DNA from: Thalassospira profundimaris
GTDB lineage: Bacteria; Pseudomonadota; Alphaproteobacteria; Rhodospirillales; Thalassospiraceae
NCBI RefSeq assembly: GCF_003326795.1
Contig: NZ_JPWI01000003.1
Span: 62,001 to 126,000 of the forward strand
Direction: 5' to 3'
Length of the DNA stretch: 64,000 nucleotides
The notes beneath the pieces are model-generated. The model was not told the DNA's origin and made no database searches. It saw only the letters and a program-made list of their open reading frames with translations. Within the stretch, counting starts at the first letter, position 1. Every line of letters begins with the position of its first letter. Positions 1-64,000 of this stretch are shown piece by piece. A program made the position numbers and the translations under genes.

Positions 1-158
1 AGGTAGGGATCAAACCGCAGGAACGGGAAAAACAGGCTCAGCACATAGTTGCCGCCGATACCAACACCAACCATGGCGAGGCCGACCGGAACACGCAAAG
101 CCAGAACGAAAAAGAGAACAGCAAGGCCACCAAGGCCAATCAATTCGCGCTCAGACAT
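1..158 (-). CDS. dctM: TRAP transporter large permease, DctM (partial, 5' end only)
   Basis: Only the first 52 or so codons lie in the window; the rest runs off the left edge. The reading frame starts at ATG 158 and encodes a hydrophobic N-terminus with the sequence ALRVPVGLAMVGVG, typical of the first membrane helix of DctM subunits, the 12-helix permease of TRAP transporters. The ATG overlaps the end of the preceding dctQ by 8 bases (ATGTCTGA), a sign of translational coupling. It is the last visible gene of a dctP-dctQ-dctM operon on the minus strand. Confidence 0.85.
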   Translation of the reverse strand, partial: MSERELIGLGGLAVLFFVLALRVPVGLAMVGVGIGGNYVLSLFFPFLRFDPY

Positions 159-648
159 CGGCCTCTCTTTCGAAAATCTGACTTCCGGCAATCGCGGCCC
201 ACAGGAACATCGAGATGATGCCCGGCACATAGAACGGCCAGATCGGCCAGCCCAGAATTGCGGAAAGGGTGTTGTCGCCACGAACCTCGATCAGGCCATT
301 GACCATCATATAGCCAAGGAACAGCGCCAAGCCGGTCATGAGGATGCCCGAAAGCACGCTAACTGCGCGGGCAAACCAGTCCGGGAACATTTTGATGAAC
401 ACGTCGACGGCAACGTGACCGTGATGTGCCTGGCAGTAGGGGAAGAACATCAGGGCAGCCGAGCTGACAATCATGCTGACGAAATCTTCATAGCCGATAA
501 TGGCGGGGAAGTTTGCGTCAAACAGCCGGGCGATCTTGTCCAGACCAAAGGCGGTAACGTTGACAATCGTTACAACGGCAATCAGCAGGGCAAGCAGGCC
601 ACCGGCAACGGCAAACCATGATGCAGCCTTGTAGAGCACGTTTTTCAT
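151..648 (-). CDS. dctQ: TRAP transporter small permease, DctQ
   Basis: A 165-residue integral membrane protein with four hydrophobic stretches, the usual size and shape of DctQ, which pairs with DctM in the inner membrane. I chose ATG 648 (MKNVLYKAAS) because it begins directly before the first hydrophobic segment; an in-frame GTG at 681 would add 11 polar residues. Neither start has a strong Shine-Dalgarno. It lies 83 bases downstream of the dctP stop and overlaps dctM. Substrate cannot be read from this subunit. Confidence 0.85.
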   Translation of the reverse strand: MKNVLYKAASWFAVAGGLLALLIAVVTIVNVTAFGLDKIARLFDANFPAIIGYEDFVSMIVSSAALMFFPYCQAHHGHVAVDVFIKMFPDWFARAVSVLSGILMTGLALFLGYMMVNGLIEVRGDNTLSAILGWPIWPFYVPGIISMFLWAAIAGSQIFEREADV

Positions 649-731
649 ATGTCTAACTTTTAGCGGGAAAAAGAGGGTCACGCGTCAATATGATACGTGA
701 CCCCACAAGATTTTCCAGTAACTTGGCGAAG

Positions 732-1763
732 TTACTTGGTATGGGTCAGAACGGCTGCTTTGGCGTCTTCGACGAGTTTTGCGCCATCAATGCCGTTGGA
801 CTTGGATTCTTCGATCCAGCGATCAACAACAGATGCAGCCGCATCATCGAAGGTTGCTTTCTCGGCAGCGGTCAGCTGAACAACCTGGCCTTTGCCCTCG
901 TTGATCATCTTCTTGCCGACTTCCTCAACATTGTTGAAGATATCGCCAATCTCGGCTGCAAAATCACGGCCAGAGTTACGGTCGATGATTTCCTTGAGAT
1001 CGTCCGGAAGGCTTTCGTAACGATCCTTGTTCATAGCAAACAGGAAGGTCGAGGTGCCGAAGCGCGAATTTGCGCCTTCGCCTTCAACAGAGAAGGAAAT
1101 CAGTTCAGCCAGTTTCAGCGGCGGCACAACTTCGAACGGAACCAGACCACCGTCAACAACGCCAAGCGACAATGCCTGCGGCAGGGCCGGGACCGGCATG
1201 CCGACCGGCTCTGCGCCCCAGGATTCAATTACCCAGGAACCGGTGCGGGTCGGAGTACGCAGTTTCAGACCTTTGACATCGTCAACGGTGCGGACTTCTT
1301 TTTCCGTCAGGTGGATAGCCTGACCAGCATGGACGTGAACGGCCAGCGGGTGGATATCTTTAAGGTCTTCGGCGAATTGGTCCTTCAGGTCCCACATCGC
1401 AAGGTTGGTTGCGCGTGCGTCACCAAGGTGAACACCCGGAAGTTCAAAAACTTCGATGCGCGGGAAAACGCCCGGGGTATAACCCGGAAGCGTCCAGACG
1501 ATGTCAGCAACGCCGTCACGGACCTGGCGATACAGTTCCGGCGGGTTGCCGCCAAGCGACATGGACGGGAAGATTTCAAACTTGATACGGCCGTTTGACT
1601 CTTCTTCGATTTTCTTTGCCCAGGGTTCGATCATCTTCGACTGAGCCGGTGCTTTCGGACCCAGGAAATGGTGAACGGTCAGGGTGACTTCCTGCGCGTG
1701 AGCGCCGAACGACACCATGGTCGCAACAGCTGCACCCGCCAGCAATTTGGTGATGTGTTTCAT
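732..1763 (-). CDS. dctP: TRAP transporter substrate-binding protein, DctP family
   Basis: A 343-residue periplasmic solute receptor. It has a Sec signal peptide (MKHITKLLAG to about residue 23, ending GAHAQ) and a DctP-type body, including the RTPTRTGSWVIESWGAEPVGMP region where the conserved arginine that binds the substrate carboxylate normally lies. The start is fixed by an AAGGAGGAAG Shine-Dalgarno just upstream of ATG 1763. It is the first gene of the TRAP operon. Its promoter region contains a sequence shared with the pca promoter region, so I infer an aromatic acid such as protocatechuate or a precursor as substrate. That is inference from context only. Confidence 0.88.
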   Translation of the reverse strand: MKHITKLLAGAAVATMVSFGAHAQEVTLTVHHFLGPKAPAQSKMIEPWAKKIEEESNGRIKFEIFPSMSLGGNPPELYRQVRDGVADIVWTLPGYTPGVFPRIEVFELPGVHLGDARATNLAMWDLKDQFAEDLKDIHPLAVHVHAGQAIHLTEKEVRTVDDVKGLKLRTPTRTGSWVIESWGAEPVGMPVPALPQALSLGVVDGGLVPFEVVPPLKLAELISFSVEGEGANSRFGTSTFLFAMNKDRYESLPDDLKEIIDRNSGRDFAAEIGDIFNNVEEVGKKMINEGKGQVVQLTAAEKATFDDAAASVVDRWIEESKSNGIDGAKLVEDAKAAVLTHTK

Positions 1764-1948
1764 TCTTCCTCCTTTGAACGTCTTGTCGCGGTAATGATAC
1801 CGACAAGCGTCTCAGCCACGATGCGCATCTAGCGTGCGAAGTTTTCCAAGAAACTTAATTATTGTTTTTATTGTTATTTTTTGAGAATGGCCTGCGTTTG
1901 ACGCATTCCTGCCATACCGGATTGGAACCAATCTAATAGGCAGCAGCT

Positions 1949-1996
1949 GGTTATGTATAATGATATGTCCGCAAATTTACATAACCAAACGATTAT
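1949..1996. promoter_or_regulatory. Candidate PcaQ operator upstream of the TRAP operon
   Basis: GGTTATGTA (1949-1957) and TACATAACC (1978-1986) form a perfect inverted repeat with a 20-base spacer. The 14-mer TTTACATAACCAAA (1976-1989) recurs exactly at 3021-3034, in front of pcaD. An ATAA-N8-TTAT element (1981-1996) has the same spacing as one at 2984-2999. PcaQ sites in rhizobia contain ATAACC half-sites, which fits. The far end overlaps the last codon of the regulator gene. Function is inferred. Confidence 0.5.
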
Positions 1997-2934
1997 GTTT
2001 CAGAGCTCGAATGGGTTGTGTGATGTTGTGTCGCTTCTTCGCGGACAGCGTTGATCAGCATCTCGACCGGCGGCGAAATCGGCGAGTCAATCCGGGTCGT
2101 CAGTCCGACCGGCCCGAAGGTGTCACTTGTATCAATCGGTAATTCAACAAGGTGGCCCTCGGCGATGTCTGATGCAACGGCCCCGTTTGAAATGATCCAG
2201 ATGGCATCGGTTTCACGCGTGAAGGCGCGCCCGAACGAAGTTGAAACTGTTTCAATCCGGTCGGGAAGAGCGCCAATCCCGTGCGCAATCAGCATCTTGT
2301 CAACGGTCGGGTGAATGATCGCCTGTTTTGGCGGTACAAGAACCGTAAATTCGCGGATGCGCGTGATGTCGGGATTTTCATCGGTTAGCAGCGGGTGGCC
2401 GGGTCGCGCCACCAGCGAAATATGTTCCGAATATAAATGTATGAATGAAAGACCCGACATTTGATCGGGTTCGGCCAGACGTCCGACCACAAGATCAAGC
2501 TCTCCAACACGCAACTGCCCCATCAGCATCATGTTCGGACCGGTAACCACCTTGACCGTGGTGTCGGGGCTCAGTGACTTGAACCGTCGGATGGCATTGG
2601 GCATAACGCTTGCTGCAACTGTTGGCAGGACACCAAGGTTGATTGAAAGTCCGCCTTGCATGCGGACCTGGCTGATGCTGTCGACACCCTGACGAAGGGC
2701 TGTGACACTGGCCCCGGCATAGCGCAGGAACACCTTGCCAAAATCGGTCAGGGTTACGCCGCGCTTTGAGCGGTCAAACAAACGGGCATCAAGATGTTCC
2801 TCGAGCTCGCGGATGGTCTTGGAAACAGCAGGCTGGGTAATGGCCAGCGTATCGGCAGCCTTGACGACGCTTCGCTGACGGGCCACTTCGAGAAAACAGG
2901 TCAAATGTCTGAATTTGATGCGTTGGTCGAGCAT
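1993..2934 (-). CDS. pcaQ: LysR-family regulator of the pca genes, PcaQ-like
   Basis: A 313-residue LysR-type activator. The N-terminal winged helix-turn-helix (about residues 8-67, with ITQPAVSKTIRELE in the recognition region) is followed by the substrate-binding domain. The opening RIKFRHLTCFLEVARQRSV and the segment ALRQGVDSISQ match what I remember of alphaproteobacterial PcaQ proteins. PcaQ activates protocatechuate genes in response to beta-carboxy-cis,cis-muconate in agrobacteria. It is divergent from pcaD and points toward the TRAP genes; candidate binding sites lie at both ends of the gene. Confidence 0.85.
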   Translation of the reverse strand: MLDQRIKFRHLTCFLEVARQRSVVKAADTLAITQPAVSKTIRELEEHLDARLFDRSKRGVTLTDFGKVFLRYAGASVTALRQGVDSISQVRMQGGLSINLGVLPTVAASVMPNAIRRFKSLSPDTTVKVVTGPNMMLMGQLRVGELDLVVGRLAEPDQMSGLSFIHLYSEHISLVARPGHPLLTDENPDITRIREFTVLVPPKQAIIHPTVDKMLIAHGIGALPDRIETVSTSFGRAFTRETDAIWIISNGAVASDIAEGHLVELPIDTSDTFGPVGLTTRIDSPISPPVEMLINAVREEATQHHTTHSSSET

Positions 2935-2980
2935 GTGTGCCTACGTCAGGTCATTGTAGAATAATGTTATCAGATGCCTA

Positions 2981-3034
2981 TGCATAATTATATAGTTATG
3001 CAAAATACGCAATTCCTCATTTTACATAACCAAA
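2981..3034. promoter_or_regulatory. pcaQ-pcaD divergent control region
   Basis: TGCATAA (2981-2987) and TTATGCA (2996-3002) form a perfect 7-base inverted repeat with an 8-base spacer, a typical LysR-type dyad. The 14-mer TTTACATAACCAAA follows at 3021-3034 and is identical to the copy at 1976-1989. The position between divergent pcaQ and pcaD is where an autoregulating LysR activator would bind. Confidence 0.6.
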
Positions 3035-3077
3035 TCCGTCTGCGAAATTGTGCGCAAATAAGCAGGGTGGAAATGAC

Positions 3078-3878
3078 ATGAGTCTTCAAGTTGCCCCGGT
3101 CAACGGGACACATATCCATTACAGTCAGTCAGGGCCGAAAAACGCGCCTGTACTGGTGTTTTCGAACTCGCTTGGAACCGATTTGCGCATCTGGGATGAC
3201 GTGGTCAGTGTTCTTTCGGAACGGTTCAACATCGTTACCTATGACAAACGCGGTCACGGTCTTTCGGGCATTGGTGACGCGGAATATGATATTTCGCTGC
3301 ATGCGAATGACCTGATCGGATTGCTTGATTACCTTGGTCTGGGTGAAGTGATCATTTGTGGTCTGTCTGTTGGCGGTCTGATCGCCCAGAAAGTGACCCA
3401 ATTGCAGCCCGAACGTATTCGCGGCCTGATCCTGTGTGATACAGCCCCCAAACTTGGCGATTATAATGGCTGGAACACCCGGATCGAAGCCATCAAGGCC
3501 GACGGGATCGAAGTTCTGGGCGATGCAATCATCGAACGCTGGCTGTCGCCGACCTTCCGCAAGGAACACCCGCTGGAAACCGCGATGTATCGCGACATGC
3601 TGGTGCGCACAACCGAGGCTGGCTACATCGGTACCTGTGTCGCATTGCGCGACGGGGACCTGCGCGAGGCCGCAGGCAAAATTGCCGTTCCGACATTATG
3701 TATTTGTGGATCGGCCGATCTCGCGACGCCGCCCGATGTGGTGCGCGAAATGGCAACCATGATCCCCGATGCCGAATTTGAACTGATAGACGGGGTCGGG
3801 CATTTGCCATGCATTGAAACCCCGGAATTGCTGACCCGGTTGATCGACCGATTTACCAAGGAGAAGAACCTTGTCTGA
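3078..3878 (+). CDS. pcaD: 3-oxoadipate enol-lactonase
   Basis: A 266-residue alpha/beta hydrolase that opens beta-ketoadipate enol-lactone to beta-ketoadipate. The nucleophile elbow CGLSVGG puts the catalytic serine at residue 97; the acid lies in CGSADLATP and the histidine in GVGHLPCIETP. ATG 3078 is preferred over an upstream TTG (3048) because AGGGTGGA lies 6-7 bases ahead and the protein then starts directly with the lactonase fold. It is the first gene of pcaDCHG and overlaps pcaC by 8 bases. The length is normal for the family. Confidence 0.92.
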   Translation: MSLQVAPVNGTHIHYSQSGPKNAPVLVFSNSLGTDLRIWDDVVSVLSERFNIVTYDKRGHGLSGIGDAEYDISLHANDLIGLLDYLGLGEVIICGLSVGGLIAQKVTQLQPERIRGLILCDTAPKLGDYNGWNTRIEAIKADGIEVLGDAIIERWLSPTFRKEHPLETAMYRDMLVRTTEAGYIGTCVALRDGDLREAAGKIAVPTLCICGSADLATPPDVVREMATMIPDAEFELIDGVGHLPCIETPELLTRLIDRFTKEKNLV

Positions 3879-4263
3879 GAGCCGGTATGACATTGGCATG
3901 AAAACCCGCCGATCCGTTTTGGGCGATGCACATGTGGATCGTGCATCGAAAAACATCACCGAAATCGACGAGGGCTTTCAGCGCTACATCACCGAGAATG
4001 TCTGGAACGGTGTCTGGACAAGTGACCAATTCACCAAGCGCGAACGTTCGATTGTAACCATTGCCCTGCTTGCAGGTCTTGGTCATGAGGAAGAACTCGC
4101 CATGCATATCCGTGCGACCCTCAATACCGGGGCGACGCGCGAAGACATCCGTGAAGTACTGATGCATGTTGCGGTTTATGCCGGCGTTCCCGCCGCCAAT
4201 ACGGCATTCCGCATTGCCAAACAAACCTATGCCGAGATCGACGCGGCATCCAAGGGAGAGTAA
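3871..4263 (+). CDS. pcaC: 4-carboxymuconolactone decarboxylase
   Basis: A 130-residue small protein of the CMD/AhpD-like fold, matching stand-alone PcaC in size. It decarboxylates gamma-carboxymuconolactone to the enol-lactone used by PcaD. The family core is visible in KRERSIVTIALLAGLGHEEEL and GATREDIREVLMHVAVYAG. The start is TTG at 3871, with AAGGAGAAG just upstream and no nearer ATG in frame except residue 10, so the TTG is likely genuine. It overlaps the pcaD end, implying coupled translation, and pcaH starts 5 bases after its stop. Confidence 0.92.
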   Translation: MSESRYDIGMKTRRSVLGDAHVDRASKNITEIDEGFQRYITENVWNGVWTSDQFTKRERSIVTIALLAGLGHEEELAMHIRATLNTGATREDIREVLMHVAVYAGVPAANTAFRIAKQTYAEIDAASKGE

Positions 4264-4268
4264 GCCAC

Positions 4269-4970
4269 ATGTCCACCTTTAAACCGCGTGATTGGGGATC
4301 CCACGCCCCGTTAATCGCACCGGAATATAAATCGACCATCCTGCGTGGTCCGTCCCGTTCTCCGCTCGCCATCAAGTCGGGCCTGACTGAAGGCACCGGT
4401 CCGCGCTTCGCCCCGGCGGCCGTGCGCGAGCTTGACTTCGATCTGACCAGAAATGGTGTCGTCAATGGCGAACCGCAGGGCGAACGCATTGTTGTGCATG
4501 GTCGTGTCATGGACACCGATGGCCGTCCTCAATCCAACATTCTTGTCGAAATCTGGCAGGCCAATGCTGCTGGTCGTTATGTCCACAAGGTTGACCAGCA
4601 CGACGCGCCGCTTGATCCGAACTTCCGTGGTTCGGGCCGCTGCTTTACCGATGAAGACGGTAACTACAAATTCTATACCATCAAGCCGGGTGCCTATCCG
4701 TGGGGGAACCATTTCAACGCATGGCGCCCGAACCATATTCACCTGTCGCTGTTCGGGCCGGGCTTCGCCACGCGTCTTGTCACCCAGATGTATTTCCCGG
4801 GTGACCCGTTGCTTGAACTCGACCCGATCTTCCTTGGCACCGAAGATGCGCGCGCCCGCGAACGCCTGATTGCCAAATTCTCGATCGACAGGACCGAGGA
4901 GGGCTTTGCCCTTGGTTATCAGTTCGACATTGTCCTGCGTGGACGCAACGGCACCCCGATGGAGAATTAA
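4269..4970 (+). CDS. pcaH: Protocatechuate 3,4-dioxygenase beta subunit
   Basis: A 233-residue intradiol ring-cleavage subunit that carries the catalytic non-heme Fe(III). The four ligands can be placed as Tyr104 (AGRYVH), Tyr143 (GAYPWG), His156 and His158 (NHIHLS). Their spacing (39, 13, 2) is exactly that of the Pseudomonas enzyme (Tyr408, Tyr447, His460, His462). With PcaG it converts protocatechuate to beta-carboxy-cis,cis-muconate. pcaG follows after 3 bases. A Shine-Dalgarno (AAGGGAGAG) precedes the ATG. Confidence 0.96.
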   Translation: MSTFKPRDWGSHAPLIAPEYKSTILRGPSRSPLAIKSGLTEGTGPRFAPAAVRELDFDLTRNGVVNGEPQGERIVVHGRVMDTDGRPQSNILVEIWQANAAGRYVHKVDQHDAPLDPNFRGSGRCFTDEDGNYKFYTIKPGAYPWGNHFNAWRPNHIHLSLFGPGFATRLVTQMYFPGDPLLELDPIFLGTEDARARERLIAKFSIDRTEEGFALGYQFDIVLRGRNGTPMEN

Positions 4971-4973
4971 GTC

Positions 4974-5561
4974 ATGTCATATGGTGAAACCCCCTCACAG
5001 ACGGTTGGTCCGTATTTCGCCTATGGTCTGACAGCAGGCCAGTATGGTTACGACTTTACCGATATTGCCGATCCGGTTGTTGCCGGCCAGGACGCCAAGG
5101 GCGAGCATATCCGCATCACCGGCACGGTGTTTGATGCCAATGGCGCACCGGTCAATGACGCGATGATCGAAATCTGGCAGGCCGATGCCGATGGCAATTA
5201 CAGTGAAAAGCCGATTGATGTTGCGGATACCGGTTTCCGTGGTCTTGGCCGTTGCGGCACGGGAACGGATGCCAAAAACCGTTTCTGGTTTGACACGGTA
5301 AAGCCCGGTGTCGTTGCCGATGCCGAAGCACCGTTCGTCAATGTGATCGTTTTCATGCGAGGCATGCTGGTTCATGCCTTTACCCGGTTCTATTTCGACG
5401 ATGAAGCTGAGCTGAATGCAAAAGACCCTGTCTTGCAGTCGGTTCCCGCAGATCGTCGCGACACCCTGATTGCCAAGCGTGTCGAAACCTCGACCGGGAT
5501 TGAATACCAGATCGATATCCACATGCAGGGGGACGCGGAAACCGTGTTCTTCGACGTGTAA
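4974..5561 (+). CDS. pcaG: Protocatechuate 3,4-dioxygenase alpha subunit
   Basis: A 195-residue subunit homologous to PcaH. It starts with the typical alpha-chain opening ETPSQTVGPYFAYGL and shares the EIWQADADGNY core. The histidine ligands of PcaH are absent (NVIVFMRGM occupies that position), as expected for the non-catalytic alpha chain. It forms the alpha-beta protomer of the dioxygenase. It lies immediately after pcaH and is the last gene of the pcaDCHG block; a strong hairpin follows its stop. Confidence 0.95.
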   Translation: MSYGETPSQTVGPYFAYGLTAGQYGYDFTDIADPVVAGQDAKGEHIRITGTVFDANGAPVNDAMIEIWQADADGNYSEKPIDVADTGFRGLGRCGTGTDAKNRFWFDTVKPGVVADAEAPFVNVIVFMRGMLVHAFTRFYFDDEAELNAKDPVLQSVPADRRDTLIAKRVETSTGIEYQIDIHMQGDAETVFFDV

Positions 5562-5573
5562 GTCGATCTGGCG

Positions 5574-5622
5574 CGATGGCTGCGTCCGCTGCTTTGGGGA
5601 AAGCCGGCGGTCGCAGCCATCG
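5574..5622 (+). promoter_or_regulatory. Stable intercistronic hairpin between pcaG and pcaI
   Basis: CGATGGCTGCG (5574-5584) pairs perfectly with CGCAGCCATCG (5612-5622), an 11-base stem. The loop can pair further (CCGC with GCGG, CTT with AAG). No T-run follows, so it is a poor intrinsic terminator; an mRNA-stabilising or attenuating role between pcaDCHG and pcaIJF is more likely. Confidence 0.55.
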
Positions 5623-5695
5623 ACCCAATTTTCCAACGCAAAGGGGCAAGGCCCTGCGTTTGTTCTGTTTTGGTTAGATACCACAGGAGTTAGCC

Positions 5696-6550
5696 GTGGT
5701 TGCACGTTTCATGTCGCTTAAAGAGGCAGTCGCGTCCTGCGTTAAGGATGGCGATACCATCTCGATGGAAGGCTTCACCCATCTTATTCCGCACGCTGCC
5801 GGACACGAGATCATCCGTCAGGGCATCAAGGACCTGACCCTGATCCGTATGACGCCCGATATGATCTATGATCAGCTGATTGGTGCGGGCTGTGCCAAGA
5901 AGCTTGTCTTCTCCTGGGGTGGGAACCCTGGTGTCGGTTCGCTGCATCGTCTGCGCGAAGCCGTTCAGGAACACTGGCCGCACAAGCTTGAGATCGAAGA
6001 ACACTCCCACGCGGCCATGGCCAATGCCTATGACGCCGGTGCGGCTGGTCTGCCCTGTGCAGTGTTCAAGGGCTATCGCGGGGCAGAACTGCCGCGTGTG
6101 AACCCGAATATCAAATTCATCAAATGCCCGTTCACCGGCGAAAGCCTTGCGGCGGTGCCGTCGATCCGTCCGGATGTGACTGTGGTCCACGCTCAGAAAG
6201 CCAACAAAAAGGGCGATGTCCTGTTTGAAGGTATTGTCGGTGTTCAGAAAGAAGCCGTTCTGGCAGCCAAGAAATCCATCGTGACAGTCGAAGAGATCGT
6301 TGATGATTTCGGTGATATTTCGTCGAATGCTGTGATGCTGCCGAACTGGGCAGTGACCGCGATTGTTGAAATCCCGGGTGGGGCGCATCCGTCCTACGCC
6401 CAAGGCTACTACAAGCGCGACAACGCGTTTTACAAGGCATGGGATCCGATTGCGCGTGATCGCGAAGCGTTCCTCGCATGGATCGAAGAACATGTCATGA
6501 ATGGCGGTCCCGAAGATTTCGCGGCCAAGCGTGAAGCAAACAAAGGCTAA
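5696..6550 (+). CDS. pcaI: 3-oxoadipate CoA-transferase subunit A
   Basis: A 284-residue CoA-transferase subunit of the larger PcaI/CatI type related to glutaconate CoA-transferase (MSLKEAVASCVKDGDTISMEGF; GGNPGVGSLHRLREAV). Together with PcaJ it moves CoA from succinyl-CoA to beta-ketoadipate. The start is GTG 5696, supported by AGGAG at 5685-5689 and by the next methionine being only five codons in. It heads the pcaIJF block; pcaJ follows 14 bases after its stop. Confidence 0.9.
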   Translation: MVARFMSLKEAVASCVKDGDTISMEGFTHLIPHAAGHEIIRQGIKDLTLIRMTPDMIYDQLIGAGCAKKLVFSWGGNPGVGSLHRLREAVQEHWPHKLEIEEHSHAAMANAYDAGAAGLPCAVFKGYRGAELPRVNPNIKFIKCPFTGESLAAVPSIRPDVTVVHAQKANKKGDVLFEGIVGVQKEAVLAAKKSIVTVEEIVDDFGDISSNAVMLPNWAVTAIVEIPGGAHPSYAQGYYKRDNAFYKAWDPIARDREAFLAWIEEHVMNGGPEDFAAKREANKG

Positions 6551-6564
6551 GCGGAGAAAAGATC

Positions 6565-7338
6565 ATGGTTGAATATACCCCGACTGAAATGATGACGGTA
6601 TCCGCTGCACGCGCGCTGAAAAACGACGATGTGTGCTTTGTTGGTATCGGAATGCCATCTGCGGCCTGCAATCTGGCCCGTCTGACCCACGCCCCTGACA
6701 TCACCCTGATTTATGAAAGTGGCACGATTGGCACCAAGCCCGATGTCCTGCCGCTGTCGATTGGTGATGGCGAACTTTGCGAAACGGCTTTGAACACGGT
6801 TCCGGTGCCGGAAATGTTCCGTTACTGGCTGCAGGGCGGCAAGATTTCGGTTGGTTTCCTTGGTGCCGCCCAGCTTGACAAGTTTGGTAACATCAACACC
6901 ACCGTGATTGGTGATTACGACAACCCCAAAGTCCGTCTTCCGGGCGGTGGCGGTGCGCCGGAAATCGCAACCAGCTGTGGCGAAGTCTTCCTTGTGATGA
7001 AACAAAGCAAGCGTGGTTTTGTTGAAAAGATCGATTTCGTGACCTCGCTTGGTCATGGCAAGGGTGGCGATGACCGCGCATCCTATGGCGTGGATACCAA
7101 GGGTCCGTCGCGTTTGATCACGGATCTTTGCATCATGGAACCGCACCCGGTTGGTAAGCAGTTCGTTGTGACCTCGATCCATCCGGGCGTAACCCGCGAA
7201 GAAATCATCGAAAATACCGGCTGGACAGTTGAGTTTGCCGACAAAGTCGCGGAAACTGCGATCCCGACCGAAAAAGAATTGCAGGTTCTGCGTGAACTGC
7301 ATGCTCGTACCGCCAAGGCCCATGCGGGCCAGCAGTAA
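6565..7338 (+). CDS. pcaJ: 3-oxoadipate CoA-transferase subunit B
   Basis: A 257-residue second subunit of the beta-ketoadipate:succinyl-CoA transferase. The ESGTIGTKPD segment (about residues 52-61) carries the conserved glutamate region used for the covalent CoA intermediate in this family, and LPGGGGAPEIA is also typical. It begins with a GGAGAAAAG Shine-Dalgarno directly after pcaI and is followed by pcaF after 23 bases. The size agrees with the CatJ type. Confidence 0.9.
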   Translation: MVEYTPTEMMTVSAARALKNDDVCFVGIGMPSAACNLARLTHAPDITLIYESGTIGTKPDVLPLSIGDGELCETALNTVPVPEMFRYWLQGGKISVGFLGAAQLDKFGNINTTVIGDYDNPKVRLPGGGGAPEIATSCGEVFLVMKQSKRGFVEKIDFVTSLGHGKGGDDRASYGVDTKGPSRLITDLCIMEPHPVGKQFVVTSIHPGVTREEIIENTGWTVEFADKVAETAIPTEKELQVLRELHARTAKAHAGQQ

Positions 7339-7361
7339 GAGCATTAACAAGGATCTTAGAA

Positions 7362-8567
7362 ATGGCTGACGCATATATTTGCGATTACATCCGTACCCCG
7401 ATTGGCCGCTTTGGTGGCAGCCTGTCACAGGTACGTGCCGACGATCTTGGTGCCGTGCCGCTCAAGGCGCTGGTTGACCGTAATCCGGGTCTGGATTTTG
7501 CCGCTGTTGACGACGTCATTTTTGGCTGTGCCAACCAGGCCGGTGAGGACAACCGTAACGTTGCGCGTATGTCTTCGCTTCTGGCAGGTCTTCCGGAAAC
7601 CGTGACCGGCACCACGGTCAACCGTCTGTGCGGTTCGGGCATGGATGCAATCATCATTGCCGCACGCGCGATCAAGGCCGGTGAAGCAGATCTGATGATT
7701 GCCGGTGGTGTTGAAAGCATGTCACGTGCGCCGTTCGTGATGCCCAAGGCAACCTCGGCATTCTCGCGCAATGCGGAAATCTATGACACCACCATTGGCT
7801 GGCGCTTCGTCAACCCGGTGATGAAGAAACAGTATGGCGTGGATTCCATGCCTGAAACCGGCGAAAACGTTGCCGAGGATTTCAGCGTTTCGCGTGCTGA
7901 TCAGGATGCCTTTGCTGTGCGTTCGCAGGAAAAAGCCGTTGCTGCCCAGCAGAACGGAACCCTGGCACAGGAAATCACCCCGGTCACCATTCCCCAGCGC
8001 AAAGGCGATCCGGTTGTCGTGGATAAAGACGAACATCCGCGCGCAGGCACCACGATTGAAACCCTTGCCAAACTGCCGACCCCGTTCCGCGAAGGCGGTT
8101 CGGTCACGGCCGGTAACGCATCGGGTGTCAATGACGGGGCGGCTGCCCTGATCATCGCGTCCGAAGCCGCAGTCAAAAAATATGGTCTGAAACCGATTGC
8201 CAAGGTTGTTGGCGGTGCGACCGCGGGTGTTGCCCCGCGTATCATGGGCTTTGGCCCGGCACCGGCTTCGAAAAAGCTTCTGGCACGTCTGGGCTGGACC
8301 ACTGAACAGCTTGATGTGATCGAACTGAACGAAGCATTTGCATCGCAGGGTCTTGCGACCCTTCGCGATCTTGGCATTGCCGATGATGATGCACGCGTGA
8401 ACCCGAATGGTGGTGCGATTGCCCTTGGCCATCCTCTGGGCATGTCGGGTGCACGTATTGCCGGTACCGCGGCCCTTCAGCTGAAGCGTACCGGTGGCAA
8501 ATACGCACTGGCAACCATGTGCATCGGTGTCGGTCAGGGTATTGCGATCGCACTTGAAGCTGTCTGA
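7362..8567 (+). CDS. pcaF: 3-oxoadipyl-CoA thiolase
   Basis: A 401-residue thiolase that cleaves beta-ketoadipyl-CoA into acetyl-CoA and succinyl-CoA. The acyl-accepting Cys90 lies in NRLCGSGMDA, the activating His357 in IALGHPLGMSGAR, and the second catalytic Cys387 in MCIGVGQG. The N-terminal YICDYIRTPIGRFGG and overall length fit PcaF/PaaJ. Context after pcaIJ makes the beta-ketoadipate role secure. A rho-independent terminator follows. Confidence 0.94.
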   Translation: MADAYICDYIRTPIGRFGGSLSQVRADDLGAVPLKALVDRNPGLDFAAVDDVIFGCANQAGEDNRNVARMSSLLAGLPETVTGTTVNRLCGSGMDAIIIAARAIKAGEADLMIAGGVESMSRAPFVMPKATSAFSRNAEIYDTTIGWRFVNPVMKKQYGVDSMPETGENVAEDFSVSRADQDAFAVRSQEKAVAAQQNGTLAQEITPVTIPQRKGDPVVVDKDEHPRAGTTIETLAKLPTPFREGGSVTAGNASGVNDGAAALIIASEAAVKKYGLKPIAKVVGGATAGVAPRIMGFGPAPASKKLLARLGWTTEQLDVIELNEAFASQGLATLRDLGIADDDARVNPNGGAIALGHPLGMSGARIAGTAALQLKRTGGKYALATMCIGVGQGIAIALEAV

Positions 8568-8600
8568 GGCTGCGGGCGTTTTGCCGATCTTTTGAAAGAT

Positions 8601-8637
8601 GCCCCTGTGCCGCTTGTCGGGCAGGGGCTTCTTTTTT
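8601..8637 (+). terminator. Intrinsic terminator after pcaF, ahead of pcaB
   Basis: GCCCCTG (8601-8607) pairs with CAGGGGC (8622-8628), with inner pairing CCG/CGG, followed by TTCTTTTTT. It lies between two genes of one pathway, so pcaB is either transcribed by read-through or from its own promoter. Confidence 0.75.
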
Positions 8638-8716
8638 GCGTTATTGACCAAACAGGTTGGCAGCGCGACACTATCGATCTGATTTTACACCTGTTTAACC
8701 CGGTGGATTACCCCTG

Positions 8717-10054
8717 ATGACCATTTCGCCTTTTGATTCCGCCCTGCTTGGGGATCTGTTTTCCGACCCGGAAATTGCGGCCCTGTTTGATGACAAGGCA
8801 CAGATTGCCTCGATGCTTCTGGTTGAATCTGCTCTTGCCGCCGCCGAGGCGCGCGCAGGCGTCATTCCTGAACAAAGTGCGGTCCGCATTGCCGAAGTGT
8901 GTCGGGACTTCAATCCCGATCCGGCATCGCTTGCGGCAGGGACAGCAAGTGCAGGTGTGCCGGTGCCGGCATTGGTCAAGGCATTGAAAGCCGAAATTGG
9001 TGGCGAAGATGCGCGGTTCGCACATTTCGGGGCAACCAGTCAGGATGTGGTGGATACCGCCCTTGTTTTGCGTCTGCGCGAGGCCATTGGCATCATTCGT
9101 CGGCGTATCCGCAAACTGGCAAAGTCCCTTGGCGCACATGCGGATGCGCATCGGGCAACAGTGATGATCGGGCGTACCCGATCCCAGCAGGCGGTACCAA
9201 CGACCTTTGGCCTTAAGGCCGCAGGGTGGCTTGCGCCTTTGGCGCGTATTGATCGCCGGATTGAAAGCCTGTCTTCGGATTTGCTGCGCCTGTCCTTTGG
9301 CGGGGCGGCGGGAACGCTTGCCTCTATCGGGGCAAAGGCCATCGATGTTGAAAGCAACCTTGCCGAGGAACTTGATCTTCCGGTTGCCGATATGCCCTGG
9401 CATGCGCAGCGCGATGTGCTGGTTGATTTTGCCAGTCAGTTAACAGCGTTAACCGGTGCGCTTGGCAAGATGGGGCAGGACCTTGTTTTGCTGGCTCAGT
9501 CGGAAATTGCCGAAGTGCAGCCGGGCAAGGGCGGCGGGTCGTCAACCATGCCCCATAAATCCAACCCGGTGCAGGCCGAAATGCTGGTGACTCTGGCACG
9601 TTTCAATGCCGGGCAGCTTGGCGTTTTCAGCCAGTCGCAATTGCATGACCATGAACGGTGCGGGTCAAGCTGGCTTCTGGAATGGCTGACCTTGCCGCAG
9701 ATCATTATTGCGGCGGGGACGGCACTGGCGCAGGCGGTTGATATGGTGCCGGACCTTAAAATCAACACCAACCGCATGACTGAAAACCTTGAACTGTCGC
9801 GCGGTGCCATGCTGGCCGAGGCCGCGACATTTGCCCTTGCCGATCATCTTGGTCGGGATGCTGCGGACAAGCTGGTCAAGGAAGCGATTGCCAAATCAGC
9901 GGCAAACGGATCAAACCTGTTTGACGAATTACCCGGTCTGACCGATGCGCCGGTTGATTGGGCACATGTGCGCAGTCCGGCCAATTATGTCGGGCAGTCC
10001 GACCTGTTTATTGATCGGGTTCTAGGGGCGGCAAAGCGCGGATTTCGGGAATAA
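8717..10054 (+). CDS. pcaB: 3-carboxy-cis,cis-muconate cycloisomerase
   Basis: A 445-residue member of the fumarase/aspartase superfamily. It forms gamma-carboxymuconolactone from beta-carboxymuconate, the step between PcaHG and PcaC. The signature loop GGGSSTMPHKSNPVQAEM lies near residues 272-290, and AHFGATSQDVVDTALVL carries the TSQD motif. Length is at the upper end for PcaB. It is separated from pcaF by a terminator. It completes the full set from protocatechuate to central metabolism in this cluster. Confidence 0.9.
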   Translation: MTISPFDSALLGDLFSDPEIAALFDDKAQIASMLLVESALAAAEARAGVIPEQSAVRIAEVCRDFNPDPASLAAGTASAGVPVPALVKALKAEIGGEDARFAHFGATSQDVVDTALVLRLREAIGIIRRRIRKLAKSLGAHADAHRATVMIGRTRSQQAVPTTFGLKAAGWLAPLARIDRRIESLSSDLLRLSFGGAAGTLASIGAKAIDVESNLAEELDLPVADMPWHAQRDVLVDFASQLTALTGALGKMGQDLVLLAQSEIAEVQPGKGGGSSTMPHKSNPVQAEMLVTLARFNAGQLGVFSQSQLHDHERCGSSWLLEWLTLPQIIIAAGTALAQAVDMVPDLKINTNRMTENLELSRGAMLAEAATFALADHLGRDAADKLVKEAIAKSAANGSNLFDELPGLTDAPVDWAHVRSPANYVGQSDLFIDRVLGAAKRGFRE

Positions 10055-10063
10055 ACAGACATG

Positions 10064-10091
10064 AAAAAGGCTGCCCCGGGGCAGCCTTTTT
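10064..10091. terminator. Bidirectional intrinsic terminator between pcaB and the GNAT gene
   Basis: A perfect 28-base palindrome: five A, GGCTGCCCC, then its complement and five T. It follows pcaB and faces the convergent GNAT gene that ends at 10108, so it can serve both strands. Confidence 0.85.
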
Positions 10092-10107
10092 GATTTTGTG
10101 GCTATGT

Positions 10108-10590
10108 CTAGCGCGGTGCGCGCAGTCGCTTTTCAACGGCATAGTTGTGGATGGGGACGCCATTGACTTCAAAGTCGCGGCGTTCCACCACCGAAAATCC
10201 CTGTTTGAGCAGGAAGGATTTGGCAAGCTCGCTGGCTTCTGAATAAAGCTTGCCGATATCCTGTTTTCTGGCCTCGGCCTCAAGGGCGGCATACAGCTGT
10301 GCCACGACACCGGTTCCGGCAACATCGGGTGCGGCATACAAAAAACCGATATGCCCGTCGCGTTCGATATCGCCAAATGCGACGACCTGATCGCTGTCAT
10401 TGACCGCAACAAGGCAATAACGCCCGTCATTCATCACTTCGGCAAACCGCGCCGGGGTGGGTTGCAAACTGGCCCAGACGGCGACCTGTTCTGGGCCATA
10501 TCCTTTGGGGCCAAGCTTTTTGACAGCGCGACGATAAATCTCGGACATCATCGCGGCATCTTCATCGCGAAAAGGACGTATCGTGATCAT
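10108..10590 (-). CDS. GNAT-family N-acetyltransferase
   Basis: A 160-residue GNAT domain protein (MITIRPFRDEDAAMM start; acetyl-CoA loop region APDVAGTGVVAQLYAALEAEA). The pyrophosphate loop has AGTGV where Q/RxxGxG/A is usual, still a recognisable fit. The start at ATG 10590 forms an ATGA overlap with the upstream tenA-like gene, so the two are translationally coupled. The C-terminal GFSVVERRDFEVNGVPIHNYAVEK is common in small YafP-like acetyltransferases. Substrate unknown. Confidence 0.8.
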   Translation of the reverse strand: MITIRPFRDEDAAMMSEIYRRAVKKLGPKGYGPEQVAVWASLQPTPARFAEVMNDGRYCLVAVNDSDQVVAFGDIERDGHIGFLYAAPDVAGTGVVAQLYAALEAEARKQDIGKLYSEASELAKSFLLKQGFSVVERRDFEVNGVPIHNYAVEKRLRAPR

Positions 10591-11306
10591 GCATCTTGAT
10601 CCCATGCAGCGTCAAAGAACTGAACTTCAAGTTCCGTGGCACGTTTGAAACAGGACAGGCAGCTCTGGCGTTCATCATTTGAAAGTGTGGGGCCAACCTG
10701 ATCAAGCTGATCATTGAGATAGGCAACAACACTTTCAAAATACGCACCGACATGCAGATCAAGCCATTCGGAATACCAGAAATCCGTGGGGCGCGTTTCA
10801 AGCCCGCGATTGACCCGGTCCGCCCAGCCCAGATAGGTGCCCTCGGCAACGGCAAGAACCGCAAGCATATCGGCATACCGGTTGCTGTTGGTGGCATCGG
10901 CCATCAATTGCTTGAAATCTGCCGTAACAGGCCAGTCCGGCTGGTCTTCACGTGCCGTCTCGCTGACGCCAAGTGCCACAAAGGATCGTTCGAAATAGGT
11001 ATTTTCCGCCCCGGTCACAAGGGCAAGAAACTGACAGCCCGGAATGCGGTCCTTTAATGTCGGGGCACGCGAAACGGCGGCGGCCAAAAGTGCGACAAAC
11101 CGGTCGATAAAACGATGGTCCTGAATAAGGTAGTTTTCAAGATTGCGTTTTGGAACTGCCGCCTTTCCCCACGCATCGGTAAAGGGATGATGGGTCACAC
11201 GGTGCCAGTCTTTGGCAACGGATGCCTTCAGCCAGTCGGAAAAGACCCCATCGGGATGTGACTGTTTCCAGACCGGGAAATCGGGAACTGGTTGGGTGTT
11301 GTTCAT
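10587..11306 (-). CDS. TenA/thiaminase II-family protein without the catalytic cysteine
   Basis: A 239-residue all-helical TenA-fold protein. TenA hydrolyses thiamin degradation products to salvage the pyrimidine. Asp63 (LIQDHRF) and the C-terminal glutamates (TELEVQFFDAAW, about 225-227) correspond to conserved TenA residues. The segment that normally carries the nucleophilic cysteine reads LAVAEGTYLGWA, without cysteine, which suggests the TenA_E subgroup with a different activity. I chose ATG 11306; an upstream alternative start adds 30 basic residues with no support. It is coupled to the GNAT gene, and I saw no thiamin riboswitch upstream. Confidence 0.75.
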   Translation of the reverse strand: MNNTQPVPDFPVWKQSHPDGVFSDWLKASVAKDWHRVTHHPFTDAWGKAAVPKRNLENYLIQDHRFIDRFVALLAAAVSRAPTLKDRIPGCQFLALVTGAENTYFERSFVALGVSETAREDQPDWPVTADFKQLMADATNSNRYADMLAVLAVAEGTYLGWADRVNRGLETRPTDFWYSEWLDLHVGAYFESVVAYLNDQLDQVGPTLSNDERQSCLSCFKRATELEVQFFDAAWDQDA

Positions 11307-11486
11307 GGTCACGGCGCGTTTCCTGATATCTTTGATTTTTCTTCTTTTTACACGCGATTGTGGCAAGGGCAAGAACCCAATAATTTGCCCGGACATCTGT
11401 GACGTGATTGATGCTTGTCAATGTAAAACAACAAATAAGAATGTAATGGTATAGGCAGTTCTTCTCAATCATCCTTGGAGGATGTC

Positions 11487-11711
11487 ATGGCAAATGTCGG
11501 AACCGTCGATCGCCTGTTGCGTGCCTGTGCTGGTGTCATTTTGCTTGCTTTGCCGTTCCTGATGGCCAATCCCGCAGAAGGTGCAATTGCATTTGGTGTT
11601 TATGGCTGGGTCATGATCGCAGCTGGTGTCGTCTTGCTGGTGACGGCCGCATTCCGTTTCTGCCCGCTTTATATGATTTTCGGTTTGCGGACCTGCCCGC
11701 TTTCGAAGTAG
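11487..11711 (+). CDS. Small membrane protein, DUF2892/YgaP-like
   Basis: A 74-residue protein with two membrane helices (about residues 12-27 and 35-58) and the closing motif FRFCPLYMIFGLRTCP characteristic of DUF2892. Such proteins occur next to or fused with rhodanese-type sulfur-handling domains. The start at ATG 11487 is set by TTGGAGGA just upstream. The next gene encodes a DUF442 domain, a frequent partner in sulfide or persulfide detoxification loci, so a sulfur-related role is inferred. Confidence 0.75.
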   Translation: MANVGTVDRLLRACAGVILLALPFLMANPAEGAIAFGVYGWVMIAAGVVLLVTAAFRFCPLYMIFGLRTCPLSK

Positions 11712-11779
11712 GAGCCGTTCAGTAATCCCGCGCAGCAATTTCTGTTCGAGCTGTTGGCAACAGCGCGTTATAGTGACAT

Positions 11780-11794
11780 CCGTAACAGTTACGG
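11780..11794. promoter_or_regulatory. 15-base palindrome upstream of the DUF442 gene
   Basis: CCGTAACAGTTACGG is a perfect 7+1+7 palindrome, 73 bases ahead of the DUF442 start. A TTGACA (11814-11819) lies just downstream. It is a plausible repressor site; no regulator gene is adjacent. Confidence 0.4.
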
Positions 11795-11866
11795 TGTGTG
11801 ACGTTTGTCCTGTTTGACAGGGCATAATGTGATAACGCCACCGGCAATGAATAACGGAACAGAAAA

Positions 11867-12280
11867 ATGAAACGCCTGAGCGACGATCTGACGGTATCCC
11901 CGCAATTGCCCCTTGAAGCAATCGACGAGATTGCCAAGGCCGGATACAAAACCATTATCTGTAACCGCCCGGATGATGAAGATCCGGGGCAGCCATCCTT
12001 TGCCGAAATTTCTGCCAAGGCCGAAGCCGCAGGTATAAAGGCGATTTTCCAGCCGGTCGTGAGCGGCAATGTCACGGATGCCGATGCCGATGCCTTTGCT
12101 GCCAATCTTGCCGATGCGGCCAAGCCGATTTTTGCCTATTGCCGTACGGGGACACGTTGCACGATCCTGTGGTCGCTGGCCAATGCCGGGGCACTTCCGG
12201 TTCAGGACATTATCAAGTCGGCGTCTGATGCCGGTTATGACATGTCGCCACTTTTGCCGCGTATTGCTGCGCGCGCCTAG
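11867..12280 (+). CDS. TIGR01244/DUF442 phosphatase-like sulfur transferase domain protein
   Basis: A 137-residue stand-alone DUF442 (beta-lactamase hydrolase-like phosphatase) domain. The P-loop AYCRTGTRC supplies the CX5R-like motif, with the catalytic cysteine near residue 99. The N-terminus (LTVSPQLPLEAIDEIAKAGYKTIICNRPDDE) is also diagnostic. In other bacteria this domain is fused to a persulfide dioxygenase (Blh) or lies beside it; here it stands alone 155 bases after the DUF2892 gene. A role in sulfide/persulfide metabolism is inferred from family and neighbour. Confidence 0.82.
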   Translation: MKRLSDDLTVSPQLPLEAIDEIAKAGYKTIICNRPDDEDPGQPSFAEISAKAEAAGIKAIFQPVVSGNVTDADADAFAANLADAAKPIFAYCRTGTRCTILWSLANAGALPVQDIIKSASDAGYDMSPLLPRIAARA

Positions 12281-12297
12281 AATTTGGGATGAATTGA

Positions 12298-12326
12298 TGC
12301 GGTGGGGTTGATCATGCCCCATCGCA
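12298..12326 (+). terminator. Hairpin downstream of the DUF442 gene
   Basis: TGCGGTGGGG (12298-12307) pairs with CCCCATCGCA (12317-12326), with one G-U pair. There is no T-run after it, so termination is uncertain. Confidence 0.35.
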
Positions 12327-12425
12327 TAATCGCGCGGCACGCCTGCCAAAATTGCACTATCGATTTTTTGCAAATCGTGGCGATATGACATGACGGTATG
12401 TGATCCGTATGTCTGATTTTCTGGT

Positions 12426-13565
12426 GTGGATGTGAATTTGAAGACGCGCGAAGACGCCACGATAGAGTTTCGATTGGCGGTGCCCGGCGATATTGATGCG
12501 CTGTGCGATATTGAAAACCAGTCCTTTGATATAGACCTCCTGAACCGTCGTGCGTTCAAACGCTTTGTCGGAAGCGAAACCGCGCGCCTGATGGTTGCCT
12601 GCAAGAACGGCGGTGTTGTCGGATATGTACTGGTTATTTTCCGGCGCAATGTGGCTTTGGCGCGTCTTTATTCAATGGCGGTCTTGCCCGATATGCGAGG
12701 GCAGGGTATCGGCAGGCAACTGGTCACCCGGGCCGAAGACCTCAGTCTTGATTTCGGGGCTCCGATCCTGCGTCTTGAAGTCAGTCAGAAAAATGCGAGG
12801 GCGATTTCGCTATTCCGGGCTGCCGGATATCGGGAATTTGCCCTTTATCCGGATTATTACCCGGATCATAGCGATGCTTTGCGCATGGAAAAGGTCCTTG
12901 TGCCCAATGCACTTTCCCTGCCATCGCCCATTCATTTCTATCACCAGACCCTGCCATTTACCTGTGGTCCGGCGGCTTTGATGATGGCGATGAATGCACT
13001 TGATCCGTCGCTTGAACTTGATCGCAATCTTGAAATTGCTCTGTGGCGCGAAGCCACCACTATTTTCATGACCTCGGGCCATGGCGGATGCGGGCCGCTT
13101 GGTCTTGCTCTTGCGGCCAACCGGCGCGGCTTTGATGTCGAGGTTCTAAGCAGCCGCGATGGTCCGCTTTTTGTCGACACCGTACGCAAACCCAAGAACC
13201 GCGAAGTGGTCGAACTGGTGCATTATGATTTTGCCCGTCAGGCCCAGGATATGGGTATCCCCGTGATGACCGGACCCTTTGGCGTCGCCGAGATCGAGGA
13301 ACGTGCCAAAAAAGGAAAAATGGCACTGGTTCTGATCAGTCAGTACCGGATTTACGGCGACAAGATCCCGCATTGGGTGGTGGTGTCGGGGTTTGATGAC
13401 CGCTTTGTCTATGTCAGCGATCCGGATATCGGCGAAGATCACGAACCGTTCACGGGCAGTGACTGTCTGTCTGTCCCGATCCTGCGTCACGAGTTCGACC
13501 TGATGGCGCGATATGGGCGTGACAAGCTTCAGGCCGCCGTGTTCATTTACAAAAAGGCCGGGTAA
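12426..13565 (+). CDS. GNAT acetyltransferase fused to a C39/papain-like peptidase domain
   Basis: A 379-residue two-domain protein. Residues 12-155 are a RimI-like GNAT domain with the acetyl-CoA loop RGQGIGRQ (91-98). Residues about 165-376 are a C39/papain-like domain with the likely nucleophile Cys180 in LPFTCGPAALMMAM, His316 in KIPHWVVVSGF, and Asp332/Asp334 in YVSDPDIGE. The start is uncertain: GTG 12426, GTG 12432 and TTG 12438 are all possible and none has a clear Shine-Dalgarno. It faces a GNAT-RLAN-ATP-grasp gene across a shared terminator. Proteins of this architecture are recurrent neighbours of such ligases in proteobacteria; substrates are unknown to me. It may mature or hydrolyse a peptide made by that ligase. 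Confidence 0.8.
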   Translation: MDVNLKTREDATIEFRLAVPGDIDALCDIENQSFDIDLLNRRAFKRFVGSETARLMVACKNGGVVGYVLVIFRRNVALARLYSMAVLPDMRGQGIGRQLVTRAEDLSLDFGAPILRLEVSQKNARAISLFRAAGYREFALYPDYYPDHSDALRMEKVLVPNALSLPSPIHFYHQTLPFTCGPAALMMAMNALDPSLELDRNLEIALWREATTIFMTSGHGGCGPLGLALAANRRGFDVEVLSSRDGPLFVDTVRKPKNREVVELVHYDFARQAQDMGIPVMTGPFGVAEIEERAKKGKMALVLISQYRIYGDKIPHWVVVSGFDDRFVYVSDPDIGEDHEPFTGSDCLSVPILRHEFDLMARYGRDKLQAAVFIYKKAG

Positions 13566-13579
13566 AACCCGGCCTTTTT
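13551..13579. terminator. Bidirectional terminator between the two convergent GNAT-fusion genes
   Basis: A 13-base perfect stem (AAAAAGGCCGGGT with its complement) around an AAA loop. The left arm overlaps the last codons and stop of the GNAT-peptidase gene. T-runs on both strands make it usable from both sides. Confidence 0.85.
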
Positions 13580-13598
13580 CGTTGGTGTGTTGACCGGA

Positions 13599-15569
13599 TT
13601 ACGGTCGTGCGATCTTGCCCAGAAGATGGGCGATGATGCGGCGGTAAAGGTCCATGCCCAGTACCACATCCTCGACCCCGGCATCGATATTGGGGTTGTC
13701 ATTGACCTCGATGACCATCGGACCATGCGGGGTTTCCTTGACATCGACACCATAAAGCCCGTCACCCATCAGGCGCGCTGCGGCAAGGGCGGTTGAAACG
13801 ATATCTGCTGGCGCGTCTTCAACAGCGACTGTTTCAAATCCGCCTTCCTCAAAGCTTTTGCCATCGTCTTCATGCTTGACGATCTGCCAGTGGCCCGGCG
13901 CCATGAAATAGCGGCTGGCAAAGATCGGTTCGCCGCCCAGAACACCAATGCGCCAGTCAAAGGTCGTTTCGACATATTCCTGAATGACCAGAAGTTCCGA
14001 GTTCTTGAACATCTCGGTCGCAACTTCATTCAGATGCTCGGGTGATTTTACCTTGCGCACCCCGCGCGAGAAGCATCCGTCCGGCACCTTAAGAACCGAC
14101 GGGAAGCTGAATTGCTGAGCGATTTCGGTAATACGGCGTTTGTCAAAGATCGCACTTTTCGGGGCCGGAATACGGTGTGTGCGCAGCAATTCGGCCAGAT
14201 AGACCTTGTTGGTACAACGCAGCATCGAGTCCGGATCGTCGATCACCGGAATGCCTTCCTTTACCGCACGTTTGGCAAAGCGATAGGTATGGTGATCAAG
14301 GGCAGTGGTTTCACGGATCAGAAGGGCATCAAATTCCGACAAATGATGGAAATCCTTGGCCGTGATCAGTTCGGCCTTGGCACCAAGATCAGATGCAGCC
14401 TGAACAAAATTTGCCAAGGCTTCCTTGTCAGACGGCGGCAAAACCTCGTCCGGGTCATGCAGGATCGCAACCAGTGCCGTTGGCGGAGTGACGTTGCCCT
14501 GTTTGCGCACGCGCCCGCGCAGATAGGCCCGAAGCGCTGCCTCAAACTCGGCAAGGTTGCTGTCATCAAGTTGGCCAAGTGACGGGGCTTCGATTTCGCG
14601 CAAAATCTTGCGATCCTGCCGGTTCAGATGCAGGCGCAGGATCGGGCAACGGAACTGATCAAAGGCCCGTTCGGCGATCTGGCGGAACCGTTTGTCGGCG
14701 GTGCGTCCGAAATAGACATCAATATGGTCCGGGGCTTGCTCCGGGCCGTGCCCCGATTTGGCAAGGGCGTCAATGATCTGCGGGCTCAGTTCGGAACGGG
14801 CGGTTTTCTGAAGACGTTTCCAGTTAAGGTCAAGAAGAACATCTGCCTCGGGGATCACGCGTTCGGCGCGGGCCGCGGCCAGAAGGCTGCAATAATAGCC
14901 GCGCGACAGATATTCATAAGACTGGCACAGGTTGATCACACGGCGGTTGCGTACTCCGTGATCAAGGGCCAGATAATCACGCACCCGCATCACACGCGCA
15001 CCCGAAACCGCAAAACGCTGATCGGACAGTCGATCCACCAGAATCAGCGGTGCACCGGTGGCAACCGCCGGGGTGACATCGGTCTGCCCGTTATAAAGTG
15101 CATGTTCAAGGCGAATGCCATCGCCGCCATCTTCGTAATAGCCCGGAAGATCTGCAATTTTCTGATAGCCGTGCCGTTCATAAAGATTGCGTGCTGTATC
15201 GTTCTTTACGCGGACTTCCAGTCGCATGCGCAGGCAGCCGGCATCCATCGCCAGATTCTCAAGACCGGCCAGAAGTTGCGTGCCCAGACCCTTGCCACGC
15301 CATTGCTGTGCAATCGCCAGTGAATAGATACGTGCCGTGACCGTGTTGGCGCGCAACAGCAACATTCCGTAACCGACGATTGCCGGTTTGTCGGCATCCC
15401 CGGCATCCGCGACCAAAAGGCGTGCGGTTGCCTGACGCAGGAAACGGGAAAAGGATGGGCGCGAAATCAGGTCAGTTTCAAAATTTGCCTGCTCAAGGGC
15501 GCAAAGCCCGTCAAGGTCGGCGCGTACAGCATTGCGAATAATGACGGTATTGGTCTGGGTTGAAGCCAC
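13599..15569 (-). CDS. GNAT-RLAN-RimK-type ATP-grasp ligase
   Basis: A 656-residue three-domain protein. Residues about 8-155 form a GNAT domain (RGKGLGTQLL loop). About 170-330 match the RLAN region that precedes some RimK-type ATP-grasp enzymes (VINLCQSYEYLSRGYYCSLLAAA). About 345-650 form the ATP-grasp fold, with the nucleotide-binding lysine in VLKVPDG, IQEYVE, DWRIGVLGG, and the Mg-binding EVNDNPN (Glu621, Asn623). The ATP-grasp family makes amide bonds, often adding glutamate or other amino acids. Start GTG 15569 is set by AGGAGGT (15578-15584); an upstream TTG (15617) has less support. It is convergent with the GNAT-peptidase gene, its likely functional partner. Confidence 0.85.
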   Translation of the reverse strand: MASTQTNTVIIRNAVRADLDGLCALEQANFETDLISRPSFSRFLRQATARLLVADAGDADKPAIVGYGMLLLRANTVTARIYSLAIAQQWRGKGLGTQLLAGLENLAMDAGCLRMRLEVRVKNDTARNLYERHGYQKIADLPGYYEDGGDGIRLEHALYNGQTDVTPAVATGAPLILVDRLSDQRFAVSGARVMRVRDYLALDHGVRNRRVINLCQSYEYLSRGYYCSLLAAARAERVIPEADVLLDLNWKRLQKTARSELSPQIIDALAKSGHGPEQAPDHIDVYFGRTADKRFRQIAERAFDQFRCPILRLHLNRQDRKILREIEAPSLGQLDDSNLAEFEAALRAYLRGRVRKQGNVTPPTALVAILHDPDEVLPPSDKEALANFVQAASDLGAKAELITAKDFHHLSEFDALLIRETTALDHHTYRFAKRAVKEGIPVIDDPDSMLRCTNKVYLAELLRTHRIPAPKSAIFDKRRITEIAQQFSFPSVLKVPDGCFSRGVRKVKSPEHLNEVATEMFKNSELLVIQEYVETTFDWRIGVLGGEPIFASRYFMAPGHWQIVKHEDDGKSFEEGGFETVAVEDAPADIVSTALAAARLMGDGLYGVDVKETPHGPMVIEVNDNPNIDAGVEDVVLGMDLYRRIIAHLLGKIARP

Positions 15570-15873
15570 GAGATGGACCTCCTGCAATGTGGGGTGTGAC
15601 GCATATGGTGCGCTCAACTCCCGGTACGCTCAAACCAAAAAGCTCACAAGTGCGTTTATTGTTCACAGCCATGCCATTTTTTCATGGGAATTGGCATAGG
15701 TGACACTCGACCTGTAAGATGAATAAAAATATGGTATTTCGTGATAGCAGTTTTGAAAATAACAATAATTCCGCTTGCACGAAGCCCTGCCATGAGCGTC
15801 GGATATAAAATGGATCGGGCTGGTGGAACCTGCATCAGTCGACCGGGCATGAAGCACAAAGGACAAGATATTC
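15570..15873. other. Divergent intergenic region between the ligase gene and tamA
   Basis: 304 bases without a gene. It should hold the promoters of the ligase gene (leftward) and of tamA (rightward). ATGCCA (15671-15676) and TGGCAT (15692-15697) form an inverted repeat with a 15-base spacer, a possible operator. The stretch 15715-15775 is AT-rich. I could not place a convincing -35/-10 pair. Confidence 0.4.
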
Positions 15874-17886
15874 TTGAACAGGCACAATCCCCGCAATCTG
15901 GCATCACTTGGACGGTATCGGGCAATTGTTCCGCTTTTGCTGGCGGGAACGATTTTGGGTGCATGTTCATCTGATGAAGGATCAGGGGGGCTGGGGTTCG
16001 GTTTTGGAAATGAGGATGCGGTGGAGCAGGGCGATCTGCGATCAACCATCCCCTATGAGGTCGAACTGGTCGGGATTGACGCGCAGGAAAGCGATCTGCT
16101 TTCCGCCCTTGAGGCCGTAAGCACGGCACGTCGCCTGCAATCGCGCCCGACAGCGTCACGGGCAGGTCTGCAACGCCGGGCCGAGGACGATATTGAACGT
16201 TTTCAGGCGGTTCTGCGCTCAAACGGTTTTTATGACGGCCAGATCACCTTCGATATTCAGGAAAAGCCCGTTGTCCCGCAATCTGGCAACGAAAACACCG
16301 AGCTATCGGAAAATGCAGATGCAGGAGATGCAACAAGCGATACCGCGAACGGTGCCGCATCCGAAGATGCTGTTTCACCGGCAGACACGCCGACGCCGCT
16401 TGTTCTGACCTATAATATCGATACAGGTGCGCCATATCTGATTTCATCGGTTGATCTGGTGATTGTGCGTCCCGATGAAACCATCGAACGTCCGGCCACC
16501 GACGAGGAACTGGTCAGAACCCGCCTGCAGATCGGACAACGTGCAACGGCACAGCCGATTATCCTTGCCGAGCAATATGGTGTGGATGTTCTGAAGGATC
16601 AGGGATATCCGCTGGTGAAATCGACCAAGCGGACCGTGATGGCCGATACCGCCCGGAAAACCATTTCGATCAAATATGCCTTTGAAACCGGTCCCGCGGC
16701 CAATTTCGGTGCGGTCACGGTCAATGGTGCCGAACAGGTTGATCAGGACTTTATCGCCGGATATCGCAGTTGGGATCCGGGCGAGCAATACAGCCCCGAA
16801 GAGGTCAGAACCACACGACGCGATCTGGCGCAGACCAACCTGTTTGACAGTGTGATTGTAAAGGTTGCCGGTCCGGTTGGTGAAAATGGTGAAATCCCTG
16901 TCGAGATCAATGTGGTTGAACGCAAAATGCGCTCGATCGGTGGCGGGCTTGATTTCTCGACTGCCGAAGGTCCCGGTGGCAATGCTTTCTGGGAACATCG
17001 CAACCTGTTTGGTGCGGGTGAAAGGTTGCGGTTGGGGATGGATGTCTCAAGTCTTGAGCAGGGTGTCAGTGCGGAATTCAAAAAGCCGCAATTCCTGGAA
17101 CGCAAGCAATCCTTTGTTGCAGATGCCCATGCCAAGAACAACGACACGGATGCCTATAAGGGCTCAACGATTGACAGTTTTGTCGGTATCGAACGGCCAC
17201 TTGGTGAAAACTGGTCAGCGAGCCTTGGTGTGACAGCGGAATATTCCGATCTGACCGGATCTGACTCCCCGAATGAGGAATTCTATCTGGCGGGTCTGCG
17301 CGGTATTTTGCGTCACGACAACACCGATAATCCGCTTGATCCGACCAAAGGCACGCGCTTTGAAATCAACGTGTCGCCTTATATGGGACTGACGGATCAG
17401 GATACGGGATTTACCTCGGTCTCGCTTGCCGGTTCGCAATATCTGTCAGTTGATAAAGACGGCGATTATGTGTTTGCCGCGCGCGCGCGCACCGGGACGA
17501 TCATTGGTGAAGAACGCGGCAGCCTGCCGTCCAACAAACGTTATTATTCTGGTGGCGGTGGATCGATCCGTGGCTATGAATATCAAAAGGTCGGACCGCT
17601 TGATGATGATCACGATCCTCTTGGCGGGCGGTCTGTTCTGGAAGTCGGATTTGAATTTCGTGCACGGGTAACGGAATCATTTGGCATCGTCCCGTTTGTT
17701 GAAGGCGGCAATGTCTATGCCCGAAGCGAACCCGAAGACATCTCGTTACTGTGGGCAGCGGGGCTTGGTTTCCGCTATTACACGGCGGTCGGGCCGCTGC
17801 GTTTTGATGTGGCCCTGCCGCTTGATAAACGTGACAATGTCGATGACGATTTCCAGCTTTATATCAGTTTGGGGCAGGCATTTTGA
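15874..17886 (+). CDS. tamA: TamA, Omp85-family outer membrane assembly protein with a lipoprotein-like signal
   Basis: A 670-residue Omp85 protein. An N-terminal signal (hydrophobic 17-30) ends in the lipobox LGAC at residues 28-31, so the mature protein may be lipidated at Cys31, unusual for TamA. POTRA-type repeats fill about residues 65-345, interrupted by an acidic, Ala/Asp/Glu/Thr-rich insert near 140-175. The C-terminal beta-barrel carries the loop 6 motif GSIRGYEY and ends in phenylalanine, as outer membrane barrels do. The TTG start follows AAAGGAC. The 3' end overlaps tamB by 4 bases. With TamB it inserts autotransporters and moves phospholipid or protein across the envelope. Confidence 0.9.
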   Translation: MNRHNPRNLASLGRYRAIVPLLLAGTILGACSSDEGSGGLGFGFGNEDAVEQGDLRSTIPYEVELVGIDAQESDLLSALEAVSTARRLQSRPTASRAGLQRRAEDDIERFQAVLRSNGFYDGQITFDIQEKPVVPQSGNENTELSENADAGDATSDTANGAASEDAVSPADTPTPLVLTYNIDTGAPYLISSVDLVIVRPDETIERPATDEELVRTRLQIGQRATAQPIILAEQYGVDVLKDQGYPLVKSTKRTVMADTARKTISIKYAFETGPAANFGAVTVNGAEQVDQDFIAGYRSWDPGEQYSPEEVRTTRRDLAQTNLFDSVIVKVAGPVGENGEIPVEINVVERKMRSIGGGLDFSTAEGPGGNAFWEHRNLFGAGERLRLGMDVSSLEQGVSAEFKKPQFLERKQSFVADAHAKNNDTDAYKGSTIDSFVGIERPLGENWSASLGVTAEYSDLTGSDSPNEEFYLAGLRGILRHDNTDNPLDPTKGTRFEINVSPYMGLTDQDTGFTSVSLAGSQYLSVDKDGDYVFAARARTGTIIGEERGSLPSNKRYYSGGGGSIRGYEYQKVGPLDDDHDPLGGRSVLEVGFEFRARVTESFGIVPFVEGGNVYARSEPEDISLLWAAGLGFRYYTAVGPLRFDVALPLDKRDNVDDDFQLYISLGQAF

Positions 17887-20800
17887 CCGGGGCTGAACAA
17901 CCGTCCAGCAAGGCATCACAGAAAACAAGACGTTCCCGTTCTGCATCAAGATGGGGGCGTTATGCTGCCTATGGTCTGGGCGGTGCCGTGCTTGGCGTTA
18001 CCGGTATTGTGACGATTGCCGGAACCGGCCCGGTTCTGCGTGCGCTTACCCCGATGATCAATGAAACGGTATCGACCGCAACGGACAGCACCTTTGAGAT
18101 TGGCCGCATAGAAGGAAGTCTTTGGACTGGTCTGACGCTTGATCGTCTTTTGATGGACCGGGCGGGCGATGGTTTTCATCTTGAACTGGGATCGGCTGAT
18201 TTTGACTGGTCGCCACTGGCCTTGTTGGGCGGGACATTAAAGGTCAATCATCTTGGACTTCAAAGTGCAAAGGTTGTTCTGCCAAATACGACAGGCCTGG
18301 AAGAGGTCGAGGAAGAGACATCTGATTCAGAAAGCGGTCTTTCTCTTCCGCTTGCCGTTGCAATCGACGCCGTCGCGCTTCGCGAGATAGCGCTGATTGA
18401 TCCGCTGTCAGGCAAAGAGTTTCTGTATGGGCTTAATGCCAAGGCAGCGGTTGGAACCAATCTTTCGGCAACGGCGAAGATTGATTTGCACCCGCTGGAT
18501 GACGGGTCTGACCGGTTTGATGTTGATCTGGATTTCGATGGACCGGATCAGCGACTGGCTGCGAAAATCGATGGCGCGCTTGGGCGAGAAGGCCTTGTCA
18601 TGACCCTTGCCGGGGTGGCGCCCGATGTAGCCACCGATATCGATATCAAGCTTGCCGGGAATGGTCCGGCGAATGACTGGCGGGGAACACTTGATGTCGG
18701 GGCAGATGGCTATGGCGCACTGTCAGCTGACATCGGTGTTCAGCTTTCATCTGATATTCTGGCTTTCACACTTGATGGTGGTCTTGAGACATTTGATCGT
18801 ATCTCTGATCAGTTGCCAGAGCAGTTGCGCAAGAAAATCGATCTTGGCATTGGCGGGGCGTTTGATGCTGATCATCAGCGCCTGTCATTTGATCGTGTTT
18901 CGGTTGCGATGGCGGATGCGGTGGCGATTTCGGCCACGGCTGATCTTGATCTGGCAGAAAGCACTGTGGCGGCCAAGCTTGATGGCAAGATCGATCCGGC
19001 ATTGTCCGCACTTGTTGATGACGCGGTGACATGGGGGCAGCTTGATCTTGGTGTTTCTGCCAAGGGTGATCTTGCCATGCCAGGGGTTGAGGTCACGATT
19101 GACGGGCGCGATGTCACAACACCGGTCTCTACCATTGCGAATGTGACAGTGCGCGCCGATATGCCCGAACCCGAAAATGATGATGCGATCACGGCAAGTC
19201 TTATGGCATCGACATCGGGAAGTGACTGGCAGGATACAGATCTTGCGGCGTTTCTTGGCACGGGTCAGGAGTTGTCCCTTAATGCGTTGATATCGTCTGA
19301 TTTTTCCAGTGTGGCGCTGCGGGATATGCTGGTTTCAGCACCCCAAATGAAGCTGCATGGTGATGCCGAACTTGATGGTGCCTTTGCCATCACGACAGCC
19401 AAGCTGACCGGTGATGTTGCCGATCTTTCGATCTTTGCCCCGATTTCCGGACTTGATCTGAGCGGGCAGGGGCAGGTCACGCTTGGCAACATGTCGTGGT
19501 CGACAGAAGCCGGATTAAAAAGCGATCTGGCAATATCAACAACCGAAACCGGATTTGGCATTGCCGATCTTGACCGGATTGTCGGACCATCCCCAACGAT
19601 CACCGGTCAGGTCGCGCTGATGCCAAATCTTGATCTGACAGTTGATCTGGCATCGGTCGAGACCGCGACGGTCAAGGGACCGGTCAGGGTCGATATTACC
19701 GAAGAATTTGAACGTCTTGCCGTAGTTGGTGATCTTGATGTTGCCCCCGGAACTGTCCCGCCAGAAATAGGTGTTTCAATCGCACCGGCAAAGCTTTCCG
19801 TGCGGCTGGATGGCGATATATCAGCGCCGCCGGGCCAGATAGAACTTGTGGTGCCAAGCGTCGAGGCCGGTGGGCAACGCTTTGACAAGGTTGCACTCTC
19901 AACCCGGATGGAATGGTCGGATCAGGCGGTATTGTCGCTGCTTAATCGCGGTGCGTTTACTCTTGGCAAACATGGTTATGAACTTGCGGCAAATGTGGGA
20001 CTGCCTGATGACGGTCTGAGGGTTGAAGGGATTTCATTGCGTGGCGATTATTTGGTGCTGCGCGGTGATCTGATGCTGCCCGATTATGCCACACCGATCC
20101 AGGGCAACATTGTGCTCGAAAATCTTGATGCCGAATTGCTTGGTGATTTCGGTGTGCCCTTTGCCAATGGCACTGTGACAGCCGATCTTGGATTTACTCC
20201 CGATGGCGAACGTCAGACAGTCACAGTTTCCGCACTTGCAATGGGGCTTCGCATGATTGTGGAAAGTGATGGCAACCCGTCGATGATCGAGGATGTCGAA
20301 CTTGATGCCACGGTTCGCGATGCCTTCGCCGCCCCGGATATCACAGCCAAGCTTGAAGGACGCGATATCGTCTTTTCGCCAGTCGCAATTGATGACATAT
20401 CGCTGGACGTAAAAGGCGGGCTGGAAGCGCTTGATATCGTTTTAAATACCAGCGGTCTTTATCAGGGAAATGTCCCGATATCAGCCGACCTTGTCGCAGA
20501 TATCGCTCTTGGCCCGGACATCAGTGTGACAGCACGGAAATTTGATTTCGATGTCAGTGATCAGGCAGTCACCCTGCGTCGTCCGTTGCAATTCGTCATG
20601 GCCGCAAACGGGCAACAGAAACTTGACGTCGATCTTGCGGTCGGGTCCGGGCAGCTTGTTGCACGCATGACACAGGAAGCCGGTCAGAAATCGATCAAGG
20701 GTGATGTGTCGCTTGACGGTGTCGATCTTGCCCCATGGGGTCGCATTGCCGGGTATGACGGACTAAGCGGGACAGCCAACCTGTCGGCAAACTTGCGTGA

Positions 20801-22319
20801 AAGCAGGGGAACCTTGCCAGCCGTACAGGTCAAAGGGCGGATCACAGGTATTACTGCCAAGGCGGTCAAGGATCTCGAACCATTTGAGATGGCACTCGAT
20901 ATTGATCTGACCAAGGGCATTCTGAAAGGTACGGCAAATCTCGCCAATTCGGATATCGAGGCGCTGTCAGCAAAGGGTACGGTGCCGCTTGCGATTTCGG
21001 TCCTGGAACAGAATTTCAGTCCCGATCTTTCGGCGCCTGTATCGGCCAGCGTTCGCATGAATGGCCAGATCGCCGAATTCTGGCCCTATGTCCCGGCACC
21101 GGACCATCAGGTTTCGGGCAAGATCAGGCTTGAGCTTGATGTTGCCGGAACGCTTGATGATATCGGCTGGAATGGCAATCTGGATCTTTCGGATGGCCAT
21201 TATGAAAATCTGGTCTATGGCACGATCCTTGATCAACTGGCCCTTAAGGGAGAATTTGATCAGAACGGGCTTTCGATCCCGTCGATCACGGCAACGGATG
21301 GCGGGAATGGCAGTCTTGATGCGTCGGTTGATCTGAAAATGAAGGATGGCGGTGAGGTCGCCTATGAGGTGACCACCAAGCTGCGTAATTTTGCCTTGTC
21401 GCGGGTCGATGAATTGCGGTTCTGGGCGGATGTCGATACCAAGGTCAATGGCAATCAGAACGGTGCCGATATCAAAAGTACCGTTGCCGTTCAGCGTGGC
21501 GAGGTTGATCTGTCACTGGCATTGCCAGAATCCGTTCCGACGATCGAGATTTCGAACCTTCCTGACGAAGCGGAAAAGGAAAAGGCCCGCAAGGCCGCCG
21601 ACAAGGATACCGGTTTTGTCGGTAATCTGGATGTTACGGTCGATATCCCCGGACGATTGTTTGTACGCGGCAAGGGGCTTGATTCCGAGTGGGGCGGGTC
21701 ACTTGAAATTTCAGGGACGACCGACGATCCCCGGATTGTCGGGCAGTTGTCTGCGCTTCGCGGGCAGCTTGATATCATTGGCAAAACCTTTGTGATCAAG
21801 GATTCCAAAATCACCTTTGCCGGGGGCTCGCCGCCTGATCCGATGCTTGATATCAAGGGTATCTACACGACAACCGATCTTGAAGTTTCCGCGGGCTTCC
21901 AGGGACCGGCAAGCGATCCTGAACTGGTCCTGTCATCCAATCCGTCCTTGCCCGAGGATGAAATTCTGTCGCAGGTCCTGTTTGGCAAATCACAAGGCAG
22001 TCTGAGTGCTGTCGAAGCCGTGCAGCTGGCGAGTGCGCTTAATGAATTGTCCGGCGGCGGCAGTGGTCTTGATGTGGTTGGCAGTGTGCGCCGTTTTATC
22101 GGGGCTGACGTGCTTCAGGTTGGTGGTGGCGAAGACGGGCCCGAGGTCAAGGTTGGCAAATACCTGAGCGAGGGCGTCTATGTCGGTACCAAGGCCGGGG
22201 CAACACCGGGATCAAGCGGGGTCGAAGTCGAAATCGAGGTCACGCCGAATATCAGCGTGACCAGTGAAAGCACCGAGATCGACAGCAAGGCCGGTGTGCA
22301 GTATCGGCTGGATTACTAA
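17883..22319 (+). CDS. tamB: TamB, translocation and assembly module inner membrane component
   Basis: A 1478-residue AsmA/DUF490 protein. A basic N-terminus and a single membrane helix (about 30-50, GLGGAVLGVTGIVTIAG) are followed by a very long, Asp/Leu/Gly-rich beta-helical repeat region and the C-terminal TamB domain (from about 1100, with KDSKITFAGGSPPDPMLDIKG and the tail SKAGVQYRLDY). It spans the periplasm and docks on TamA. The start is TTG 17883 in a TTGA overlap with tamA, so the pair is translationally coupled. It ends against the convergent kdgK-like gene with a 4-base overlap. Confidence 0.93.
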   Translation: MTGAEQPSSKASQKTRRSRSASRWGRYAAYGLGGAVLGVTGIVTIAGTGPVLRALTPMINETVSTATDSTFEIGRIEGSLWTGLTLDRLLMDRAGDGFHLELGSADFDWSPLALLGGTLKVNHLGLQSAKVVLPNTTGLEEVEEETSDSESGLSLPLAVAIDAVALREIALIDPLSGKEFLYGLNAKAAVGTNLSATAKIDLHPLDDGSDRFDVDLDFDGPDQRLAAKIDGALGREGLVMTLAGVAPDVATDIDIKLAGNGPANDWRGTLDVGADGYGALSADIGVQLSSDILAFTLDGGLETFDRISDQLPEQLRKKIDLGIGGAFDADHQRLSFDRVSVAMADAVAISATADLDLAESTVAAKLDGKIDPALSALVDDAVTWGQLDLGVSAKGDLAMPGVEVTIDGRDVTTPVSTIANVTVRADMPEPENDDAITASLMASTSGSDWQDTDLAAFLGTGQELSLNALISSDFSSVALRDMLVSAPQMKLHGDAELDGAFAITTAKLTGDVADLSIFAPISGLDLSGQGQVTLGNMSWSTEAGLKSDLAISTTETGFGIADLDRIVGPSPTITGQVALMPNLDLTVDLASVETATVKGPVRVDITEEFERLAVVGDLDVAPGTVPPEIGVSIAPAKLSVRLDGDISAPPGQIELVVPSVEAGGQRFDKVALSTRMEWSDQAVLSLLNRGAFTLGKHGYELAANVGLPDDGLRVEGISLRGDYLVLRGDLMLPDYATPIQGNIVLENLDAELLGDFGVPFANGTVTADLGFTPDGERQTVTVSALAMGLRMIVESDGNPSMIEDVELDATVRDAFAAPDITAKLEGRDIVFSPVAIDDISLDVKGGLEALDIVLNTSGLYQGNVPISADLVADIALGPDISVTARKFDFDVSDQAVTLRRPLQFVMAANGQQKLDVDLAVGSGQLVARMTQEAGQKSIKGDVSLDGVDLAPWGRIAGYDGLSGTANLSANLRESRGTLPAVQVKGRITGITAKAVKDLEPFEMALDIDLTKGILKGTANLANSDIEALSAKGTVPLAISVLEQNFSPDLSAPVSASVRMNGQIAEFWPYVPAPDHQVSGKIRLELDVAGTLDDIGWNGNLDLSDGHYENLVYGTILDQLALKGEFDQNGLSIPSITATDGGNGSLDASVDLKMKDGGEVAYEVTTKLRNFALSRVDELRFWADVDTKVNGNQNGADIKSTVAVQRGEVDLSLALPESVPTIEISNLPDEAEKEKARKAADKDTGFVGNLDVTVDIPGRLFVRGKGLDSEWGGSLEISGTTDDPRIVGQLSALRGQLDIIGKTFVIKDSKITFAGGSPPDPMLDIKGIYTTTDLEVSAGFQGPASDPELVLSSNPSLPEDEILSQVLFGKSQGSLSAVEAVQLASALNELSGGGSGLDVVGSVRRFIGADVLQVGGGEDGPEVKVGKYLSEGVYVGTKAGATPGSSGVEVEIEVTPNISVTSESTEIDSKAGVQYRLDY

Positions 22320-23266
22320 CCGAGTTCCAGATCGCTGATATCAACCAGTGCTCCGTGACGGCAGATCACCCGGCCGGCTACTTTCTGGGCAATGCTGATG
22401 GCCCCTTCGACACTTTGGCCATGCGAACGTGCGGCCAGAAACGCCCCGTTAAAGGAATCACCGGCCGATGTTGTATCGACGATCTCGGTGATGACGGGCG
22501 GGGTAACGAAACCGGACTGGCCGTCCTTGTTGCACCAATAGGTCGGATCGCCCCCCGATTTGACGATGACTTCGCGCACTCCGGCTTCAAGCCAGCGCTG
22601 CCCGGTTTCCTGCGCGGATTTGTCGCCAAACAGGGCCGCATCATCATCAAAGGTCGGAAGAACAGTGTCACAGAACAGCGCAATGGCGCGATAAATGTCC
22701 ATCGCGGTCTGATCGCCGGACCAAAGACGCGGACGATGATTGGTGTCGAAATAGACCTTGCCGCCCTTGTTGGCGTAATCGGCGACAAGGGCGATCATTT
22801 TCTGGCGATCATCGGGCGACAGGATCGCAAGACTGATCCCCGAAAGGTAAAAGCCGTCAAAACGCCCGAAAGAATCCCTGATTTGTGCGTCATGACCGCC
22901 ACCAAGAACCTGCTTTGCTGCGGCCTGATCACGCCAGTAGGAAAAACTGCGCTCGCCGTCTGCGTCGGTCTGGATGGTATAAAGGCCGGGAAGAGCGCCA
23001 TCGATCCGGCGAACAAGATCTGTGGCAATGCCGTCGGACTGCCAGGCTTCGATCATCGCGTTGCTATAGGCGTCGGTGCCAAGTGCGGTGATATAGGAAG
23101 CGCATTTAATGCTGGCCGGGTCAAGAAGACGGCTGGTACGTGCCATATAGGTTGCGGCATTCAGGGTATCCCCGGCAAAGCCAAGCTTTGCTGCACCAAA
23201 AACCGTGCCGGGCTGCGCACCGGAAAGCTCAAGCATACATTCACCGATAAACGCGATGTGGGGCAT
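22316..23266 (-). CDS. kdgK: PfkB-family sugar kinase, 2-keto-3-deoxygluconate kinase-like
   Basis: A 316-residue ribokinase-fold enzyme. The opening IGECMLELSG and AAKLGFAGDTLNAATYMAR resemble KdgK (KDG to KDPG), and the anion-hole/catalytic base motif DTTSAGDSFNGAFL is intact. It lies 45 bases downstream of the RpiR/HexR-like regulator and in line with ridA, forming ridA-regulator-kinase on the minus strand. It would feed KDG into the Entner-Doudoroff pathway. Another 2-keto-3-deoxy sugar acid or ketose is possible, since PfkB specificity is hard to read from sequence. Confidence 0.82.
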   Translation of the reverse strand: MPHIAFIGECMLELSGAQPGTVFGAAKLGFAGDTLNAATYMARTSRLLDPASIKCASYITALGTDAYSNAMIEAWQSDGIATDLVRRIDGALPGLYTIQTDADGERSFSYWRDQAAAKQVLGGGHDAQIRDSFGRFDGFYLSGISLAILSPDDRQKMIALVADYANKGGKVYFDTNHRPRLWSGDQTAMDIYRAIALFCDTVLPTFDDDAALFGDKSAQETGQRWLEAGVREVIVKSGGDPTYWCNKDGQSGFVTPPVITEIVDTTSAGDSFNGAFLAARSHGQSVEGAISIAQKVAGRVICRHGALVDISDLELG

Positions 23267-23311
23267 TGGGTAACCTTTGAACTTGGGTAAGATAATTCCG
23301 TGACAATGCGC

Positions 23312-24196
23312 CTAGTCGCCGATCGGCTGACGCCCGGTAGGCGGGTTGAGCGTCAAAAGCGACGACCGGATGCGACGCAGCTTCTCTTTTGCCTGATCAG
23401 GCATGCGTCGCGCAACTGCTGTTGCAATCACGTCAATGGTTGCCAGAAAGGCATGGCGCGTTGCGGTCGGTTTGTAGATGTCCGGGTTTTCGGGCATTTC
23501 GATCCCGATCACCAGATCGCTCTCAGCCGCAAGGGGGCTGTCAGGGTGGGTCAGGGAAATGACCTTGGCGCCATATTGCCGGGCAATGGCCGCAGAATGG
23601 ATAAGCTCGGTCGGGCGACCGCTGGTTGAGATGGCAAACACCACATCTTCCGGGCCAAGGGTCGAAGACAGCATGCGCTGCAAATAGCCGTCACTTTGTG
23701 ACTGTGCGGGAATGCCAAGCCTGAAAAAGCGGTTGGCCGCATCAAAGGCCACCATGGTCGACCCGCCCCCGACACCAAAAAAGGCAATCTGGCGTGCCTT
23801 GACCAGAATGTCGGCGGCCTTGTCGATCTGTTCGGATGAAATCTGATCGCGGAGCAGGCGCAGGTTATCAATGATCACACCCAGAACGTGACTTGAAAGT
23901 ACGTCTGCGGCAGTTGTGTCATCCGAAATATCCTCGGATGTCAGATACTGCATGCTGACCGCAAGATTTTGCGCCAGACGCATTTTGAAATCACGAAAAC
24001 CGTCACAGCCCAGTGTCCGGCAAAAACGGATAACCGTTGGCTCGCTGACCCCGACATTACTGGCAAGATCGGAAAGGGCAATCGTGGTGACAGCTTCCAG
24101 ATTTTCACTGACATAATCGGCGACCAGCTGTTCCCGGTTGGGAAAGCTTCCCGACTGGCTGCGCAGCAGGCTGATGATGTCGGCGGTCGGTTGCAT
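23312..24196 (-). CDS. RpiR/HexR-family transcriptional regulator
   Basis: A 294-residue regulator. The N-terminal helix-turn-helix (about 30-75, ALSDLASNVGVSEPTVIRFCRTLG) and the C-terminal SIS sugar-phosphate-binding domain (about 125-260, FFGVGGGSTMVAFDAANRF and ISTSGRPTELI) are both clear. HexR, the best-known member, senses KDPG and binds TGTAAT-type palindromes. Three similar boxes lie in the ridA-TRAP gap. ATG 24196 is preferred to the GTG one codon upstream; neither has a strong ribosome site. Its position between ridA and kdgK suggests local autoregulation. Confidence 0.85.
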   Translation of the reverse strand: MQPTADIISLLRSQSGSFPNREQLVADYVSENLEAVTTIALSDLASNVGVSEPTVIRFCRTLGCDGFRDFKMRLAQNLAVSMQYLTSEDISDDTTAADVLSSHVLGVIIDNLRLLRDQISSEQIDKAADILVKARQIAFFGVGGGSTMVAFDAANRFFRLGIPAQSQSDGYLQRMLSSTLGPEDVVFAISTSGRPTELIHSAAIARQYGAKVISLTHPDSPLAAESDLVIGIEMPENPDIYKPTATRHAFLATIDVIATAVARRMPDQAKEKLRRIRSSLLTLNPPTGRQPIGD

Positions 24197-24276
24197 CACA
24201 CTGGTCCGGTTCTGTTTTCAGGGACGGGTAGGGGCGCCACAGACAATTGCCGTTCATGGCACCCCTTTGGCAAGTA

Positions 24277-24666
24277 TCACTTTTCCGGCTTGTAAGCGAT
24301 AGCTTCAATTTCAATTTTGGCGTCAACCATCATCTGAGACTGTACCGTAGAACGTGCAGGACGCTCATTGGGGAAGAATTCCGCATAGACGCGGTTAAAG
24401 GTCCAGAAATCGCGGGTATCAGCCAGCCAGACATTGATCTTGAAAACATCGTCAAGGGTGCAATCGGCAAGTGCGAGGGCGGCTTTGACATTTTCCATGG
24501 TCAGGCGTGTCTGGTCCTCGATACCGCCATAGGCGATTTCACCATTTTCCTTCATGGCAACCTGACCGGAAATATAAACGTAGTCACCCGCACGAACGGC
24601 CGGAGAAAAAGGTAGTTTCTGTCCGCCGGCACCGCTGCGCTCATTGCCATAATGTTTGATCGCCAT
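24277..24666 (-). CDS. ridA: RidA-family enamine/imine deaminase
   Basis: A 129-residue RidA/YjgF protein. The conserved arginine that binds the substrate carboxylate is in NERPARSTVQSQMMVD, and the C-terminal KIEIEAIAY is typical. RidA hydrolyses reactive enamines/imines released by PLP dehydratases to ketoacids and ammonia. Here it starts an apparent ridA-regulator-kdgK operon and is divergent from a TRAP operon that contains a PLP dehydratase-family gene, a fitting partner. The ATG has GGGAGAT upstream. Confidence 0.88.
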   Translation of the reverse strand: MAIKHYGNERSGAGGQKLPFSPAVRAGDYVYISGQVAMKENGEIAYGGIEDQTRLTMENVKAALALADCTLDDVFKINVWLADTRDFWTFNRVYAEFFPNERPARSTVQSQMMVDAKIEIEAIAYKPEK

Positions 24667-24721
24667 GGAAATCTCCCTGCTTTGGCTTGCGGGTGCAGAT
24701 CAGAACGCACCCTGTTTAAAA

Positions 24722-24736
24722 TGTAGTTTAACTACC
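24722..24736. promoter_or_regulatory. HexR-like box 1 in the ridA promoter region
   Basis: TGTAGTTTAACTACC: the core GTAGTTTAACTAC is a perfect 13-base palindrome, 55 bases upstream of ridA. It shares the TGTAG half-site and 15-base length with two further boxes nearby. Confidence 0.65.
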
Positions 24737-24795
24737 TAAAGCAGTTTCAAAATTCGGTCAATAGCGGAAAATTTGCGCCGATGATGTTAAAAATG

Positions 24796-24840
24796 TGTAG
24801 ACAAGCTACAAAAATGATCTCAGGATGTAGAAAAATTACA
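24796..24840. promoter_or_regulatory. HexR-like boxes 2 and 3 upstream of the TRAP operon
   Basis: TGTAGACAAGCTACA (24796-24810) and TGTAGAAAAATTACA (24826-24840) have centres 30 bases apart, close to three helical turns. The second ends 32 bases before the dctQ start, a repressor-compatible position. They fit a 15-base TGTAR-N5-YTACA pattern resembling known HexR sites. Confidence 0.65.
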
Positions 24841-24872
24841 CAAAAGATTCATCAGCGGAGAGATTGGCGAAG

Positions 24873-25394
24873 ATGGCATTACGCCGTGTTGAAACCATTG
24901 CAGCGACCCTAAGCCGTTCCCTGAACTGGGTTGTCGAACGCGTTATTGCGCTTTTGATGCTTGTTCTGGTTCTGGATGTCTGGCTTGGCGTTATTGATCG
25001 ATACATTTTCCATTGGCAACTACCCTGGCCCGAGGAACTCGCCCGTTATCTGATGATCTGGGCGGCACTTCTGGCGATTTCGGCCGGGATTGCGCGCCGC
25101 GAGCATATAGGGATCGGGATGTTTGTTCTGAGCCTGCCAATGCCGATCCAGCGCAGCATCCTGTTTCTGGTCGATCTGATTGCACTCGCCGCATTCCTCT
25201 ATCTTGCGATCTATGGATTGGGCTTTGCCGAAGGCGGCATGCGCCGTCAGGCCATGATTTTCGGGATGTCGCTCGCACTTCCCTATGCCGCAGTACCGGT
25301 CTCAAGCCTGTTGGCGGCAATCCAGCTTCTTCTTGTAGCCTTGCGTGATCAGGGCCGCTTCATCCCGGTTGATCTTGCGGAGGGCGCGGAATGA
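24873..25394 (+). CDS. dctQ: TRAP transporter small permease, DctQ
   Basis: A 173-residue membrane protein with four helices and the DctQ landmark PWPEELARYLMIWAALLAI. The start is ATG 24873; an in-frame TTG at 24864 sits too close to GGAG to be convincing. It ends in an ATGA overlap with dctM. The binding protein gene follows dctM, so the operon order is dctQ-dctM-dctP, different from the two other TRAP sets in the window. By context it imports an amino-sugar acid or similar substrate (inference). Confidence 0.88.
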   Translation: MALRRVETIAATLSRSLNWVVERVIALLMLVLVLDVWLGVIDRYIFHWQLPWPEELARYLMIWAALLAISAGIARREHIGIGMFVLSLPMPIQRSILFLVDLIALAAFLYLAIYGLGFAEGGMRRQAMIFGMSLALPYAAVPVSSLLAAIQLLLVALRDQGRFIPVDLAEGAE

Positions 25395-26671
25395 TCGTCG
25401 CCATTATCTTTGTCGTTCTGATGGTTTTGGGCATGCCGATCGGTTTTGCCCTGGGTGTGGCAGGTGTCGTTGGCCTGTTTGACATGGGCGGGGGGATGTT
25501 TCTGTCCCAGGGCCCAAGCAAGGTATTTAACGGACTGAACGTCTTTCCGTTCCTTGCCATGCCTTTCTTTATTCTTGCTGGCGAAATCATGAACCATATC
25601 GGCATCACAAGCCGTCTGGTGAAATTTGCCCAGGCCCTTGTCGGGCATATGCGTGGTGGTCTGGCCCATACCAATATGCTGGCATCCGTTTTCTTTGCGG
25701 GACTTACGGGTGCCGCAACGGCGGATGCGGCGGCCTTTGGCAAGACGCTTGTTCCTGCCATGGTCGAACGCGGATATCGCCGTGACTATGCCTGTGCGGT
25801 GACGGCCGCCGGGTCGATCATCGGCCCGACCATTCCCCCATCGGGACTGATGGTGGTCTATGGCTCACTGATGGGGGTTTCGATTGGTGGTCTGTTTGCC
25901 GCAGGTATTTTGCCGGGTCTAATGATCTGTCTGATCTGCATGACCGTGATTGCGGTGACGGCACGCGCCAAGAACCTGCCGAAAAATGAACGTCGGGCCA
26001 CACTTCTTGAAATCTGGCAGATTTTCAAATCATCGATTACCGCACTGATCATGCCTCTGATCATTCTGGGCGGCATTCTTGGCGGGATTGTCACACCGAC
26101 CGAGGCTGCATCGGTTGCGGTTGCCTATGCGCTGTTTATCGGTGTGTTCATCTATCGTGCGCTGAGCTTTGCCGATTTCTTCGGGATGCTGGTGCGCACA
26201 GCCCGCGTCACGGGCGTGATTTTCGTGATTATTGCCTTTGCGTCGATCCTCGGCTGGTGGCTGAGCTTCAATCGCATTCCGCAAGAAGTCGCAAGCCTTG
26301 TTCTGGGTGTGTCCGGGAACCCCTATATCGTGATCTTCATGATTGTCGGTCTGCTTCTGCTGATCGGTATGGTGATGGATATCAACGCCATCCTGATCAT
26401 TCTGGCACCGGTTCTGGTTCCGCTGACAGTCCAGATCGGAATGGACCCGATCCATGCCGGGATCATCTTTATCCTTGCGCTCAATATCTCGCTGATGACG
26501 CCGCCTGTCGGGGCCTGTCTGTTCGTGTTGTCATCGGTGACGGGTGAAAAGCTTGAAAAAATTGCAGCACAGCTTTGGCCATTCCTTTTGGCTGAACTGG
26601 GTGTGCTGTTCCTGTTTGCCTTCTGGTCGGATCTGGCGCTCGCGATACCGCGACTGCTGGGCTTCCGCTAG
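25391..26671 (+). CDS. dctM: TRAP transporter large permease, DctM
   Basis: A 426-residue polytopic permease with about 12 membrane segments. The family landmarks are GITSRLVKFAQALVGHMRGGLAHTNMLAS in pieces, GSIIGPTIPPSG and ILGGIVTPTEAASVAV. It forms the sodium-driven translocation pathway with DctQ. Its ATG overlaps the dctQ stop; dctP starts 99 bases downstream, after a short spacer with AGGAGAGG. Confidence 0.93.
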   Translation: MIVAIIFVVLMVLGMPIGFALGVAGVVGLFDMGGGMFLSQGPSKVFNGLNVFPFLAMPFFILAGEIMNHIGITSRLVKFAQALVGHMRGGLAHTNMLASVFFAGLTGAATADAAAFGKTLVPAMVERGYRRDYACAVTAAGSIIGPTIPPSGLMVVYGSLMGVSIGGLFAAGILPGLMICLICMTVIAVTARAKNLPKNERRATLLEIWQIFKSSITALIMPLIILGGILGGIVTPTEAASVAVAYALFIGVFIYRALSFADFFGMLVRTARVTGVIFVIIAFASILGWWLSFNRIPQEVASLVLGVSGNPYIVIFMIVGLLLLIGMVMDINAILIILAPVLVPLTVQIGMDPIHAGIIFILALNISLMTPPVGACLFVLSSVTGEKLEKIAAQLWPFLLAELGVLFLFAFWSDLALAIPRLLGFR

Positions 26672-26770
26672 GCCTGCGGGGTGAAGGCAGCCCCGGTCAG
26701 TCCGGGCCGGGGCACGCACCAAAACAAAATGCCGGACACCATAAAGTCGTTACATCAAGGAGAGGTAAGA

Positions 26771-27826
26771 ATGAAAACCGTAAAGCGTTTGGGCGCAGCC
26801 GCCCTGGCAACTGCGATGCTGATGGGCAGCACCTCGATGGCGTTTGCCGAGGCCAAAGTCCTGAAATTCGCCCACGACAATAAAACCGACCCGTTCGAAA
26901 ACCCGGCACATGCCTGTACTGCTGTTTTTGCCAATATTGTCGAAGCTGACACCAATGGCGAAATCAAGGTTGAAGTCTATCCGTCCAACCAGCTTGGTTC
27001 GGCCGCCGAACATGTTCAAATGGTTCGTGATGGTCTGATTCAGGGTACCCTGACCTCGACCGGGGCGCTGGCATCCTATTATCCGCGCATCGATGTTCTG
27101 AACCTTGCATTCGCATTTGACAGCAACGCGTCCACCTATGACGTATTTGATGGTCCTTTCGGCTCGGCGCTTGCGTCTGACATCGAAGGTACCCTTGGTG
27201 ATGTCAAGGTTCTGGGCTTCCCTGATACCGGCGGGTTCTTTGCTGTGACCAACTCCCAGCATGCGATTGCCACCCTTGAGGATTTCAAGGGTATTCGTAT
27301 CCGCACCATGTCACTGCCGTCACACCAGAAAATCATGCAGGCACTGGGTGCAGAAGCATATCCGATGGCCTGGGGCGAAGTTTATGCCGGCCTTCAGACC
27401 GGCGTGATCGACGGTCAGATGAACCCGGTTCCGACCGTGACCTTTGCCAAGTTCAACGAAGTTCAGGGATACCTGACCCTGACCAATCACCTGTTCTCGC
27501 CTTACACCATGATGCTGTCCAAAGCATTCTGGGATGACCTGACCGCCGATCAGCAGAAAATCATCCGCTACGCTGCCCAGTCTTGCGTTGTTGCAAGCCG
27601 CGGTGTGTCACGCGTGATCGAGGCGTCTGATCGTGGTCTTGCCGGTCTTAAGGACAAAATGGAAATCACCGCTCTGTCGGCTGAAGACCGTGAAAAGTTC
27701 AAAGAGGCAACCCAGCCGGTCGTGATCCAGCACGTACAGGAAAGCCTTGGCGACGAAGGTGTGAAACTTCTGAACCTGTTCAAGGAAGAAGTCGAGAAAG
27801 CCAACGCCAGCCGCTACATGGAATAA
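26771..27826 (+). CDS. dctP: TRAP transporter substrate-binding protein, DctP family
   Basis: A 351-residue periplasmic receptor. The Sec signal peptide (residues 1 to about 25, MAFAEA cleavage region) precedes the mature start VLKFAHDNKTDPFENPAH. The GIRIRTMSLPSHQKIMQALGAEAYPMAWGE region (in parts) carries the conserved carboxylate-binding arginine. ATG 26771 has AGGAGAGG 5-6 bases ahead and is followed directly by the signal peptide; the longer frame to 26681 is not credible. A GC-rich hairpin after the gene may limit read-through into the peptidase gene. Confidence 0.9.
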   Translation: MKTVKRLGAAALATAMLMGSTSMAFAEAKVLKFAHDNKTDPFENPAHACTAVFANIVEADTNGEIKVEVYPSNQLGSAAEHVQMVRDGLIQGTLTSTGALASYYPRIDVLNLAFAFDSNASTYDVFDGPFGSALASDIEGTLGDVKVLGFPDTGGFFAVTNSQHAIATLEDFKGIRIRTMSLPSHQKIMQALGAEAYPMAWGEVYAGLQTGVIDGQMNPVPTVTFAKFNEVQGYLTLTNHLFSPYTMMLSKAFWDDLTADQQKIIRYAAQSCVVASRGVSRVIEASDRGLAGLKDKMEITALSAEDREKFKEATQPVVIQHVQESLGDEGVKLLNLFKEEVEKANASRYME

Positions 27827-27839
27827 GCCATTCCACCCA

Positions 27840-27867
27840 CCGAAGGGGCGGCTTTCTGCCCCTTCGG
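27840..27867 (+). terminator. Hairpin after dctP
   Basis: CCGAAGGGGC (27840-27849) pairs perfectly with GCCCCTTCGG (27858-27867) around an 8-base loop, followed by ATTTCATT. The T-run is weak, so partial termination or 3'-end stabilisation of the dctP message is likely. Confidence 0.6.
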
Positions 27868-27912
27868 ATTTCATTAGCTGATATCAAAAGACCAATAACA
27901 AAGGCACGGGCC

Positions 27913-29382
27913 ATGCGGATTTTTTGCGCCTCGATTGCAACCGAGACCAATACATTTTCACCTTTAAGAACCGATTTTTCCGATTTTCAGGAAAGCTTTT
28001 ACGCGCCGCCTGGTCAGCATCCGGTAACCCCGACGCTGTGCAGTGCCGTCTTTACCGAAGGCCGCCTTCGTGCCGCAAAGGAAGGCTGGGACCTGATCGA
28101 AGGCACTGCAACCTGGGCTGAGCCCGGCGGGCTTGTCAGTCGCGAAACCTATGAACAGCTTCGCGACGAGGTTCTGGGGCAGCTCCGCGCGGCCATGCCG
28201 GTTGATGGCGTGATCCTTGGCCTGCATGGCGCGATGGTTGCGCAGGATTATCTTGATTGCGAGGGCGATCTTATTTCACGCATTCGCGCGCTTGTTGGTC
28301 CGGAAGTTGTGATCGGCACCAGCTTTGACCCGCATAGCCATCTGACTGCATTGCGTGTCGATAATGCCGACATCATCGTCGCCTTCAAGGAATTCCCCCA
28401 TACCGATTTCGTCGAAACCGGGCGTGCGGTGGTTGATCTTGTGTTGCGCACGCTGCGCGGTGAAATCACGCCGACCAAGGCAGTCTTTGATTGCCATATG
28501 ATCGAAGTCCTGCCGACATCGCGTGAACCGATGCGGTCCTTTATTGACCGCGCAAAGGATATGGAAGGGACGGGCGATATTTTATCGGTTTCCTTCATTC
28601 ATGGCTTTATGGCCGGTGACGTGCCCGACCTTGGTGCCAAGGTCATTGTCACCACCAACAATAACCCTGCGGAAGCCAAACAGATTGCACGAGACCTGGG
28701 GGTTGAGTTGTTTGGTTTCCGTGGGGCCACCCGGCCGACATTCCTTAAACCCGAAGCGGCCCTTGATCAGGCATTGGCGTCGGACGCCAAACCTATTGTG
28801 CTAACCGATGTCTGGGATAATCCGGGCGGAGGCGTACCGGGCGACAGCACGATTTTACTGCGCGCGGTGATGGAACGCGGGCTTTCTGATTATGCCTTTG
28901 GCACGCTTTGGGACCCGATGGCGGTAAAGATCTGTTTTTCTGCGGGCGAGGGCGCGACATTGCCGCTGCGCTTTGGCGGTAAAACCGGTGCCCATGCCGG
29001 TGCCCCGATTGACGCCGAGGTCACGGTCAAGAAGCTTGAACGTAATGCCTGGCAGTATTTCGGCGAAAGCATTGTGCCGCTTGGCGATTGTGCGGTGATC
29101 GTTCTTCCGGGCGGGGGTGAGGTGATCCTCAATACCAACCGGTCGCAAAGTTTCGATCCCAGCCTGTTTTCGAATATGGGGATCGATCCGAAATCAAAAA
29201 AATATTTGTTTATCAAATCGACCAATCACTTCTACGATGCCTTCGCCAAAATCGCGGGCGAGATCATCTATATTGATGTGCATGGTCCTTATCCTTCGGA
29301 TCCGAAAACCAATGGATACCGTCATGTCAAACGTCCGCTTTGGCCGATTGTCGATGATCCGTTTGCCCAAAAGGCCAGCTGA
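27913..29382 (+). CDS. M81-family metallopeptidase (MlrC/DUF1485-like)
   Basis: A 489-residue protein of the M81 family, named for MlrC of the microcystin degradation pathway. Recognisable are the start MRIFCASIATETNTFSP, GLHGAMVAQDYLDCEGDLI, ASFDPHSHL-like GTSFDPHSHLT and VWDNPGGGVPGDST. Members are zinc-dependent amide hydrolases whose natural substrates are mostly unknown. It lies between the TRAP genes and a D-threonine aldolase family gene, with 55 bases to the latter. I infer hydrolysis of an amide-linked precursor imported by the TRAP system. Confidence 0.88.
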   Translation: MRIFCASIATETNTFSPLRTDFSDFQESFYAPPGQHPVTPTLCSAVFTEGRLRAAKEGWDLIEGTATWAEPGGLVSRETYEQLRDEVLGQLRAAMPVDGVILGLHGAMVAQDYLDCEGDLISRIRALVGPEVVIGTSFDPHSHLTALRVDNADIIVAFKEFPHTDFVETGRAVVDLVLRTLRGEITPTKAVFDCHMIEVLPTSREPMRSFIDRAKDMEGTGDILSVSFIHGFMAGDVPDLGAKVIVTTNNNPAEAKQIARDLGVELFGFRGATRPTFLKPEAALDQALASDAKPIVLTDVWDNPGGGVPGDSTILLRAVMERGLSDYAFGTLWDPMAVKICFSAGEGATLPLRFGGKTGAHAGAPIDAEVTVKKLERNAWQYFGESIVPLGDCAVIVLPGGGEVILNTNRSQSFDPSLFSNMGIDPKSKKYLFIKSTNHFYDAFAKIAGEIIYIDVHGPYPSDPKTNGYRHVKRPLWPIVDDPFAQKAS

Positions 29383-29437
29383 TTGTTGATTGCCATCGCC
29401 CCTTCGCGTCACCACCGAAAATCAAAGGACGTTTTTC

Positions 29438-30508
29438 ATGACCCGTTCACCGCAATATCCCCAACTTGATACGCCTTGCGCGGTGATCAATCTTGATACG
29501 GTCGATCGCAACGTAAATGCCTATCAGGCCTATTGCGACAAGCACGGTATTGCGCTGCGCCCGCATATCAAGACTCACAAGATCCCGGCCTTTGCCAAAC
29601 AGCAAATCGATGCCGGGGCCAGGGGAATTACCTGTCAGAAAATTGGCGAGGCCGAAATTATGGCCGATGCCGGACTGGATGACATTCTTCTGACCTATAA
29701 TGTGTTGGGAGAACGCAAGCTTGCCCGTCTGCGTTCCTTGTTTGACCGGATCAAAACACTTCGTGTTGTTGCCGATAACGAGGCCGTCATCGAAGGCCTG
29801 TCGCGTGCCTTTTCTGACAGTGCCAAGCCGCTGGAAATCCTGATTGAATGTGATACCGGCGGCGGACGTTGTGGTGTGCAAAGCCCCGATGCAGCAGTGG
29901 TTCTTGCACAAAAGATCCAATCCCTTCCGGGCATTGCCTTTGCCGGTCTGATGACCTATCCGGCGGCCGGTGGTGGACCGAAAGTCGGCGGGTTCTTTGG
30001 CGATGCCATGGCCAAGCTCGACGCGGTCGGGATTGACTGCCCGATCAGAAGTTCGGGCGGGACACCCGATATGTGGAAGGCCCACGAAGTATCGAACGTC
30101 ACCGAACATCGTATCGGCACCTATATCTATAACGACCGGTCATTGATGGCGCGTGAGGTCTGTGGCGAGGATGATTGTGCACTTCGTGTTCTGGCCGAGG
30201 TGGTTTCACTCCCGGCACCCGGACGTGCAATCATTGATGCGGGATCAAAGGTTCTGACTTCCGATCTTTTGGGTCTTGAGGGATATGGCTGTGTCGTTGG
30301 CCATCCCGAGGTCAATGTGGTCGGTCTTTCCGAAGAACACGGCATCCTGCATTTCGAGGCCGATCTGAGCCCGTTTGAAATCGGCGAGCGGATCGAAATC
30401 ATCCCCAACCATGTCTGCGTGGTCAGCAATATGCTTGATCAGGTGCATCTGGTGCGTGGGGACGTGATCTCAACGGTCGATGTCACCGCACGCGGCAAGG
30501 TTTTGTAA
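29438..30508 (+). CDS. D-threonine aldolase / D-serine dehydratase family PLP enzyme (possible D-glucosaminate dehydratase)
   Basis: A 356-residue fold-III (alanine racemase-like) PLP enzyme. Lys45 in RPHIKTHK is the expected Schiff-base lysine. The C-terminal metal pair appears as His325-Val-Cys327 (IPNHVCVV), the HxC form found in D-serine dehydratases rather than the HxD of D-threonine aldolases. The start ATG 29438 follows AAAGGAC. D-glucosaminate dehydratase is, as I recall, a metal- and PLP-dependent enzyme with aldolase side activity, compatible with this family. With kdgK and ridA nearby I favour a 2-amino-2-deoxy sugar acid dehydratase; a D-hydroxyamino acid lyase remains possible. 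Confidence 0.8.
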   Translation: MTRSPQYPQLDTPCAVINLDTVDRNVNAYQAYCDKHGIALRPHIKTHKIPAFAKQQIDAGARGITCQKIGEAEIMADAGLDDILLTYNVLGERKLARLRSLFDRIKTLRVVADNEAVIEGLSRAFSDSAKPLEILIECDTGGGRCGVQSPDAAVVLAQKIQSLPGIAFAGLMTYPAAGGGPKVGGFFGDAMAKLDAVGIDCPIRSSGGTPDMWKAHEVSNVTEHRIGTYIYNDRSLMAREVCGEDDCALRVLAEVVSLPAPGRAIIDAGSKVLTSDLLGLEGYGCVVGHPEVNVVGLSEEHGILHFEADLSPFEIGERIEIIPNHVCVVSNMLDQVHLVRGDVISTVDVTARGKVL

Positions 30509-30533
30509 CCAAACAATCCATATCGCGGGAAGG

Positions 30534-30551
30534 CCCGGCGGTCACGCCGGG
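30534..30551. terminator. Hairpin between convergent genes
   Basis: CCCGGCG (30534-30540) pairs with CGCCGGG (30545-30551) around GTCA. It overlaps the stop of the leftward hypothetical gene and follows the rightward PLP enzyme gene. There is no T-run. Confidence 0.45.
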
Positions 30552-31033
30552 TCGTGATTGGGCAGATAGCCGGTGAAACCGGTGATCAGCCATTTCCCGT
30601 CATCCTGTTTTTCGCAGTAATAATGGGTTTTCCAAAGCAGACGGTCTTCTGTGCCGTCTTCTTTTTTGATGCGCCCGTTGAAATGTTTGCGCACCAATGC
30701 GCGGTTGCCGGTAATGTCGATTTTCTCAAGCCTGGTTGCACGAAATACACCCGCATAAAGGTCTTCGGCAAACGCGATTTTTTGCGCTTCGATCGCCTGA
30801 CGCAGCCATTCATCGCGATAGGCCCCAAGATCGGGAAACATCATTTTCCAGTCATCGGGATTATCGGATTTACAGGCATCAATCGCATAAAACCCGTCTG
30901 CCTTGAAATCATCCTCGACCATCGACCAGTCGGCGGCAACGAAGGCCGCAATATCGCGCGGAACCAGCATTTCCCATATTTGATTGCGGTCGGTATCAGA
31001 TGGCGGAAACGGGCTTTGATCGGTGGGGCGCAT
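30542..31033 (-). CDS. Hypothetical protein, possibly NTF2/SnoaL-like
   Basis: A 163-residue soluble protein. No signal peptide or membrane segment is visible. The C-terminal half (FNGRIKKEDGTEDRLLWKTHYYCEKQDDGKWLITGFTGYLP) has the alternating strand pattern and the K-W-I-xGF ending seen in NTF2/SnoaL-type domains, and the N-terminus has paired tryptophan-containing helices (MLVPRDIAAFVAADW). I do not recognise a specific family. It is convergent with the PLP enzyme gene and divergent from the hydrolase gene, so it stands alone. Confidence 0.7.
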   Translation of the reverse strand: MRPTDQSPFPPSDTDRNQIWEMLVPRDIAAFVAADWSMVEDDFKADGFYAIDACKSDNPDDWKMMFPDLGAYRDEWLRQAIEAQKIAFAEDLYAGVFRATRLEKIDITGNRALVRKHFNGRIKKEDGTEDRLLWKTHYYCEKQDDGKWLITGFTGYLPNHDPA

Positions 31034-31231
31034 TGCTGTCTATCCGGTTGATATAAAAATGATTTAACCCATTTTCGCATCCCGGCGATGGCGGTTCAAT
31101 CACAGAAGAAACAAACGCGTAAAAATACGCATCCCCGATGCGAAGTGATTGCAAACAGGGAAAAATTGAAGAAAGATCGGTATTGAAGATCAGATCGTAT
31201 ACAGATCTAACCCATAAAATCCGAGGTGCCG

Positions 31232-32083
31232 ATGGCTTGGGGTGGTTTCACATCAGCTGAACTTGAATGGCAATATAATCCGCGCGAAACCGTGCCGGAA
31301 TTCATGACGCATTTCGAACGGTTTGTGAAACTGTCCGGTGAAACCCGCGCACAGTTGGGCGGCAAAATTGATGTCCGGTTCGGTGACGGACCCAAGGAAA
31401 CCATGGATGTTTTCATGGCATCCGATCCCGGTGCCCCGGTTCATATCTTCTTCCATGGCGGATACTGGCGCAGTCAGGACAAAAAGGATTATGCCTTTGT
31501 CGCCCGTGATCTGGTGGCGGCCGGGTTTACGGTGATTTGCCCGAACTATGATCTTTGTCCTGATGTCACGGTGGCCGATATCACCGAGGAAGCCGTGCGT
31601 TGCATCGACTATGTCTATCGCAATGTCGAAGATTTTAACGGGGATCGGGACAATATCTCGATCTCTGGCCATTCAGCAGGCGGGCAGATTGTCGCGCGCC
31701 TTGCCACCCATGACTGGGAAGAAACACTTGGCGATGCGACACCGTTTTCGGCCGTGATTCCGATTTCGGGTGTTTTTGATCTTGAGCCGATCCGTCACAC
31801 CAGTCTGAATGACGATATTCGTCTTGATGAAGCATCGGCTGCAGATAATTCCCCGATGCTTGATGCTGTGCCGATGGATGTGCATATGATGGTCATTGTC
31901 GGCGGCAATGAAAGCCCGGAATTCGTGCGCCAAAGTGATGCCTATGCAGCCTATTGCGGAAGTGCCGGGCACAAGGTTCCTGTCTACAAGGCCTGGGGGG
32001 CGAACCACTTTACCGTGCTTGAAGAAGTGTTTTTGGGTACCGGTTCGTTGTTTGGGCATCTCAAGCGGTTCCTGCAACCGTAA
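31232..32083 (+). CDS. Alpha/beta hydrolase, kynurenine formamidase-like
   Basis: A 283-residue hydrolase. The oxyanion motif HGGYWRSQDKKDY and the nucleophile elbow SGHSAGGQ are those of the arylformamidase/esterase-lipase group; the C-terminal GANHFTVLEE carries the catalytic histidine. ATG 31232 is preferred over GTG 31226, with GAGG upstream. In the kynurenine pathway such enzymes hydrolyse N-formylkynurenine, but no kynureninase or dioxygenase is nearby, so an amide or ester hydrolase with another substrate is equally possible. The same-strand ornithine cyclodeaminase homologue begins 125 bases later. Confidence 0.8.
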   Translation: MAWGGFTSAELEWQYNPRETVPEFMTHFERFVKLSGETRAQLGGKIDVRFGDGPKETMDVFMASDPGAPVHIFFHGGYWRSQDKKDYAFVARDLVAAGFTVICPNYDLCPDVTVADITEEAVRCIDYVYRNVEDFNGDRDNISISGHSAGGQIVARLATHDWEETLGDATPFSAVIPISGVFDLEPIRHTSLNDDIRLDEASAADNSPMLDAVPMDVHMMVIVGGNESPEFVRQSDAYAAYCGSAGHKVPVYKAWGANHFTVLEEVFLGTGSLFGHLKRFLQP

Positions 32084-32208
32084 ATCACGGAAAATCACCT
32101 AAAAACAGCATGAAAAACCATCGCACTTCCTGTGACGCGGGCAGTCTGACGTGATATAAAAAATGTCCGCTACCATACTGAAACACAAATAATTCTACAG
32201 GAAGGCCC

Positions 32209-33150
32209 ATGCGTTTCGTTACTGCCGAAGATATCGACAAATTTGTATCGCCCCGTGATCTGGTTGAAGCCCTTCGTGATGGTTTTGCACAAGGCTGCGA
32301 AGCGCCGTTGCGCAGTCATTTCAACATGGAACGCAGTAACGAGGATGATGCAACTTTCCTGATCATGCCAGCCTGGCAAAAAGACGGGGCAGCGGGTGTT
32401 AAAATCGCCGCTGTTGTGCCGGGGAATTCTGCACGCAATCTTCCGGCGGTTTCGGGAACCTATGTGCTGCTTGATGCGGTCACCGGACAGCCATCGGCCG
32501 TGATTGATGGCACCAAGCTGACCACGCGCCGCACGGCGGCGGCATCGGCGCTGGCGGCTGACTATCTGGCACGCGAGGATGCGACGGATATGGTCATGGT
32601 CGGTTCAGGTGCCATGGCCCCGCAATTGATCAAGGCCCATGCGTCGGTGCGTCCGATCAAAAATGTCACGATCTGGAACCGCAATGCCGACAAGGCGATG
32701 AAACTTGCCACCGAGATCGCCGAACTTGGTTTCAATGCGTCGGGAACCGATGATCTTGAAACCGCCTGCAAGTCCGCAGACCTGATTTCATGTGCGACCC
32801 TTTCGACCGAGCCGCTGGTACGCGGTGACTGGCTGCGTGATGGCACCCATGTCGATCTGGTGGGCGCGTTCAAGCCGACCATGCGCGAAAGTGATGATGC
32901 CGTCATGGCGAAATCGCGCATCTATGTCGACAGCTTCGAAGGGGCCAGCGCCGAAGGCGGCGATGTTGTTCAGGCAATCAAAAGCGGTGCCATCGCCAAG
33001 TCCGATATCATCGGTGATCTGTTTGGCCTGACCCGTGGTGAAGTCAAAGGGCGTGAAACCGATGGCGAATGCACGGTGTTTAAATCCGTCGGACATTCGC
33101 TGGAAGATTTCTTTGCCGCTGTTACTGTAGTCAAGGCGGTTGAAAAATGA
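32209..33150 (+). CDS. Ornithine cyclodeaminase/mu-crystallin family protein
   Basis: A 313-residue NAD(P)-dependent enzyme. The N-terminal substrate domain has the family segment GVKIAAVVPGNSARNLPAVSGTYVLLDA (in parts) and TTRRTAAASALAADYLA; the Rossmann core begins at MVMVGSGAMAP. Members include ornithine cyclodeaminase, alanine dehydrogenase and ketimine reductases, so the exact reaction cannot be assigned. It ends in an ATGA overlap with a thioesterase gene, which points to a shared pathway. Confidence 0.85.
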   Translation: MRFVTAEDIDKFVSPRDLVEALRDGFAQGCEAPLRSHFNMERSNEDDATFLIMPAWQKDGAAGVKIAAVVPGNSARNLPAVSGTYVLLDAVTGQPSAVIDGTKLTTRRTAAASALAADYLAREDATDMVMVGSGAMAPQLIKAHASVRPIKNVTIWNRNADKAMKLATEIAELGFNASGTDDLETACKSADLISCATLSTEPLVRGDWLRDGTHVDLVGAFKPTMRESDDAVMAKSRIYVDSFEGASAEGGDVVQAIKSGAIAKSDIIGDLFGLTRGEVKGRETDGECTVFKSVGHSLEDFFAAVTVVKAVEK

Positions 33151-33644
33151 TCAGCAAGGATCTGTTTGCCAAAGAACCGCTCGAAGTATTTCGCGGAACC
33201 ATCAAACCGGAATGGATTGATTTTAACGGCCATATGAATGTCGGATATTACGTGGTTGCATTCGATCTGGGGTCCATGGCGTTCCTGAATGCGGTGGGTA
33301 TGGGCTTGAACTATCCCGAACAGCGCAATGGATCGACCTTTGCCCTTGAAATGCATGTGACCTATGACCGGGAAATTCATCAGGATGAACCGTTTGTCAT
33401 TCACACCCGTGTACTCGATTGCGACCAGAAGCGTGTTCACATGTATCACGAAATGCGTCACGGCACCGAAGGCTGGCTGGCATCAACCAACGAAATCATC
33501 ACCATGCATATCAATATGACGGAACGCCGGTCGGCCCCGTTCCCCGACGATATCATGGCGACACTCAACAAGATCAGGGAAGCCCATGCTGACCTTCCGA
33601 TCCCGTCCGGTGTCGGGCGCAAGATCGGCATTCGCCGCAAGTGA
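33147..33644 (+). CDS. 4HBT-type hotdog thioesterase
   Basis: A 165-residue hotdog-fold protein. The catalytic region WIDFNGHMNVGYYVVAFD places the conserved Asp and the Asn-Gly-His motif at about residues 26-31. The sequence resembles the thioesterase domain fused to or encoded near L-carnitine dehydrogenases (betainyl-CoA thioesterase type). It overlaps the ornithine cyclodeaminase-like gene by 4 bases, and a strong terminator follows, closing the operon. The acyl-CoA substrate is unknown. Confidence 0.82.
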   Translation: MISKDLFAKEPLEVFRGTIKPEWIDFNGHMNVGYYVVAFDLGSMAFLNAVGMGLNYPEQRNGSTFALEMHVTYDREIHQDEPFVIHTRVLDCDQKRVHMYHEMRHGTEGWLASTNEIITMHINMTERRSAPFPDDIMATLNKIREAHADLPIPSGVGRKIGIRRK

Positions 33645-33650
33645 AATGAT

Positions 33651-33686
33651 AAACCCCGCATCGGATGGATGCGGGGTTTTCTTTTT
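33651..33686. terminator. Intrinsic terminator after the thioesterase gene
   Basis: AAACCCCGCATC (33651-33662) pairs with GATGCGGGGTTT (33668-33679) around a 5-base loop, followed by TCTTTTT. The A-run on the left makes it usable by the convergent GNAT gene too. Confidence 0.85.
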
Positions 33687-33701
33687 GCGAAATGTACCGG
33701 C

Positions 33702-34214
33702 TTAGGGACGGGTTGCCATATAGAGCCTGCATATCTCGCCCGACTGATTGACATCCTGATCCCGTAAAAATGTCAGGCCCAGTTTTTCAAGCATGTGAAT
33801 GGACGGGCCATTATCGGGCAGGCAGTAACCATAAACCTTGTCAAAACCATAGATGTTCCAGCCGTGATCAAGCAGGGCGGAACAGACTTCATAGGCGTAT
33901 CCCTTGCCCTGATGGGGCTCTGTCACGGCATAACCGATATCAGGCGCATCAAGGGTATCGCGTTTGACAAAGCCGATCAGTCCAATCGGGCTTTGTGTTT
34001 CCTTTTCCAGCGCAACGCACATTCCGAAGCCAAGCTTTTCATAATTCTCGCGAAAGCGCAGATCAATGTAATCGCGTGCGGCCTGAAGGTCGTGGATGTT
34101 GCGATCACCGATAAAACGGATCCATCCCGGCTCGTTGAGCAGTTGCAGAATGAACGGTGCGTCGTCATGGGTGGCTTCGCGCAGGATTGTGCGCGGTGTT
34201 TCAAGAATGGTCAT
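33702..34214 (-). CDS. GNAT acetyltransferase, RimJ/RimL type
   Basis: A 170-residue GNAT of the Acetyltransf_3 type. Marks are the beginning ETPRTILREATHDDAPFILQLLNEP, the acetyl-CoA loop EPHQGKGYAYE (Q-x-x-G-Y-A), and the late NGPSIHMLEKLGL. This group acetylates protein N-termini, aminoglycosides or polyamines; the substrate here is not evident. It is transcribed alone, convergent with the thioesterase gene and divergent from the hydrolase-OsmC gene. Confidence 0.85.
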   Translation of the reverse strand: MTILETPRTILREATHDDAPFILQLLNEPGWIRFIGDRNIHDLQAARDYIDLRFRENYEKLGFGMCVALEKETQSPIGLIGFVKRDTLDAPDIGYAVTEPHQGKGYAYEVCSALLDHGWNIYGFDKVYGYCLPDNGPSIHMLEKLGLTFLRDQDVNQSGEICRLYMATRP

Positions 34215-34314
34215 GATGTGGGGCGCTTGTTATGGTGGAAAAAGACGTTCAGAACTTTACCGTGAATTCCATGTAATCAAAGCCGTTTTTCGGTTTGCAG
34301 ACACGGAGAGATCA

Positions 34315-35547
34315 ATGCCGGTCAAGCCCATTAAACTGACATTCGAAGGTGCCCATGGGGCCGAACTGGCCGCAAGGCTGGATTTGCCGGTGGGGCCCGT
34401 GCGGGCCTATGCGTTGTTTGCCCATTGTTTCACCTGTAGCAAGGATTTAACCGCGGCACGCAAAATCGCCCAGTCCCTGACCTTGCAGGGGATTGGTGTG
34501 TTGCGGTTTGATTTTACCGGGCTTGGCGGTTCGGGCGGGGATTTCTCGTCGACCAATTTCACCTCCAACCTTGAAGATCTGCGGCGCGCGGCGGATTTTA
34601 TGCGGCATGAATTTGCGGCCCCCAGACTTCTGATCGGCCATTCACTGGGCGGGGCGGCGGTTCTGGCCGTTGCCGATAGCGTGCCCGAAGCAACCGCCGT
34701 GGCAACTATTGCCGCACCTGCCGATGTCGAACATGTGACGCATAATTTTGATGGTTATCTTGATGATATCGAACGCGACGGGCAGGCGGAGGTATCACTG
34801 GGCGGGCGACCCTTTGTGATCAAGCGCCAGTTTGTCGAAGATCTGCGTCATCACAGTGTCGAAGCCGCAGTTGGCAAATTGCACAAGGCGTTGCTGGTGC
34901 TCCACGCGCCAATGGATCAGACCGTCGGGATCGAAAATGCCGGGCGGATTTATGATGCGGCCAAACATCCCAAAAGCTATGTCTCGCTTGATAGTGCCGA
35001 CCATCTTTTGCGCAATCCTGATGACGCCGAATATGCAGCAAACGTCATTGCGGCATGGGCGAAACGCTATCTTCCCGACGATACGCCCGAGCAGCCGGAA
35101 GTGTCCGAAGGTGTGGTGGTGCGCGAGACCGGCCTTGGCAAATTCCAGTCGATGGTGATTGCCGGGCAGCACCGCATGATTGCCGATGAACCGGAAAATG
35201 TCGGTGGCTTTGACAGCGGCCCGTCTCCCTATGATTTTCTGTCAGCCGCCCTTGGTTCCTGCACGGTAATGACGCTGCGACTTTATGCCGATCAGAAGCA
35301 GATCCCGCTTGATAGTGTCCGGGTTGAAGTCCGTCACGAAAAAATCCATGCCGAAGACTGTGCAGAATGCGCCGGAAAACCGGTGTCGAAGTCGGGCAAG
35401 ATTGATCGGTTTGAACGCCTGATTACGCTTCATGGCGATTTCACCGATGACGTGCGCACAAGGCTTCTTGAAATTGCCGATAAATGCCCGGTTCACAGAA
35501 CACTTGAAGCCAGTTCCGTGATTGTGACACAGGAACATTCGGCCTGA
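34315..35547 (+). CDS. Alpha/beta hydrolase fused to an OsmC-family domain
   Basis: A 410-residue bifunctional protein. Residues 1-255 are an alpha/beta hydrolase with the nucleophile in LIGHSLGGAAV, and Asp/His in HAPMDQTVG and SADHLL. Residues about 270-405 form an OsmC/YhfA-type domain, with the redox cysteines in ALGSCTVMTLRLYAD and NKCPVHRTLE-like ADKCPVHRTLE. OsmC proteins reduce organic hydroperoxides. This fusion is widespread in proteobacteria, and its substrate is unclear. Start ATG 34315 follows GGAGAG; the longer open frame to 34096 runs into the neighbouring GNAT gene and is rejected. A terminator follows. Confidence 0.9.
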   Translation: MPVKPIKLTFEGAHGAELAARLDLPVGPVRAYALFAHCFTCSKDLTAARKIAQSLTLQGIGVLRFDFTGLGGSGGDFSSTNFTSNLEDLRRAADFMRHEFAAPRLLIGHSLGGAAVLAVADSVPEATAVATIAAPADVEHVTHNFDGYLDDIERDGQAEVSLGGRPFVIKRQFVEDLRHHSVEAAVGKLHKALLVLHAPMDQTVGIENAGRIYDAAKHPKSYVSLDSADHLLRNPDDAEYAANVIAAWAKRYLPDDTPEQPEVSEGVVVRETGLGKFQSMVIAGQHRMIADEPENVGGFDSGPSPYDFLSAALGSCTVMTLRLYADQKQIPLDSVRVEVRHEKIHAEDCAECAGKPVSKSGKIDRFERLITLHGDFTDDVRTRLLEIADKCPVHRTLEASSVIVTQEHSA

Positions 35548-35557
35548 GTGCGAAAAC

Positions 35558-35596
35558 AAAAACGCCCGGCATACATTCCATATGCCGGGCGTTTTG
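35558..35596. terminator. Bidirectional intrinsic terminator
   Basis: AACGCCCGGCATA (35561-35573) pairs with TATGCCGGGCGTT (35581-35593) around a 7-base loop, with A and T tails on either side. It separates the hydrolase-OsmC gene from the convergent ten-gene minus-strand set. Confidence 0.88.
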
Positions 35597-35613
35597 TGAT
35601 GATATCGATCAGA

Positions 35614-35961
35614 TTACGGTTTTGCCGCAACGATGATGAATTCAACAAGGTAATCCGGGGTGGCAAGCTTCGCTTCGCCGCATGCACGTGCCGGGGTGTG
35701 ACCCTGCGGAACCCATGCGTCCCAGATTTCGTTCATTGCGGCGAAATCTTTCATGTCAGCCAGCCAGATGGTGGTCGACAGGATGTTTTCCTTGCTCGAA
35801 CCGCATTCGGCCAGAAGCGCGTCTACCTTTGCCAGGCATTCTTTGGTCTGGTTGGTAACGTCGCTGCCCGGTTCGCCGACCTGACCAGCAAGATAGATGG
35901 TGTTGCCATGAACAACGGCCTGGCTCATACGCGGGCCGGTGTGGAAACGTTGAACGCTCAT
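35614..35961 (-). CDS. RidA-family protein (second copy)
   Basis: A 115-residue RidA/YjgF-like protein, shorter and divergent from the copy at 24277. The carboxylate-binding arginine can be placed in GHTPARACGEAKLATPDYLVE, with the cysteine typical of the Rid4-7 subgroups. The start ATG 35961 has AAAGGAGAG 5 bases ahead. It is the last gene of the long minus-strand set and may remove imines produced by the FAD amine oxidase encoded upstream. Confidence 0.85.
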   Translation of the reverse strand: MSVQRFHTGPRMSQAVVHGNTIYLAGQVGEPGSDVTNQTKECLAKVDALLAECGSSKENILSTTIWLADMKDFAAMNEIWDAWVPQGHTPARACGEAKLATPDYLVEFIIVAAKP

Positions 35962-36003
35962 GAAGCTCTCCTTTGGTGACAAAATTGAATAATTTATTCG
36001 GGT

Positions 36004-37290
36004 TTAGCTACCACGCTTTTGCACGCCGCACCAGTCAGCAATGAACAGGGCAAGCACTTCGGTAACTTCCATCATGGATGCGATTGAAACCCGTTCGTCA
36101 ATGCCATGAATTCGTTCGGCTTTTGGGCCATAACAGGTTGCCGGAATGTTACCGTAAATCTGGAAAAAACGGGCATCTGTGGTCGCAGTCGAGGCATAGT
36201 TTTTGATCGCGTTTCCGGTGACTTCCTGATGGATGTCGCCAATCATCGTCATCATCGGATGATTGACATCCATTTCGCATCCTTCGGCCTGAAAACCGCG
36301 ATAGGTGATCTCGATCTTGGCACCCTTGCAGGACGGATGATTATCAAGCGCGCTTTGTTTCACCGCCTCGATGGTTTCGCGCACTTTTTCAAGTTCCATC
36401 CCCGGATAGAAACCAACCCGGATATCAGCCGTGCAAACCGGCGGTACGGTTGATGCCCATTCGCCGCCCTCGATCTTGCCAAGGTTGAAGTTCACGGGGT
36501 GAACATGCGCCCCGTATGCACAATGCCGGTCCGTCGGATGGTTCCAGATATCCTCGACCTCCTTAAGGACTTCAAAGAAGCCAAATGCGGCTTCAATGGC
36601 GTTGCTTCCGGCTGAGGTATCAAGAACATGGGCGGGGCTTCCCGAAACATGGATCTGGAACCACATCACGCCAAGCTGTGCGGTCATAAGTGTCTGGTTA
36701 AACGGTTCAGGGATGATTGCACAATCGGCACGATATCCGGCATGAAGACAGGCAAGCGCGCCGTTGCCGGTACATTCTTCCTCGATCACCGATTGCAGGG
36801 TAACCGGGGCAGCGGGTTCAAGCCCGATATCGTGCAGGGCCTGAAGGGCATGGCAATAGGCAATGATACCGGCCTTCATGTCGCCCGCACCGCGCCCATA
36901 AAGCCAGTCACCATCAACATACGGATCAAACGGTCCGCGACGCCATTGTTCAACCGGTCCGGTCGGTACAACATCCATATGCCCGTTGAGGATCAGACTT
37001 CTTCCCGTCGGGTTTTGCGGTCGATGCAGGCCAACCACATTTTCGCGCCCGTCATAATTTTCGATTACGGGCGGGGAGAAGCCGGGTTGATCCCGCAGGG
37101 CTTCGATATCGATTGTGACGCGTTCGACATCCAGTCCCATTTTGGCAAACTGTTCGGCGATCCAGTCCTGCGCCGATGCTTCGTTGCCCAGAAGGCTGTC
37201 GTGACGCACCAGCGCGCAAAGATCATCAACCGCCGCAGATGTGCGCTCTGCTACGGCCTTGCGAAGGGCGGCGCGATCAAAACCGGTCAT
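36004..37290 (-). CDS. M20-family deacylase (ArgE/DapE-like)
   Basis: A 428-residue zinc-dependent amidohydrolase. The metal-ligand motifs are LNGHMDVVPTG, GRGAGDMKAG and the catalytic EEE of VIEEECTGNG. The middle dimerisation domain and the last histidine (ERIHGIDERV) are present. It belongs to the ArgE/DapE group, which removes acyl groups from amino acids. ATG 37290 has GGAGAAGAC upstream. In a set with an acetylpolyamine amidohydrolase and amine oxidase, it probably deacylates an imported N-acyl compound. Confidence 0.87.
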   Translation of the reverse strand: MTGFDRAALRKAVAERTSAAVDDLCALVRHDSLLGNEASAQDWIAEQFAKMGLDVERVTIDIEALRDQPGFSPPVIENYDGRENVVGLHRPQNPTGRSLILNGHMDVVPTGPVEQWRRGPFDPYVDGDWLYGRGAGDMKAGIIAYCHALQALHDIGLEPAAPVTLQSVIEEECTGNGALACLHAGYRADCAIIPEPFNQTLMTAQLGVMWFQIHVSGSPAHVLDTSAGSNAIEAAFGFFEVLKEVEDIWNHPTDRHCAYGAHVHPVNFNLGKIEGGEWASTVPPVCTADIRVGFYPGMELEKVRETIEAVKQSALDNHPSCKGAKIEITYRGFQAEGCEMDVNHPMMTMIGDIHQEVTGNAIKNYASTATTDARFFQIYGNIPATCYGPKAERIHGIDERVSIASMMEVTEVLALFIADWCGVQKRGS

Positions 37291-37341
37291 AGTGTCTTCT
37301 CCGTTCAGGCAAGGCATGGTAGCCGATTGCCTGTGTCGTCA

Positions 37342-38487
37342 TCATTTGCCAGTGGCAAGGGTCGGTCGGGTGGCCGAAAGGGCATCCTTGGTCACGCCAA
37401 GCTTATCCATATGGGGCGGGACGCCATCGCCACAAATCAGGCTTGCGGCATATTCACCCATGGCGGGTGCCGTCTGAATGCCATAGCCGCCCTGACCGGC
37501 AAGCCAGTAAAACCCGTTTTCGTCCGCATCAAAGCCGGAAACCGGATCACCATCGGCAAAGAAGCTGCGCAGTCCGGCCCATGATTCACCGGGGCGACGC
37601 ACAACAACATTGGTCGCCGTCATCAGGCGGTCAATGGCAATGGCGATATCAAGTTCTTCGGGCTGAACATCATGGGGTTCGGTCGGTGTCTTATCGGCTG
37701 GCGATACCAGCAAACGACCGGCGTCTTCCTTGAAGTAAAGGGACTCATCAAGGGCTGCGACCATGGGCATTCCATGGATGTTGATATCTGCCGGGGCATC
37801 AATCATTACGGCCGTTCTGCGCTTGGGAACGATGCCAAGCGGTTTGACACCAGCCTTGGTTGCGATGTCATCGGCCCATGCGCCTGCGGCATTCACAACG
37901 ATATCACCCCCATAAACCGAACCGTTGGCAAGCGTGACCTGCCATTTTCCATCGGCCTTGGTGATTGAATGCACGTCGGCCTTGGTGACAAGCGTTCCGC
38001 CATTGGCTTTGAACTGACGGATAAAGCCCCAATGCAGCGCGTGAACATCGATGTCCATGGCATCGGTTTCATGGGCGCCCTTGCCAATCAGATCGATATT
38101 AAGGATCGGAACTATTTCCTTGAGTTCCGCAGGGCTTAATTCTGTGAAAGTGGCCCCGTTGGCGCGTCCTTCGGAAATCAGTGCATCCAGTTCGGCTTCT
38201 TCGCCCGGGGCTGCATACATCACGATCCCGCGTGGGGCCAGGATCGGGTTCTCGGTGAAACCGGCTGGCGGGTTCAAAAAGAAGTCCCGGCTGGCGGTTG
38301 ACATCTTGCGAATGATCTTGGGGCCATAGGTCTCGCTATAAAGGGCGGCGGATCGACCGGTGCTGTGATAGCCAGGCTGATCTTCGCGTTCGAGAACCGT
38401 GACGGATTTTCCCGCTTTTGCCAGAAAATATGCAGCCGACATACCGGCAATGCCGCCGCCAATAATCAGGATGTCTGAATGGGTCAT
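37342..38487 (-). CDS. FAD-dependent amine/D-amino acid oxidoreductase (DadA-like)
   Basis: A 381-residue DAO-fold flavoprotein. The dinucleotide-binding motif is IIGGGIAGMSAAYFLAKAG near residue 6, and the C-terminal FAD contact is YWLAGQGGYGIQTAPAMGEYA. It resembles the glycine/D-amino acid oxidase group and the L-2-hydroxyglutarate oxidase-like branch. Its start overlaps the end of the deacetylase gene by 4 bases, so the two are coupled. Likely substrate: an amine or N-substituted amino acid from the same operon. Confidence 0.85.
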   Translation of the reverse strand: MTHSDILIIGGGIAGMSAAYFLAKAGKSVTVLEREDQPGYHSTGRSAALYSETYGPKIIRKMSTASRDFFLNPPAGFTENPILAPRGIVMYAAPGEEAELDALISEGRANGATFTELSPAELKEIVPILNIDLIGKGAHETDAMDIDVHALHWGFIRQFKANGGTLVTKADVHSITKADGKWQVTLANGSVYGGDIVVNAAGAWADDIATKAGVKPLGIVPKRRTAVMIDAPADINIHGMPMVAALDESLYFKEDAGRLLVSPADKTPTEPHDVQPEELDIAIAIDRLMTATNVVVRRPGESWAGLRSFFADGDPVSGFDADENGFYWLAGQGGYGIQTAPAMGEYAASLICGDGVPPHMDKLGVTKDALSATRPTLATGK

Positions 38488-39542
38488 TTGGGGCCTTCTG
38501 ATAACGTGGTGTTCTTGTTGGTGACGCCAAAGGCGCTGAGGAATTGATACAGGTTTTCTGCCAGCGTGGAACTGACATAACCACCTTCCTGCACTATCAC
38601 GGTTGGGCAGGTAAGGGTGCCAATTTTTTCACCGATTTTCGAAAAACCATCGGGGCTGACAGCAAGCCCGCCGAACGGATCATCACGGGACGCATCAAGA
38701 CCAAGCGCAACCACAACTGCATCCGCCCCGAAATCGTCAATCGCTGCCATGGCGCGATCAAGTGCTTCGAGAAATACCGCATCGCCGCTGCCCAGTGGCA
38801 GGGGATAGTTTCTGTTAAATCCATGGCCTTCCTGTGCACCGGTTTCCTCTGCGTGGCCCCAGAAAAATGGATAAAAATCCATGGGATCAGCATGGATCGA
38901 AAGGGTCATGACATCGGCGCGGTCATAGAAGATATGCTGCGTACCATTGCCGTGATGCAGATCGACATCAAGGATCGCCACCCGGTCATATTTCGCACGC
39001 AGCTCCTGTGCGGCAATTGCGCTGTTGTTCAGATAGCAAAATCCGCCGGCGATATTGCCACTCGCGTGATGGCCGGGCGGACGACACAGGGCATAGGCCG
39101 CATGCGCGCCCTTGTCGCGGACGTGGCGGGCGGCTGAAATCGCGGTCTGGGCACTGGCATAGGCCGAATGCCAGGTGGTTTCCGATACCGGACAGGATGT
39201 GTCGCCCAGATGAAAACCGGCCTTGCCCGTATGGTGGCGCGGGTAGGGGCCATTGCGGTCAAACGGATGGATATTGGGGACCACCAGTTCCGATCCGCCC
39301 GCCTCACGCCATTCCCGATAGATGGTTTGCAGAAAGTCCAGATATTGCTCATCGTGAATGGCGGCAATCGGTGCCATACCGGCATCATCGGGCGCGCGAA
39401 GTTCAAGGCCCAGCCGCGATACCGCCGTGCGCAGAATATCGGCGCGTTCGGGGACTTCGGGGATCGGCTTTTTCTCACCCGCGACAATGAATGTCTTGCC
39501 GTGATGACGTAACTGATCGTCTGAGAAATAGGCATGCATCAT
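38484..39542 (-). CDS. aphA: Acetylpolyamine amidohydrolase (histone deacetylase family)
   Basis: A 352-residue class II HDAC-like enzyme. Motifs are RPPGHHA (tandem catalytic histidines), DVDLHHGNGTQ and HADP (zinc ligands Asp, His), and GLDASRDDPFGG. Bacterial members of this type (AphA/APAH) deacetylate acetylputrescine and acetylcadaverine. Two adjacent ATG codons (39542, 39539) are possible starts. It is coupled to the flavin oxidase gene. It links the operon to acetylated polyamines, which matches the PotABCD-type transporter. Confidence 0.87.
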   Translation of the reverse strand: MMHAYFSDDQLRHHGKTFIVAGEKKPIPEVPERADILRTAVSRLGLELRAPDDAGMAPIAAIHDEQYLDFLQTIYREWREAGGSELVVPNIHPFDRNGPYPRHHTGKAGFHLGDTSCPVSETTWHSAYASAQTAISAARHVRDKGAHAAYALCRPPGHHASGNIAGGFCYLNNSAIAAQELRAKYDRVAILDVDLHHGNGTQHIFYDRADVMTLSIHADPMDFYPFFWGHAEETGAQEGHGFNRNYPLPLGSGDAVFLEALDRAMAAIDDFGADAVVVALGLDASRDDPFGGLAVSPDGFSKIGEKIGTLTCPTVIVQEGGYVSSTLAENLYQFLSAFGVTNKNTTLSEGPK

Positions 39543-39609
39543 CGCTGCCGCCTTTCACTTTGTGCGTGGTCAAACGGTTGTGGCTTTGTGTCTTCAGTTG
39601 TGTGTCGAA

Positions 39610-40539
39610 CTAAAAGGCGACCTTGTCGGCACCTTTCAGTCCCAAAATCGCGCGCGCCTCGTCGGGGGTTGCGATTTCAAGTGACAACCCGTCCAGAACT
39701 TCGCGAATTTTGCGAACCTGAGATGCGTTGTCGGGCGCAAGTTCGCCCTTGCGCAGATAAAGATTGTCTTCAAGGCCGACCCGGACATTGCCACCCATGG
39801 CGGCTGCCATACTGGCAAGCGGCATCTGATGACGACCAGCCCCCAGAACCGAGAAATGGTACTGGTCACCAAACAGCTTGTCGGCAGTGCGTTTCAGATG
39901 GGCAAGGTTGTCGGGATCAGCCCCGATGCCGCCCAGAACGCCCAGCACAAACTGGATAAAGATCGGCCCCTTGATCAGACCCCGGTCGACAAAATGGGCA
40001 AGGGTATAAAGATGGCCGACGTCATAGCATTCAAACTCGAACCGCGTGCCGTTGGCTTCGCCCAGATCGGCCAGAATGGTCTCGATGTCCGAAAACGTGT
40101 TCTTGAAAACAAAGTCGCGGCTGTTTTCAATAAACTCCGGCTCCCAGTCATGTTTCCATTCTGTACGGCTGGCAAGCGCCGGGAACAGGCCGAAATTCAT
40201 CGTGCCCATATTCAGCGATGCCATTTCCGGCGCAGCATGACTGGCCGCTCGAATGCGGTCCTTGACTGTCATGGTCATGCCGCCGCCGGTCGATATGTTG
40301 ATTACTGCATCGGTTGCGGCCTTGATCCTGGGCAGGAATTCCATGAACAGATCCGGTTCGGGACTTGGAAATCCGGTCTGCGGGTCACGGGCATGCAGAT
40401 GCAGGATCGACGCCCCGGCATTGGCCGCATCAATGGCCTGCTGTGCGATCTCGTCCGGGGTGATGGGCAGATGCGGGCTCATGGATGGTGTATGCACCGA
40501 TCCGGTCACCGCGCAGGTGATGATAACTTTGCGGCTCAT
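39610..40539 (-). CDS. Beta-keto acid cleavage enzyme (BKACE, Kce-like)
   Basis: A 309-residue TIM-barrel zinc enzyme. It starts with KVIITCAVTGSVHTPSMSPHLP, and the metal motif is ILHLHARDPQTG (two histidines), characteristic of BKACE (DUF849). Members condense a beta-keto acid with acetyl-CoA, releasing acetoacetate and a new CoA ester. The gene overlaps the aminotransferase gene by 4 bases (ATGA), so the aminotransferase product, probably a beta-keto acid, is its likely substrate. Confidence 0.9.
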   Translation of the reverse strand: MSRKVIITCAVTGSVHTPSMSPHLPITPDEIAQQAIDAANAGASILHLHARDPQTGFPSPEPDLFMEFLPRIKAATDAVINISTGGGMTMTVKDRIRAASHAAPEMASLNMGTMNFGLFPALASRTEWKHDWEPEFIENSRDFVFKNTFSDIETILADLGEANGTRFEFECYDVGHLYTLAHFVDRGLIKGPIFIQFVLGVLGGIGADPDNLAHLKRTADKLFGDQYHFSVLGAGRHQMPLASMAAAMGGNVRVGLEDNLYLRKGELAPDNASQVRKIREVLDGLSLEIATPDEARAILGLKGADKVAF

Positions 40540-41912
40540 GAAAACGCTCCGGCGGTGGCAAGTTCGTCCTGAAGTTCGACAAGGGCGGCGCGCAGCGGCA
40601 CCAGAATGTCGTCGAACTGTTCGGGCTTGATCGTCATGGGCGGGCAGACCATGACATGGTCGCCGCGATATCCGCCGCGTGTGCGACGCCAGTAAATGAT
40701 CAGCCCCTTGTCATAGGCAATGTCAACCAGACGGGCAGCCGCCATATGTTTGGGGTCAATCGGCTCCATGGATGTGCGATCCTTGACCAGCTCGACCGCC
40801 AGCAACAATCCCTTGCCGCGCACATCACCTATCATGGTGAATTCGTCCGACAGCTTGGAAAGTTCGGCCTTCAATGCCGCACCGCTGGCGGCTGCATTTT
40901 CAAGCAGGCCGTCTTCGTCAATCACATCAAGAACCGCATTGCCCGCCGCACAGGCCAGCGGATTACCGGCATAGGTGTAACCATGGATAAACCCGCCATG
41001 ATCGAGAACCGGGCCGACAATGCGATCAGGCGCAATCATTGCACCCAGCGGGGCATAACCTGCTGCCAGTCCCTTTGACACGGCAAGGATATCAGGCGTG
41101 ATGCCCCAATGTTCGCAGGCAAAATATTTACCGGTACGACCGGCCCCGGTCATGACCTCGTCATAAATCAGAAGAATGCCGTATTGATCGCAAATCTCGC
41201 GAATGCGGCCATAGTAACTATCAGGGGCAACAAGTGCCCCGGTCGCAGCCCCACCCACCGGTTCCATGATGAAACCAAGAACGGTTTCCGGGCCCTGTTT
41301 GATGATCTCGGCTTCCAGCATATTGGCATATTTGATGCCGCGATCATGATCGGACAGATCATCACGATCCAGATAACAGGTCGGTGCGGGGATTTTCGGC
41401 TGATCCACCATCATCGGGGCAAATGGCGCATGCATCGGCGTATAACCGGTCAGGGCCAGTGCGCCAAGGGTCGATCCATGGTAGCTCGGGAACCGCGAGA
41501 TGATCTTGGTGCGTTGTGCCTGACCTTTGGCCAGTGCATATTGACGGGCAAGCTTGATGCAGCTTTCAACCGCCTCTGACCCACCCGAAACAAAGAATAC
41601 CCGTTCAAGATCGCCCGGTGCCCGTTCTGCCAGTCGCCAGGCAAGGTTTTCGGCCGCATCATTTTCGAAATGCAGGCGATAGGCGAAGCTTGCCTTTTCA
41701 AGCTGGGCATTCATTGCGGCAATCACGCGCGGGTCGCTATGGCCGATATTGCTGACCATCGCCCCGCTGGATGCATCGATATAGCGTTTGCCATCGACGT
41801 CCCACATGTAAACGCCTTCGGCACGGTCGATCAGCGGACGACGCGACCGGCTTTGATAGAACAGACGGGACTCCCGGTTATGACCGACCGGGCTTTTGAT
41901 ATCATGCGTCAT
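40536..41912 (-). CDS. Class III aminotransferase
   Basis: A 458-residue PLP aminotransferase of the omega-amino acid type. The PLP lysine is in LAVSKGLAAGYAPLGAM; the cofactor-contacting LIYDEVMTGAGRTGKYF precedes it. Such enzymes act on beta-alanine, taurine, GABA or diamines. Coupling to BKACE suggests a beta-amino acid or an amine whose ketoacid product is a beta-keto acid. It lies 35 bases after the ABC ATPase gene, in the same operon. Confidence 0.9.
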   Translation of the reverse strand: MTHDIKSPVGHNRESRLFYQSRSRRPLIDRAEGVYMWDVDGKRYIDASSGAMVSNIGHSDPRVIAAMNAQLEKASFAYRLHFENDAAENLAWRLAERAPGDLERVFFVSGGSEAVESCIKLARQYALAKGQAQRTKIISRFPSYHGSTLGALALTGYTPMHAPFAPMMVDQPKIPAPTCYLDRDDLSDHDRGIKYANMLEAEIIKQGPETVLGFIMEPVGGAATGALVAPDSYYGRIREICDQYGILLIYDEVMTGAGRTGKYFACEHWGITPDILAVSKGLAAGYAPLGAMIAPDRIVGPVLDHGGFIHGYTYAGNPLACAAGNAVLDVIDEDGLLENAAASGAALKAELSKLSDEFTMIGDVRGKGLLLAVELVKDRTSMEPIDPKHMAAARLVDIAYDKGLIIYWRRTRGGYRGDHVMVCPPMTIKPEQFDDILVPLRAALVELQDELATAGAFS

Positions 41913-41947
41913 TTATGGTGGCTCTCCTGAACCGGTATCAGTGATCC

Positions 41948-43045
41948 TTAGTCCTGATGACCGGGCAACAACACACAATTACGTGCCGCGATATGCATAT
42001 AGATATCGGCACCTTCCTGATGGGGCCGGGCATCAATCGGGTTGATGACCTGCCAGTCGCGGCCATTGGCCTCGACGAAATAACGGGCCTGCTGGCCAAG
42101 ATAATCGACTGTTTTGATCTTGCCGGGAATAGCGATAACGCCGTCACCGGAACCATTTTGATCAGACAGTTCAATTTTTTCCGCGCGCACGACGGCACGC
42201 ACATCTTTGGACCCATTGGCCTTGGCGGTTTGCTCGGTCGTGGTCAGAAGTGTCTCGCCACTTTTAAGACTGACACGTGTGAAACCTGCATCCGGGCTGC
42301 CAAGGTTTGCCGGGATTATGTTGGAATGGCCAAGGAAGTCGGCAACAAATGCTGATGCGGGATTGTTGTAAACATCCTGCGGTGCGCCTTCCTGCTCGAC
42401 AATGCCGTTATTCATGACAACCAGCTTGTCAGACATCGCCAATGCTTCGGACTGATCATGGGTAACAAATACGGTGGCAACGCCCAGTTCACGCTGAATG
42501 CGTTTGAGCTCGACCCGCATTTCTTCGCGCAGGTTGGCATCAAGGGCCGAAAGGGGTTCATCAAGCAGCAAAACATCGGGTTCGATCACAATGGCACGCG
42601 CTAGCGCAATGCGCTGTTGCTGACCACCGGAAAGCTGATTGGGATAACGTTCCGCAACATGGGGAAGCTGCACCAGATCAAGCGCCTGATTGACCTTCTT
42701 TGCGATGTCGGCCTTGGCGACTTTGCGATATTTCAGGCCAAAGGCGATATTGTCAAAAATCGTCTTGTGCGGGAACAGGGCATAGTTCTGAAACACAAGA
42801 CCAAGATTGCGCTTGTGGATCGGCAGGCTGTTGACCCGTTTGCCCCGGATCATCAAATCGCCTTCGGTAATATCGGTCAGACCCGCGATCATGCGCAATG
42901 TCGTGGTTTTGCCACAGCCCGACGGGCCGAGAAAGGTGACAAAGCTGTTATCGGGCACGGTCAGGTCCATGCGTTTGACCGCCGTGAATTCCCCGTAACG
43001 CTTGACGACATTTTGAAGTTCAACGGCGTTGGATGTGTCTGCCAT
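41948..43045 (-). CDS. potA: ABC transporter ATP-binding protein, PotA-like
   Basis: A 365-residue ATPase of the spermidine/putrescine (PotA) importer type. Walker A GPSGCGKTT, signature LSGGQQQR, Walker B VLLLDEPLSALD and the H-loop VFVTHDQSEAL are intact, followed by a C-terminal TOBE domain. ATG 43045 is the start; an upstream alternative would add 29 residues of non-conserved sequence. The start lies 110 bases after the binding-protein gene, with a hairpin between them. Confidence 0.9.
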   Translation of the reverse strand: MADTSNAVELQNVVKRYGEFTAVKRMDLTVPDNSFVTFLGPSGCGKTTTLRMIAGLTDITEGDLMIRGKRVNSLPIHKRNLGLVFQNYALFPHKTIFDNIAFGLKYRKVAKADIAKKVNQALDLVQLPHVAERYPNQLSGGQQQRIALARAIVIEPDVLLLDEPLSALDANLREEMRVELKRIQRELGVATVFVTHDQSEALAMSDKLVVMNNGIVEQEGAPQDVYNNPASAFVADFLGHSNIIPANLGSPDAGFTRVSLKSGETLLTTTEQTAKANGSKDVRAVVRAEKIELSDQNGSGDGVIAIPGKIKTVDYLGQQARYFVEANGRDWQVINPIDARPHQEGADIYMHIAARNCVLLPGHQD

Positions 43046-43098
43046 TGTGTTTAATACCCTGTCAGAATAAAGGTGCCCGCCCAAAAAGGTTGGGCAAA

Positions 43099-43133
43099 TG
43101 TGTCCTGGCCGGTTGTGCGAAGGCCAGGACACA
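43099..43133 (-). promoter_or_regulatory. Intercistronic hairpin after the ABC binding-protein gene
   Basis: TGTGTCCTGGCC (43099-43110) and GGCCAGGACACA (43122-43133) form a perfect 12-base stem with an 11-base loop. A second smaller stem-loop (GCCCAA with TTGGGC, around 43080-43098) follows on the transcript. It has no clean T-run directly after the stem. Similar hairpins downstream of binding-protein genes stabilise their part of the message or reduce read-through. Confidence 0.6.
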
Positions 43134-43155
43134 GGATCAGGTGCGCAAGGCGGGA

Positions 43156-44310
43156 TTAGTAACCGCGCTGCACACGTGAGAAGGTTTTCGACCAGTCGGC
43201 TTCATTTTCGTTCCAGTAGGCCGGATCAAAGAAGCTGAGTGATGCGAGCGTGCCCTTTGGATCGAATGCCGGCAGCGTCGGGATGACTTTGCCAAGTTCA
43301 ACCTTCTGCGGGTCAAGGGCCGGCGGATAGCTCTGGCCTTCGGCAACCGCAATCGCGACTTCCGGCTCCAGCATGAAGTTCAGAAGCTCTTCACAGGCCG
43401 CCATCGGGCTGCCACGCAGCACAAACAGACATTCCTGCCAGCCAAGACCACCAGCCGGATCAAGATAGCCAATGTCATGGCCCTGATCCTGAAGTGCCTT
43501 GATGCGGCCAGACCAGCCTTCGGTAACATAGATTTCTTCTTCGGCCAGAAGGCTCATCAGTTCCGCGCCCGAGCTCCAGTATTTAAGCGCCAGATCACGG
43601 TGCGAACGGATCATGTCCCAAACCGCGTCAATGTCCTTGATATTGTTCGGGTCCTGATCGGACTGAAGGGCGCCGTACCAGATACGGGTTTTCCATTCAC
43701 CCCAACCGCCGATCTTGCCTTTATAGGCTTCATCGACCATCAGCTTGGCGCCCTTGGCCTTGGCTTCGTCGTCGCTGATATATTTGCGGTTATAGGCAAT
43801 GCCCGTGGTGCCGTAATCATATGGCACGGCCGAAATCGTGCCGCCGGTGATTTTACGAAGCGGCTCGATCAGGCTTGGAATCACGTTCTGAAGGTTCGGA
43901 ATATTGGCTTCGTTGAGTTCCGAAGTCAGTTCGAGACCATGATAACGGGCATAGTCAAACACGCCCGAAAGGTGGGCAAGGTTGAATTCGCCCGGCTGGC
44001 CTGCCTTGACGCGTGCGATATATTCGTCAGCCCCGCCAAAGGTGCCCGAAACAACCTTGATACCGGTTTTCTGGGTATATGGTGCAAAGGCGTATTTTTC
44101 GAATGCCTCGGAAACAACGCCACCCCAACCGTCAAAGCGAACCTGTTCCGGGGTGGCAGCATGCGCCTTGCGTGCGAGCATCCCCATCGGGCCGCCGGTG
44201 ACACCGGCAACAACACCGGCAGCGCCAAGAGCGGTCAGAAAAGTACGGCGGCTGATATCACCATCGCGGTAGCGATTAAGCAGGCGTTCATAGCGTTTCG
44301 TATCGTCCAT
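43156..44310 (-). CDS. ABC transporter substrate-binding protein, PotD/PotF-like, Tat-exported
   Basis: A 384-residue extracellular solute-binding protein family 1/8 member. The long N-terminus carries a twin-arginine signal (DISRRTFLTALGAAG, near residues 18-32) followed by a hydrophobic stretch ending AHAA. The mature protein resembles PotD/PotF (DGWGGVVSEAFEKYAFAPYTQKTGIKV in parts). Tat export is uncommon for this family in enterics but frequent in alphaproteobacteria. The gene is flanked by a CA-rich leader and a strong 3' hairpin. Confidence 0.88.
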   Translation of the reverse strand: MDDTKRYERLLNRYRDGDISRRTFLTALGAAGVVAGVTGGPMGMLARKAHAATPEQVRFDGWGGVVSEAFEKYAFAPYTQKTGIKVVSGTFGGADEYIARVKAGQPGEFNLAHLSGVFDYARYHGLELTSELNEANIPNLQNVIPSLIEPLRKITGGTISAVPYDYGTTGIAYNRKYISDDEAKAKGAKLMVDEAYKGKIGGWGEWKTRIWYGALQSDQDPNNIKDIDAVWDMIRSHRDLALKYWSSGAELMSLLAEEEIYVTEGWSGRIKALQDQGHDIGYLDPAGGLGWQECLFVLRGSPMAACEELLNFMLEPEVAIAVAEGQSYPPALDPQKVELGKVIPTLPAFDPKGTLASLSFFDPAYWNENEADWSKTFSRVQRGY

Positions 44311-44324
44311 TTAAGGCCTCCTGA

Positions 44325-44405
44325 TAAAACAATTTATTCCGTTATCGGTTTTGTTCTTGGTCGTTGGTCTTTTGGTCTTGTTGTTGGTTTTGGCGGTTTC
44401 CCGCG
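44325..44405 (-). promoter_or_regulatory. CA-rich, G-poor leader before the ABC binding-protein gene
   Basis: On the minus strand this segment is made of ACC, CAA and AAC runs with very little G or T between the upstream permease stop (44422) and the AGGAGG ribosome site before ATG 44310. It would be an unstructured RNA. Possible roles are a translation-enhancing leader, a Rho loading region, or a processing site. Confidence 0.45.
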
Positions 44406-44421
44406 ATATTCAAAGCTTGCT

Positions 44422-45243
44422 CTAGGCAATCTGTGTCTTGCGGTTTGATGCGCGCAATTTGCGCATTGCCATCACGCGCGCAATTGATGCCGCGACAAGG
44501 GGCAGGGCGACGGTGAAGATCACCATCACAGCGCCAAGGGCATTGATTTCCGGGCTGATGGAATTGCGCAGCATGGCAAAAATCTGGGTTGGCACGGTTT
44601 CAACACCGCCCGGTTTCCAGAACAGGGTGCCGGTGATGTCATCAAATGAAATCGTGAAGGAAAACAGCATCCCGGCCATCACCGCAGGCATCATCAGCGG
44701 CAGGGTGATTTCAAAGAATGTCTGAATTGGCGTTGCGCCAAGGCTCATGGCGGCTTCTTCGACATCGCGCCGGATGGACACCAGTCGTGCCTGTACCACA
44801 AGCACCACGAAGGGCAGGGTAAAGACAACATGCCCCATCAAAAGCAGGCCAAAGCTTTTGGGCATCGACAATGCCTGTAGGAAAAGCAGCAAGGCAACAG
44901 CCAGAACAACTTCGGGGATCAGGATCGGCGCAACCAGAAGGGTCGAAATCGTCCGTTTTCCAGGGAAGTCATAGCGCACCATCGCAAGGGCGGCCAGCGT
45001 GCCAAGCGTCGTTGACACCGCACTGGTCAGAAAACCCAGTAACAGGGACGTTTTAAACGCGCGCACAATGGCGTCATTGTTCCAAAGCGCTTCGAACCAG
45101 CGCAGAGAAAATCCCTCGATTGGAAATCCGCCAAACTGATTTGCGTTGAATGCCAGAAGGATCACCACGGCAACCGGCGCAAACAGGAACAGATATACAA
45201 GGATCGTGGCAATTCGGATCATCGACCAGCCGGACATTGTCAT
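44422..45243 (-). CDS. potC: ABC transporter permease, PotC-like
   Basis: A 273-residue inner membrane permease with six predicted helices. The EAA loop that contacts the ATPase is EEAAMSLGATPIQTFFEITLP. N-terminal IATILVYLFLFAPVAVVILLAF is typical of PotC/PotI. GGGAGGT precedes the ATG by 2 bases, rather tight. It starts 9 bases after the PotB-like gene stop. It forms the membrane channel with that protein. Confidence 0.9.
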   Translation of the reverse strand: MTMSGWSMIRIATILVYLFLFAPVAVVILLAFNANQFGGFPIEGFSLRWFEALWNNDAIVRAFKTSLLLGFLTSAVSTTLGTLAALAMVRYDFPGKRTISTLLVAPILIPEVVLAVALLLFLQALSMPKSFGLLLMGHVVFTLPFVVLVVQARLVSIRRDVEEAAMSLGATPIQTFFEITLPLMMPAVMAGMLFSFTISFDDITGTLFWKPGGVETVPTQIFAMLRNSISPEINALGAVMVIFTVALPLVAASIARVMAMRKLRASNRKTQIA

Positions 45244-45252
45244 ATACCTCCC

Positions 45253-46125
45253 TTATTTGAAGCTCTTGGCGATCTGATCGATGCCGAGATAGCGGGTGTA
45301 AATGACGACCAGCGCCCCCAGAAGGGCCAGAAGGACGAGTGAAAGTGCCGATCCAAGCGGCCAGTTCAACTGGGTGACGATGGCCTCGAACACCAGATTG
45401 GCAAACATCGCATCACGCGGACCGCCCAGAACAATCGGGGTGATATAGGTGCCCGCCGCCAGCACAAAGCACAGAAGCGATCCGGCTGCCAGGCCGGGCA
45501 GCGACAGTGGCAAGGTCACTTCGCGGAAGGCCTGAAAACCTGTGCAGCCAAGACTTTGGGCCGCTTCCGTCAGGTTCTTGTCGATACCATCAAGGCTGAC
45601 ATAGACATTCAGGATCATGAAAGGTAGCAGATAATGCACAAGCCCCAGCACAACCGTGGTCTGGTTATAAAGCATCTGGATCGGTTCATTGATGATGCCA
45701 AGCGACAGCATCACAGTATTAAGCGCGCCCGACGTGCCCAGAATGTTGATCCAAGACATGGTGCGGATGATGTAGCTGATCCAGAAGGGCAGCATCAGCA
45801 TCAAAAGCAGAAATGCCTTGGATTTCATTGGCGTATTGGCAACGAAATAGGCCGGGATATAGCCGACCAGTGCACAGATCACTGTGGTGTAAAAGGCAAT
45901 GGCAAAGGTCTGAAACAGGATATCGCGATAGAACCGGTCGCCGAGAACCTCGATCCAGTTATCAAGATAAAAGCCGACCTGATCCGCCCCGGTCGCTGTG
46001 CGTAACCAGAACGAATAGACGACAATAAACAGCATCGGGATGATCAAAAGCAGCCCGACTGTTGCCAGCGATGGCGATAACAGTATCCAGGGCGCGCGAC
46101 GCGTCCCGGCGATATCTGCGGCCAT
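45253..46125 (-). CDS. potB: ABC transporter permease, PotB-like
   Basis: A 290-residue permease with six predicted helices. EAA loop: LTEAAQSLGCTGFQAFREVTLP; other landmarks LPFWISYIIRTMSWINILG and YLLPFMILNVYVSL are typical of PotB/PotH. It is the first gene of the minus-strand operon, with GGGAGGC upstream of ATG 46125, and it faces a LysR regulator across a 174-base divergent region. Confidence 0.9.
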   Translation of the reverse strand: MAADIAGTRRAPWILLSPSLATVGLLLIIPMLFIVVYSFWLRTATGADQVGFYLDNWIEVLGDRFYRDILFQTFAIAFYTTVICALVGYIPAYFVANTPMKSKAFLLLMLMLPFWISYIIRTMSWINILGTSGALNTVMLSLGIINEPIQMLYNQTTVVLGLVHYLLPFMILNVYVSLDGIDKNLTEAAQSLGCTGFQAFREVTLPLSLPGLAAGSLLCFVLAAGTYITPIVLGGPRDAMFANLVFEAIVTQLNWPLGSALSLVLLALLGALVVIYTRYLGIDQIAKSFK

Positions 46126-46247
46126 TTATGCCTCCCGTTATTGTGCTCCGGCGATGCCGTGCGCGGTTATTTGGCCGTTGAAATAATTGCAGGCACCATT
46201 CCACCCCAGACTTGCACATAGCGCAAATAGATAAGTAGAATAGATCT

Positions 46248-46264
46248 CATAGCCAATAACTATG
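46248..46264. promoter_or_regulatory. Candidate LysR operator between the ABC operon and its regulator
   Basis: CATAG (46248-46252) and CTATG (46260-46264) form an inverted repeat with a 7-base spacer, containing a T-N11-A pattern. It lies 36 bases before the LysR gene and about 120 bases before potB. Confidence 0.5.
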
Positions 46265-46299
46265 GGATAGGTTGAACATGGCAGCAGCCGGGGATTGTG

Positions 46300-47244
46300 A
46301 TGAATGAACTGATGCGTCGCCAGTTTGACTGGAACCTGTTGCATACCTTTACCGTGATTGTCGAAGAACGCTCGATCACAGGGGCCGCCAACCGGCTTTT
46401 GCTGCGTCAGCCAAGTGTCAGCAATGCGCTTAAACGGCTTGAAGATCAGATTGGCGCGCGTTTGATTGACCGGGAACGTGGCCGGTTCGAAGTCACCGAA
46501 CAGGGACTGGCACTCTATCACGAATGTCGTGAAATCTGCGGGGCGATTGGCCGTTTGTCTGATGTGATGTCTGATAGCGGCAGTCAGCTGACCGGTCACT
46601 TGCATCTCTGGCTGGCCAGTCACGTGGTGTTTCCGCCGCTTGACGATGCGCTGTTTGATTTCAACCGTGCGCACCCCGAGGTAACCTATGAAATCAATGT
46701 TGCAACCTCGATGCATGTTGTTGATCAGGTTCTCTCACAGCAGGCGAGTTTTGGCATCTGTCTGGTCAAGGAGCAGCATCCGCGACTGGAATATCGCAAG
46801 CTTTACCGCGAACATTTTGGCTTCTTCTGTGGGCCCAGCCATCATTTGTTTGGCAAGGAGAACCTGACACTTGCCGATTTGCGCAGCGAGGCTTTTGTTT
46901 CATTTTCCACCGATCAGCTTACCGATGCATTGGCCCCTGTCGCCATCTTGCGCGCACAGGAAGGCATGCGCGGCAAGGTCGTTGCTGTCAGCCCGCACCT
47001 TGAAGAGGTCCGTCGTCTGATCAATGCCGGACTGGGCATCGGGCCGCTGCCGATCCATGTGGTGCAGAACGCGACCGAACGCGGACAGCTGTGGCGCTTG
47101 CCGCCCTATGATGCGCCACCGGCGATTGACATCTATCTGGTCACCAATCCGCGCATGTCGCTGAGCCGGGCAGAACGGTTCTTCATCGATAACCTGACCG
47201 CACGCCTGTCACATGCCCCTGATGGATATTTTGTCTATCCATAA
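46300..47244 (+). CDS. LysR-family transcriptional regulator
   Basis: A 314-residue LysR-type regulator. The winged helix-turn-helix is at about residues 10-68 (SITGAANRLLLRQPSVSNALKRLEDQIGARLIDR in parts), followed by the effector domain. ATG 46300 is chosen over GTG 46297 and over a methionine at residue 5; the ribosome site is weak in each case. It is divergent from the ABC/amine operon and presumably controls it. The inducer is unknown. Confidence 0.88.
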   Translation: MNELMRRQFDWNLLHTFTVIVEERSITGAANRLLLRQPSVSNALKRLEDQIGARLIDRERGRFEVTEQGLALYHECREICGAIGRLSDVMSDSGSQLTGHLHLWLASHVVFPPLDDALFDFNRAHPEVTYEINVATSMHVVDQVLSQQASFGICLVKEQHPRLEYRKLYREHFGFFCGPSHHLFGKENLTLADLRSEAFVSFSTDQLTDALAPVAILRAQEGMRGKVVAVSPHLEEVRRLINAGLGIGPLPIHVVQNATERGQLWRLPPYDAPPAIDIYLVTNPRMSLSRAERFFIDNLTARLSHAPDGYFVYP

Positions 47245-47418
47245 GGGGCCTGCCGTGGATTTTCCTCATACAATGGCATCTTGAGGCATAAAATAATAAT
47301 TTATAACAGAAGGTTATCGCCAAAAAATGCATTTTGATAAATTTATCTTATATTTTTATGATTGTCTGGTAAAAGATTAAAGAGCTAGGTTAATAAGCAG
47401 TCTGAGAAACTTGCATCT

Positions 47419-48105
47419 ATGAAACAAAAATCATTTTTCGTCGCACGCGAAAACGAAACCGTTGGTGAAGTCGCTTTTCGTAACATCCGATCCGATATCA
47501 TCCGGGGGAGATTGGCCCCGGGGCAAAAGCTTAAACTTGAAAAGCTCAAGGCGGAGTACGGAGTAGCGGTTCCAACCCTTCGCGAAATTTTGAACCGGCT
47601 CGCGGCCGAGGAATTTGTAATTGCCGAGGGCCAGCGCGGATTTGAGGTAACAGGCGTTTCCGAGGCGGGGCTTCGTGATATTGCGGGACTGCGTCTGTTG
47701 CTCGAAACCCATGCCTTGCGACAGTCTATTGCAACAGGTGACCTGCAATGGGAAGCGCGTGTTGTTTCTTCGCATCATATGCTTAAAGTGGTTGAAACCA
47801 AGCTGATCGAAGGTGATCTCAGTCAGGTGGAACAATGGGTTCAGCAGGATTGGGAGTTTCACCATGCGACCATTTCGGCATGCCAGTCACCTGCGATGAT
47901 GGCGGCCCATTCAACGGCCTTTGACCGGTTTCTGCGCTATCATATGCTGGTTCTGGACTTCCGTGGCAAGCCAGCCGCTGATGAACATGCAAAGTTGCGT
48001 GATCTTGTCATCGAACGCGATGTCGAAGCTGCGGTAAAGCTTCTGACCAGCCATGTTGAAAGTGGTCTTAATCACGTTCTTGGCACAGGAAAAATCCCCG
48101 CCTAG
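47419..48105 (+). CDS. GntR-family regulator, FCD subfamily
   Basis: A 228-residue GntR protein. The winged helix-turn-helix (about 20-85: AFRNIRSDIIRGRLAPGQKLKLEKLKAEYG in parts, VPTLREILNRLAAEEFV) is followed by an all-helical FCD domain; the metal-binding histidines plausibly include those in DWEFHHATIS and HVESGLNHVLG. It is convergent with aroQ, overlapping by 4 bases, and probably controls the TRAP-aroQ operon. FCD-GntR regulators commonly answer to carboxylic acids such as quinate-like compounds. An AT-rich 174-base gap precedes it, with no clear promoter. Confidence 0.88.
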   Translation: MKQKSFFVARENETVGEVAFRNIRSDIIRGRLAPGQKLKLEKLKAEYGVAVPTLREILNRLAAEEFVIAEGQRGFEVTGVSEAGLRDIAGLRLLLETHALRQSIATGDLQWEARVVSSHHMLKVVETKLIEGDLSQVEQWVQQDWEFHHATISACQSPAMMAAHSTAFDRFLRYHMLVLDFRGKPAADEHAKLRDLVIERDVEAAVKLLTSHVESGLNHVLGTGKIPA

Positions 48106-48554
48106 GCGGGGATTGCTTCCTGTTCTGAGATCATTTCCTTGAGCGCGCCGATAGCAGTCGGATAGCCCTTGGCACCAAGTCCGGCGATCACTGCTGTGAC
48201 AACTCCCGACATCAGCGAATGGTGATACATCTCTTCGCGACGGTGAATATTGGTAATGTGCAATTCAATTACCGGACCGGAAAACATCTTCAACGCATCC
48301 ATGATTGCCATCGACGTGAACGTATAGGCGGCTGGGTTGAAAACCAGGCCCGATGCCGTGTCGGTTGCCTCATGTATCCACTCGATAAGCTGGGTTTCGG
48401 AGTTGCTTTGGCGAAACTCAAGCGGCGTATCGCCAGCCGCAGCGCGGCACATTTTTTCCACGTCGGCCAGGGTCGTGTAACCATAAACTTCCGGTTCACG
48501 ACGACCGAGCCGGTTAAGATTGGGGCCGTTTAAAACAAAAATGGGCTTAGACAT
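48102..48554 (-). CDS. aroQ: Type II 3-dehydroquinate dehydratase-like protein with altered active site
   Basis: A 150-residue AroQ-fold enzyme. NGPNLNRLGRREPEVYG holds the catalytic arginine (Arg19) and tyrosine (Tyr24) loop, Asn73 lies in FNPAAY, and His99, Asn102 and Arg106 lie in ELHITNIHRREEM. The conserved NPGAYTHTS motif reads NPAAYTFTS here, so the substrate-contacting histidine is replaced by Phe79. ATG 48554 is followed directly by the family start. It is the final gene of a TRAP operon, so it is likely catabolic (dehydroquinate to dehydroshikimate or a related compound) rather than biosynthetic. Confidence 0.83.
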   Translation of the reverse strand: MSKPIFVLNGPNLNRLGRREPEVYGYTTLADVEKMCRAAAGDTPLEFRQSNSETQLIEWIHEATDTASGLVFNPAAYTFTSMAIMDALKMFSGPVIELHITNIHRREEMYHHSLMSGVVTAVIAGLGAKGYPTAIGALKEMISEQEAIPA

Positions 48555-48564
48555 GGTGGTCCTC

Positions 48565-49866
48565 TTAACCTTTGTAGCCAAATGCTCTGGGAAGCCAGAG
48601 CGCAATCTCGGGCACCAGAGTAAACAACAGCAATGCGCCGAGCATTGCGATCAGGAACGGGAATATTTCGCGGGAAATTTCACGCAGCGGACGATTTGAA
48701 ATTGCCGTCATCACGAACAGCAGCAATCCATACGGCGGGGTGATCAGGCCAATCATGATGTTGATCACGCAGATCACACCGAAATGAACCAGATCAACAC
48801 CAAGCATGTTTGCAGTTGGAATGAAGACAGGGACAATCACAAGAAGAATGGTCGTCCCTTCCAGCAGACAGCCAAGGACAAGCAGGATGGCATTCACCAT
48901 CAAAAGGAATGCCATTGGTGAAAGGTCAAAGCCGCCCAGCCATGTGCTGAGGCTTGATGGGATATTTTCAACAGTCACGACATAGTTAAACACCATTGCC
49001 CCGGCGATCAGCATGCCGATTGATGTCGTTGTGCGCGCACTTGAAAGAAGCGAATGATAAAGGGCGCTCAGGTTTACGCTGCGATAAAGGATTGTCGAAA
49101 CCAGCAATGCGTAAAGAGCTGCAATCGCGGCGGCTTCTGTCGGGGTGGTAATGCCGCCGTAAATCCCGCCCAGCAGAACAACCGGCATCAACAAGGCCGG
49201 AAAGGCATTTAGCGTAACCTTGGGTAACTCTTTTAGCGGGACAGGAGATTCGATCGGGAACTTGCGCCGACGGGCGGATGTTACGATGTAACCGGCCTGA
49301 AAAAGCCCCATAATAACGCCGGGAATGACACCCGCCAGAAACAGATATCCAATCGATGCATCGGAAACGAGCGCATAGACAACCATCGGAATGGATGGCG
49401 GAATAATCGGACCGATGACAGCAGATGCGGCTGTCAGTGCGGCGGCAAATGCTGGCGGATACTTGTTATCCTCGGTCATCATGCGTTGCATCATTTTACC
49501 CGTGCCAGCAGCATCCGCGATGGCAGAGCCGGACATGCCGGCGAAAATGATGCTTTGAACGACGTTGACCAACGCCAGACCACCCGGGAAACGACCAACG
49601 ACAGCGTTACAAAAAGCAAGCAGGCGAACAGTCATGCTGCCCGAATTCATCAGCTCGGCGGCAAGAATGAACAAAGGCACAGCTAGTAGAATATAGCTCG
49701 AAAACATGCCATTGAGCAGTTGCTCTGATGCTGTCCCCATATCCAGTCCGGAGACCATCAGATACAGAATAGAAGAGGCAATCATCGCATGCCCGATGGG
49801 CAGGCCCAGAAGGCAAAGGCACACAATCGAAATGACGCAAAGCGCAAAGGGATCAACGAAACTCAT
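48565..49866 (-). CDS. dctM: TRAP transporter large permease, DctM
   Basis: A 433-residue polytopic permease of about 12 helices. Landmarks: LPIGHAMIASSILYLM, GMSGSAIADAAGTGKMM, ASAVIGPIIPPSIPMVVYA and LGGIYGGITTPTEAAA. It starts within the dctQ stop (ATGA overlap) and is followed after 10 bases by the aroQ start, which ties the dehydratase to this transporter. The substrate is inferred to be quinate, shikimate or dehydroquinate-like. Confidence 0.93.
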   Translation of the reverse strand: MSFVDPFALCVISIVCLCLLGLPIGHAMIASSILYLMVSGLDMGTASEQLLNGMFSSYILLAVPLFILAAELMNSGSMTVRLLAFCNAVVGRFPGGLALVNVVQSIIFAGMSGSAIADAAGTGKMMQRMMTEDNKYPPAFAAALTAASAVIGPIIPPSIPMVVYALVSDASIGYLFLAGVIPGVIMGLFQAGYIVTSARRRKFPIESPVPLKELPKVTLNAFPALLMPVVLLGGIYGGITTPTEAAAIAALYALLVSTILYRSVNLSALYHSLLSSARTTTSIGMLIAGAMVFNYVVTVENIPSSLSTWLGGFDLSPMAFLLMVNAILLVLGCLLEGTTILLVIVPVFIPTANMLGVDLVHFGVICVINIMIGLITPPYGLLLFVMTAISNRPLREISREIFPFLIAMLGALLLFTLVPEIALWLPRAFGYKG

Positions 49867-50387
49867 GAATGGGTATCCGTATCGGAAAGGTGTGCCGGGT
49901 TTTCAGAGGTGTTTTGCCCGCGTAACGCAGTAATCAAAATCCACACATACCGAACCAGAATGGCAACGGCGAAAATCAGGTAGATCGAGAATAGCCAGTC
50001 GAAACGGATATCAAGATATGACGTGTCCTGAATTTTCATGAAGGTCACGAAATCCCACGTCGCAGGGAAAGACACCCCATAAAGAAACAGCAAGGCCAGT
50101 GCCGACAAAACGGTCATCACACGGCGAACTTTTGCGGGCACTGCGCTATAGACTATGTCAAAGCGTATCTCGTCTCTTTCACGCAGAACAAAGGCAGCAC
50201 CCCAGAGAACAATCCAGAGCCACATGATGATGGTGAGTTCGGATGCGCCACCAATCGGAAAGTTCAGCAAGTATCGAAAGGCGACCTGGACAATGAAGGC
50301 GCCAAACATGATGGCAAGCATCAAGGCGGCAATGTTCTCTGCTCGACGATGGAGCCAGGCGCCGATCATTCTGATCCTGTCAGACAT
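49863..50387 (-). CDS. dctQ: TRAP transporter small permease, DctQ
   Basis: A 174-residue DctQ protein with four hydrophobic segments (for example NIAALMLAIMFGAFIVQVAF and WLWIVLWGAAFVL) and the conserved ERDEIRFDIV loop. It lies 77 bases after dctP and overlaps dctM by 4 bases. The last 20 residues are polar and non-conserved in appearance. Confidence 0.9.
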   Translation of the reverse strand: MSDRIRMIGAWLHRRAENIAALMLAIMFGAFIVQVAFRYLLNFPIGGASELTIIMWLWIVLWGAAFVLRERDEIRFDIVYSAVPAKVRRVMTVLSALALLFLYGVSFPATWDFVTFMKIQDTSYLDIRFDWLFSIYLIFAVAILVRYVWILITALRGQNTSENPAHLSDTDTHS

Positions 50388-50464
50388 GTCTTGAATTCCG
50401 GTTTGCGTGCACAGGGAAAGCTTCCCTGCGCACGGTTTTGGAGTGGATGAACGGTTAGGAAAAC

Positions 50465-51466
50465 TTACATCGCGTTGATGCGATCAAGCATGCCTTCCGG
50501 CCAGTCTTTGGAAAGATCGGAATCCAGATACATTTTCTGTGCGTGGGCACGGAATGCAGCAACGTCCGGAGTATAAATTTCGAGGCCCTGTTCCTTGAAG
50601 AAGTCCGCAAGTTTCTGCTCGCGGGCAAGGTGCTGTTCCTGACTCCAGTTGATGGCGTCATCCGCTGCTTTCTGGAAGGCCGCCTGTTCGTCGGCACTTA
50701 ATCCATCCCAAACCTTGGATGACACGACGAGCAAGTCATAAGCAACCAGATGCGAAGTCAGGGCGATTTGCTTCATGACTTCATAGAACTTCATGTTTTC
50801 AACGTTTGGCAGCGGGTTGTCCTGACCGTCAATGGCACCGGTCTGAAGGCCGGTGTAAACCTCTGCATAGGCCATCGGGGTCGGGTTGGCACCCAGTGCC
50901 TTGCCCAGAAACTGCCATGCATCACCTCCGGGCATGCGCAGTTTGATGTCGCCCATATCTGCCGGGGTGTTGATTTTCTGATCTGTCCGCAGGCCGACCT
51001 GACGTGTGCCAAAATAGGTCGGGCCAAGGATGTGAATACCCAGTTGATCTTCGGCCATCTTCTTCATTTCAGTGCCAGCATCGCTGGCAAAGAATTTCCG
51101 CATATGATCCGCATCACGGAACAGATATGCCGAGCTGAGGATGGAAAATGCCGGAACCTGCGTTGCGATGTCCTGCGGGGATACGTTCCCCATTTCAAGG
51201 TTCCCGCGCTGGATCGCAAGAATCTCGGTGGTCTGCTTGAACAGGTTGCCGCCGTAATACAGTTCAACATTATACTTGTCACCAAGTGCTGACGAAAACT
51301 GCTTCATCATGTCAGCGCGAATGTCTTGTTCCGAGAAAACGGCAGAAAAACGCAGCTGTGTCTTGTCTTGGGCAACCGCCGGATTTCCAAATCCAAGCAG
51401 TGCCACAGTTCCGATTGCGGCCAGACCTGTTGCCAGCGCCCAACGACGGGTGATCTTACGTGTCAT
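50465..51466 (-). CDS. dctP: TRAP transporter substrate-binding protein, DctP family
   Basis: A 333-residue periplasmic receptor. The N-terminus MTRKITRRWALATGL is basic and then hydrophobic, with a signal cleavage near NPAVAQ. The ADMGDIKLRMPGGDAWQFLGKALGANPTPMAYAEVYTGLQTG region (in parts) is the conserved ligand-binding core with its arginine. The ATG at 51466 has GGAGGCAAG directly ahead. It is the first gene of dctP-dctQ-dctM-aroQ. Confidence 0.92.
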   Translation of the reverse strand: MTRKITRRWALATGLAAIGTVALLGFGNPAVAQDKTQLRFSAVFSEQDIRADMMKQFSSALGDKYNVELYYGGNLFKQTTEILAIQRGNLEMGNVSPQDIATQVPAFSILSSAYLFRDADHMRKFFASDAGTEMKKMAEDQLGIHILGPTYFGTRQVGLRTDQKINTPADMGDIKLRMPGGDAWQFLGKALGANPTPMAYAEVYTGLQTGAIDGQDNPLPNVENMKFYEVMKQIALTSHLVAYDLLVVSSKVWDGLSADEQAAFQKAADDAINWSQEQHLAREQKLADFFKEQGLEIYTPDVAAFRAHAQKMYLDSDLSKDWPEGMLDRINAM

Positions 51467-51492
51467 CTCTTGCCTCCCTAGATGCATTAATT

Positions 51493-51527
51493 ATAAGACA
51501 CTATCACTTTTGTAAGGTGATTCTTAT
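51493..51527. promoter_or_regulatory. Candidate operator upstream of the TRAP-aroQ operon
   Basis: Nested inverted repeats: ATAAG (51493-51497) with CTTAT (51523-51527), and ATCAC (51503-51507) with GTGAT (51517-51521). They sit 27 bases upstream of dctP, in an AT-rich promoter-like stretch, and are a reasonable site for the neighbouring GntR regulator. Confidence 0.45.
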
Positions 51528-51703
51528 TATATATGTGAAAAATTAGAACCTATCAAGATGCAAGCTGCCGCATGCCCCTCTAAGGGCTTTTGGCGATGTG
51601 GATAGACAGCGTTGCGGTGGATTGATCTGGGTTTTGGGGACTTGCGTCTTGGCAGTGATTGCGCAAGCATGGGCCAAACTCAAATCAGTCATCAGGATTG
51701 CAA

Positions 51704-51955
51704 ATGAAACTGGTCTATTTTTCGTGGGTCAAGGACCGCATCGGTTTTGGCGAGGAAGACATTGATCTTCCCGATGATGTTAAAACCGTCGAAGACCTTC
51801 TTGTCTGGCTTCCGGGGCGGGGGGCGAACTTTGCGGATGCGCTTGCCGATCCCGCCATCATCCGGGTCGCGGTGGATCAGGAATATTCAACGCCTGATGC
51901 CGATGTCACCAAAGCCAGCGAGATTGCCCTGTTCCCGCCCGTGACCGGTGGCTGA
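51704..51955 (+). CDS. moaD: Molybdopterin synthase small subunit, MoaD
   Basis: An 83-residue ubiquitin-like beta-grasp protein ending in the diagnostic Gly-Gly (PPVTGG), which is adenylated and thiocarboxylated to supply sulfur for molybdopterin. The family segment ASEIALFPPVTGG is intact. ATG 51704 is preferred; an earlier in-frame start would add 15 polar residues. No moaE or other cofactor gene is adjacent, which is unusual because moaD and moaE are often paired. Confidence 0.85.
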   Translation: MKLVYFSWVKDRIGFGEEDIDLPDDVKTVEDLLVWLPGRGANFADALADPAIIRVAVDQEYSTPDADVTKASEIALFPPVTGG

Positions 51956-52175
51956 TTTTATTTGTCATACAAATAAAGATACCGCGCATCGCGATGCGGT
52001 TAATCGGCAGAAGATTTCACGATAATCGAATTTCAATCCCGGTCAGTGTTTGTTCACCGACCGGGATTTTGTTTTGGGTGATTGCATTCGCATCAAAGGC
52101 GGGTGATGATCATGGCATATTGTATGCAATTATCCCGCAAAATCCGACATGCAGCGCCAATCAAGAAGTACCGCC

Positions 52176-53768
52176 ATGCAAGAAATCAGCCTGCTTAATT
52201 CCGTCATCGGTCCTGTCATGCGCGGGCCGTCCAGTTCGCACTGTGCAGCACCCTATATGATGGCAAAGCTTGTCCGCGAACTTTCGTGCTCGAACGGCGA
52301 GGTTCTTGAAAAGGCGGTGGTGCGGTTTGATCCGCGCGGGTCTTTTGCCCCGTGCTACAAGGCGCAAAGCTCGGATGAAAACTTTGCTGCCGGGCTTTAC
52401 GGGGCCAAGCTGACCGATGCCGATTACCGCGAAATTCTGGGTCGGGTGGAGCGCGGCGAAGGATTTCAATTCGCGGTCGAGGTCACCGAACTTGATAACA
52501 ACAACCATCCCAACCGGGTGGACATTGAACTGATCCTGCGTGGTCGGGACGGGGATGCACGAACCGATATCTATACCGGTGCCTCGGTTGGTGGCGGGAT
52601 GTATTACATCGACAGCATGAATGGCGAAGCCCTGTTTATGACCGGTAAAACAGCGACTGTTTTTGTCTGGGGCGGGGGCGCGGTATCTGATGCCGACCAA
52701 ATTGCAAGCCTTCTTGCAACTGGTGAGAACAGGCTTTTGGGGATGTCGGTCGATCAGAAGCACAACCGCGTCGAGATTTCCCTGCAATCCGTGCCGTCCG
52801 CCGACTGTCTGGCCGGGATTGCGGCACGTGATGACGTTCGTGATGTACGGTTCGCCGATGCGTCACAATACCCGGTCTGCGCAATGGATGATCTGTTTTC
52901 AACCAGTGACGCGGTGATTGCGGTTGCCGATCAGGACGAAGGCGGATCAATTGCTGATGCGGCCTTGGCCCTTGAGGCCAGGCGTCTTGGCCTTTCGCGT
53001 GAGGCAACACGCATTCTGTTCCGTGAACGCTGTGAATTGATGTTGCGTGTCGTGGCCGAGGGATTCGATGCCAAACCCGAAGACAACGTGATGCGGTTCC
53101 TGACCTTGCGGGCCCGCAAGGTGCGTGATGCCAATCTGCCAGGTGGTCTTGGCGGACCAGTGCTTCAGGATGCAATTGCCGGTGCGCTTTCGGCGATGGA
53201 ACGTGATTCAAATCGCGGTCTGGTCTGTGCTGCCCCGACGGCGGGAAGTGCGGGTGTGGTGCCCGGAACGCTTTATGGCTTGATCCGTCACGGCATTGAT
53301 ATCGAAGGGGCGACGGATGCCCTTCAGGTCATGGCTCTGATCGGCGCGGTGTTTGCCGCACGCGGAACCTTTGCCGCAGAATGTGGCGGCTGTTCGGTGG
53401 AAACCGGGGCGTCGGCGGCAATGGCGGCTGCCGGTGTCGCGCAGGCCTATGGCGGGTCGGCAAGGCAATGCTTTGATGCGGCAAGCATGTGTCTGATGAA
53501 TACGCTGGGCCTTGTCTGTGACCCGGTCGGCGGAGATGTTGAAATCCCGTGCCATGCCCGCAATGTTGCAGGTGTTTCGCACGCCTTTTCATCGGCAATG
53601 GCGGTTCTTGCCGGGTTTGATGCGGTGCTGGGATATGACGAACTGGTCGATCAGACCGTCAAGATCGGCGCGATGATGCATCCGGATTTGCGCTGTACGG
53701 CGCGCGGTGGCTGTGCGGCAACCAAAACCGCGTTGCGCATGGTCGAGGCGGTTACGCAAGGTGCCTAG
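52176..53768 (+). CDS. sdaA: L-serine ammonia-lyase, iron-sulfur type, single chain
   Basis: A 530-residue enzyme that converts L-serine to pyruvate and ammonia. The N-terminal SDH-beta domain holds GPSSSHCAAPYMMAKL; the C-terminal SDH-alpha domain has the cluster cysteines in AAECGGCSVETGAS, VCDPVGGDVEIPC and nearby. The cluster-binding pattern looks complete. The usual SSSHT is SSSHC here. I chose ATG 52176 (MQEISLLNSVIG), where homologues begin; ATG 52149 is possible. It stands alone between moaD and a PuuB-like gene. Confidence 0.88.
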   Translation: MQEISLLNSVIGPVMRGPSSSHCAAPYMMAKLVRELSCSNGEVLEKAVVRFDPRGSFAPCYKAQSSDENFAAGLYGAKLTDADYREILGRVERGEGFQFAVEVTELDNNNHPNRVDIELILRGRDGDARTDIYTGASVGGGMYYIDSMNGEALFMTGKTATVFVWGGGAVSDADQIASLLATGENRLLGMSVDQKHNRVEISLQSVPSADCLAGIAARDDVRDVRFADASQYPVCAMDDLFSTSDAVIAVADQDEGGSIADAALALEARRLGLSREATRILFRERCELMLRVVAEGFDAKPEDNVMRFLTLRARKVRDANLPGGLGGPVLQDAIAGALSAMERDSNRGLVCAAPTAGSAGVVPGTLYGLIRHGIDIEGATDALQVMALIGAVFAARGTFAAECGGCSVETGASAAMAAAGVAQAYGGSARQCFDAASMCLMNTLGLVCDPVGGDVEIPCHARNVAGVSHAFSSAMAVLAGFDAVLGYDELVDQTVKIGAMMHPDLRCTARGGCAATKTALRMVEAVTQGA

Positions 53769-53977
53769 GGATGTGGCATCTGACTTCGCTTAAAACCGAC
53801 TGGCATTTATCGCGTTTTGGGTGCGGGTTGGCGCAATCCTTTTCCCTTTGGGTTGTCTGTTTTGGCATAATCGGCGAAATGCGCCAGACCATGCCGAAAA
53901 CGGGCAGTTTTCCCTTGATAGATGGGCCTGTTCGGGCAGGATAGGGCGACGATAAACAACGAAAATGAGGATTCCTC

Positions 53978-55294
53978 GTGTTTACCCCCAATCTGCTGAC
54001 GGCCAATGACAAGGACGGTACCTATCCGGCGTCCTATTATGCGGCCACCGCAAACCCGACCGAAAAATTTGCAAAGCTTGAGGGGGATCAAACCTGCGAC
54101 ATTGTCGTGATCGGCGGGGGCTTTACCGGTTTGTCTTCGGCCCTGCATCTTGCGGAACGCGGATTTGACGTCATCCTGCTTGAAGCACACCGGGTTGGCT
54201 GGGGCGCTTCGGGCCGCAATGGTGGTCAGGTCGGATCGGGCCAGCGCCGCGAACAGGACGATCTGGAAAAGATGGTCGGGCGCGCGGATGCCAAGAAACT
54301 TTGGGATATTGCCGAACAGTCAAAGGACATCGTCAAGTCGCTGATCGCCAAGCACGACATCAAGTGTGACTGGAAACCGGGCATTCTACATGCCGATCAT
54401 CGTGCGCGCTTTGTCCCTGAAACTCATGAATATGCCCACAAGCTTCAGACCGAATATGGTTATGACCAGATCCGGGCCGTTGATCGCGATGAGATGCGCG
54501 AGATGCTCGGATCCGAGTTTTATCACGGCGGGTCGCTTGATATGGGAGCGGGTCATATTCATCCGCTGAATTTCGCACTCGGGATTGCTGACGCGGCCCG
54601 TCGTGCCGGTGCCCGGATATTTGAGGGGGCCTTTGTCACGTCCTACGAAAATCAGGCAGGCAAGGTTACGGTCAAAACGCGGGATGGCGCGGTTGTTCGC
54701 GCGAACAAGCTGATCCTTGGCTGTAACGGATATCTGGATGCGCTCGATGACCGGGTGGCCAGGCGCGTCATGCCGATCAACAATTTCATCATCGCTACCG
54801 AACCGCTGGGTGATGATCTGGCGCGCGAGCTGATCCGTGATGATGTGGCGGTCGCGGATTCAAAGTTTGTTATCAACTATTACCGCCTAAGTGCCGATAA
54901 ACGCATGTTGTTTGGCGGCGGGGAGACATATGGCTATACCTTCCCGCGCGATATCAAATCTTTTGTGTCGCCGCATATGCTTGAAGTCTATCCGCAGCTT
55001 AAAGACGTGAAGATTGATTATGGCTGGGGTGGGACATTGGCGATTACGATGAACCGCATGCCGTTCTTCCGCAAGATCGACGACAACACTTTCACCGCAT
55101 CGGGTTATTCCGGACATGGTGTTGCCATGGCGACCCTGGCCGGACAGATCATGGCCGATGCGGTGGCGGGCACCATGGACCGGTTTGATGTGATGTCGAA
55201 CATCAAAATCCCGGTCTTCCCGGGCGGAAAGTCATTGCGCTTTCCGCTGCTGGTCGCGGCGATGTTGTGGTACTCGATCCGCGACAAGTTGTGA
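53978..55294 (+). CDS. FAD-dependent amine oxidase, PuuB-like (first copy)
   Basis: A 438-residue DAO-family flavoprotein. The FAD motif is VIGGGFTGLSSALHLAERG (about residues 43-61), followed by GWGASGRNGGQVGSGQR, typical of gamma-glutamylputrescine oxidase (PuuB). The C-terminal SGYSGHGVAMATLAGQIMADAV closes the FAD site. The start is GTG 53978 with ATGAGG upstream. It is not in an operon with the Puu genes 3 kb away. Gamma-glutamylputrescine or a related amine is the likely substrate. Confidence 0.85.
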   Translation: MFTPNLLTANDKDGTYPASYYAATANPTEKFAKLEGDQTCDIVVIGGGFTGLSSALHLAERGFDVILLEAHRVGWGASGRNGGQVGSGQRREQDDLEKMVGRADAKKLWDIAEQSKDIVKSLIAKHDIKCDWKPGILHADHRARFVPETHEYAHKLQTEYGYDQIRAVDRDEMREMLGSEFYHGGSLDMGAGHIHPLNFALGIADAARRAGARIFEGAFVTSYENQAGKVTVKTRDGAVVRANKLILGCNGYLDALDDRVARRVMPINNFIIATEPLGDDLARELIRDDVAVADSKFVINYYRLSADKRMLFGGGETYGYTFPRDIKSFVSPHMLEVYPQLKDVKIDYGWGGTLAITMNRMPFFRKIDDNTFTASGYSGHGVAMATLAGQIMADAVAGTMDRFDVMSNIKIPVFPGGKSLRFPLLVAAMLWYSIRDKL

Positions 55295-55307
55295 TCATCA
55301 AGTGTGA

Positions 55308-56006
55308 TCAGGCCGGATCAGGAATTTTGGCCTGATCGGTTTTGGGTGTGCTGTGCTTTGCAATCCCGTCATGAACGCCCGCAGCGATCAGGCGGGATTT
55401 TGTTTTCAGCCAGCTTTCCGGATTAAGGGCCAAGGTGGTCGCATCACTTATGGAAATGTCATAGCCGCGATTAAGCGCCCCCTGAATGGTGGCATTGACA
55501 CAATAATCGCCATCAAGCCCGACAATGATCAGCTTGCCGACATCATGGCGTGCAAGAACCCGATCCAGTTCCGGTTCGTGAAACGCATCGGCCCGTGATT
55601 TGACAATATCGTGGTCAATATCGCCATCAATCCGGTCATCAAGAGAAAGCCCGGTCGATGATGCGCTGCCACGGCCTTCGTTCAGCAGCTTGACCAGAAG
55701 ATTGATATAAAATCCGTCAAATTTCTGGCGAATTGAAATCACCGGGATGTCATTGGCATTCGCGGTTTCAACGAGGTCATTGATCGCGACAAGCGCATTG
55801 TGAAGCTTGTCGGCCGGATAGGCGTTCTTTGCAGTGTCGGACGTAAAATCTTCTTGCAGATCAACGATCAAAACGGCGGTGTTCGGGCGCAGCTCGGTTT
55901 CAATTGGCGCACCGGTGCTGGCAGTAAGGTGGCGGTGATGTCCGTAAATTGTGTAGGCAATCAGGGCAACAATCAGGATCGGAATGATCAGGAGCGCAGA
56001 CCACAT
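55308..56006 (-). CDS. Membrane-anchored isochorismatase-like cysteine hydrolase
   Basis: A 232-residue protein. An N-terminal membrane helix (residues 3-22, ALLIIPILIVALIAYTIYG) precedes an isochorismatase-like domain with the catalytic Asp in LIVDLQEDF, Lys near the middle, and Cys in GLDGDYCVNATIQGAL. The family hydrolyses amides such as nicotinamide or carbamoyl compounds; a membrane anchor is unusual. ATG 56006 has GGAG 9-10 bases ahead and begins 2 bases after the MarR stop, so the two genes form an operon. Confidence 0.8.
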   Translation of the reverse strand: MWSALLIIPILIVALIAYTIYGHHRHLTASTGAPIETELRPNTAVLIVDLQEDFTSDTAKNAYPADKLHNALVAINDLVETANANDIPVISIRQKFDGFYINLLVKLLNEGRGSASSTGLSLDDRIDGDIDHDIVKSRADAFHEPELDRVLARHDVGKLIIVGLDGDYCVNATIQGALNRGYDISISDATTLALNPESWLKTKSRLIAAGVHDGIAKHSTPKTDQAKIPDPA

Positions 56007-56008
56007 CG

Positions 56009-56503
56009 TCACTTTCTCCGTGTTTCTTTGGGGTTCGCGTTCTTGGGTGCAGATGCCCGGTCTGCAAACCAGCGGTTCATGCTTTGTTGAAGCCGATAAT
56101 GGGTATCTATTTCTTCAACGGTAAAAAGGCCTTCAAGTTCCCGAAGCATATCCATTTCATGACCGCGAATGGCACGGATTGCCGCCTGTCCGCGATCTGT
56201 TAGAACATGGAAATGTGCACGTGCATGATCGGGATTGGTTTGTTGTGTCGTCAAGCCAAGCTCTGTCGTTTCGGCGAGCATACGGGCAATGAACTGGCGT
56301 TTGAGTTCGAGACGGTCAGTTAATTGCGGGGCGGTCATGGCCCCGCCATCATCCAGAACTTCCAGAACAGCACGCTGGCCGACCGTCACCCCGCTATTGC
56401 CGAGTTCCCGTTCCACATAGGCCGCAATATTGCGCAACAGCGGACGGGTCAGTTGAATGGCGTGATAAAGTTTTTCGGTTGATGAGAGTTGATTTGTTTC
56501 CAT
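56009..56503 (-). CDS. MarR-family transcriptional regulator
   Basis: A 164-residue winged-helix regulator. The DNA-binding core runs through MTAPQLTDRLELKRQFIARMLAETTELGL and DPDHARAH-like NPDHARAHFHVLTDRG wing. ATG 56503 is used (GAGG upstream); a TTG at 56521 is less likely. A 17-base perfect palindrome lies 29 bases upstream, consistent with autorepression of the MarR-hydrolase operon. The ligand is unknown. Confidence 0.87.
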   Translation of the reverse strand: METNQLSSTEKLYHAIQLTRPLLRNIAAYVERELGNSGVTVGQRAVLEVLDDGGAMTAPQLTDRLELKRQFIARMLAETTELGLTTQQTNPDHARAHFHVLTDRGQAAIRAIRGHEMDMLRELEGLFTVEEIDTHYRLQQSMNRWFADRASAPKNANPKETRRK

Positions 56504-56532
56504 ACCCTCAGGAAACAGCAATCAATGATTTT

Positions 56533-56549
56533 TGTCAACTAAGTTGACA
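56533..56549. promoter_or_regulatory. MarR-type operator palindrome
   Basis: TGTCAACTAAGTTGACA is a perfect 8+1+8 palindrome directly upstream of the MarR gene. It resembles MarR/SlyA-family sites that contain TTGAC-type half-sites and contains a TTGACA that may double as a promoter element. Confidence 0.7.
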
Positions 56550-56695
56550 TTGTGGATTTGTGAAAAGCGGCGGTGCGTTTAAATGCGCAGTTATGTTTTC
56601 AGGCTCTCGATGTCAGAATGTGTTTATTGATCAACCGGTTGTGGTCTGGCCGTCGAGTATTCTGTCGGGTTTTCTGCCCGAAAACCGGGCGGCCG

Positions 56696-57178
56696 TTATT
56701 TCGGATCCCAGCTTGACACCGGATCATAGCGTTCGCCTTTGCCAAGGATCACGCCATTATGGGCAGCGATGCCGATCTCGAAACTTGATGCGATGCGCAG
56801 GGCGCGTTCCATGAAATGGCGGGCGGCGGGTTCTTCGCAATATTCCGACAGGGTCTGGGCAAAAAGTTCGAGCCAGCGGTCAAAATGATGACGGGTGATC
56901 TTAAGCGACAGGTGTTTTTGCATCGGACGGCCATCATAATTGCCCGTGGCAAGGGCCACCGATGACCAGAACATCACCATGCGATCCAGATGATGATCCC
57001 AGTTTTCGACCTTTTCATCAAAGACAGGGCCCAGCATCGCGTCATCGCGGACCTTGGCGTAAAAGCCATGAACGATATTTTTGATCATGTCCTGATCGAT
57101 CCCGGTATCTTCCTTGATACGACGGGTGGCGATTTCGCGGCGCTCCCTGATTTCGGCAAGGGTCGGTTGGTCTGACAT
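56696..57178 (-). CDS. Group III truncated hemoglobin
   Basis: A 160-residue globin of the trHbP (Cgb/Ctb) type. Features: ENWDHHLDRMVMFWSSVALATGNYDGRPMQKHL, in which FWS and the Tyr/Arg-Pro region are typical of group III, and the proximal heme histidine in KITRHHFDRWLELF. ATG 57178 gives the usual N-terminus; a longer frame to 57247 is possible but unsupported. Group III globins are linked to nitric oxide or oxygen chemistry. It is transcribed alone. Confidence 0.87.
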   Translation of the reverse strand: MSDQPTLAEIRERREIATRRIKEDTGIDQDMIKNIVHGFYAKVRDDAMLGPVFDEKVENWDHHLDRMVMFWSSVALATGNYDGRPMQKHLSLKITRHHFDRWLELFAQTLSEYCEEPAARHFMERALRIASSFEIGIAAHNGVILGKGERYDPVSSWDPK

Positions 57179-57268
57179 CTGAATGCGGGCTCGTTCCGGG
57201 TTGTGATATGATTGCGGCAATAGCCCGAAAGCATATCGCCGCGACATGACATAGGTCAGTTTGGGCTA

Positions 57269-58618
57269 TTACGCAAATCTGTCGCGCAATCCGTAATATC
57301 GATAGGCAAGGCTGCGTCCAAGGCGGCGGAACCGAGCAAGCGGGAAGCGGTCTGGCGGGGTGCCAAGAATGGTTCCGATATCGGACGGTTTTCCGGTGCC
57401 AAGGATTTGTTTGCCCAACATCTGCCCGGCAAGGCTGCCAAGGGCGACGCCATTGCCATGCCAGCCAAGCCCGGTCCAGACCTCGCGATGGCCCGGTACG
57501 CGACCAATATAGGGCCGGAAGGATTGTGACAGACAGGCAAGCCCGTTCCAGTGATGGGTGATGTCAACATCCCGCCATGCCGGGAACATGCGATTGAAAT
57601 GATGCAAAAGATCCCTTTTGCCAGCATCAAAGGCCGATTGCGTCGCGGTAATGCCGCCCCGACCACCAAACATGAAGCGGTTATCAGGCAATTTGCGGAA
57701 ATAATGCAAAAGGATGCGACTGTCATAGGCCATCAGATCGCTGGTCCAGCCCTGTTCGGCAAGTTCATCATCGGACAGCGGTCGGGTTACCAGAATTCCG
57801 GAAAAGACCGGCATCAAACGCCCGCCAATCCAGTCGGGAAGGTTTTCCGCACTGTAACCGTTGGTCGCGATGACAACCTTTTGTGCCGAAATACGGGTAT
57901 TTCCGGACCGAAGGTCATAGCCTGTGCCGGTATCTTTCAGGTCTTCGATCATCGCCTGTTCGAATATCCGAACACCTTTGGCAAGGCATTGCTGATGCAG
58001 ACCGGCAAGGTATTTAAGCGGATGCAGACCGAACCCGGTTTTGACATGCAAACCGCCATAGGTGTCAGCCGCAACAAGGCCGCGTTCATGCAATTGTTCG
58101 CGGGTCAGAAATTGACAATCGATATCGGAGAAATGCGCATGTTGCGCATCTTCTTCATGAAGCTCTGCGATGCGGTTTGGTTTATGGGCCAGAACGACTT
58201 CACCATCGGAATGACGGTCTGCATCAATGCCCCAGTCATCAAGGCGGGATGCGACAAGGTCGATGGATTGACGTTGAAGCCGCGCATAATGGCGTGTTTC
58301 GTCCTCGCCAAAGCGTAAGCCCAGTTCGGCATAGCTAAGCGGGCTGCCACCGATGCAGCAAAATCCGCCATTACGGCCCGAAGCGCCCCAGCCACTGCGC
58401 CCGGCATCGAAAACAGCAACCTCGACCCCGTTCTCGGCAAGCTCCAACGCGGTCGAAAGTCCGGTATAGCCACCGCCAATAATCGCAACACCGGTTTTAA
58501 ACGTGCCTTCAGCGGGAAGCGTTTCACATCGGGGCAAAGGACCGGCACTTGCCGCCCAGTAACTGTCGGGCATGGTTTGGGTCTGATAGGCAAGCGGCTG
58601 ATAAAGACGTTTGAGCAT
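57269..58618 (-). CDS. puuB: FAD-dependent amine oxidase, PuuB-like (second copy)
   Basis: A 449-residue DAO-family flavoprotein with the FAD motif AIIGGGYTGLSTALELAENG and GWGASGRNGGFCCIGG, and the C-terminal LGWHGNGVALGSLAGQMLG. The sequence before the FAD fold, PDSYWAASAGP, is characteristic of PuuB-like oxidases. It oxidises gamma-glutamylputrescine to the aldehyde. It lies on the same strand and just downstream of the putrescine aminotransferase-like gene, separated from it by a terminator, and across from puuA and puuC. Confidence 0.88.
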   Translation of the reverse strand: MLKRLYQPLAYQTQTMPDSYWAASAGPLPRCETLPAEGTFKTGVAIIGGGYTGLSTALELAENGVEVAVFDAGRSGWGASGRNGGFCCIGGSPLSYAELGLRFGEDETRHYARLQRQSIDLVASRLDDWGIDADRHSDGEVVLAHKPNRIAELHEEDAQHAHFSDIDCQFLTREQLHERGLVAADTYGGLHVKTGFGLHPLKYLAGLHQQCLAKGVRIFEQAMIEDLKDTGTGYDLRSGNTRISAQKVVIATNGYSAENLPDWIGGRLMPVFSGILVTRPLSDDELAEQGWTSDLMAYDSRILLHYFRKLPDNRFMFGGRGGITATQSAFDAGKRDLLHHFNRMFPAWRDVDITHHWNGLACLSQSFRPYIGRVPGHREVWTGLGWHGNGVALGSLAGQMLGKQILGTGKPSDIGTILGTPPDRFPLARFRRLGRSLAYRYYGLRDRFA

Positions 58619-58701
58619 GTCGCACTCTGTCAGGTAATGGGGCAGGTAATGGGGCCGTCAATGGCGCAGGGATTTGGGCAAGGAACACGGGCGTAAACCG
58701 A

Positions 58702-58735
58702 AAACACCCGGCGATCATGATACCGCCGGGTGTTT
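58702..58735. terminator. Intrinsic terminator after the putrescine aminotransferase gene
   Basis: AAACACCCGGCG (58702-58713) pairs with CGCCGGGTGTTT (58724-58735) around a 10-base loop. On the minus strand the stem runs into TTTT. It separates the aminotransferase from the PuuB-like gene. Confidence 0.75.
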
Positions 58736-58768
58736 GTGTCATTTACTCAATTCAGATCAAGCCGGTTT

Positions 58769-60139
58769 TTACATTTTGCCGATTTTCCTTGCCGTCTCGT
58801 CAAAGGCAGCACGGGCGCGTTTGACCAGCTCGTCGACTTCATCACGTGTGATGCAAAGCGGCGGCGAAAGAACCATGCGATCCCCGCAGGCGCGCATGAT
58901 CACACCATTGGCCACACAGGCGTCACGGCAAATGGTGCCAACCGTGCCCGGCTTGTCAAAAGCTTTGCGGGTTTTTTTGTCATCAACCAGCGGCATCCCG
59001 GCAATCAGGCCAACAGTTTCAACCGCACCGACCAGCGGGTGGTCTTCAAGGGTCTTGAGTGCGTTGGCGAAATACGGGCCGATATCATCCCTGACGCGTT
59101 CGACCATTTTTTCGTCGCGCAGGATTCGGATGTTTTCCAGTGCGACTGCGGCACATGCCGGGTGACCAGAATAGGTGAAGCCGTGGGTGAATTCACCACA
59201 TTCATTGATCAGAACATCGGCAACGCGATCACCAACCATGACGGCCGAAATCGGCAGGTAACCTGACGACATGCCTTTTGCCATCGGCATCAGGTCGGGT
59301 TTGATATCAAAGGTATCAGAACCAAACCAGTTCCCGGTACGGCCAAAGCCGCAAATGACTTCATCGGCAATAAGAAGAATGTCGTATTTCTTGCAGATAC
59401 GCTGAATTTCCGGCCAGTAGGTCGACGGCGGAATGATCACGCCACCCGCACCCTGGATCGGTTCGCCGATAAAGGCACCAACGCGATCTGCGCCAAGTTC
59501 CTCGATTTTCTCTTCAAGCTTGCGGGCCGCAATCAGGCCGAATTCCTCGGGCGTGTGATCGCCACCTTCGCCATACCAGTAGGGCTGATCAATATGAACA
59601 ACATCGGGAAGCATCGGGCCGCCTTGCGCATGCATGCCCGACATGCCGCCAAGCGACGCACCGGCCACGGTCGAACCGTGATAGGCGTTCTTGCGGCTGA
59701 TGATATAGGTGCGTTCGGCCTTGCCTTTGAGTTTCCAGTACTGGCGCACCATACGAACGACCGTGTCATTGGCTTCCGACCCGGAATTGGCGTAAAATAC
59801 GTGGTTCAGGCCTTCTGGCGTGATTTCGGCAAGAACTTTGGAAAGCTCGATCGCCGGGGTATTCGCGCACTGGAAGAAGTTGTTATAGTAGGGCAGTTCC
59901 TGCATCTGGGCATAGGCCGCATCAGCAAGTTCCTTGCGACCATAGCCGATATTGACGCACCACAGACCCGCCATGCCATCAAGATAGCGTTTGCCAGTGG
60001 AATCTTCGATAAAGACGCCCTGGGCACGTGTGATAACCCGGGTGCCACGATTATTCAGGTCCGCCGTATCGGTGAACGGATGAAGGTGGTGTGCCTGGTC
60101 AATGTCCTGCCAATAGGCGGTTTTGTCGAAATTATTCAT
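58769..60139 (-). CDS. spuC: Class III aminotransferase, putrescine/omega-amino acid type (SpuC-like)
   Basis: A 456-residue PLP aminotransferase. The PLP lysine is in LMPMAKGMSSGYLPIS, preceded by LIADEVICGFGRTGNWFG; the N-terminal HLHPFTD and GLWCVNIGYGRKELADAAYAQM are typical of putrescine-pyruvate aminotransferase and related omega-transaminases. ATG 60139 has AGGAGACG upstream. It is divergent from puuA, so transamination and the gamma-glutamyl route of putrescine use probably coexist and share regulation. Confidence 0.9.
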   Translation of the reverse strand: MNNFDKTAYWQDIDQAHHLHPFTDTADLNNRGTRVITRAQGVFIEDSTGKRYLDGMAGLWCVNIGYGRKELADAAYAQMQELPYYNNFFQCANTPAIELSKVLAEITPEGLNHVFYANSGSEANDTVVRMVRQYWKLKGKAERTYIISRKNAYHGSTVAGASLGGMSGMHAQGGPMLPDVVHIDQPYWYGEGGDHTPEEFGLIAARKLEEKIEELGADRVGAFIGEPIQGAGGVIIPPSTYWPEIQRICKKYDILLIADEVICGFGRTGNWFGSDTFDIKPDLMPMAKGMSSGYLPISAVMVGDRVADVLINECGEFTHGFTYSGHPACAAVALENIRILRDEKMVERVRDDIGPYFANALKTLEDHPLVGAVETVGLIAGMPLVDDKKTRKAFDKPGTVGTICRDACVANGVIMRACGDRMVLSPPLCITRDEVDELVKRARAAFDETARKIGKM

Positions 60140-60454
60140 AACGTCTCCTGACAGCGATGCTGGTCTGCTTTTGTGCGATATGTTGAACATCTGCATTTAG
60201 TGTTCGTTTTTTTGAACACCTTTGCAAGAGGATTTTTCGACAAATTTTTTCAGTATTCTGTGTTGGTTTTGGCGCTATATGGTCGATGCACCTCATGCCG
60301 GGGCAAGAGATGTTTGAGTATCCTGCGTCTTTTTGCACTGCATGATTTGCACGATATATCGAACGAAGGGGCTTGACCGGCGCATTCCGGCACGGCACGA
60401 TGGCAGACAGGCGCAATTGCTTTAATAATAGGCCTTTTCTGGGAGTATAAGACG
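60140..60454. promoter_or_regulatory. Divergent control region, aminotransferase / puuA
   Basis: 315 bases without a gene. It contains TGTTGAACA (60181-60189) and GTGTTC/GAACAC (60200-60205 and 60214-60219) around an 8-base T-rich spacer. Both include TGAACA, the end of the E. coli PuuR recognition sequence as I recall it. PuuR encoded downstream may bind here. The remaining 230 bases show no further clear motif. Confidence 0.5.
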
Positions 60455-61837
60455 ATGAACAAGTCGTTCGTCGAAGACAGTAGGGCAGAAGCCCAACGAT
60501 TCTTTGAAGAAAATCCTGATGTCGAACTTGTTGAGTTGCTCATTCCCGACATTAACGGCGTGTTTCGCGGCAAGCGAATCAGCAAACAAAAGTTTCTTAA
60601 AAGTTTTACCGAAGGCGTGACTTTACCCGGTTCGATGTGTCTGGTGGATATCACCGGTGACAACCCGGAAGGTACGGGACTTCTTTGGTCGAGCGGTGAC
60701 CAGGACAATCTGGCAAAACCGATCCCGGGAACCCTGTGTCTTGTCCCTTATGGTGAATTGCCGCTCGCCCAGGTAATGATGAGCCTGCACAATCTTGACG
60801 GCACCCGGTTCTTTGCCGATCCGCGCAACGTTCTTCAGGGCGTTGTTGACCGGATGGCCGCAGACGGTCTGTACCCGACTGTCGCACTTGAACTTGAATT
60901 CTATCTTGCCGACCAGAATGAAAAAACCGCCGAACCGCTGCCGCCACAACCGCTTGGCGGCGGGATTGCGTCGGATGGTGTTCAGGTTTACGGCCTGCAA
61001 CAGATCGAGGATTTTGAAAAAGTCCTTCATGATGCGGTGGCCGAACTCAACCGTCAGGGCATCCCGGCCGATACCATCGTGGCCGAAGCCGGCCCCGGCC
61101 AGTTCGAGATAAATCTTGGTCATGTGACTGATCCGATGCTGGCAGCAGATCATGCCATGCAGCTCAAACGCGTGGTCAAGGGCATTGCCTGGGATCATGG
61201 GGTCACCGCGACCTTTATGGCCAAGCCATATTCCGATCAGGCCGGTAACGGTCTTCATGTTCACGTATCGTTGCGTGACAAGGACGACAACAATGTATTG
61301 TCGCCGGTCGGGGATGAAGAAGTTTCGGACAATCTGCGCTTTGCAATTGGTGGCCTGCAGGAAGCCATGTTTGAAAGCATGGCGATCTTTGCGCCGAACC
61401 CGAACTCTTTCCGCCGGTTCCAGAACAAGGCCTATGCGCCGATGTCGCCGAATTGGGGACTTAACAACCGTACTGTTGCACTTCGTATTCCCGCAGGCAG
61501 CCCGAAAGCCGCCCGTGTTGAACATCGTGTATCAGGGGCAGATGCCAACCCGTATCTGGTTTTGGCCTGTGTTCTTGCGGGCATGCATCACGGGATCAAA
61601 AACCAACTTGATCCGGGTGAGCCGACCGTTGGCAACGGCTATGAACAGCATGGCGGGCGGATTGTTCCGCGCAGCATGATTTCAGCACTCGACCGGTTTG
61701 TTGAAGGCGATATCGTCAAGGACTATCTGGGTGAACGGTTTGTCGAAGTCTTCGATATCTGCCGTCGCGCGGAATATGACGAATTCTTTGCCGAAGTTAC
61801 CCAGCTTGAATATCGCTGGTACCTTGACGCTGTCTGA
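60455..61837 (+). CDS. puuA: Gamma-glutamylputrescine synthetase (glutamine synthetase family)
   Basis: A 460-residue GS-fold ligase. Diagnostic are LLIPDINGVFRGKRI at the N-terminus, the glutamate/metal region LELEFYL and VAEAGPGQFEINLGH, and the ATP/substrate motif KPYSDQAGNGLHVHVSL. ATP-dependent coupling of glutamate to putrescine is the first Puu step. It opens an operon with puuR and puuC; the ATG has GGGAG upstream. A related glutamine synthetase-like ligase acting on another amine is possible, but context strongly favours PuuA. Confidence 0.9.
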   Translation: MNKSFVEDSRAEAQRFFEENPDVELVELLIPDINGVFRGKRISKQKFLKSFTEGVTLPGSMCLVDITGDNPEGTGLLWSSGDQDNLAKPIPGTLCLVPYGELPLAQVMMSLHNLDGTRFFADPRNVLQGVVDRMAADGLYPTVALELEFYLADQNEKTAEPLPPQPLGGGIASDGVQVYGLQQIEDFEKVLHDAVAELNRQGIPADTIVAEAGPGQFEINLGHVTDPMLAADHAMQLKRVVKGIAWDHGVTATFMAKPYSDQAGNGLHVHVSLRDKDDNNVLSPVGDEEVSDNLRFAIGGLQEAMFESMAIFAPNPNSFRRFQNKAYAPMSPNWGLNNRTVALRIPAGSPKAARVEHRVSGADANPYLVLACVLAGMHHGIKNQLDPGEPTVGNGYEQHGGRIVPRSMISALDRFVEGDIVKDYLGERFVEVFDICRRAEYDEFFAEVTQLEYRWYLDAV

Positions 61838-61881
61838 TCGCACATAAACATAAGAAAACGTTCGATAGGGAAACGACGGGA

Positions 61882-62430
61882 ATGTCACAAAAGGTAGGAG
61901 ATCGGTTGAAGGCCGTGCGCAGCATGTATGGGCTGTCGCAACGTGAGCTGGCACGACGTGCCGGTGTCACCAACAGCACGATTTCAACCATCGAACAAAA
62001 CCGGGTCAGCCCGTCTGTTGACAGCCTTGCCAAGGTATTGGCAGGCATCCCGATGAGCCTGATTGATTTCTTCACCATTGATCTCGACAATGGTGAAGAA
62101 ATTTTCTTTAAAAAAGAAGAGCTTGTCGAACTTTCCGACGGGACGATGTCAATGCGTCTTGTCGGCGCATCACGCAAGGATCGTAAATTGCGTGTGCTGC
62201 ATGAAACCTATCCGGCAGGCGGGGATACCGGCGATAACCTGATCGTCCAGAAGGGCGAGGAAGCCGGTGTTGTCGTTCGCGGCAAACTTGAAGTCACGGT
62301 GGGTGAAAGGGTCAAGGTTCTTGGTCCCGGTGATGCCTATTACTTCAATGCCGAAATACCGCACCGTTTCCGCAATGTCGGGGACGGGGAATGCGAAATC
62401 GTCAGTGCTGCGACACCGCCGTCATATTGA
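61882..62430 (+). CDS. puuR: PuuR-type regulator, HTH-cupin
   Basis: A 182-residue regulator. The XRE-type helix-turn-helix spans about residues 8-62 (LSQRELARRAGVTNSTISTIE), and a C-terminal cupin domain (about 105-178, PGDAYYFNAEIPHRFRNVG) senses the ligand. E. coli PuuR has the same architecture and is released by putrescine. It lies 44 bases after puuA and 101 before puuC, so it probably autoregulates the operon and the divergent aminotransferase. Confidence 0.9.
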   Translation: MSQKVGDRLKAVRSMYGLSQRELARRAGVTNSTISTIEQNRVSPSVDSLAKVLAGIPMSLIDFFTIDLDNGEEIFFKKEELVELSDGTMSMRLVGASRKDRKLRVLHETYPAGGDTGDNLIVQKGEEAGVVVRGKLEVTVGERVKVLGPGDAYYFNAEIPHRFRNVGDGECEIVSAATPPSY

Positions 62431-62531
62431 TCACATGATCACATGATCAAATGATTATCCGGGCAGAATGCCCGACCAGATTACCGAAATTGAACAAGGC
62501 CCCATAAGCGCCATCCGTCAGGAGACTTCCG

Positions 62532-64000
62532 ATGACCAATCCGTTGAATTTTGAACAACTGACCGCACAGGCTGCCGCCCTTGATATCCGCAACAAGGCG
62601 TTCATCAACGGTGCCTATGTCGATGCGGCATCGGGCAAAACCTTTGACTGTATCAGCCCGCGTGACGGGTCGGTGCTGACCAAGGTTGCCGAATGCGATG
62701 TCGAGGACGTCAATCGTGCCGTGGCATCGGCCCGTGCCGTGTTTGAAAAAGGCAGCTGGTCCGAAGCTGCCCCGGTCAAGCGCAAGGCGATCCTGCTTCA
62801 TTTTGCAGATCTTCTGGAAAAGAATGCGGCCGAGCTGGCCTTGCTTGAAAGCCTTGATATGGGCAAGCCGATCACGCTTGCCGCACGCGATGACATTCCG
62901 CTGTCTTACAAATGCATTCGCTGGTACGCCGAGGCGATTGACAAGATCTATGACGAAATCTCGCCGTCCGGCACCAACGAGATCGGCATGATCACCCGCG
63001 AACCGCTTGGCGTTATTGCTGCTGTGGTACCGTGGAACTTCCCGCTGATGATGGCTGTCTGGAAACTGGGCCCGGCATTGGCGATGGGGAACTCGATCAT
63101 CCTCAAGCCAGCCGAACAGTCGCCCCTGACAGCTCTTCGCGTTGCGGAAATCGCGGTTGAGGCAGGTATCCCCGAAGGTGTCCTGAACGTTGTTCCGGGC
63201 TTTGGCCCGACGGCGGGCAAGGCGCTTGGCCTTCATGAAGATGTGGATTGCGTGACCTTTACCGGTTCGGGCGAGGTCGGCAAGCTGTTCTTGCAGTATT
63301 CCGGTCAGTCCAACATGAAGCGTGTCTGGCTTGAATGCGGTGGCAAAAGCCCGAACATTGTCCTGGCTGATTGCCCGGATATGGATGCAGCTGCGGCGGC
63401 CGCTGCTGGTGGCATCTTCTATAATCAGGGTGAAGTTTGCACGGCCGGTTCGCGCTTGATCGTTGAAGAAACCATCAAGGACGAATTCATCGAAAAGGTC
63501 ATCGCAGCAGGTGCAAAAATGCAGCCGGGAGATCCGCTTGACCCGAAAAGCCAGATGGGCGCAATCGTTGATGAAAGCCAGATGAACCGTGTTCTGGGTT
63601 ACATAGAAAAGGGCTCTGCCGAAGGCGGCGTTCTGCGCACCGGCGGCAAGCGTGTCCGTACCGAATCTGGTGGCTATTATGTCGAGCCGACCGTGTTTGA
63701 CGGTATCAAAAACGACATGACGATTGCCAAGGAAGAAATCTTTGGCCCGGTTCTGTCGGTTATTTCGGTCAAAGACTGGAAAGAGGCTGTTCAGACCGCA
63801 AATGATACGCCATATGGTCTGGCAGCAGCAGTCTGGACGCGCGACATCAACAAGGCACATATGACCGCAAAGAAACTGCGTTCCGGTCTTGTCTGGGTCA
63901 ATTGCTGGGACGGTGGATCAATCACCATGCCGTTTGGTGGTTACAAACAGTCTGGCACCGGTCGCGACCGTTCGCTGCATGCGCTTGATAAATATTGTGA
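62532..64000 (+). CDS. puuC: Gamma-glutamyl-gamma-aminobutyraldehyde dehydrogenase (partial, 3' end cut)
   Basis: 489 complete codons are visible; the frame is open at the window edge, with only about ten residues missing by comparison with family length. Aldehyde dehydrogenase motifs are clear: NAD-binding AVVPWNFPLMMAVWKLGPAL, Glu in LECGGKSPN, catalytic Cys in NQGEVCTAGSRL, and PFGGYKQSGTGRDRS near the end. ATG 62532 has AGGAGA upstream. It oxidises the PuuB aldehyde product. Third gene of puuA-puuR-puuC. Confidence 0.92.
   Translation, partial: MTNPLNFEQLTAQAAALDIRNKAFINGAYVDAASGKTFDCISPRDGSVLTKVAECDVEDVNRAVASARAVFEKGSWSEAAPVKRKAILLHFADLLEKNAAELALLESLDMGKPITLAARDDIPLSYKCIRWYAEAIDKIYDEISPSGTNEIGMITREPLGVIAAVVPWNFPLMMAVWKLGPALAMGNSIILKPAEQSPLTALRVAEIAVEAGIPEGVLNVVPGFGPTAGKALGLHEDVDCVTFTGSGEVGKLFLQYSGQSNMKRVWLECGGKSPNIVLADCPDMDAAAAAAAGGIFYNQGEVCTAGSRLIVEETIKDEFIEKVIAAGAKMQPGDPLDPKSQMGAIVDESQMNRVLGYIEKGSAEGGVLRTGGKRVRTESGGYYVEPTVFDGIKNDMTIAKEEIFGPVLSVISVKDWKEAVQTANDTPYGLAAAVWTRDINKAHMTAKKLRSGLVWVNCWDGGSITMPFGGYKQSGTGRDRSLHALDKYC

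Follow-up and report, generated by a model that had tools for sequence, protein, structure and literature searches.

A cluster of eight genes in the alphaproteobacterium Thalassospira profundimaris is predicted to import and degrade a 2-amino-2-deoxyaldonate that carries an N-acyl group, most probably N-acetyl-D-glucosaminate (GlcNAc1A), with an M81 metallopeptidase-family protein acting as N-deacylase, a reading to which we give a probability of about 55%. The substrate, the target of the regulator and every reaction step are inferred from the sequence and from gene neighbourhoods. GlcNAc1A would be the monomer released from LPMO-oxidised chitin. The sugar acid would be captured by DctP and imported by DctQM, the cytoplasmic zinc enzyme M81 would remove the N-acyl group to give D-glucosaminate, in the place of the unrelated amidohydrolase OngB, and a PLP/metal enzyme would remove ammonia to give 2-keto-3-deoxygluconate (KDG), in the place of OngC. 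RidA, which is probably dispensable, may speed up the hydrolysis of the enamine/imine, KdgK would make KDPG, and KDPG would be split by an aldolase encoded outside the cluster, a gene of the KDPG-aldolase family being present in the genome. The chemistry from D-glucosaminate to KDG and KDPG is not new in kind, since the ong pathway provides a precedent (PMC9537276).

Gene content and conservation of the locus

All positions refer to the window, i.e., the whole stretch of 64,000 nucleotides that was analysed. The initial annotation had described eight genes in two divergent operons; all eight reading frames are open in the window sequence, and Pfam assigns the families that had been proposed. 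The minus strand carries a kdgK-like PfkB sugar kinase gene, predicted to encode a 2-keto-3-deoxygluconate kinase (22316-23266, Pfam PfkB), the gene of an OngR-like HexR/RpiR-type regulator with a GTG start (23312-24199, Pfam HTH_6 and SIS) and ridA, of the enamine/imine deaminase family and OngD type (24277-24666, Pfam Ribonuc_L-PSP). The plus strand carries the TRAP genes dctQ for the small permease (24864-25394, PF04290), dctM for the large permease (25391-26671, PF06808, with TIGR00786 above its cut-off) and dctP for the solute-binding protein (26771-27826, PF03480), whose reading frame opens at 26681 and whose start with a signal-like N-terminus is at 26771. They are followed by the gene of the M81 protein, a predicted cytoplasmic N-deacylase (27913-29382, Pfam DUF1485 and MlrC_C), and by that of a fold-type III PLP enzyme of the D-threonine aldolase/D-serine dehydratase family, a predicted amino-sugar-acid dehydratase (ammonia-lyase; 29438-30508, PF01168 and PF14031).

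With the exception of ridA, which is absent from three of them, the gene set is kept in all ten Thalassospira-type loci examined (eight same-genus stretches, L039 and L040). The remaining same-genus genomes compared hold a more distant PLP gene (52-54%) in four cases and none in one (G073).

Comparison with the ong pathway

The ong cluster of Pseudoalteromonas prydzensis encodes an experimentally shown oxidative chitin utilisation pathway, in which OngB deacetylates GlcNAc1A, OngC deaminates GlcN1A and KdgK phosphorylates KDG, OngD being RidA and OngR an RpiR regulator (PMC9537276). A structure of OngB has also been published (PMC12017989). RidA, the RpiR/HexR-like repressor and KdgK are common to the ong cluster and the window locus, and the fold-type III PLP deaminase class, the cytoplasmic non-phosphorylated start and KDPG as end product match the proposed route. 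However, the window locus has M81 instead of OngB and TRAP genes instead of an SSS transporter, and its PLP enzyme belongs to the D-threonine-aldolase/D-serine-dehydratase subfamily, which differs from that of OngC. The ong cluster also comes with the GH20 enzyme OngA and an AA10 LPMO, whereas a whole-genome search gave no match to GH20 or LPMO_10 in the window genome; hence other organisms would have to supply the GlcNAc1A. The complete pathway was placed in Gammaproteobacteria and one betaproteobacterium, a range outside which the alphaproteobacterial window locus lies (PMC9537276).

There is no OngB-type amidohydrolase among the genes of the locus, and a full-length OngB counterpart was not found in the six amidohydrolase loci compared (of 19 Amidohydro_3 matches in the genome), the best match there reaching 45 bits over 63 residues. 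With a gammaproteobacterial OngC-type query, the sole match in the genome is the window PLP gene, and it is a partial one (27%, 45.7 bits). Canonical ong clusters in Alphaproteobacteria were also considered and rejected: OngC-type matches occur in 115 of 289 alphaproteobacterial genomes, and in the 18 loci fetched, relatives of OngB or RpiR were found in none and RidA in two (L177 and L181). Five of these 18 loci hold an M81 outside the clade of the window protein (L174, L178, L179, L180 and L182).

The PLP enzyme

The PLP enzyme has the two-domain architecture (Ala_racemase_N and D-ser_dehydrat) and the metal pair, H325-x-C327, of fold-type III D-serine dehydratase-like proteins. The H-x-C pair is of the dehydratase type and differs from the H-x-D of two aldolases, which agrees with the dehydratase predicted from sequence in the initial annotation. 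H-x-C was found in 91 of 95 PLP proteins and H-x-D in none, the other four rows not being properly matched by the motif search. By their titles, structures 3wqg and 4pb3 are of dehydratase mutants at C353 and H351. The model of the PLP enzyme shares its fold and two-domain family with D-threonine aldolase, D-threo-3-hydroxyaspartate dehydratase and D-serine dehydratase (TM 0.84-0.89), to which the protein is 28-33% identical in the fold search. Structure searches with the M81 and PLP models gave no kinship beyond that already found.

A PLP enzyme acting on the 6-phosphate of an amino-sugar acid likewise yields a keto-deoxy acid and ammonia, with a substrate that is phosphorylated at C6, unlike the one proposed here. 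That enzyme belongs to a different PLP family. A beta-hydroxyaspartate cycle was considered because of an ornithine-cyclodeaminase-family (OCD) gene at 32209-33150, and put aside because the best NCBIfam match of the PLP protein, BhcC, scores 182.6 bits against a cut-off of 690.

The M81 protein

Peptide hydrolysis by the microcystinase MlrC is the sole M81 activity in the literature consulted. The model of the window M81 resembles the MlrC fold (PDB 7ylq, TM 0.83), and the zinc ligands E39, D167, H169 and H191 of MlrC are kept as E11, D139, H141 and H163, which are invariant in a 29-row alignment of the M81 clade. In contrast, the substrate-binding residues of MlrC are mostly not kept. W59, F67, E70, S392, Q468, S485 and R492 are replaced, so that seven of the ten residues listed differ in kind, N41 and D341 being kept and the change of F96 to Trp being counted as similar. 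At E70, the proposed general base of MlrC, the window protein has a leucine, a point against the N-deacylase reading. A31, T39 and L42 of the window M81 are invariant in the same alignment. Since its score for the NCBIfam MlrC family (380 bits) is far under the cut-off of 999 and the substrate residues are not kept, microcystin degradation was rejected as its function.

In trees built with FastTree only, and with long-branch warnings, 55 of the 71 PLP-linked M81 rows fall into one clade of 57 that includes the window protein (support 100) and extends across four transporter classes. Two M81s inside this clade, those of L194 and L038, are found without a PLP gene, and the PLP-linked M81s outside it are the two of L203 and, in GH20 clusters, 14 that are second copies. 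Among the matches listed for the 289 alphaproteobacterial genomes, six genomes, the own genome included, have an M81 of at least 60% identity, with the PLP gene close by in all six and adjoining in five. Likewise, of 38 M81-centred loci fetched, all four with at least 60% identity have the PLP gene. In the other 34, L203 has a PLP gene (52%, 6.8 kb away), L186 has a distant PLP relative (34%) adjoining M81, and no PLP gene was found in 32, indicating that the M81 family as such is not tied to the pathway and that only one clade is.

The best reading of these comparisons is that the M81 protein fills the position that OngB, the GlcNAc1A deacetylase, has in the ong pathway, with a predicted N-deacylase role. 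This sharpens the earlier suggestion that M81 frees an amino-sugar acid from an amide. The same enzyme logic could also serve for a different 2-amino-2-deoxyaldonate (galactosaminate, mannosaminate or some other N-acyl form), the kinase then taking KDGal or a similar keto-deoxy acid as its substrate. Stereochemistry cannot be set by sequence, the KdgK and PLP proteins score below the equivalog cut-offs and CxaP, a relative of DctP, binds several sugar acids. We nevertheless regard such a substrate as distinctly unlikely, since the GH20/NagA context and the experimental precedent for GlcN1A favour the gluco form.

Kinase, RidA and transporter

The best NCBIfam match of the kinase is KdgK, at 308.5 bits under the cut-off of 400, with the next family at only 85.6, and its best PDB match is the ketodeoxygluconokinase 3lhx (243.9 bits). 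RidA scores 99.5 bits for TIGR00004, below the cut-off of 106.25. Because the scores for KdgK, HexR and BhcC are all under the curated NCBIfam cut-offs, those names apply at the family level.

The closest solved relatives of DctP are 4p47, which has no ligand, and CxaP (7bbr, 163 bits), a binder of sugar acids and the nearest with a known ligand. Two others of the seven closest solved relatives, 4ngu and 4n8g, are D-Ala-D-Ala binders. In the accessible part of its description, CxaP binds xylonate, fuconate, galactonate and gluconate and was crystallised with KDG, and an amino-sugar acid is not among the ligands reported there (PMC12076931).

The D-Ala-D-Ala binders bear on a rival in which the imported compounds are D-amino-acid dipeptides or amides like them, M81 being a D-peptidase, the PLP enzyme a D-serine/D-threonine dehydratase, RidA clearing 2-aminoacrylate and the kinase a passenger or in another role. 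Such a function is also suggested by the characterised M81, MlrC, being a peptidase, by Opp-type (peptide-class) binding-protein genes within 8 kb of the PLP gene in 9 of 80 loci and by OngC itself deaminating D-Ser and D-Thr (PMC9537276). However, DctP is closer to CxaP, the residues with which MlrC binds its peptide are replaced in the window M81 clade, and the kinase is left unexplained, also in the Opp loci L184 and L185, where KdgK-like kinases lie beside M81 and PLP genes. Nor would dipeptides explain the GH20, NagA and ROK neighbours or the OngB-containing hybrid operons described below, and we consider this function unlikely.

Gene neighbourhoods in other genomes

A survey of neighbours in other genomes, which the initial annotation had proposed, showed that the PLP, M81, RidA and RpiR genes co-occur in numerous alphaproteobacteria, where genes for GH20, NagA or a ROK kinase are often found with them. 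Within 8 kb of the PLP gene in 80 loci, 10 of which have less than 8 kb on one side, M81 was found in 47, RidA in 48, RpiR in 44 and GH20 in 19 (18 of them with M81), and neither OngB nor OngC was found in any. Labels were assigned by similarity to a small reference set and so cover only part of the neighbours; a tblastn recount gave identical totals. The counts are over all rows of genome collections (including PLSDB) that may overlap in organisms. A linked KdgK was seen in just 6 of the 80 loci; KdgK-like kinases lie beside M81 and PLP genes in the TRAP loci L039, L040, L045, L048, L052, L031 and L037. The single pathway from transporter to dehydratase, RidA and KdgK that had been proposed thus finds indirect support, in that the ong pathway provides proof of these enzyme types acting on GlcN1A (PMC9537276) and the set recurs; its RidA and KdgK steps fare less well, given the dispensable RidA and the rare linkage of KdgK.

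Further arrangements connect the two enzyme pairs. The hybrid operons L242 and L248 combine OppABC, an OngB/D-aminoacylase-like protein, a RidA-like protein, IclR, a window-type PLP enzyme, OppD(F) and a KdgK-like kinase, and M81 was not found in them. A GntP permease accompanies OngC, OngR, OngB and RidA in L152/L153 (OngB was confirmed in L152 and L156), and a 48% identical permease accompanies PLP, RidA and M81 in L075. Together with the spread of the M81 clade over four transporter classes and the GH20 genes in 18 of the 80 loci, the hybrid operons and the pairing of GntP with either enzyme pair suggest that M81 and the PLP enzyme substitute for OngB and OngC. In the GH20 clusters, NagA/ROK-kinase genes are also present, and frequently a further M81 that belongs to a different clade (14 rows), so that co-location alone assigns no step to M81.

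Free D-glucosaminate could instead be imported, with M81 in a side role such as lactone opening or the cleavage of another amide. The Thalassospira-type locus L237 has PLP, KdgK-like kinase, RidA and amino-acid ABC genes without M81, and L087 is similar, with one ABC gene fragment labelled. Hence the core may work without M81, and the substrate of the PLP enzyme may differ between loci. Import of the free acid is nonetheless very unlikely for the window locus, as M81 lies between the transporter and PLP genes in all ten window-type loci examined, its clade accompanies the PLP gene across the four transporter classes and the TRAP protein is similar to proteins that bind anionic sugar acids. Transporter class appeared to predict M81 (1/7 versus 40/45, Fisher p=1.4e-4, with L076 counted as amino-acid ABC). 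This link was rejected, having no power after tree control (two independent pairs, with L076 recoded as Opp).

Returning to GlcNAc1A as the favoured substrate, a wider proposal, which we put forward tentatively and at somewhat less than even odds, is that a separate route for oxidised chitin monomers has been assembled independently in Alphaproteobacteria. In it, the M81 clade would be the GlcNAc1A deacetylase, serving as N-deacylase alongside transporters of four interchangeable classes (TRAP, Opp, sugar ABC and GntP), and the D-threonine-aldolase-subfamily PLP enzyme would be the D-glucosaminate ammonia-lyase; in Rhizobiales and Rhodobacterales with GH20/NagA clusters, chitobionate would be imported and its oxidised end unit would be handled by this branch too. 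If true, a clade of M81 would gain a substrate and a pathway, and oxidative chitin catabolism would also take in alphaproteobacteria from the sea and from soil, carriers that the published survey, which required four ong-like genes, probably missed. The labels D-threonine aldolase, microcystinase-like and C4-dicarboxylate TRAP may then conceal an amino-sugar-acid pathway.

Regulator and operator-like palindromes

The best NCBIfam match of the regulator is HexR, but its 220.4 bits lie below the cut-off of 296. A gammaproteobacterial OngR-type protein likewise has HexR as its best family, and three OngR-type proteins are 32-39% identical to the window regulator. The regulator may repress both operons through common palindromes that lie between the divergent promoters, and a phosphorylated keto-deoxy sugar acid is its probable effector. 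Three operator-like palindromes of the form TGTAG-N5-CTACA, assigned to no strand, lie at 24722-24736, 24796-24810 (exact) and 24826-24840; three sites with at most one mismatch compare with 0.26 expected, and none of 100 shuffles reached three. As a family-wide mark the motif was rejected, a control pattern being commoner (78 versus 16 sites in 92 loci scanned). The genome of 4.68 Mb has no exact copy other than the palindrome at 24796-24810, which is kept in all ten related loci; outside the Thalassospira-type loci, an exact intergenic copy was found only in L049.

Gene content and published precedent

All eight genes reported in the initial annotation have uninterrupted reading frames, and their families are those given there. 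A search of the source genome (4.68 Mb in 38 contigs, with the window at C22:62001-126000) found just one PLP gene of this family, at 29438-30508. Among the named matches listed by the locus search, its product is closest to proteins of a Rhodospirillales MAG and of Thalassospira profundimaris (89% each). The two operons diverge from a gap of 197 bases between ridA and dctQ. Read from the start at 26771, the DctP protein opens with a signal-like N-terminus, and inspection by eye revealed no signal-like sequence at the N-terminus of the M81 protein (27913-29382).

The observation of these genes is confirmed, and the pathway proposed for them is supported in part: its catalytic steps are predicted, and its chemistry, which has a published precedent in the ong cluster of Pseudoalteromonas, is not itself new. 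In that cluster, OngB deacetylates N-acetyl-D-glucosaminate (GlcNAc1A), OngC, a fold-type III PLP enzyme that also accepts D-Ser and D-Thr, converts D-glucosaminate (GlcN1A) into 2-keto-3-deoxygluconate (KDG), and KdgK phosphorylates KDG (Jiang et al. 2022, PMC9537276). The same paper describes OngD, a RidA-family protein, as required for growth and the RpiR-family OngR as a repressor; it reports the pathway to be complete in Gammaproteobacteria and in a single betaproteobacterium. OngB is described as a D-aminoacylase-like amidohydrolase by Wang et al. (2025, PMC12017989), in the main text of which the word M81 does not occur. For Aeromonas, where OngB and OngC matches are distant or lacking, other deacetylases or deaminases are left as a possibility in PMC11653859. 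Among the matches listed from open-licence PMC papers, no link between M81 and amino-sugar-acid chemistry was found.

Clusters of the ong type were taken from genomes in the class of G151 (369 searched, 197 matched; L152-L162 fetched). L154 carries SSF, RidA, OngB-, OngR- and OngC-type genes, L152 and L153 carry OngC, a GntP permease, OngR, OngB and RidA, and L156 carries OngC, OngB, RidA, an SSF-like protein recognized by eye and an IclR label. The regulator of the window shares 32-39% identity with three OngR-type proteins of these clusters, and HexR is the best NCBIfam family for both it and the OngR-type protein of L154. The PLP enzyme and OngC belong to separate subfamilies, a search of the window's genome with an OngC-type query having given a partial match (45.7 bits, 27%).

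Candidate substitutes for OngB and OngC

The new part is that a clade of M81 proteins and a PLP enzyme of the D-threonine aldolase (D-TA) subfamily are, judging from their sequences and neighbours, likely used for the steps of OngB and OngC. Among the best 80 of 589 confirmed named PLP loci (best-segment identity 50-89%), M81 lies within 8 kb of the PLP gene in 47, RidA in 48, RpiR in 44, GH20 in 19 and KdgK in 6, with OngB and OngC in none; a tblastn recount gave identical neighbour counts.

A tree built from 122 M81 proteins places that of the window in a clade of 57 (support 100) covering TRAP, Opp, sugar-ABC and GntP loci; 55 of its members are PLP-linked, a label that is largely a product of the search design, the loci having been picked via the PLP gene. 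Sixteen PLP-linked M81 rows lie outside the clade, 14 being the second M81 of a GH20 cluster and two coming from L203. A survey independent of the PLP gene, centred on M81 in 289 alphaproteobacterial genomes (103 matched), yielded six genomes, the window's own included, with a listed M81 of at least 60% identity. All have the PLP gene near, adjacent to M81 in five and a few genes off in G774 (L183). Among the other 34 M81 loci fetched, one has the PLP gene 6.8 kb off and one a distant PLP relative.

Mixed gene sets also speak for this replacement. L242 and L248, from two genomes sharing one family and genus code, carry OppABC, an OngB/D-aminoacylase-like protein (36-37% to OngB-type, 227 and 259 bits), a RidA-like protein (33%), IclR, a window-type PLP gene (in L242 with 46% identity to that of the window), OppD and a KdgK-like kinase (40-41%); OppF is labelled in L242 and not in L248, and M81 is absent from both. 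A GntP permease adjoins OngC/OngB in L152/L153 but PLP-RidA-M81 in L075, the GntPs being 48% identical, and L109 combines PLP-RidA-M81 with a label for a GntP fragment. In L038 (Ponticoccus), a clade M81 stands with TRAP and RpiR genes, followed a few genes on by RidA and a gene 34-37% identical to OngC-type proteins.

Outside the window's clade, an M81 gene in L186 (56% to the window) adjoins a distant PLP relative (34%). Five alphaproteobacterial stretches (L174, L178, L179, L180 and L182) hold an OngC-like gene and an M81 outside the clade, with Opp-type genes too in L174 and L182, possibly a further M81/OngC combination.

Active-site residues

Alignment with PDB entries shows H-x-C in the PLP enzyme of the window, as in D-threo-3-hydroxyaspartate dehydratase, whereas two D-threonine aldolases have H-x-D at this place. 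H-x-C occurs in 91 of 95 PLP relatives and H-x-D in none, the other four not being matched properly by the motif search. AlphaFold models of M81 and the PLP enzyme (pLDDT 86.6 and 90.2) retrieved MlrC and 3iuu, and the D-TA/dehydratase group, respectively, which is kinship already known. The zinc ligands named for MlrC in PMC9982164 are conserved in the window M81, whereas MlrC W59, F67, E70, S392, Q468, S485 and R492 are replaced, the first three of them by A31, T39 and L42, which are invariant in a 29-row clade alignment. The clade has thus kept the metal site, with a pocket of its own. The proposed general base of MlrC is among the residues lost, which speaks against a plain transfer of its mechanism.

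Transporter and kinase linkage

By PDB alignment, the solved structures most closely related to DctP are 4p47, which is open and ligand-free, and 7bbr. The latter is CxaP, which binds sugar acids and was crystallised with KDG (PMC11668362, PMC12076931); five more relatives follow closely, including 4x8r (glucuronate). Among the best 80 PLP loci, M81 is present at 1 of 7 with amino-acid ABC genes versus 40 of 45 with other recognised transporters, the difference to be expected if free zwitterionic amino acids require no deacylation, but a tree-controlled test of this association comprised only two independent pairs.

A KdgK-like kinase accompanies PLP and M81 in the TRAP loci L039, L040, L045, L048, L052, L031 and L037, and in the Opp loci L184 and L185 a kinase (43%) is next to RpiR, slightly more than 8 kb from PLP. 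Of the 29 loci among the best 80 with sugar-ABC as sole recognised transporter, none belongs to the six that are kinase-linked.

Amino-sugar context

M81 is present in all but one (L117) of the 19 GH20-bearing loci, in which NagA, ROK kinase, CutC and SDR genes recur. Nine GH20 N-termini inspected by eye have no obvious signal peptide, and it is therefore possible that imported oxidised chitobiose is split in the cytoplasm, whereby GlcNAc would pass to NagK/NagA and GlcNAc1A to M81/PLP. A search of the window's genome found neither GH20 nor LPMO_10, hence this strain would scavenge monomers. Two KDPG-aldolase-family matches were found there.

Rhizobiales and Rhodobacterales clusters (L035, L054, L064, L080, L099, L108 and similar) contain two M81 genes from two separate clades, together with GH20 lacking an obvious signal peptide, SDR, RpiR and NagA/ROK/CutC, and RidA in several. 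Most also encode a conserved small protein without a Pfam match (168 aa at L035:7946-8449).

Conservation and promoter palindromes in Thalassospira

Eight of eight same-genus stretches (L229-L236), as well as L039 and L040, contain every one of the kinase, regulator, TRAP, M81 and PLP genes and share a single layout. In three of these ten loci (L232-L234), ridA is absent from between the operators and the regulator although the other seven proteins are found, so RidA is dispensable at the locus. Four further same-genus genomes have a more distant PLP gene (52-54% identity), and none was found in G073. In the two of these four that were examined (L237, L238) and in L087, also of Thalassospira type, the genes for IclR and RidA run divergently to those for PLP and a KdgK-like kinase, and M81 is absent. 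Amino-acid ABC genes are labelled in L237, as one fragment in L087, and not in L238. This layout is possibly a variant for unacylated D-glucosaminate.

The ridA-dctQ gap contains three copies of TGTAG-N5-CTACA with at most one mismatch, at 24722, 24796 and 24826, a palindrome that presumably resembles the HexR operator. The window has no further copies (0.26 expected), and none of 100 shuffles gave three. Genome-wide, 21 places lie within one mismatch versus 219 for a control pattern, and the middle site is the sole exact copy. The middle site is exact in 10 of 10 related loci, nine having three sites and L236 two. As a general motif the palindrome was rejected, since it is not common to the loci scanned outside the Thalassospira-type group.

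Next to kdgK, an ORF of 1478 aa (17883-22319) on the opposite strand shares the 4 bases at its own end with the 3′ end of that gene. The PLP gene is followed by NTF2-like, alpha/beta-hydrolase, ornithine cyclodeaminase (OCD)/mu-crystallin and thioesterase-like genes (30542-33644), an order kept in L229-L235, L039 and L040, with the NTF2-like gene alone labelled in L236; this is probably lineage synteny. Reductases of the OCD/mu-crystallin type can act on imines, and a link of the gene at 32209-33150, which lies 1.7 kb downstream from PLP, to PLP/RidA chemistry is conceivable.
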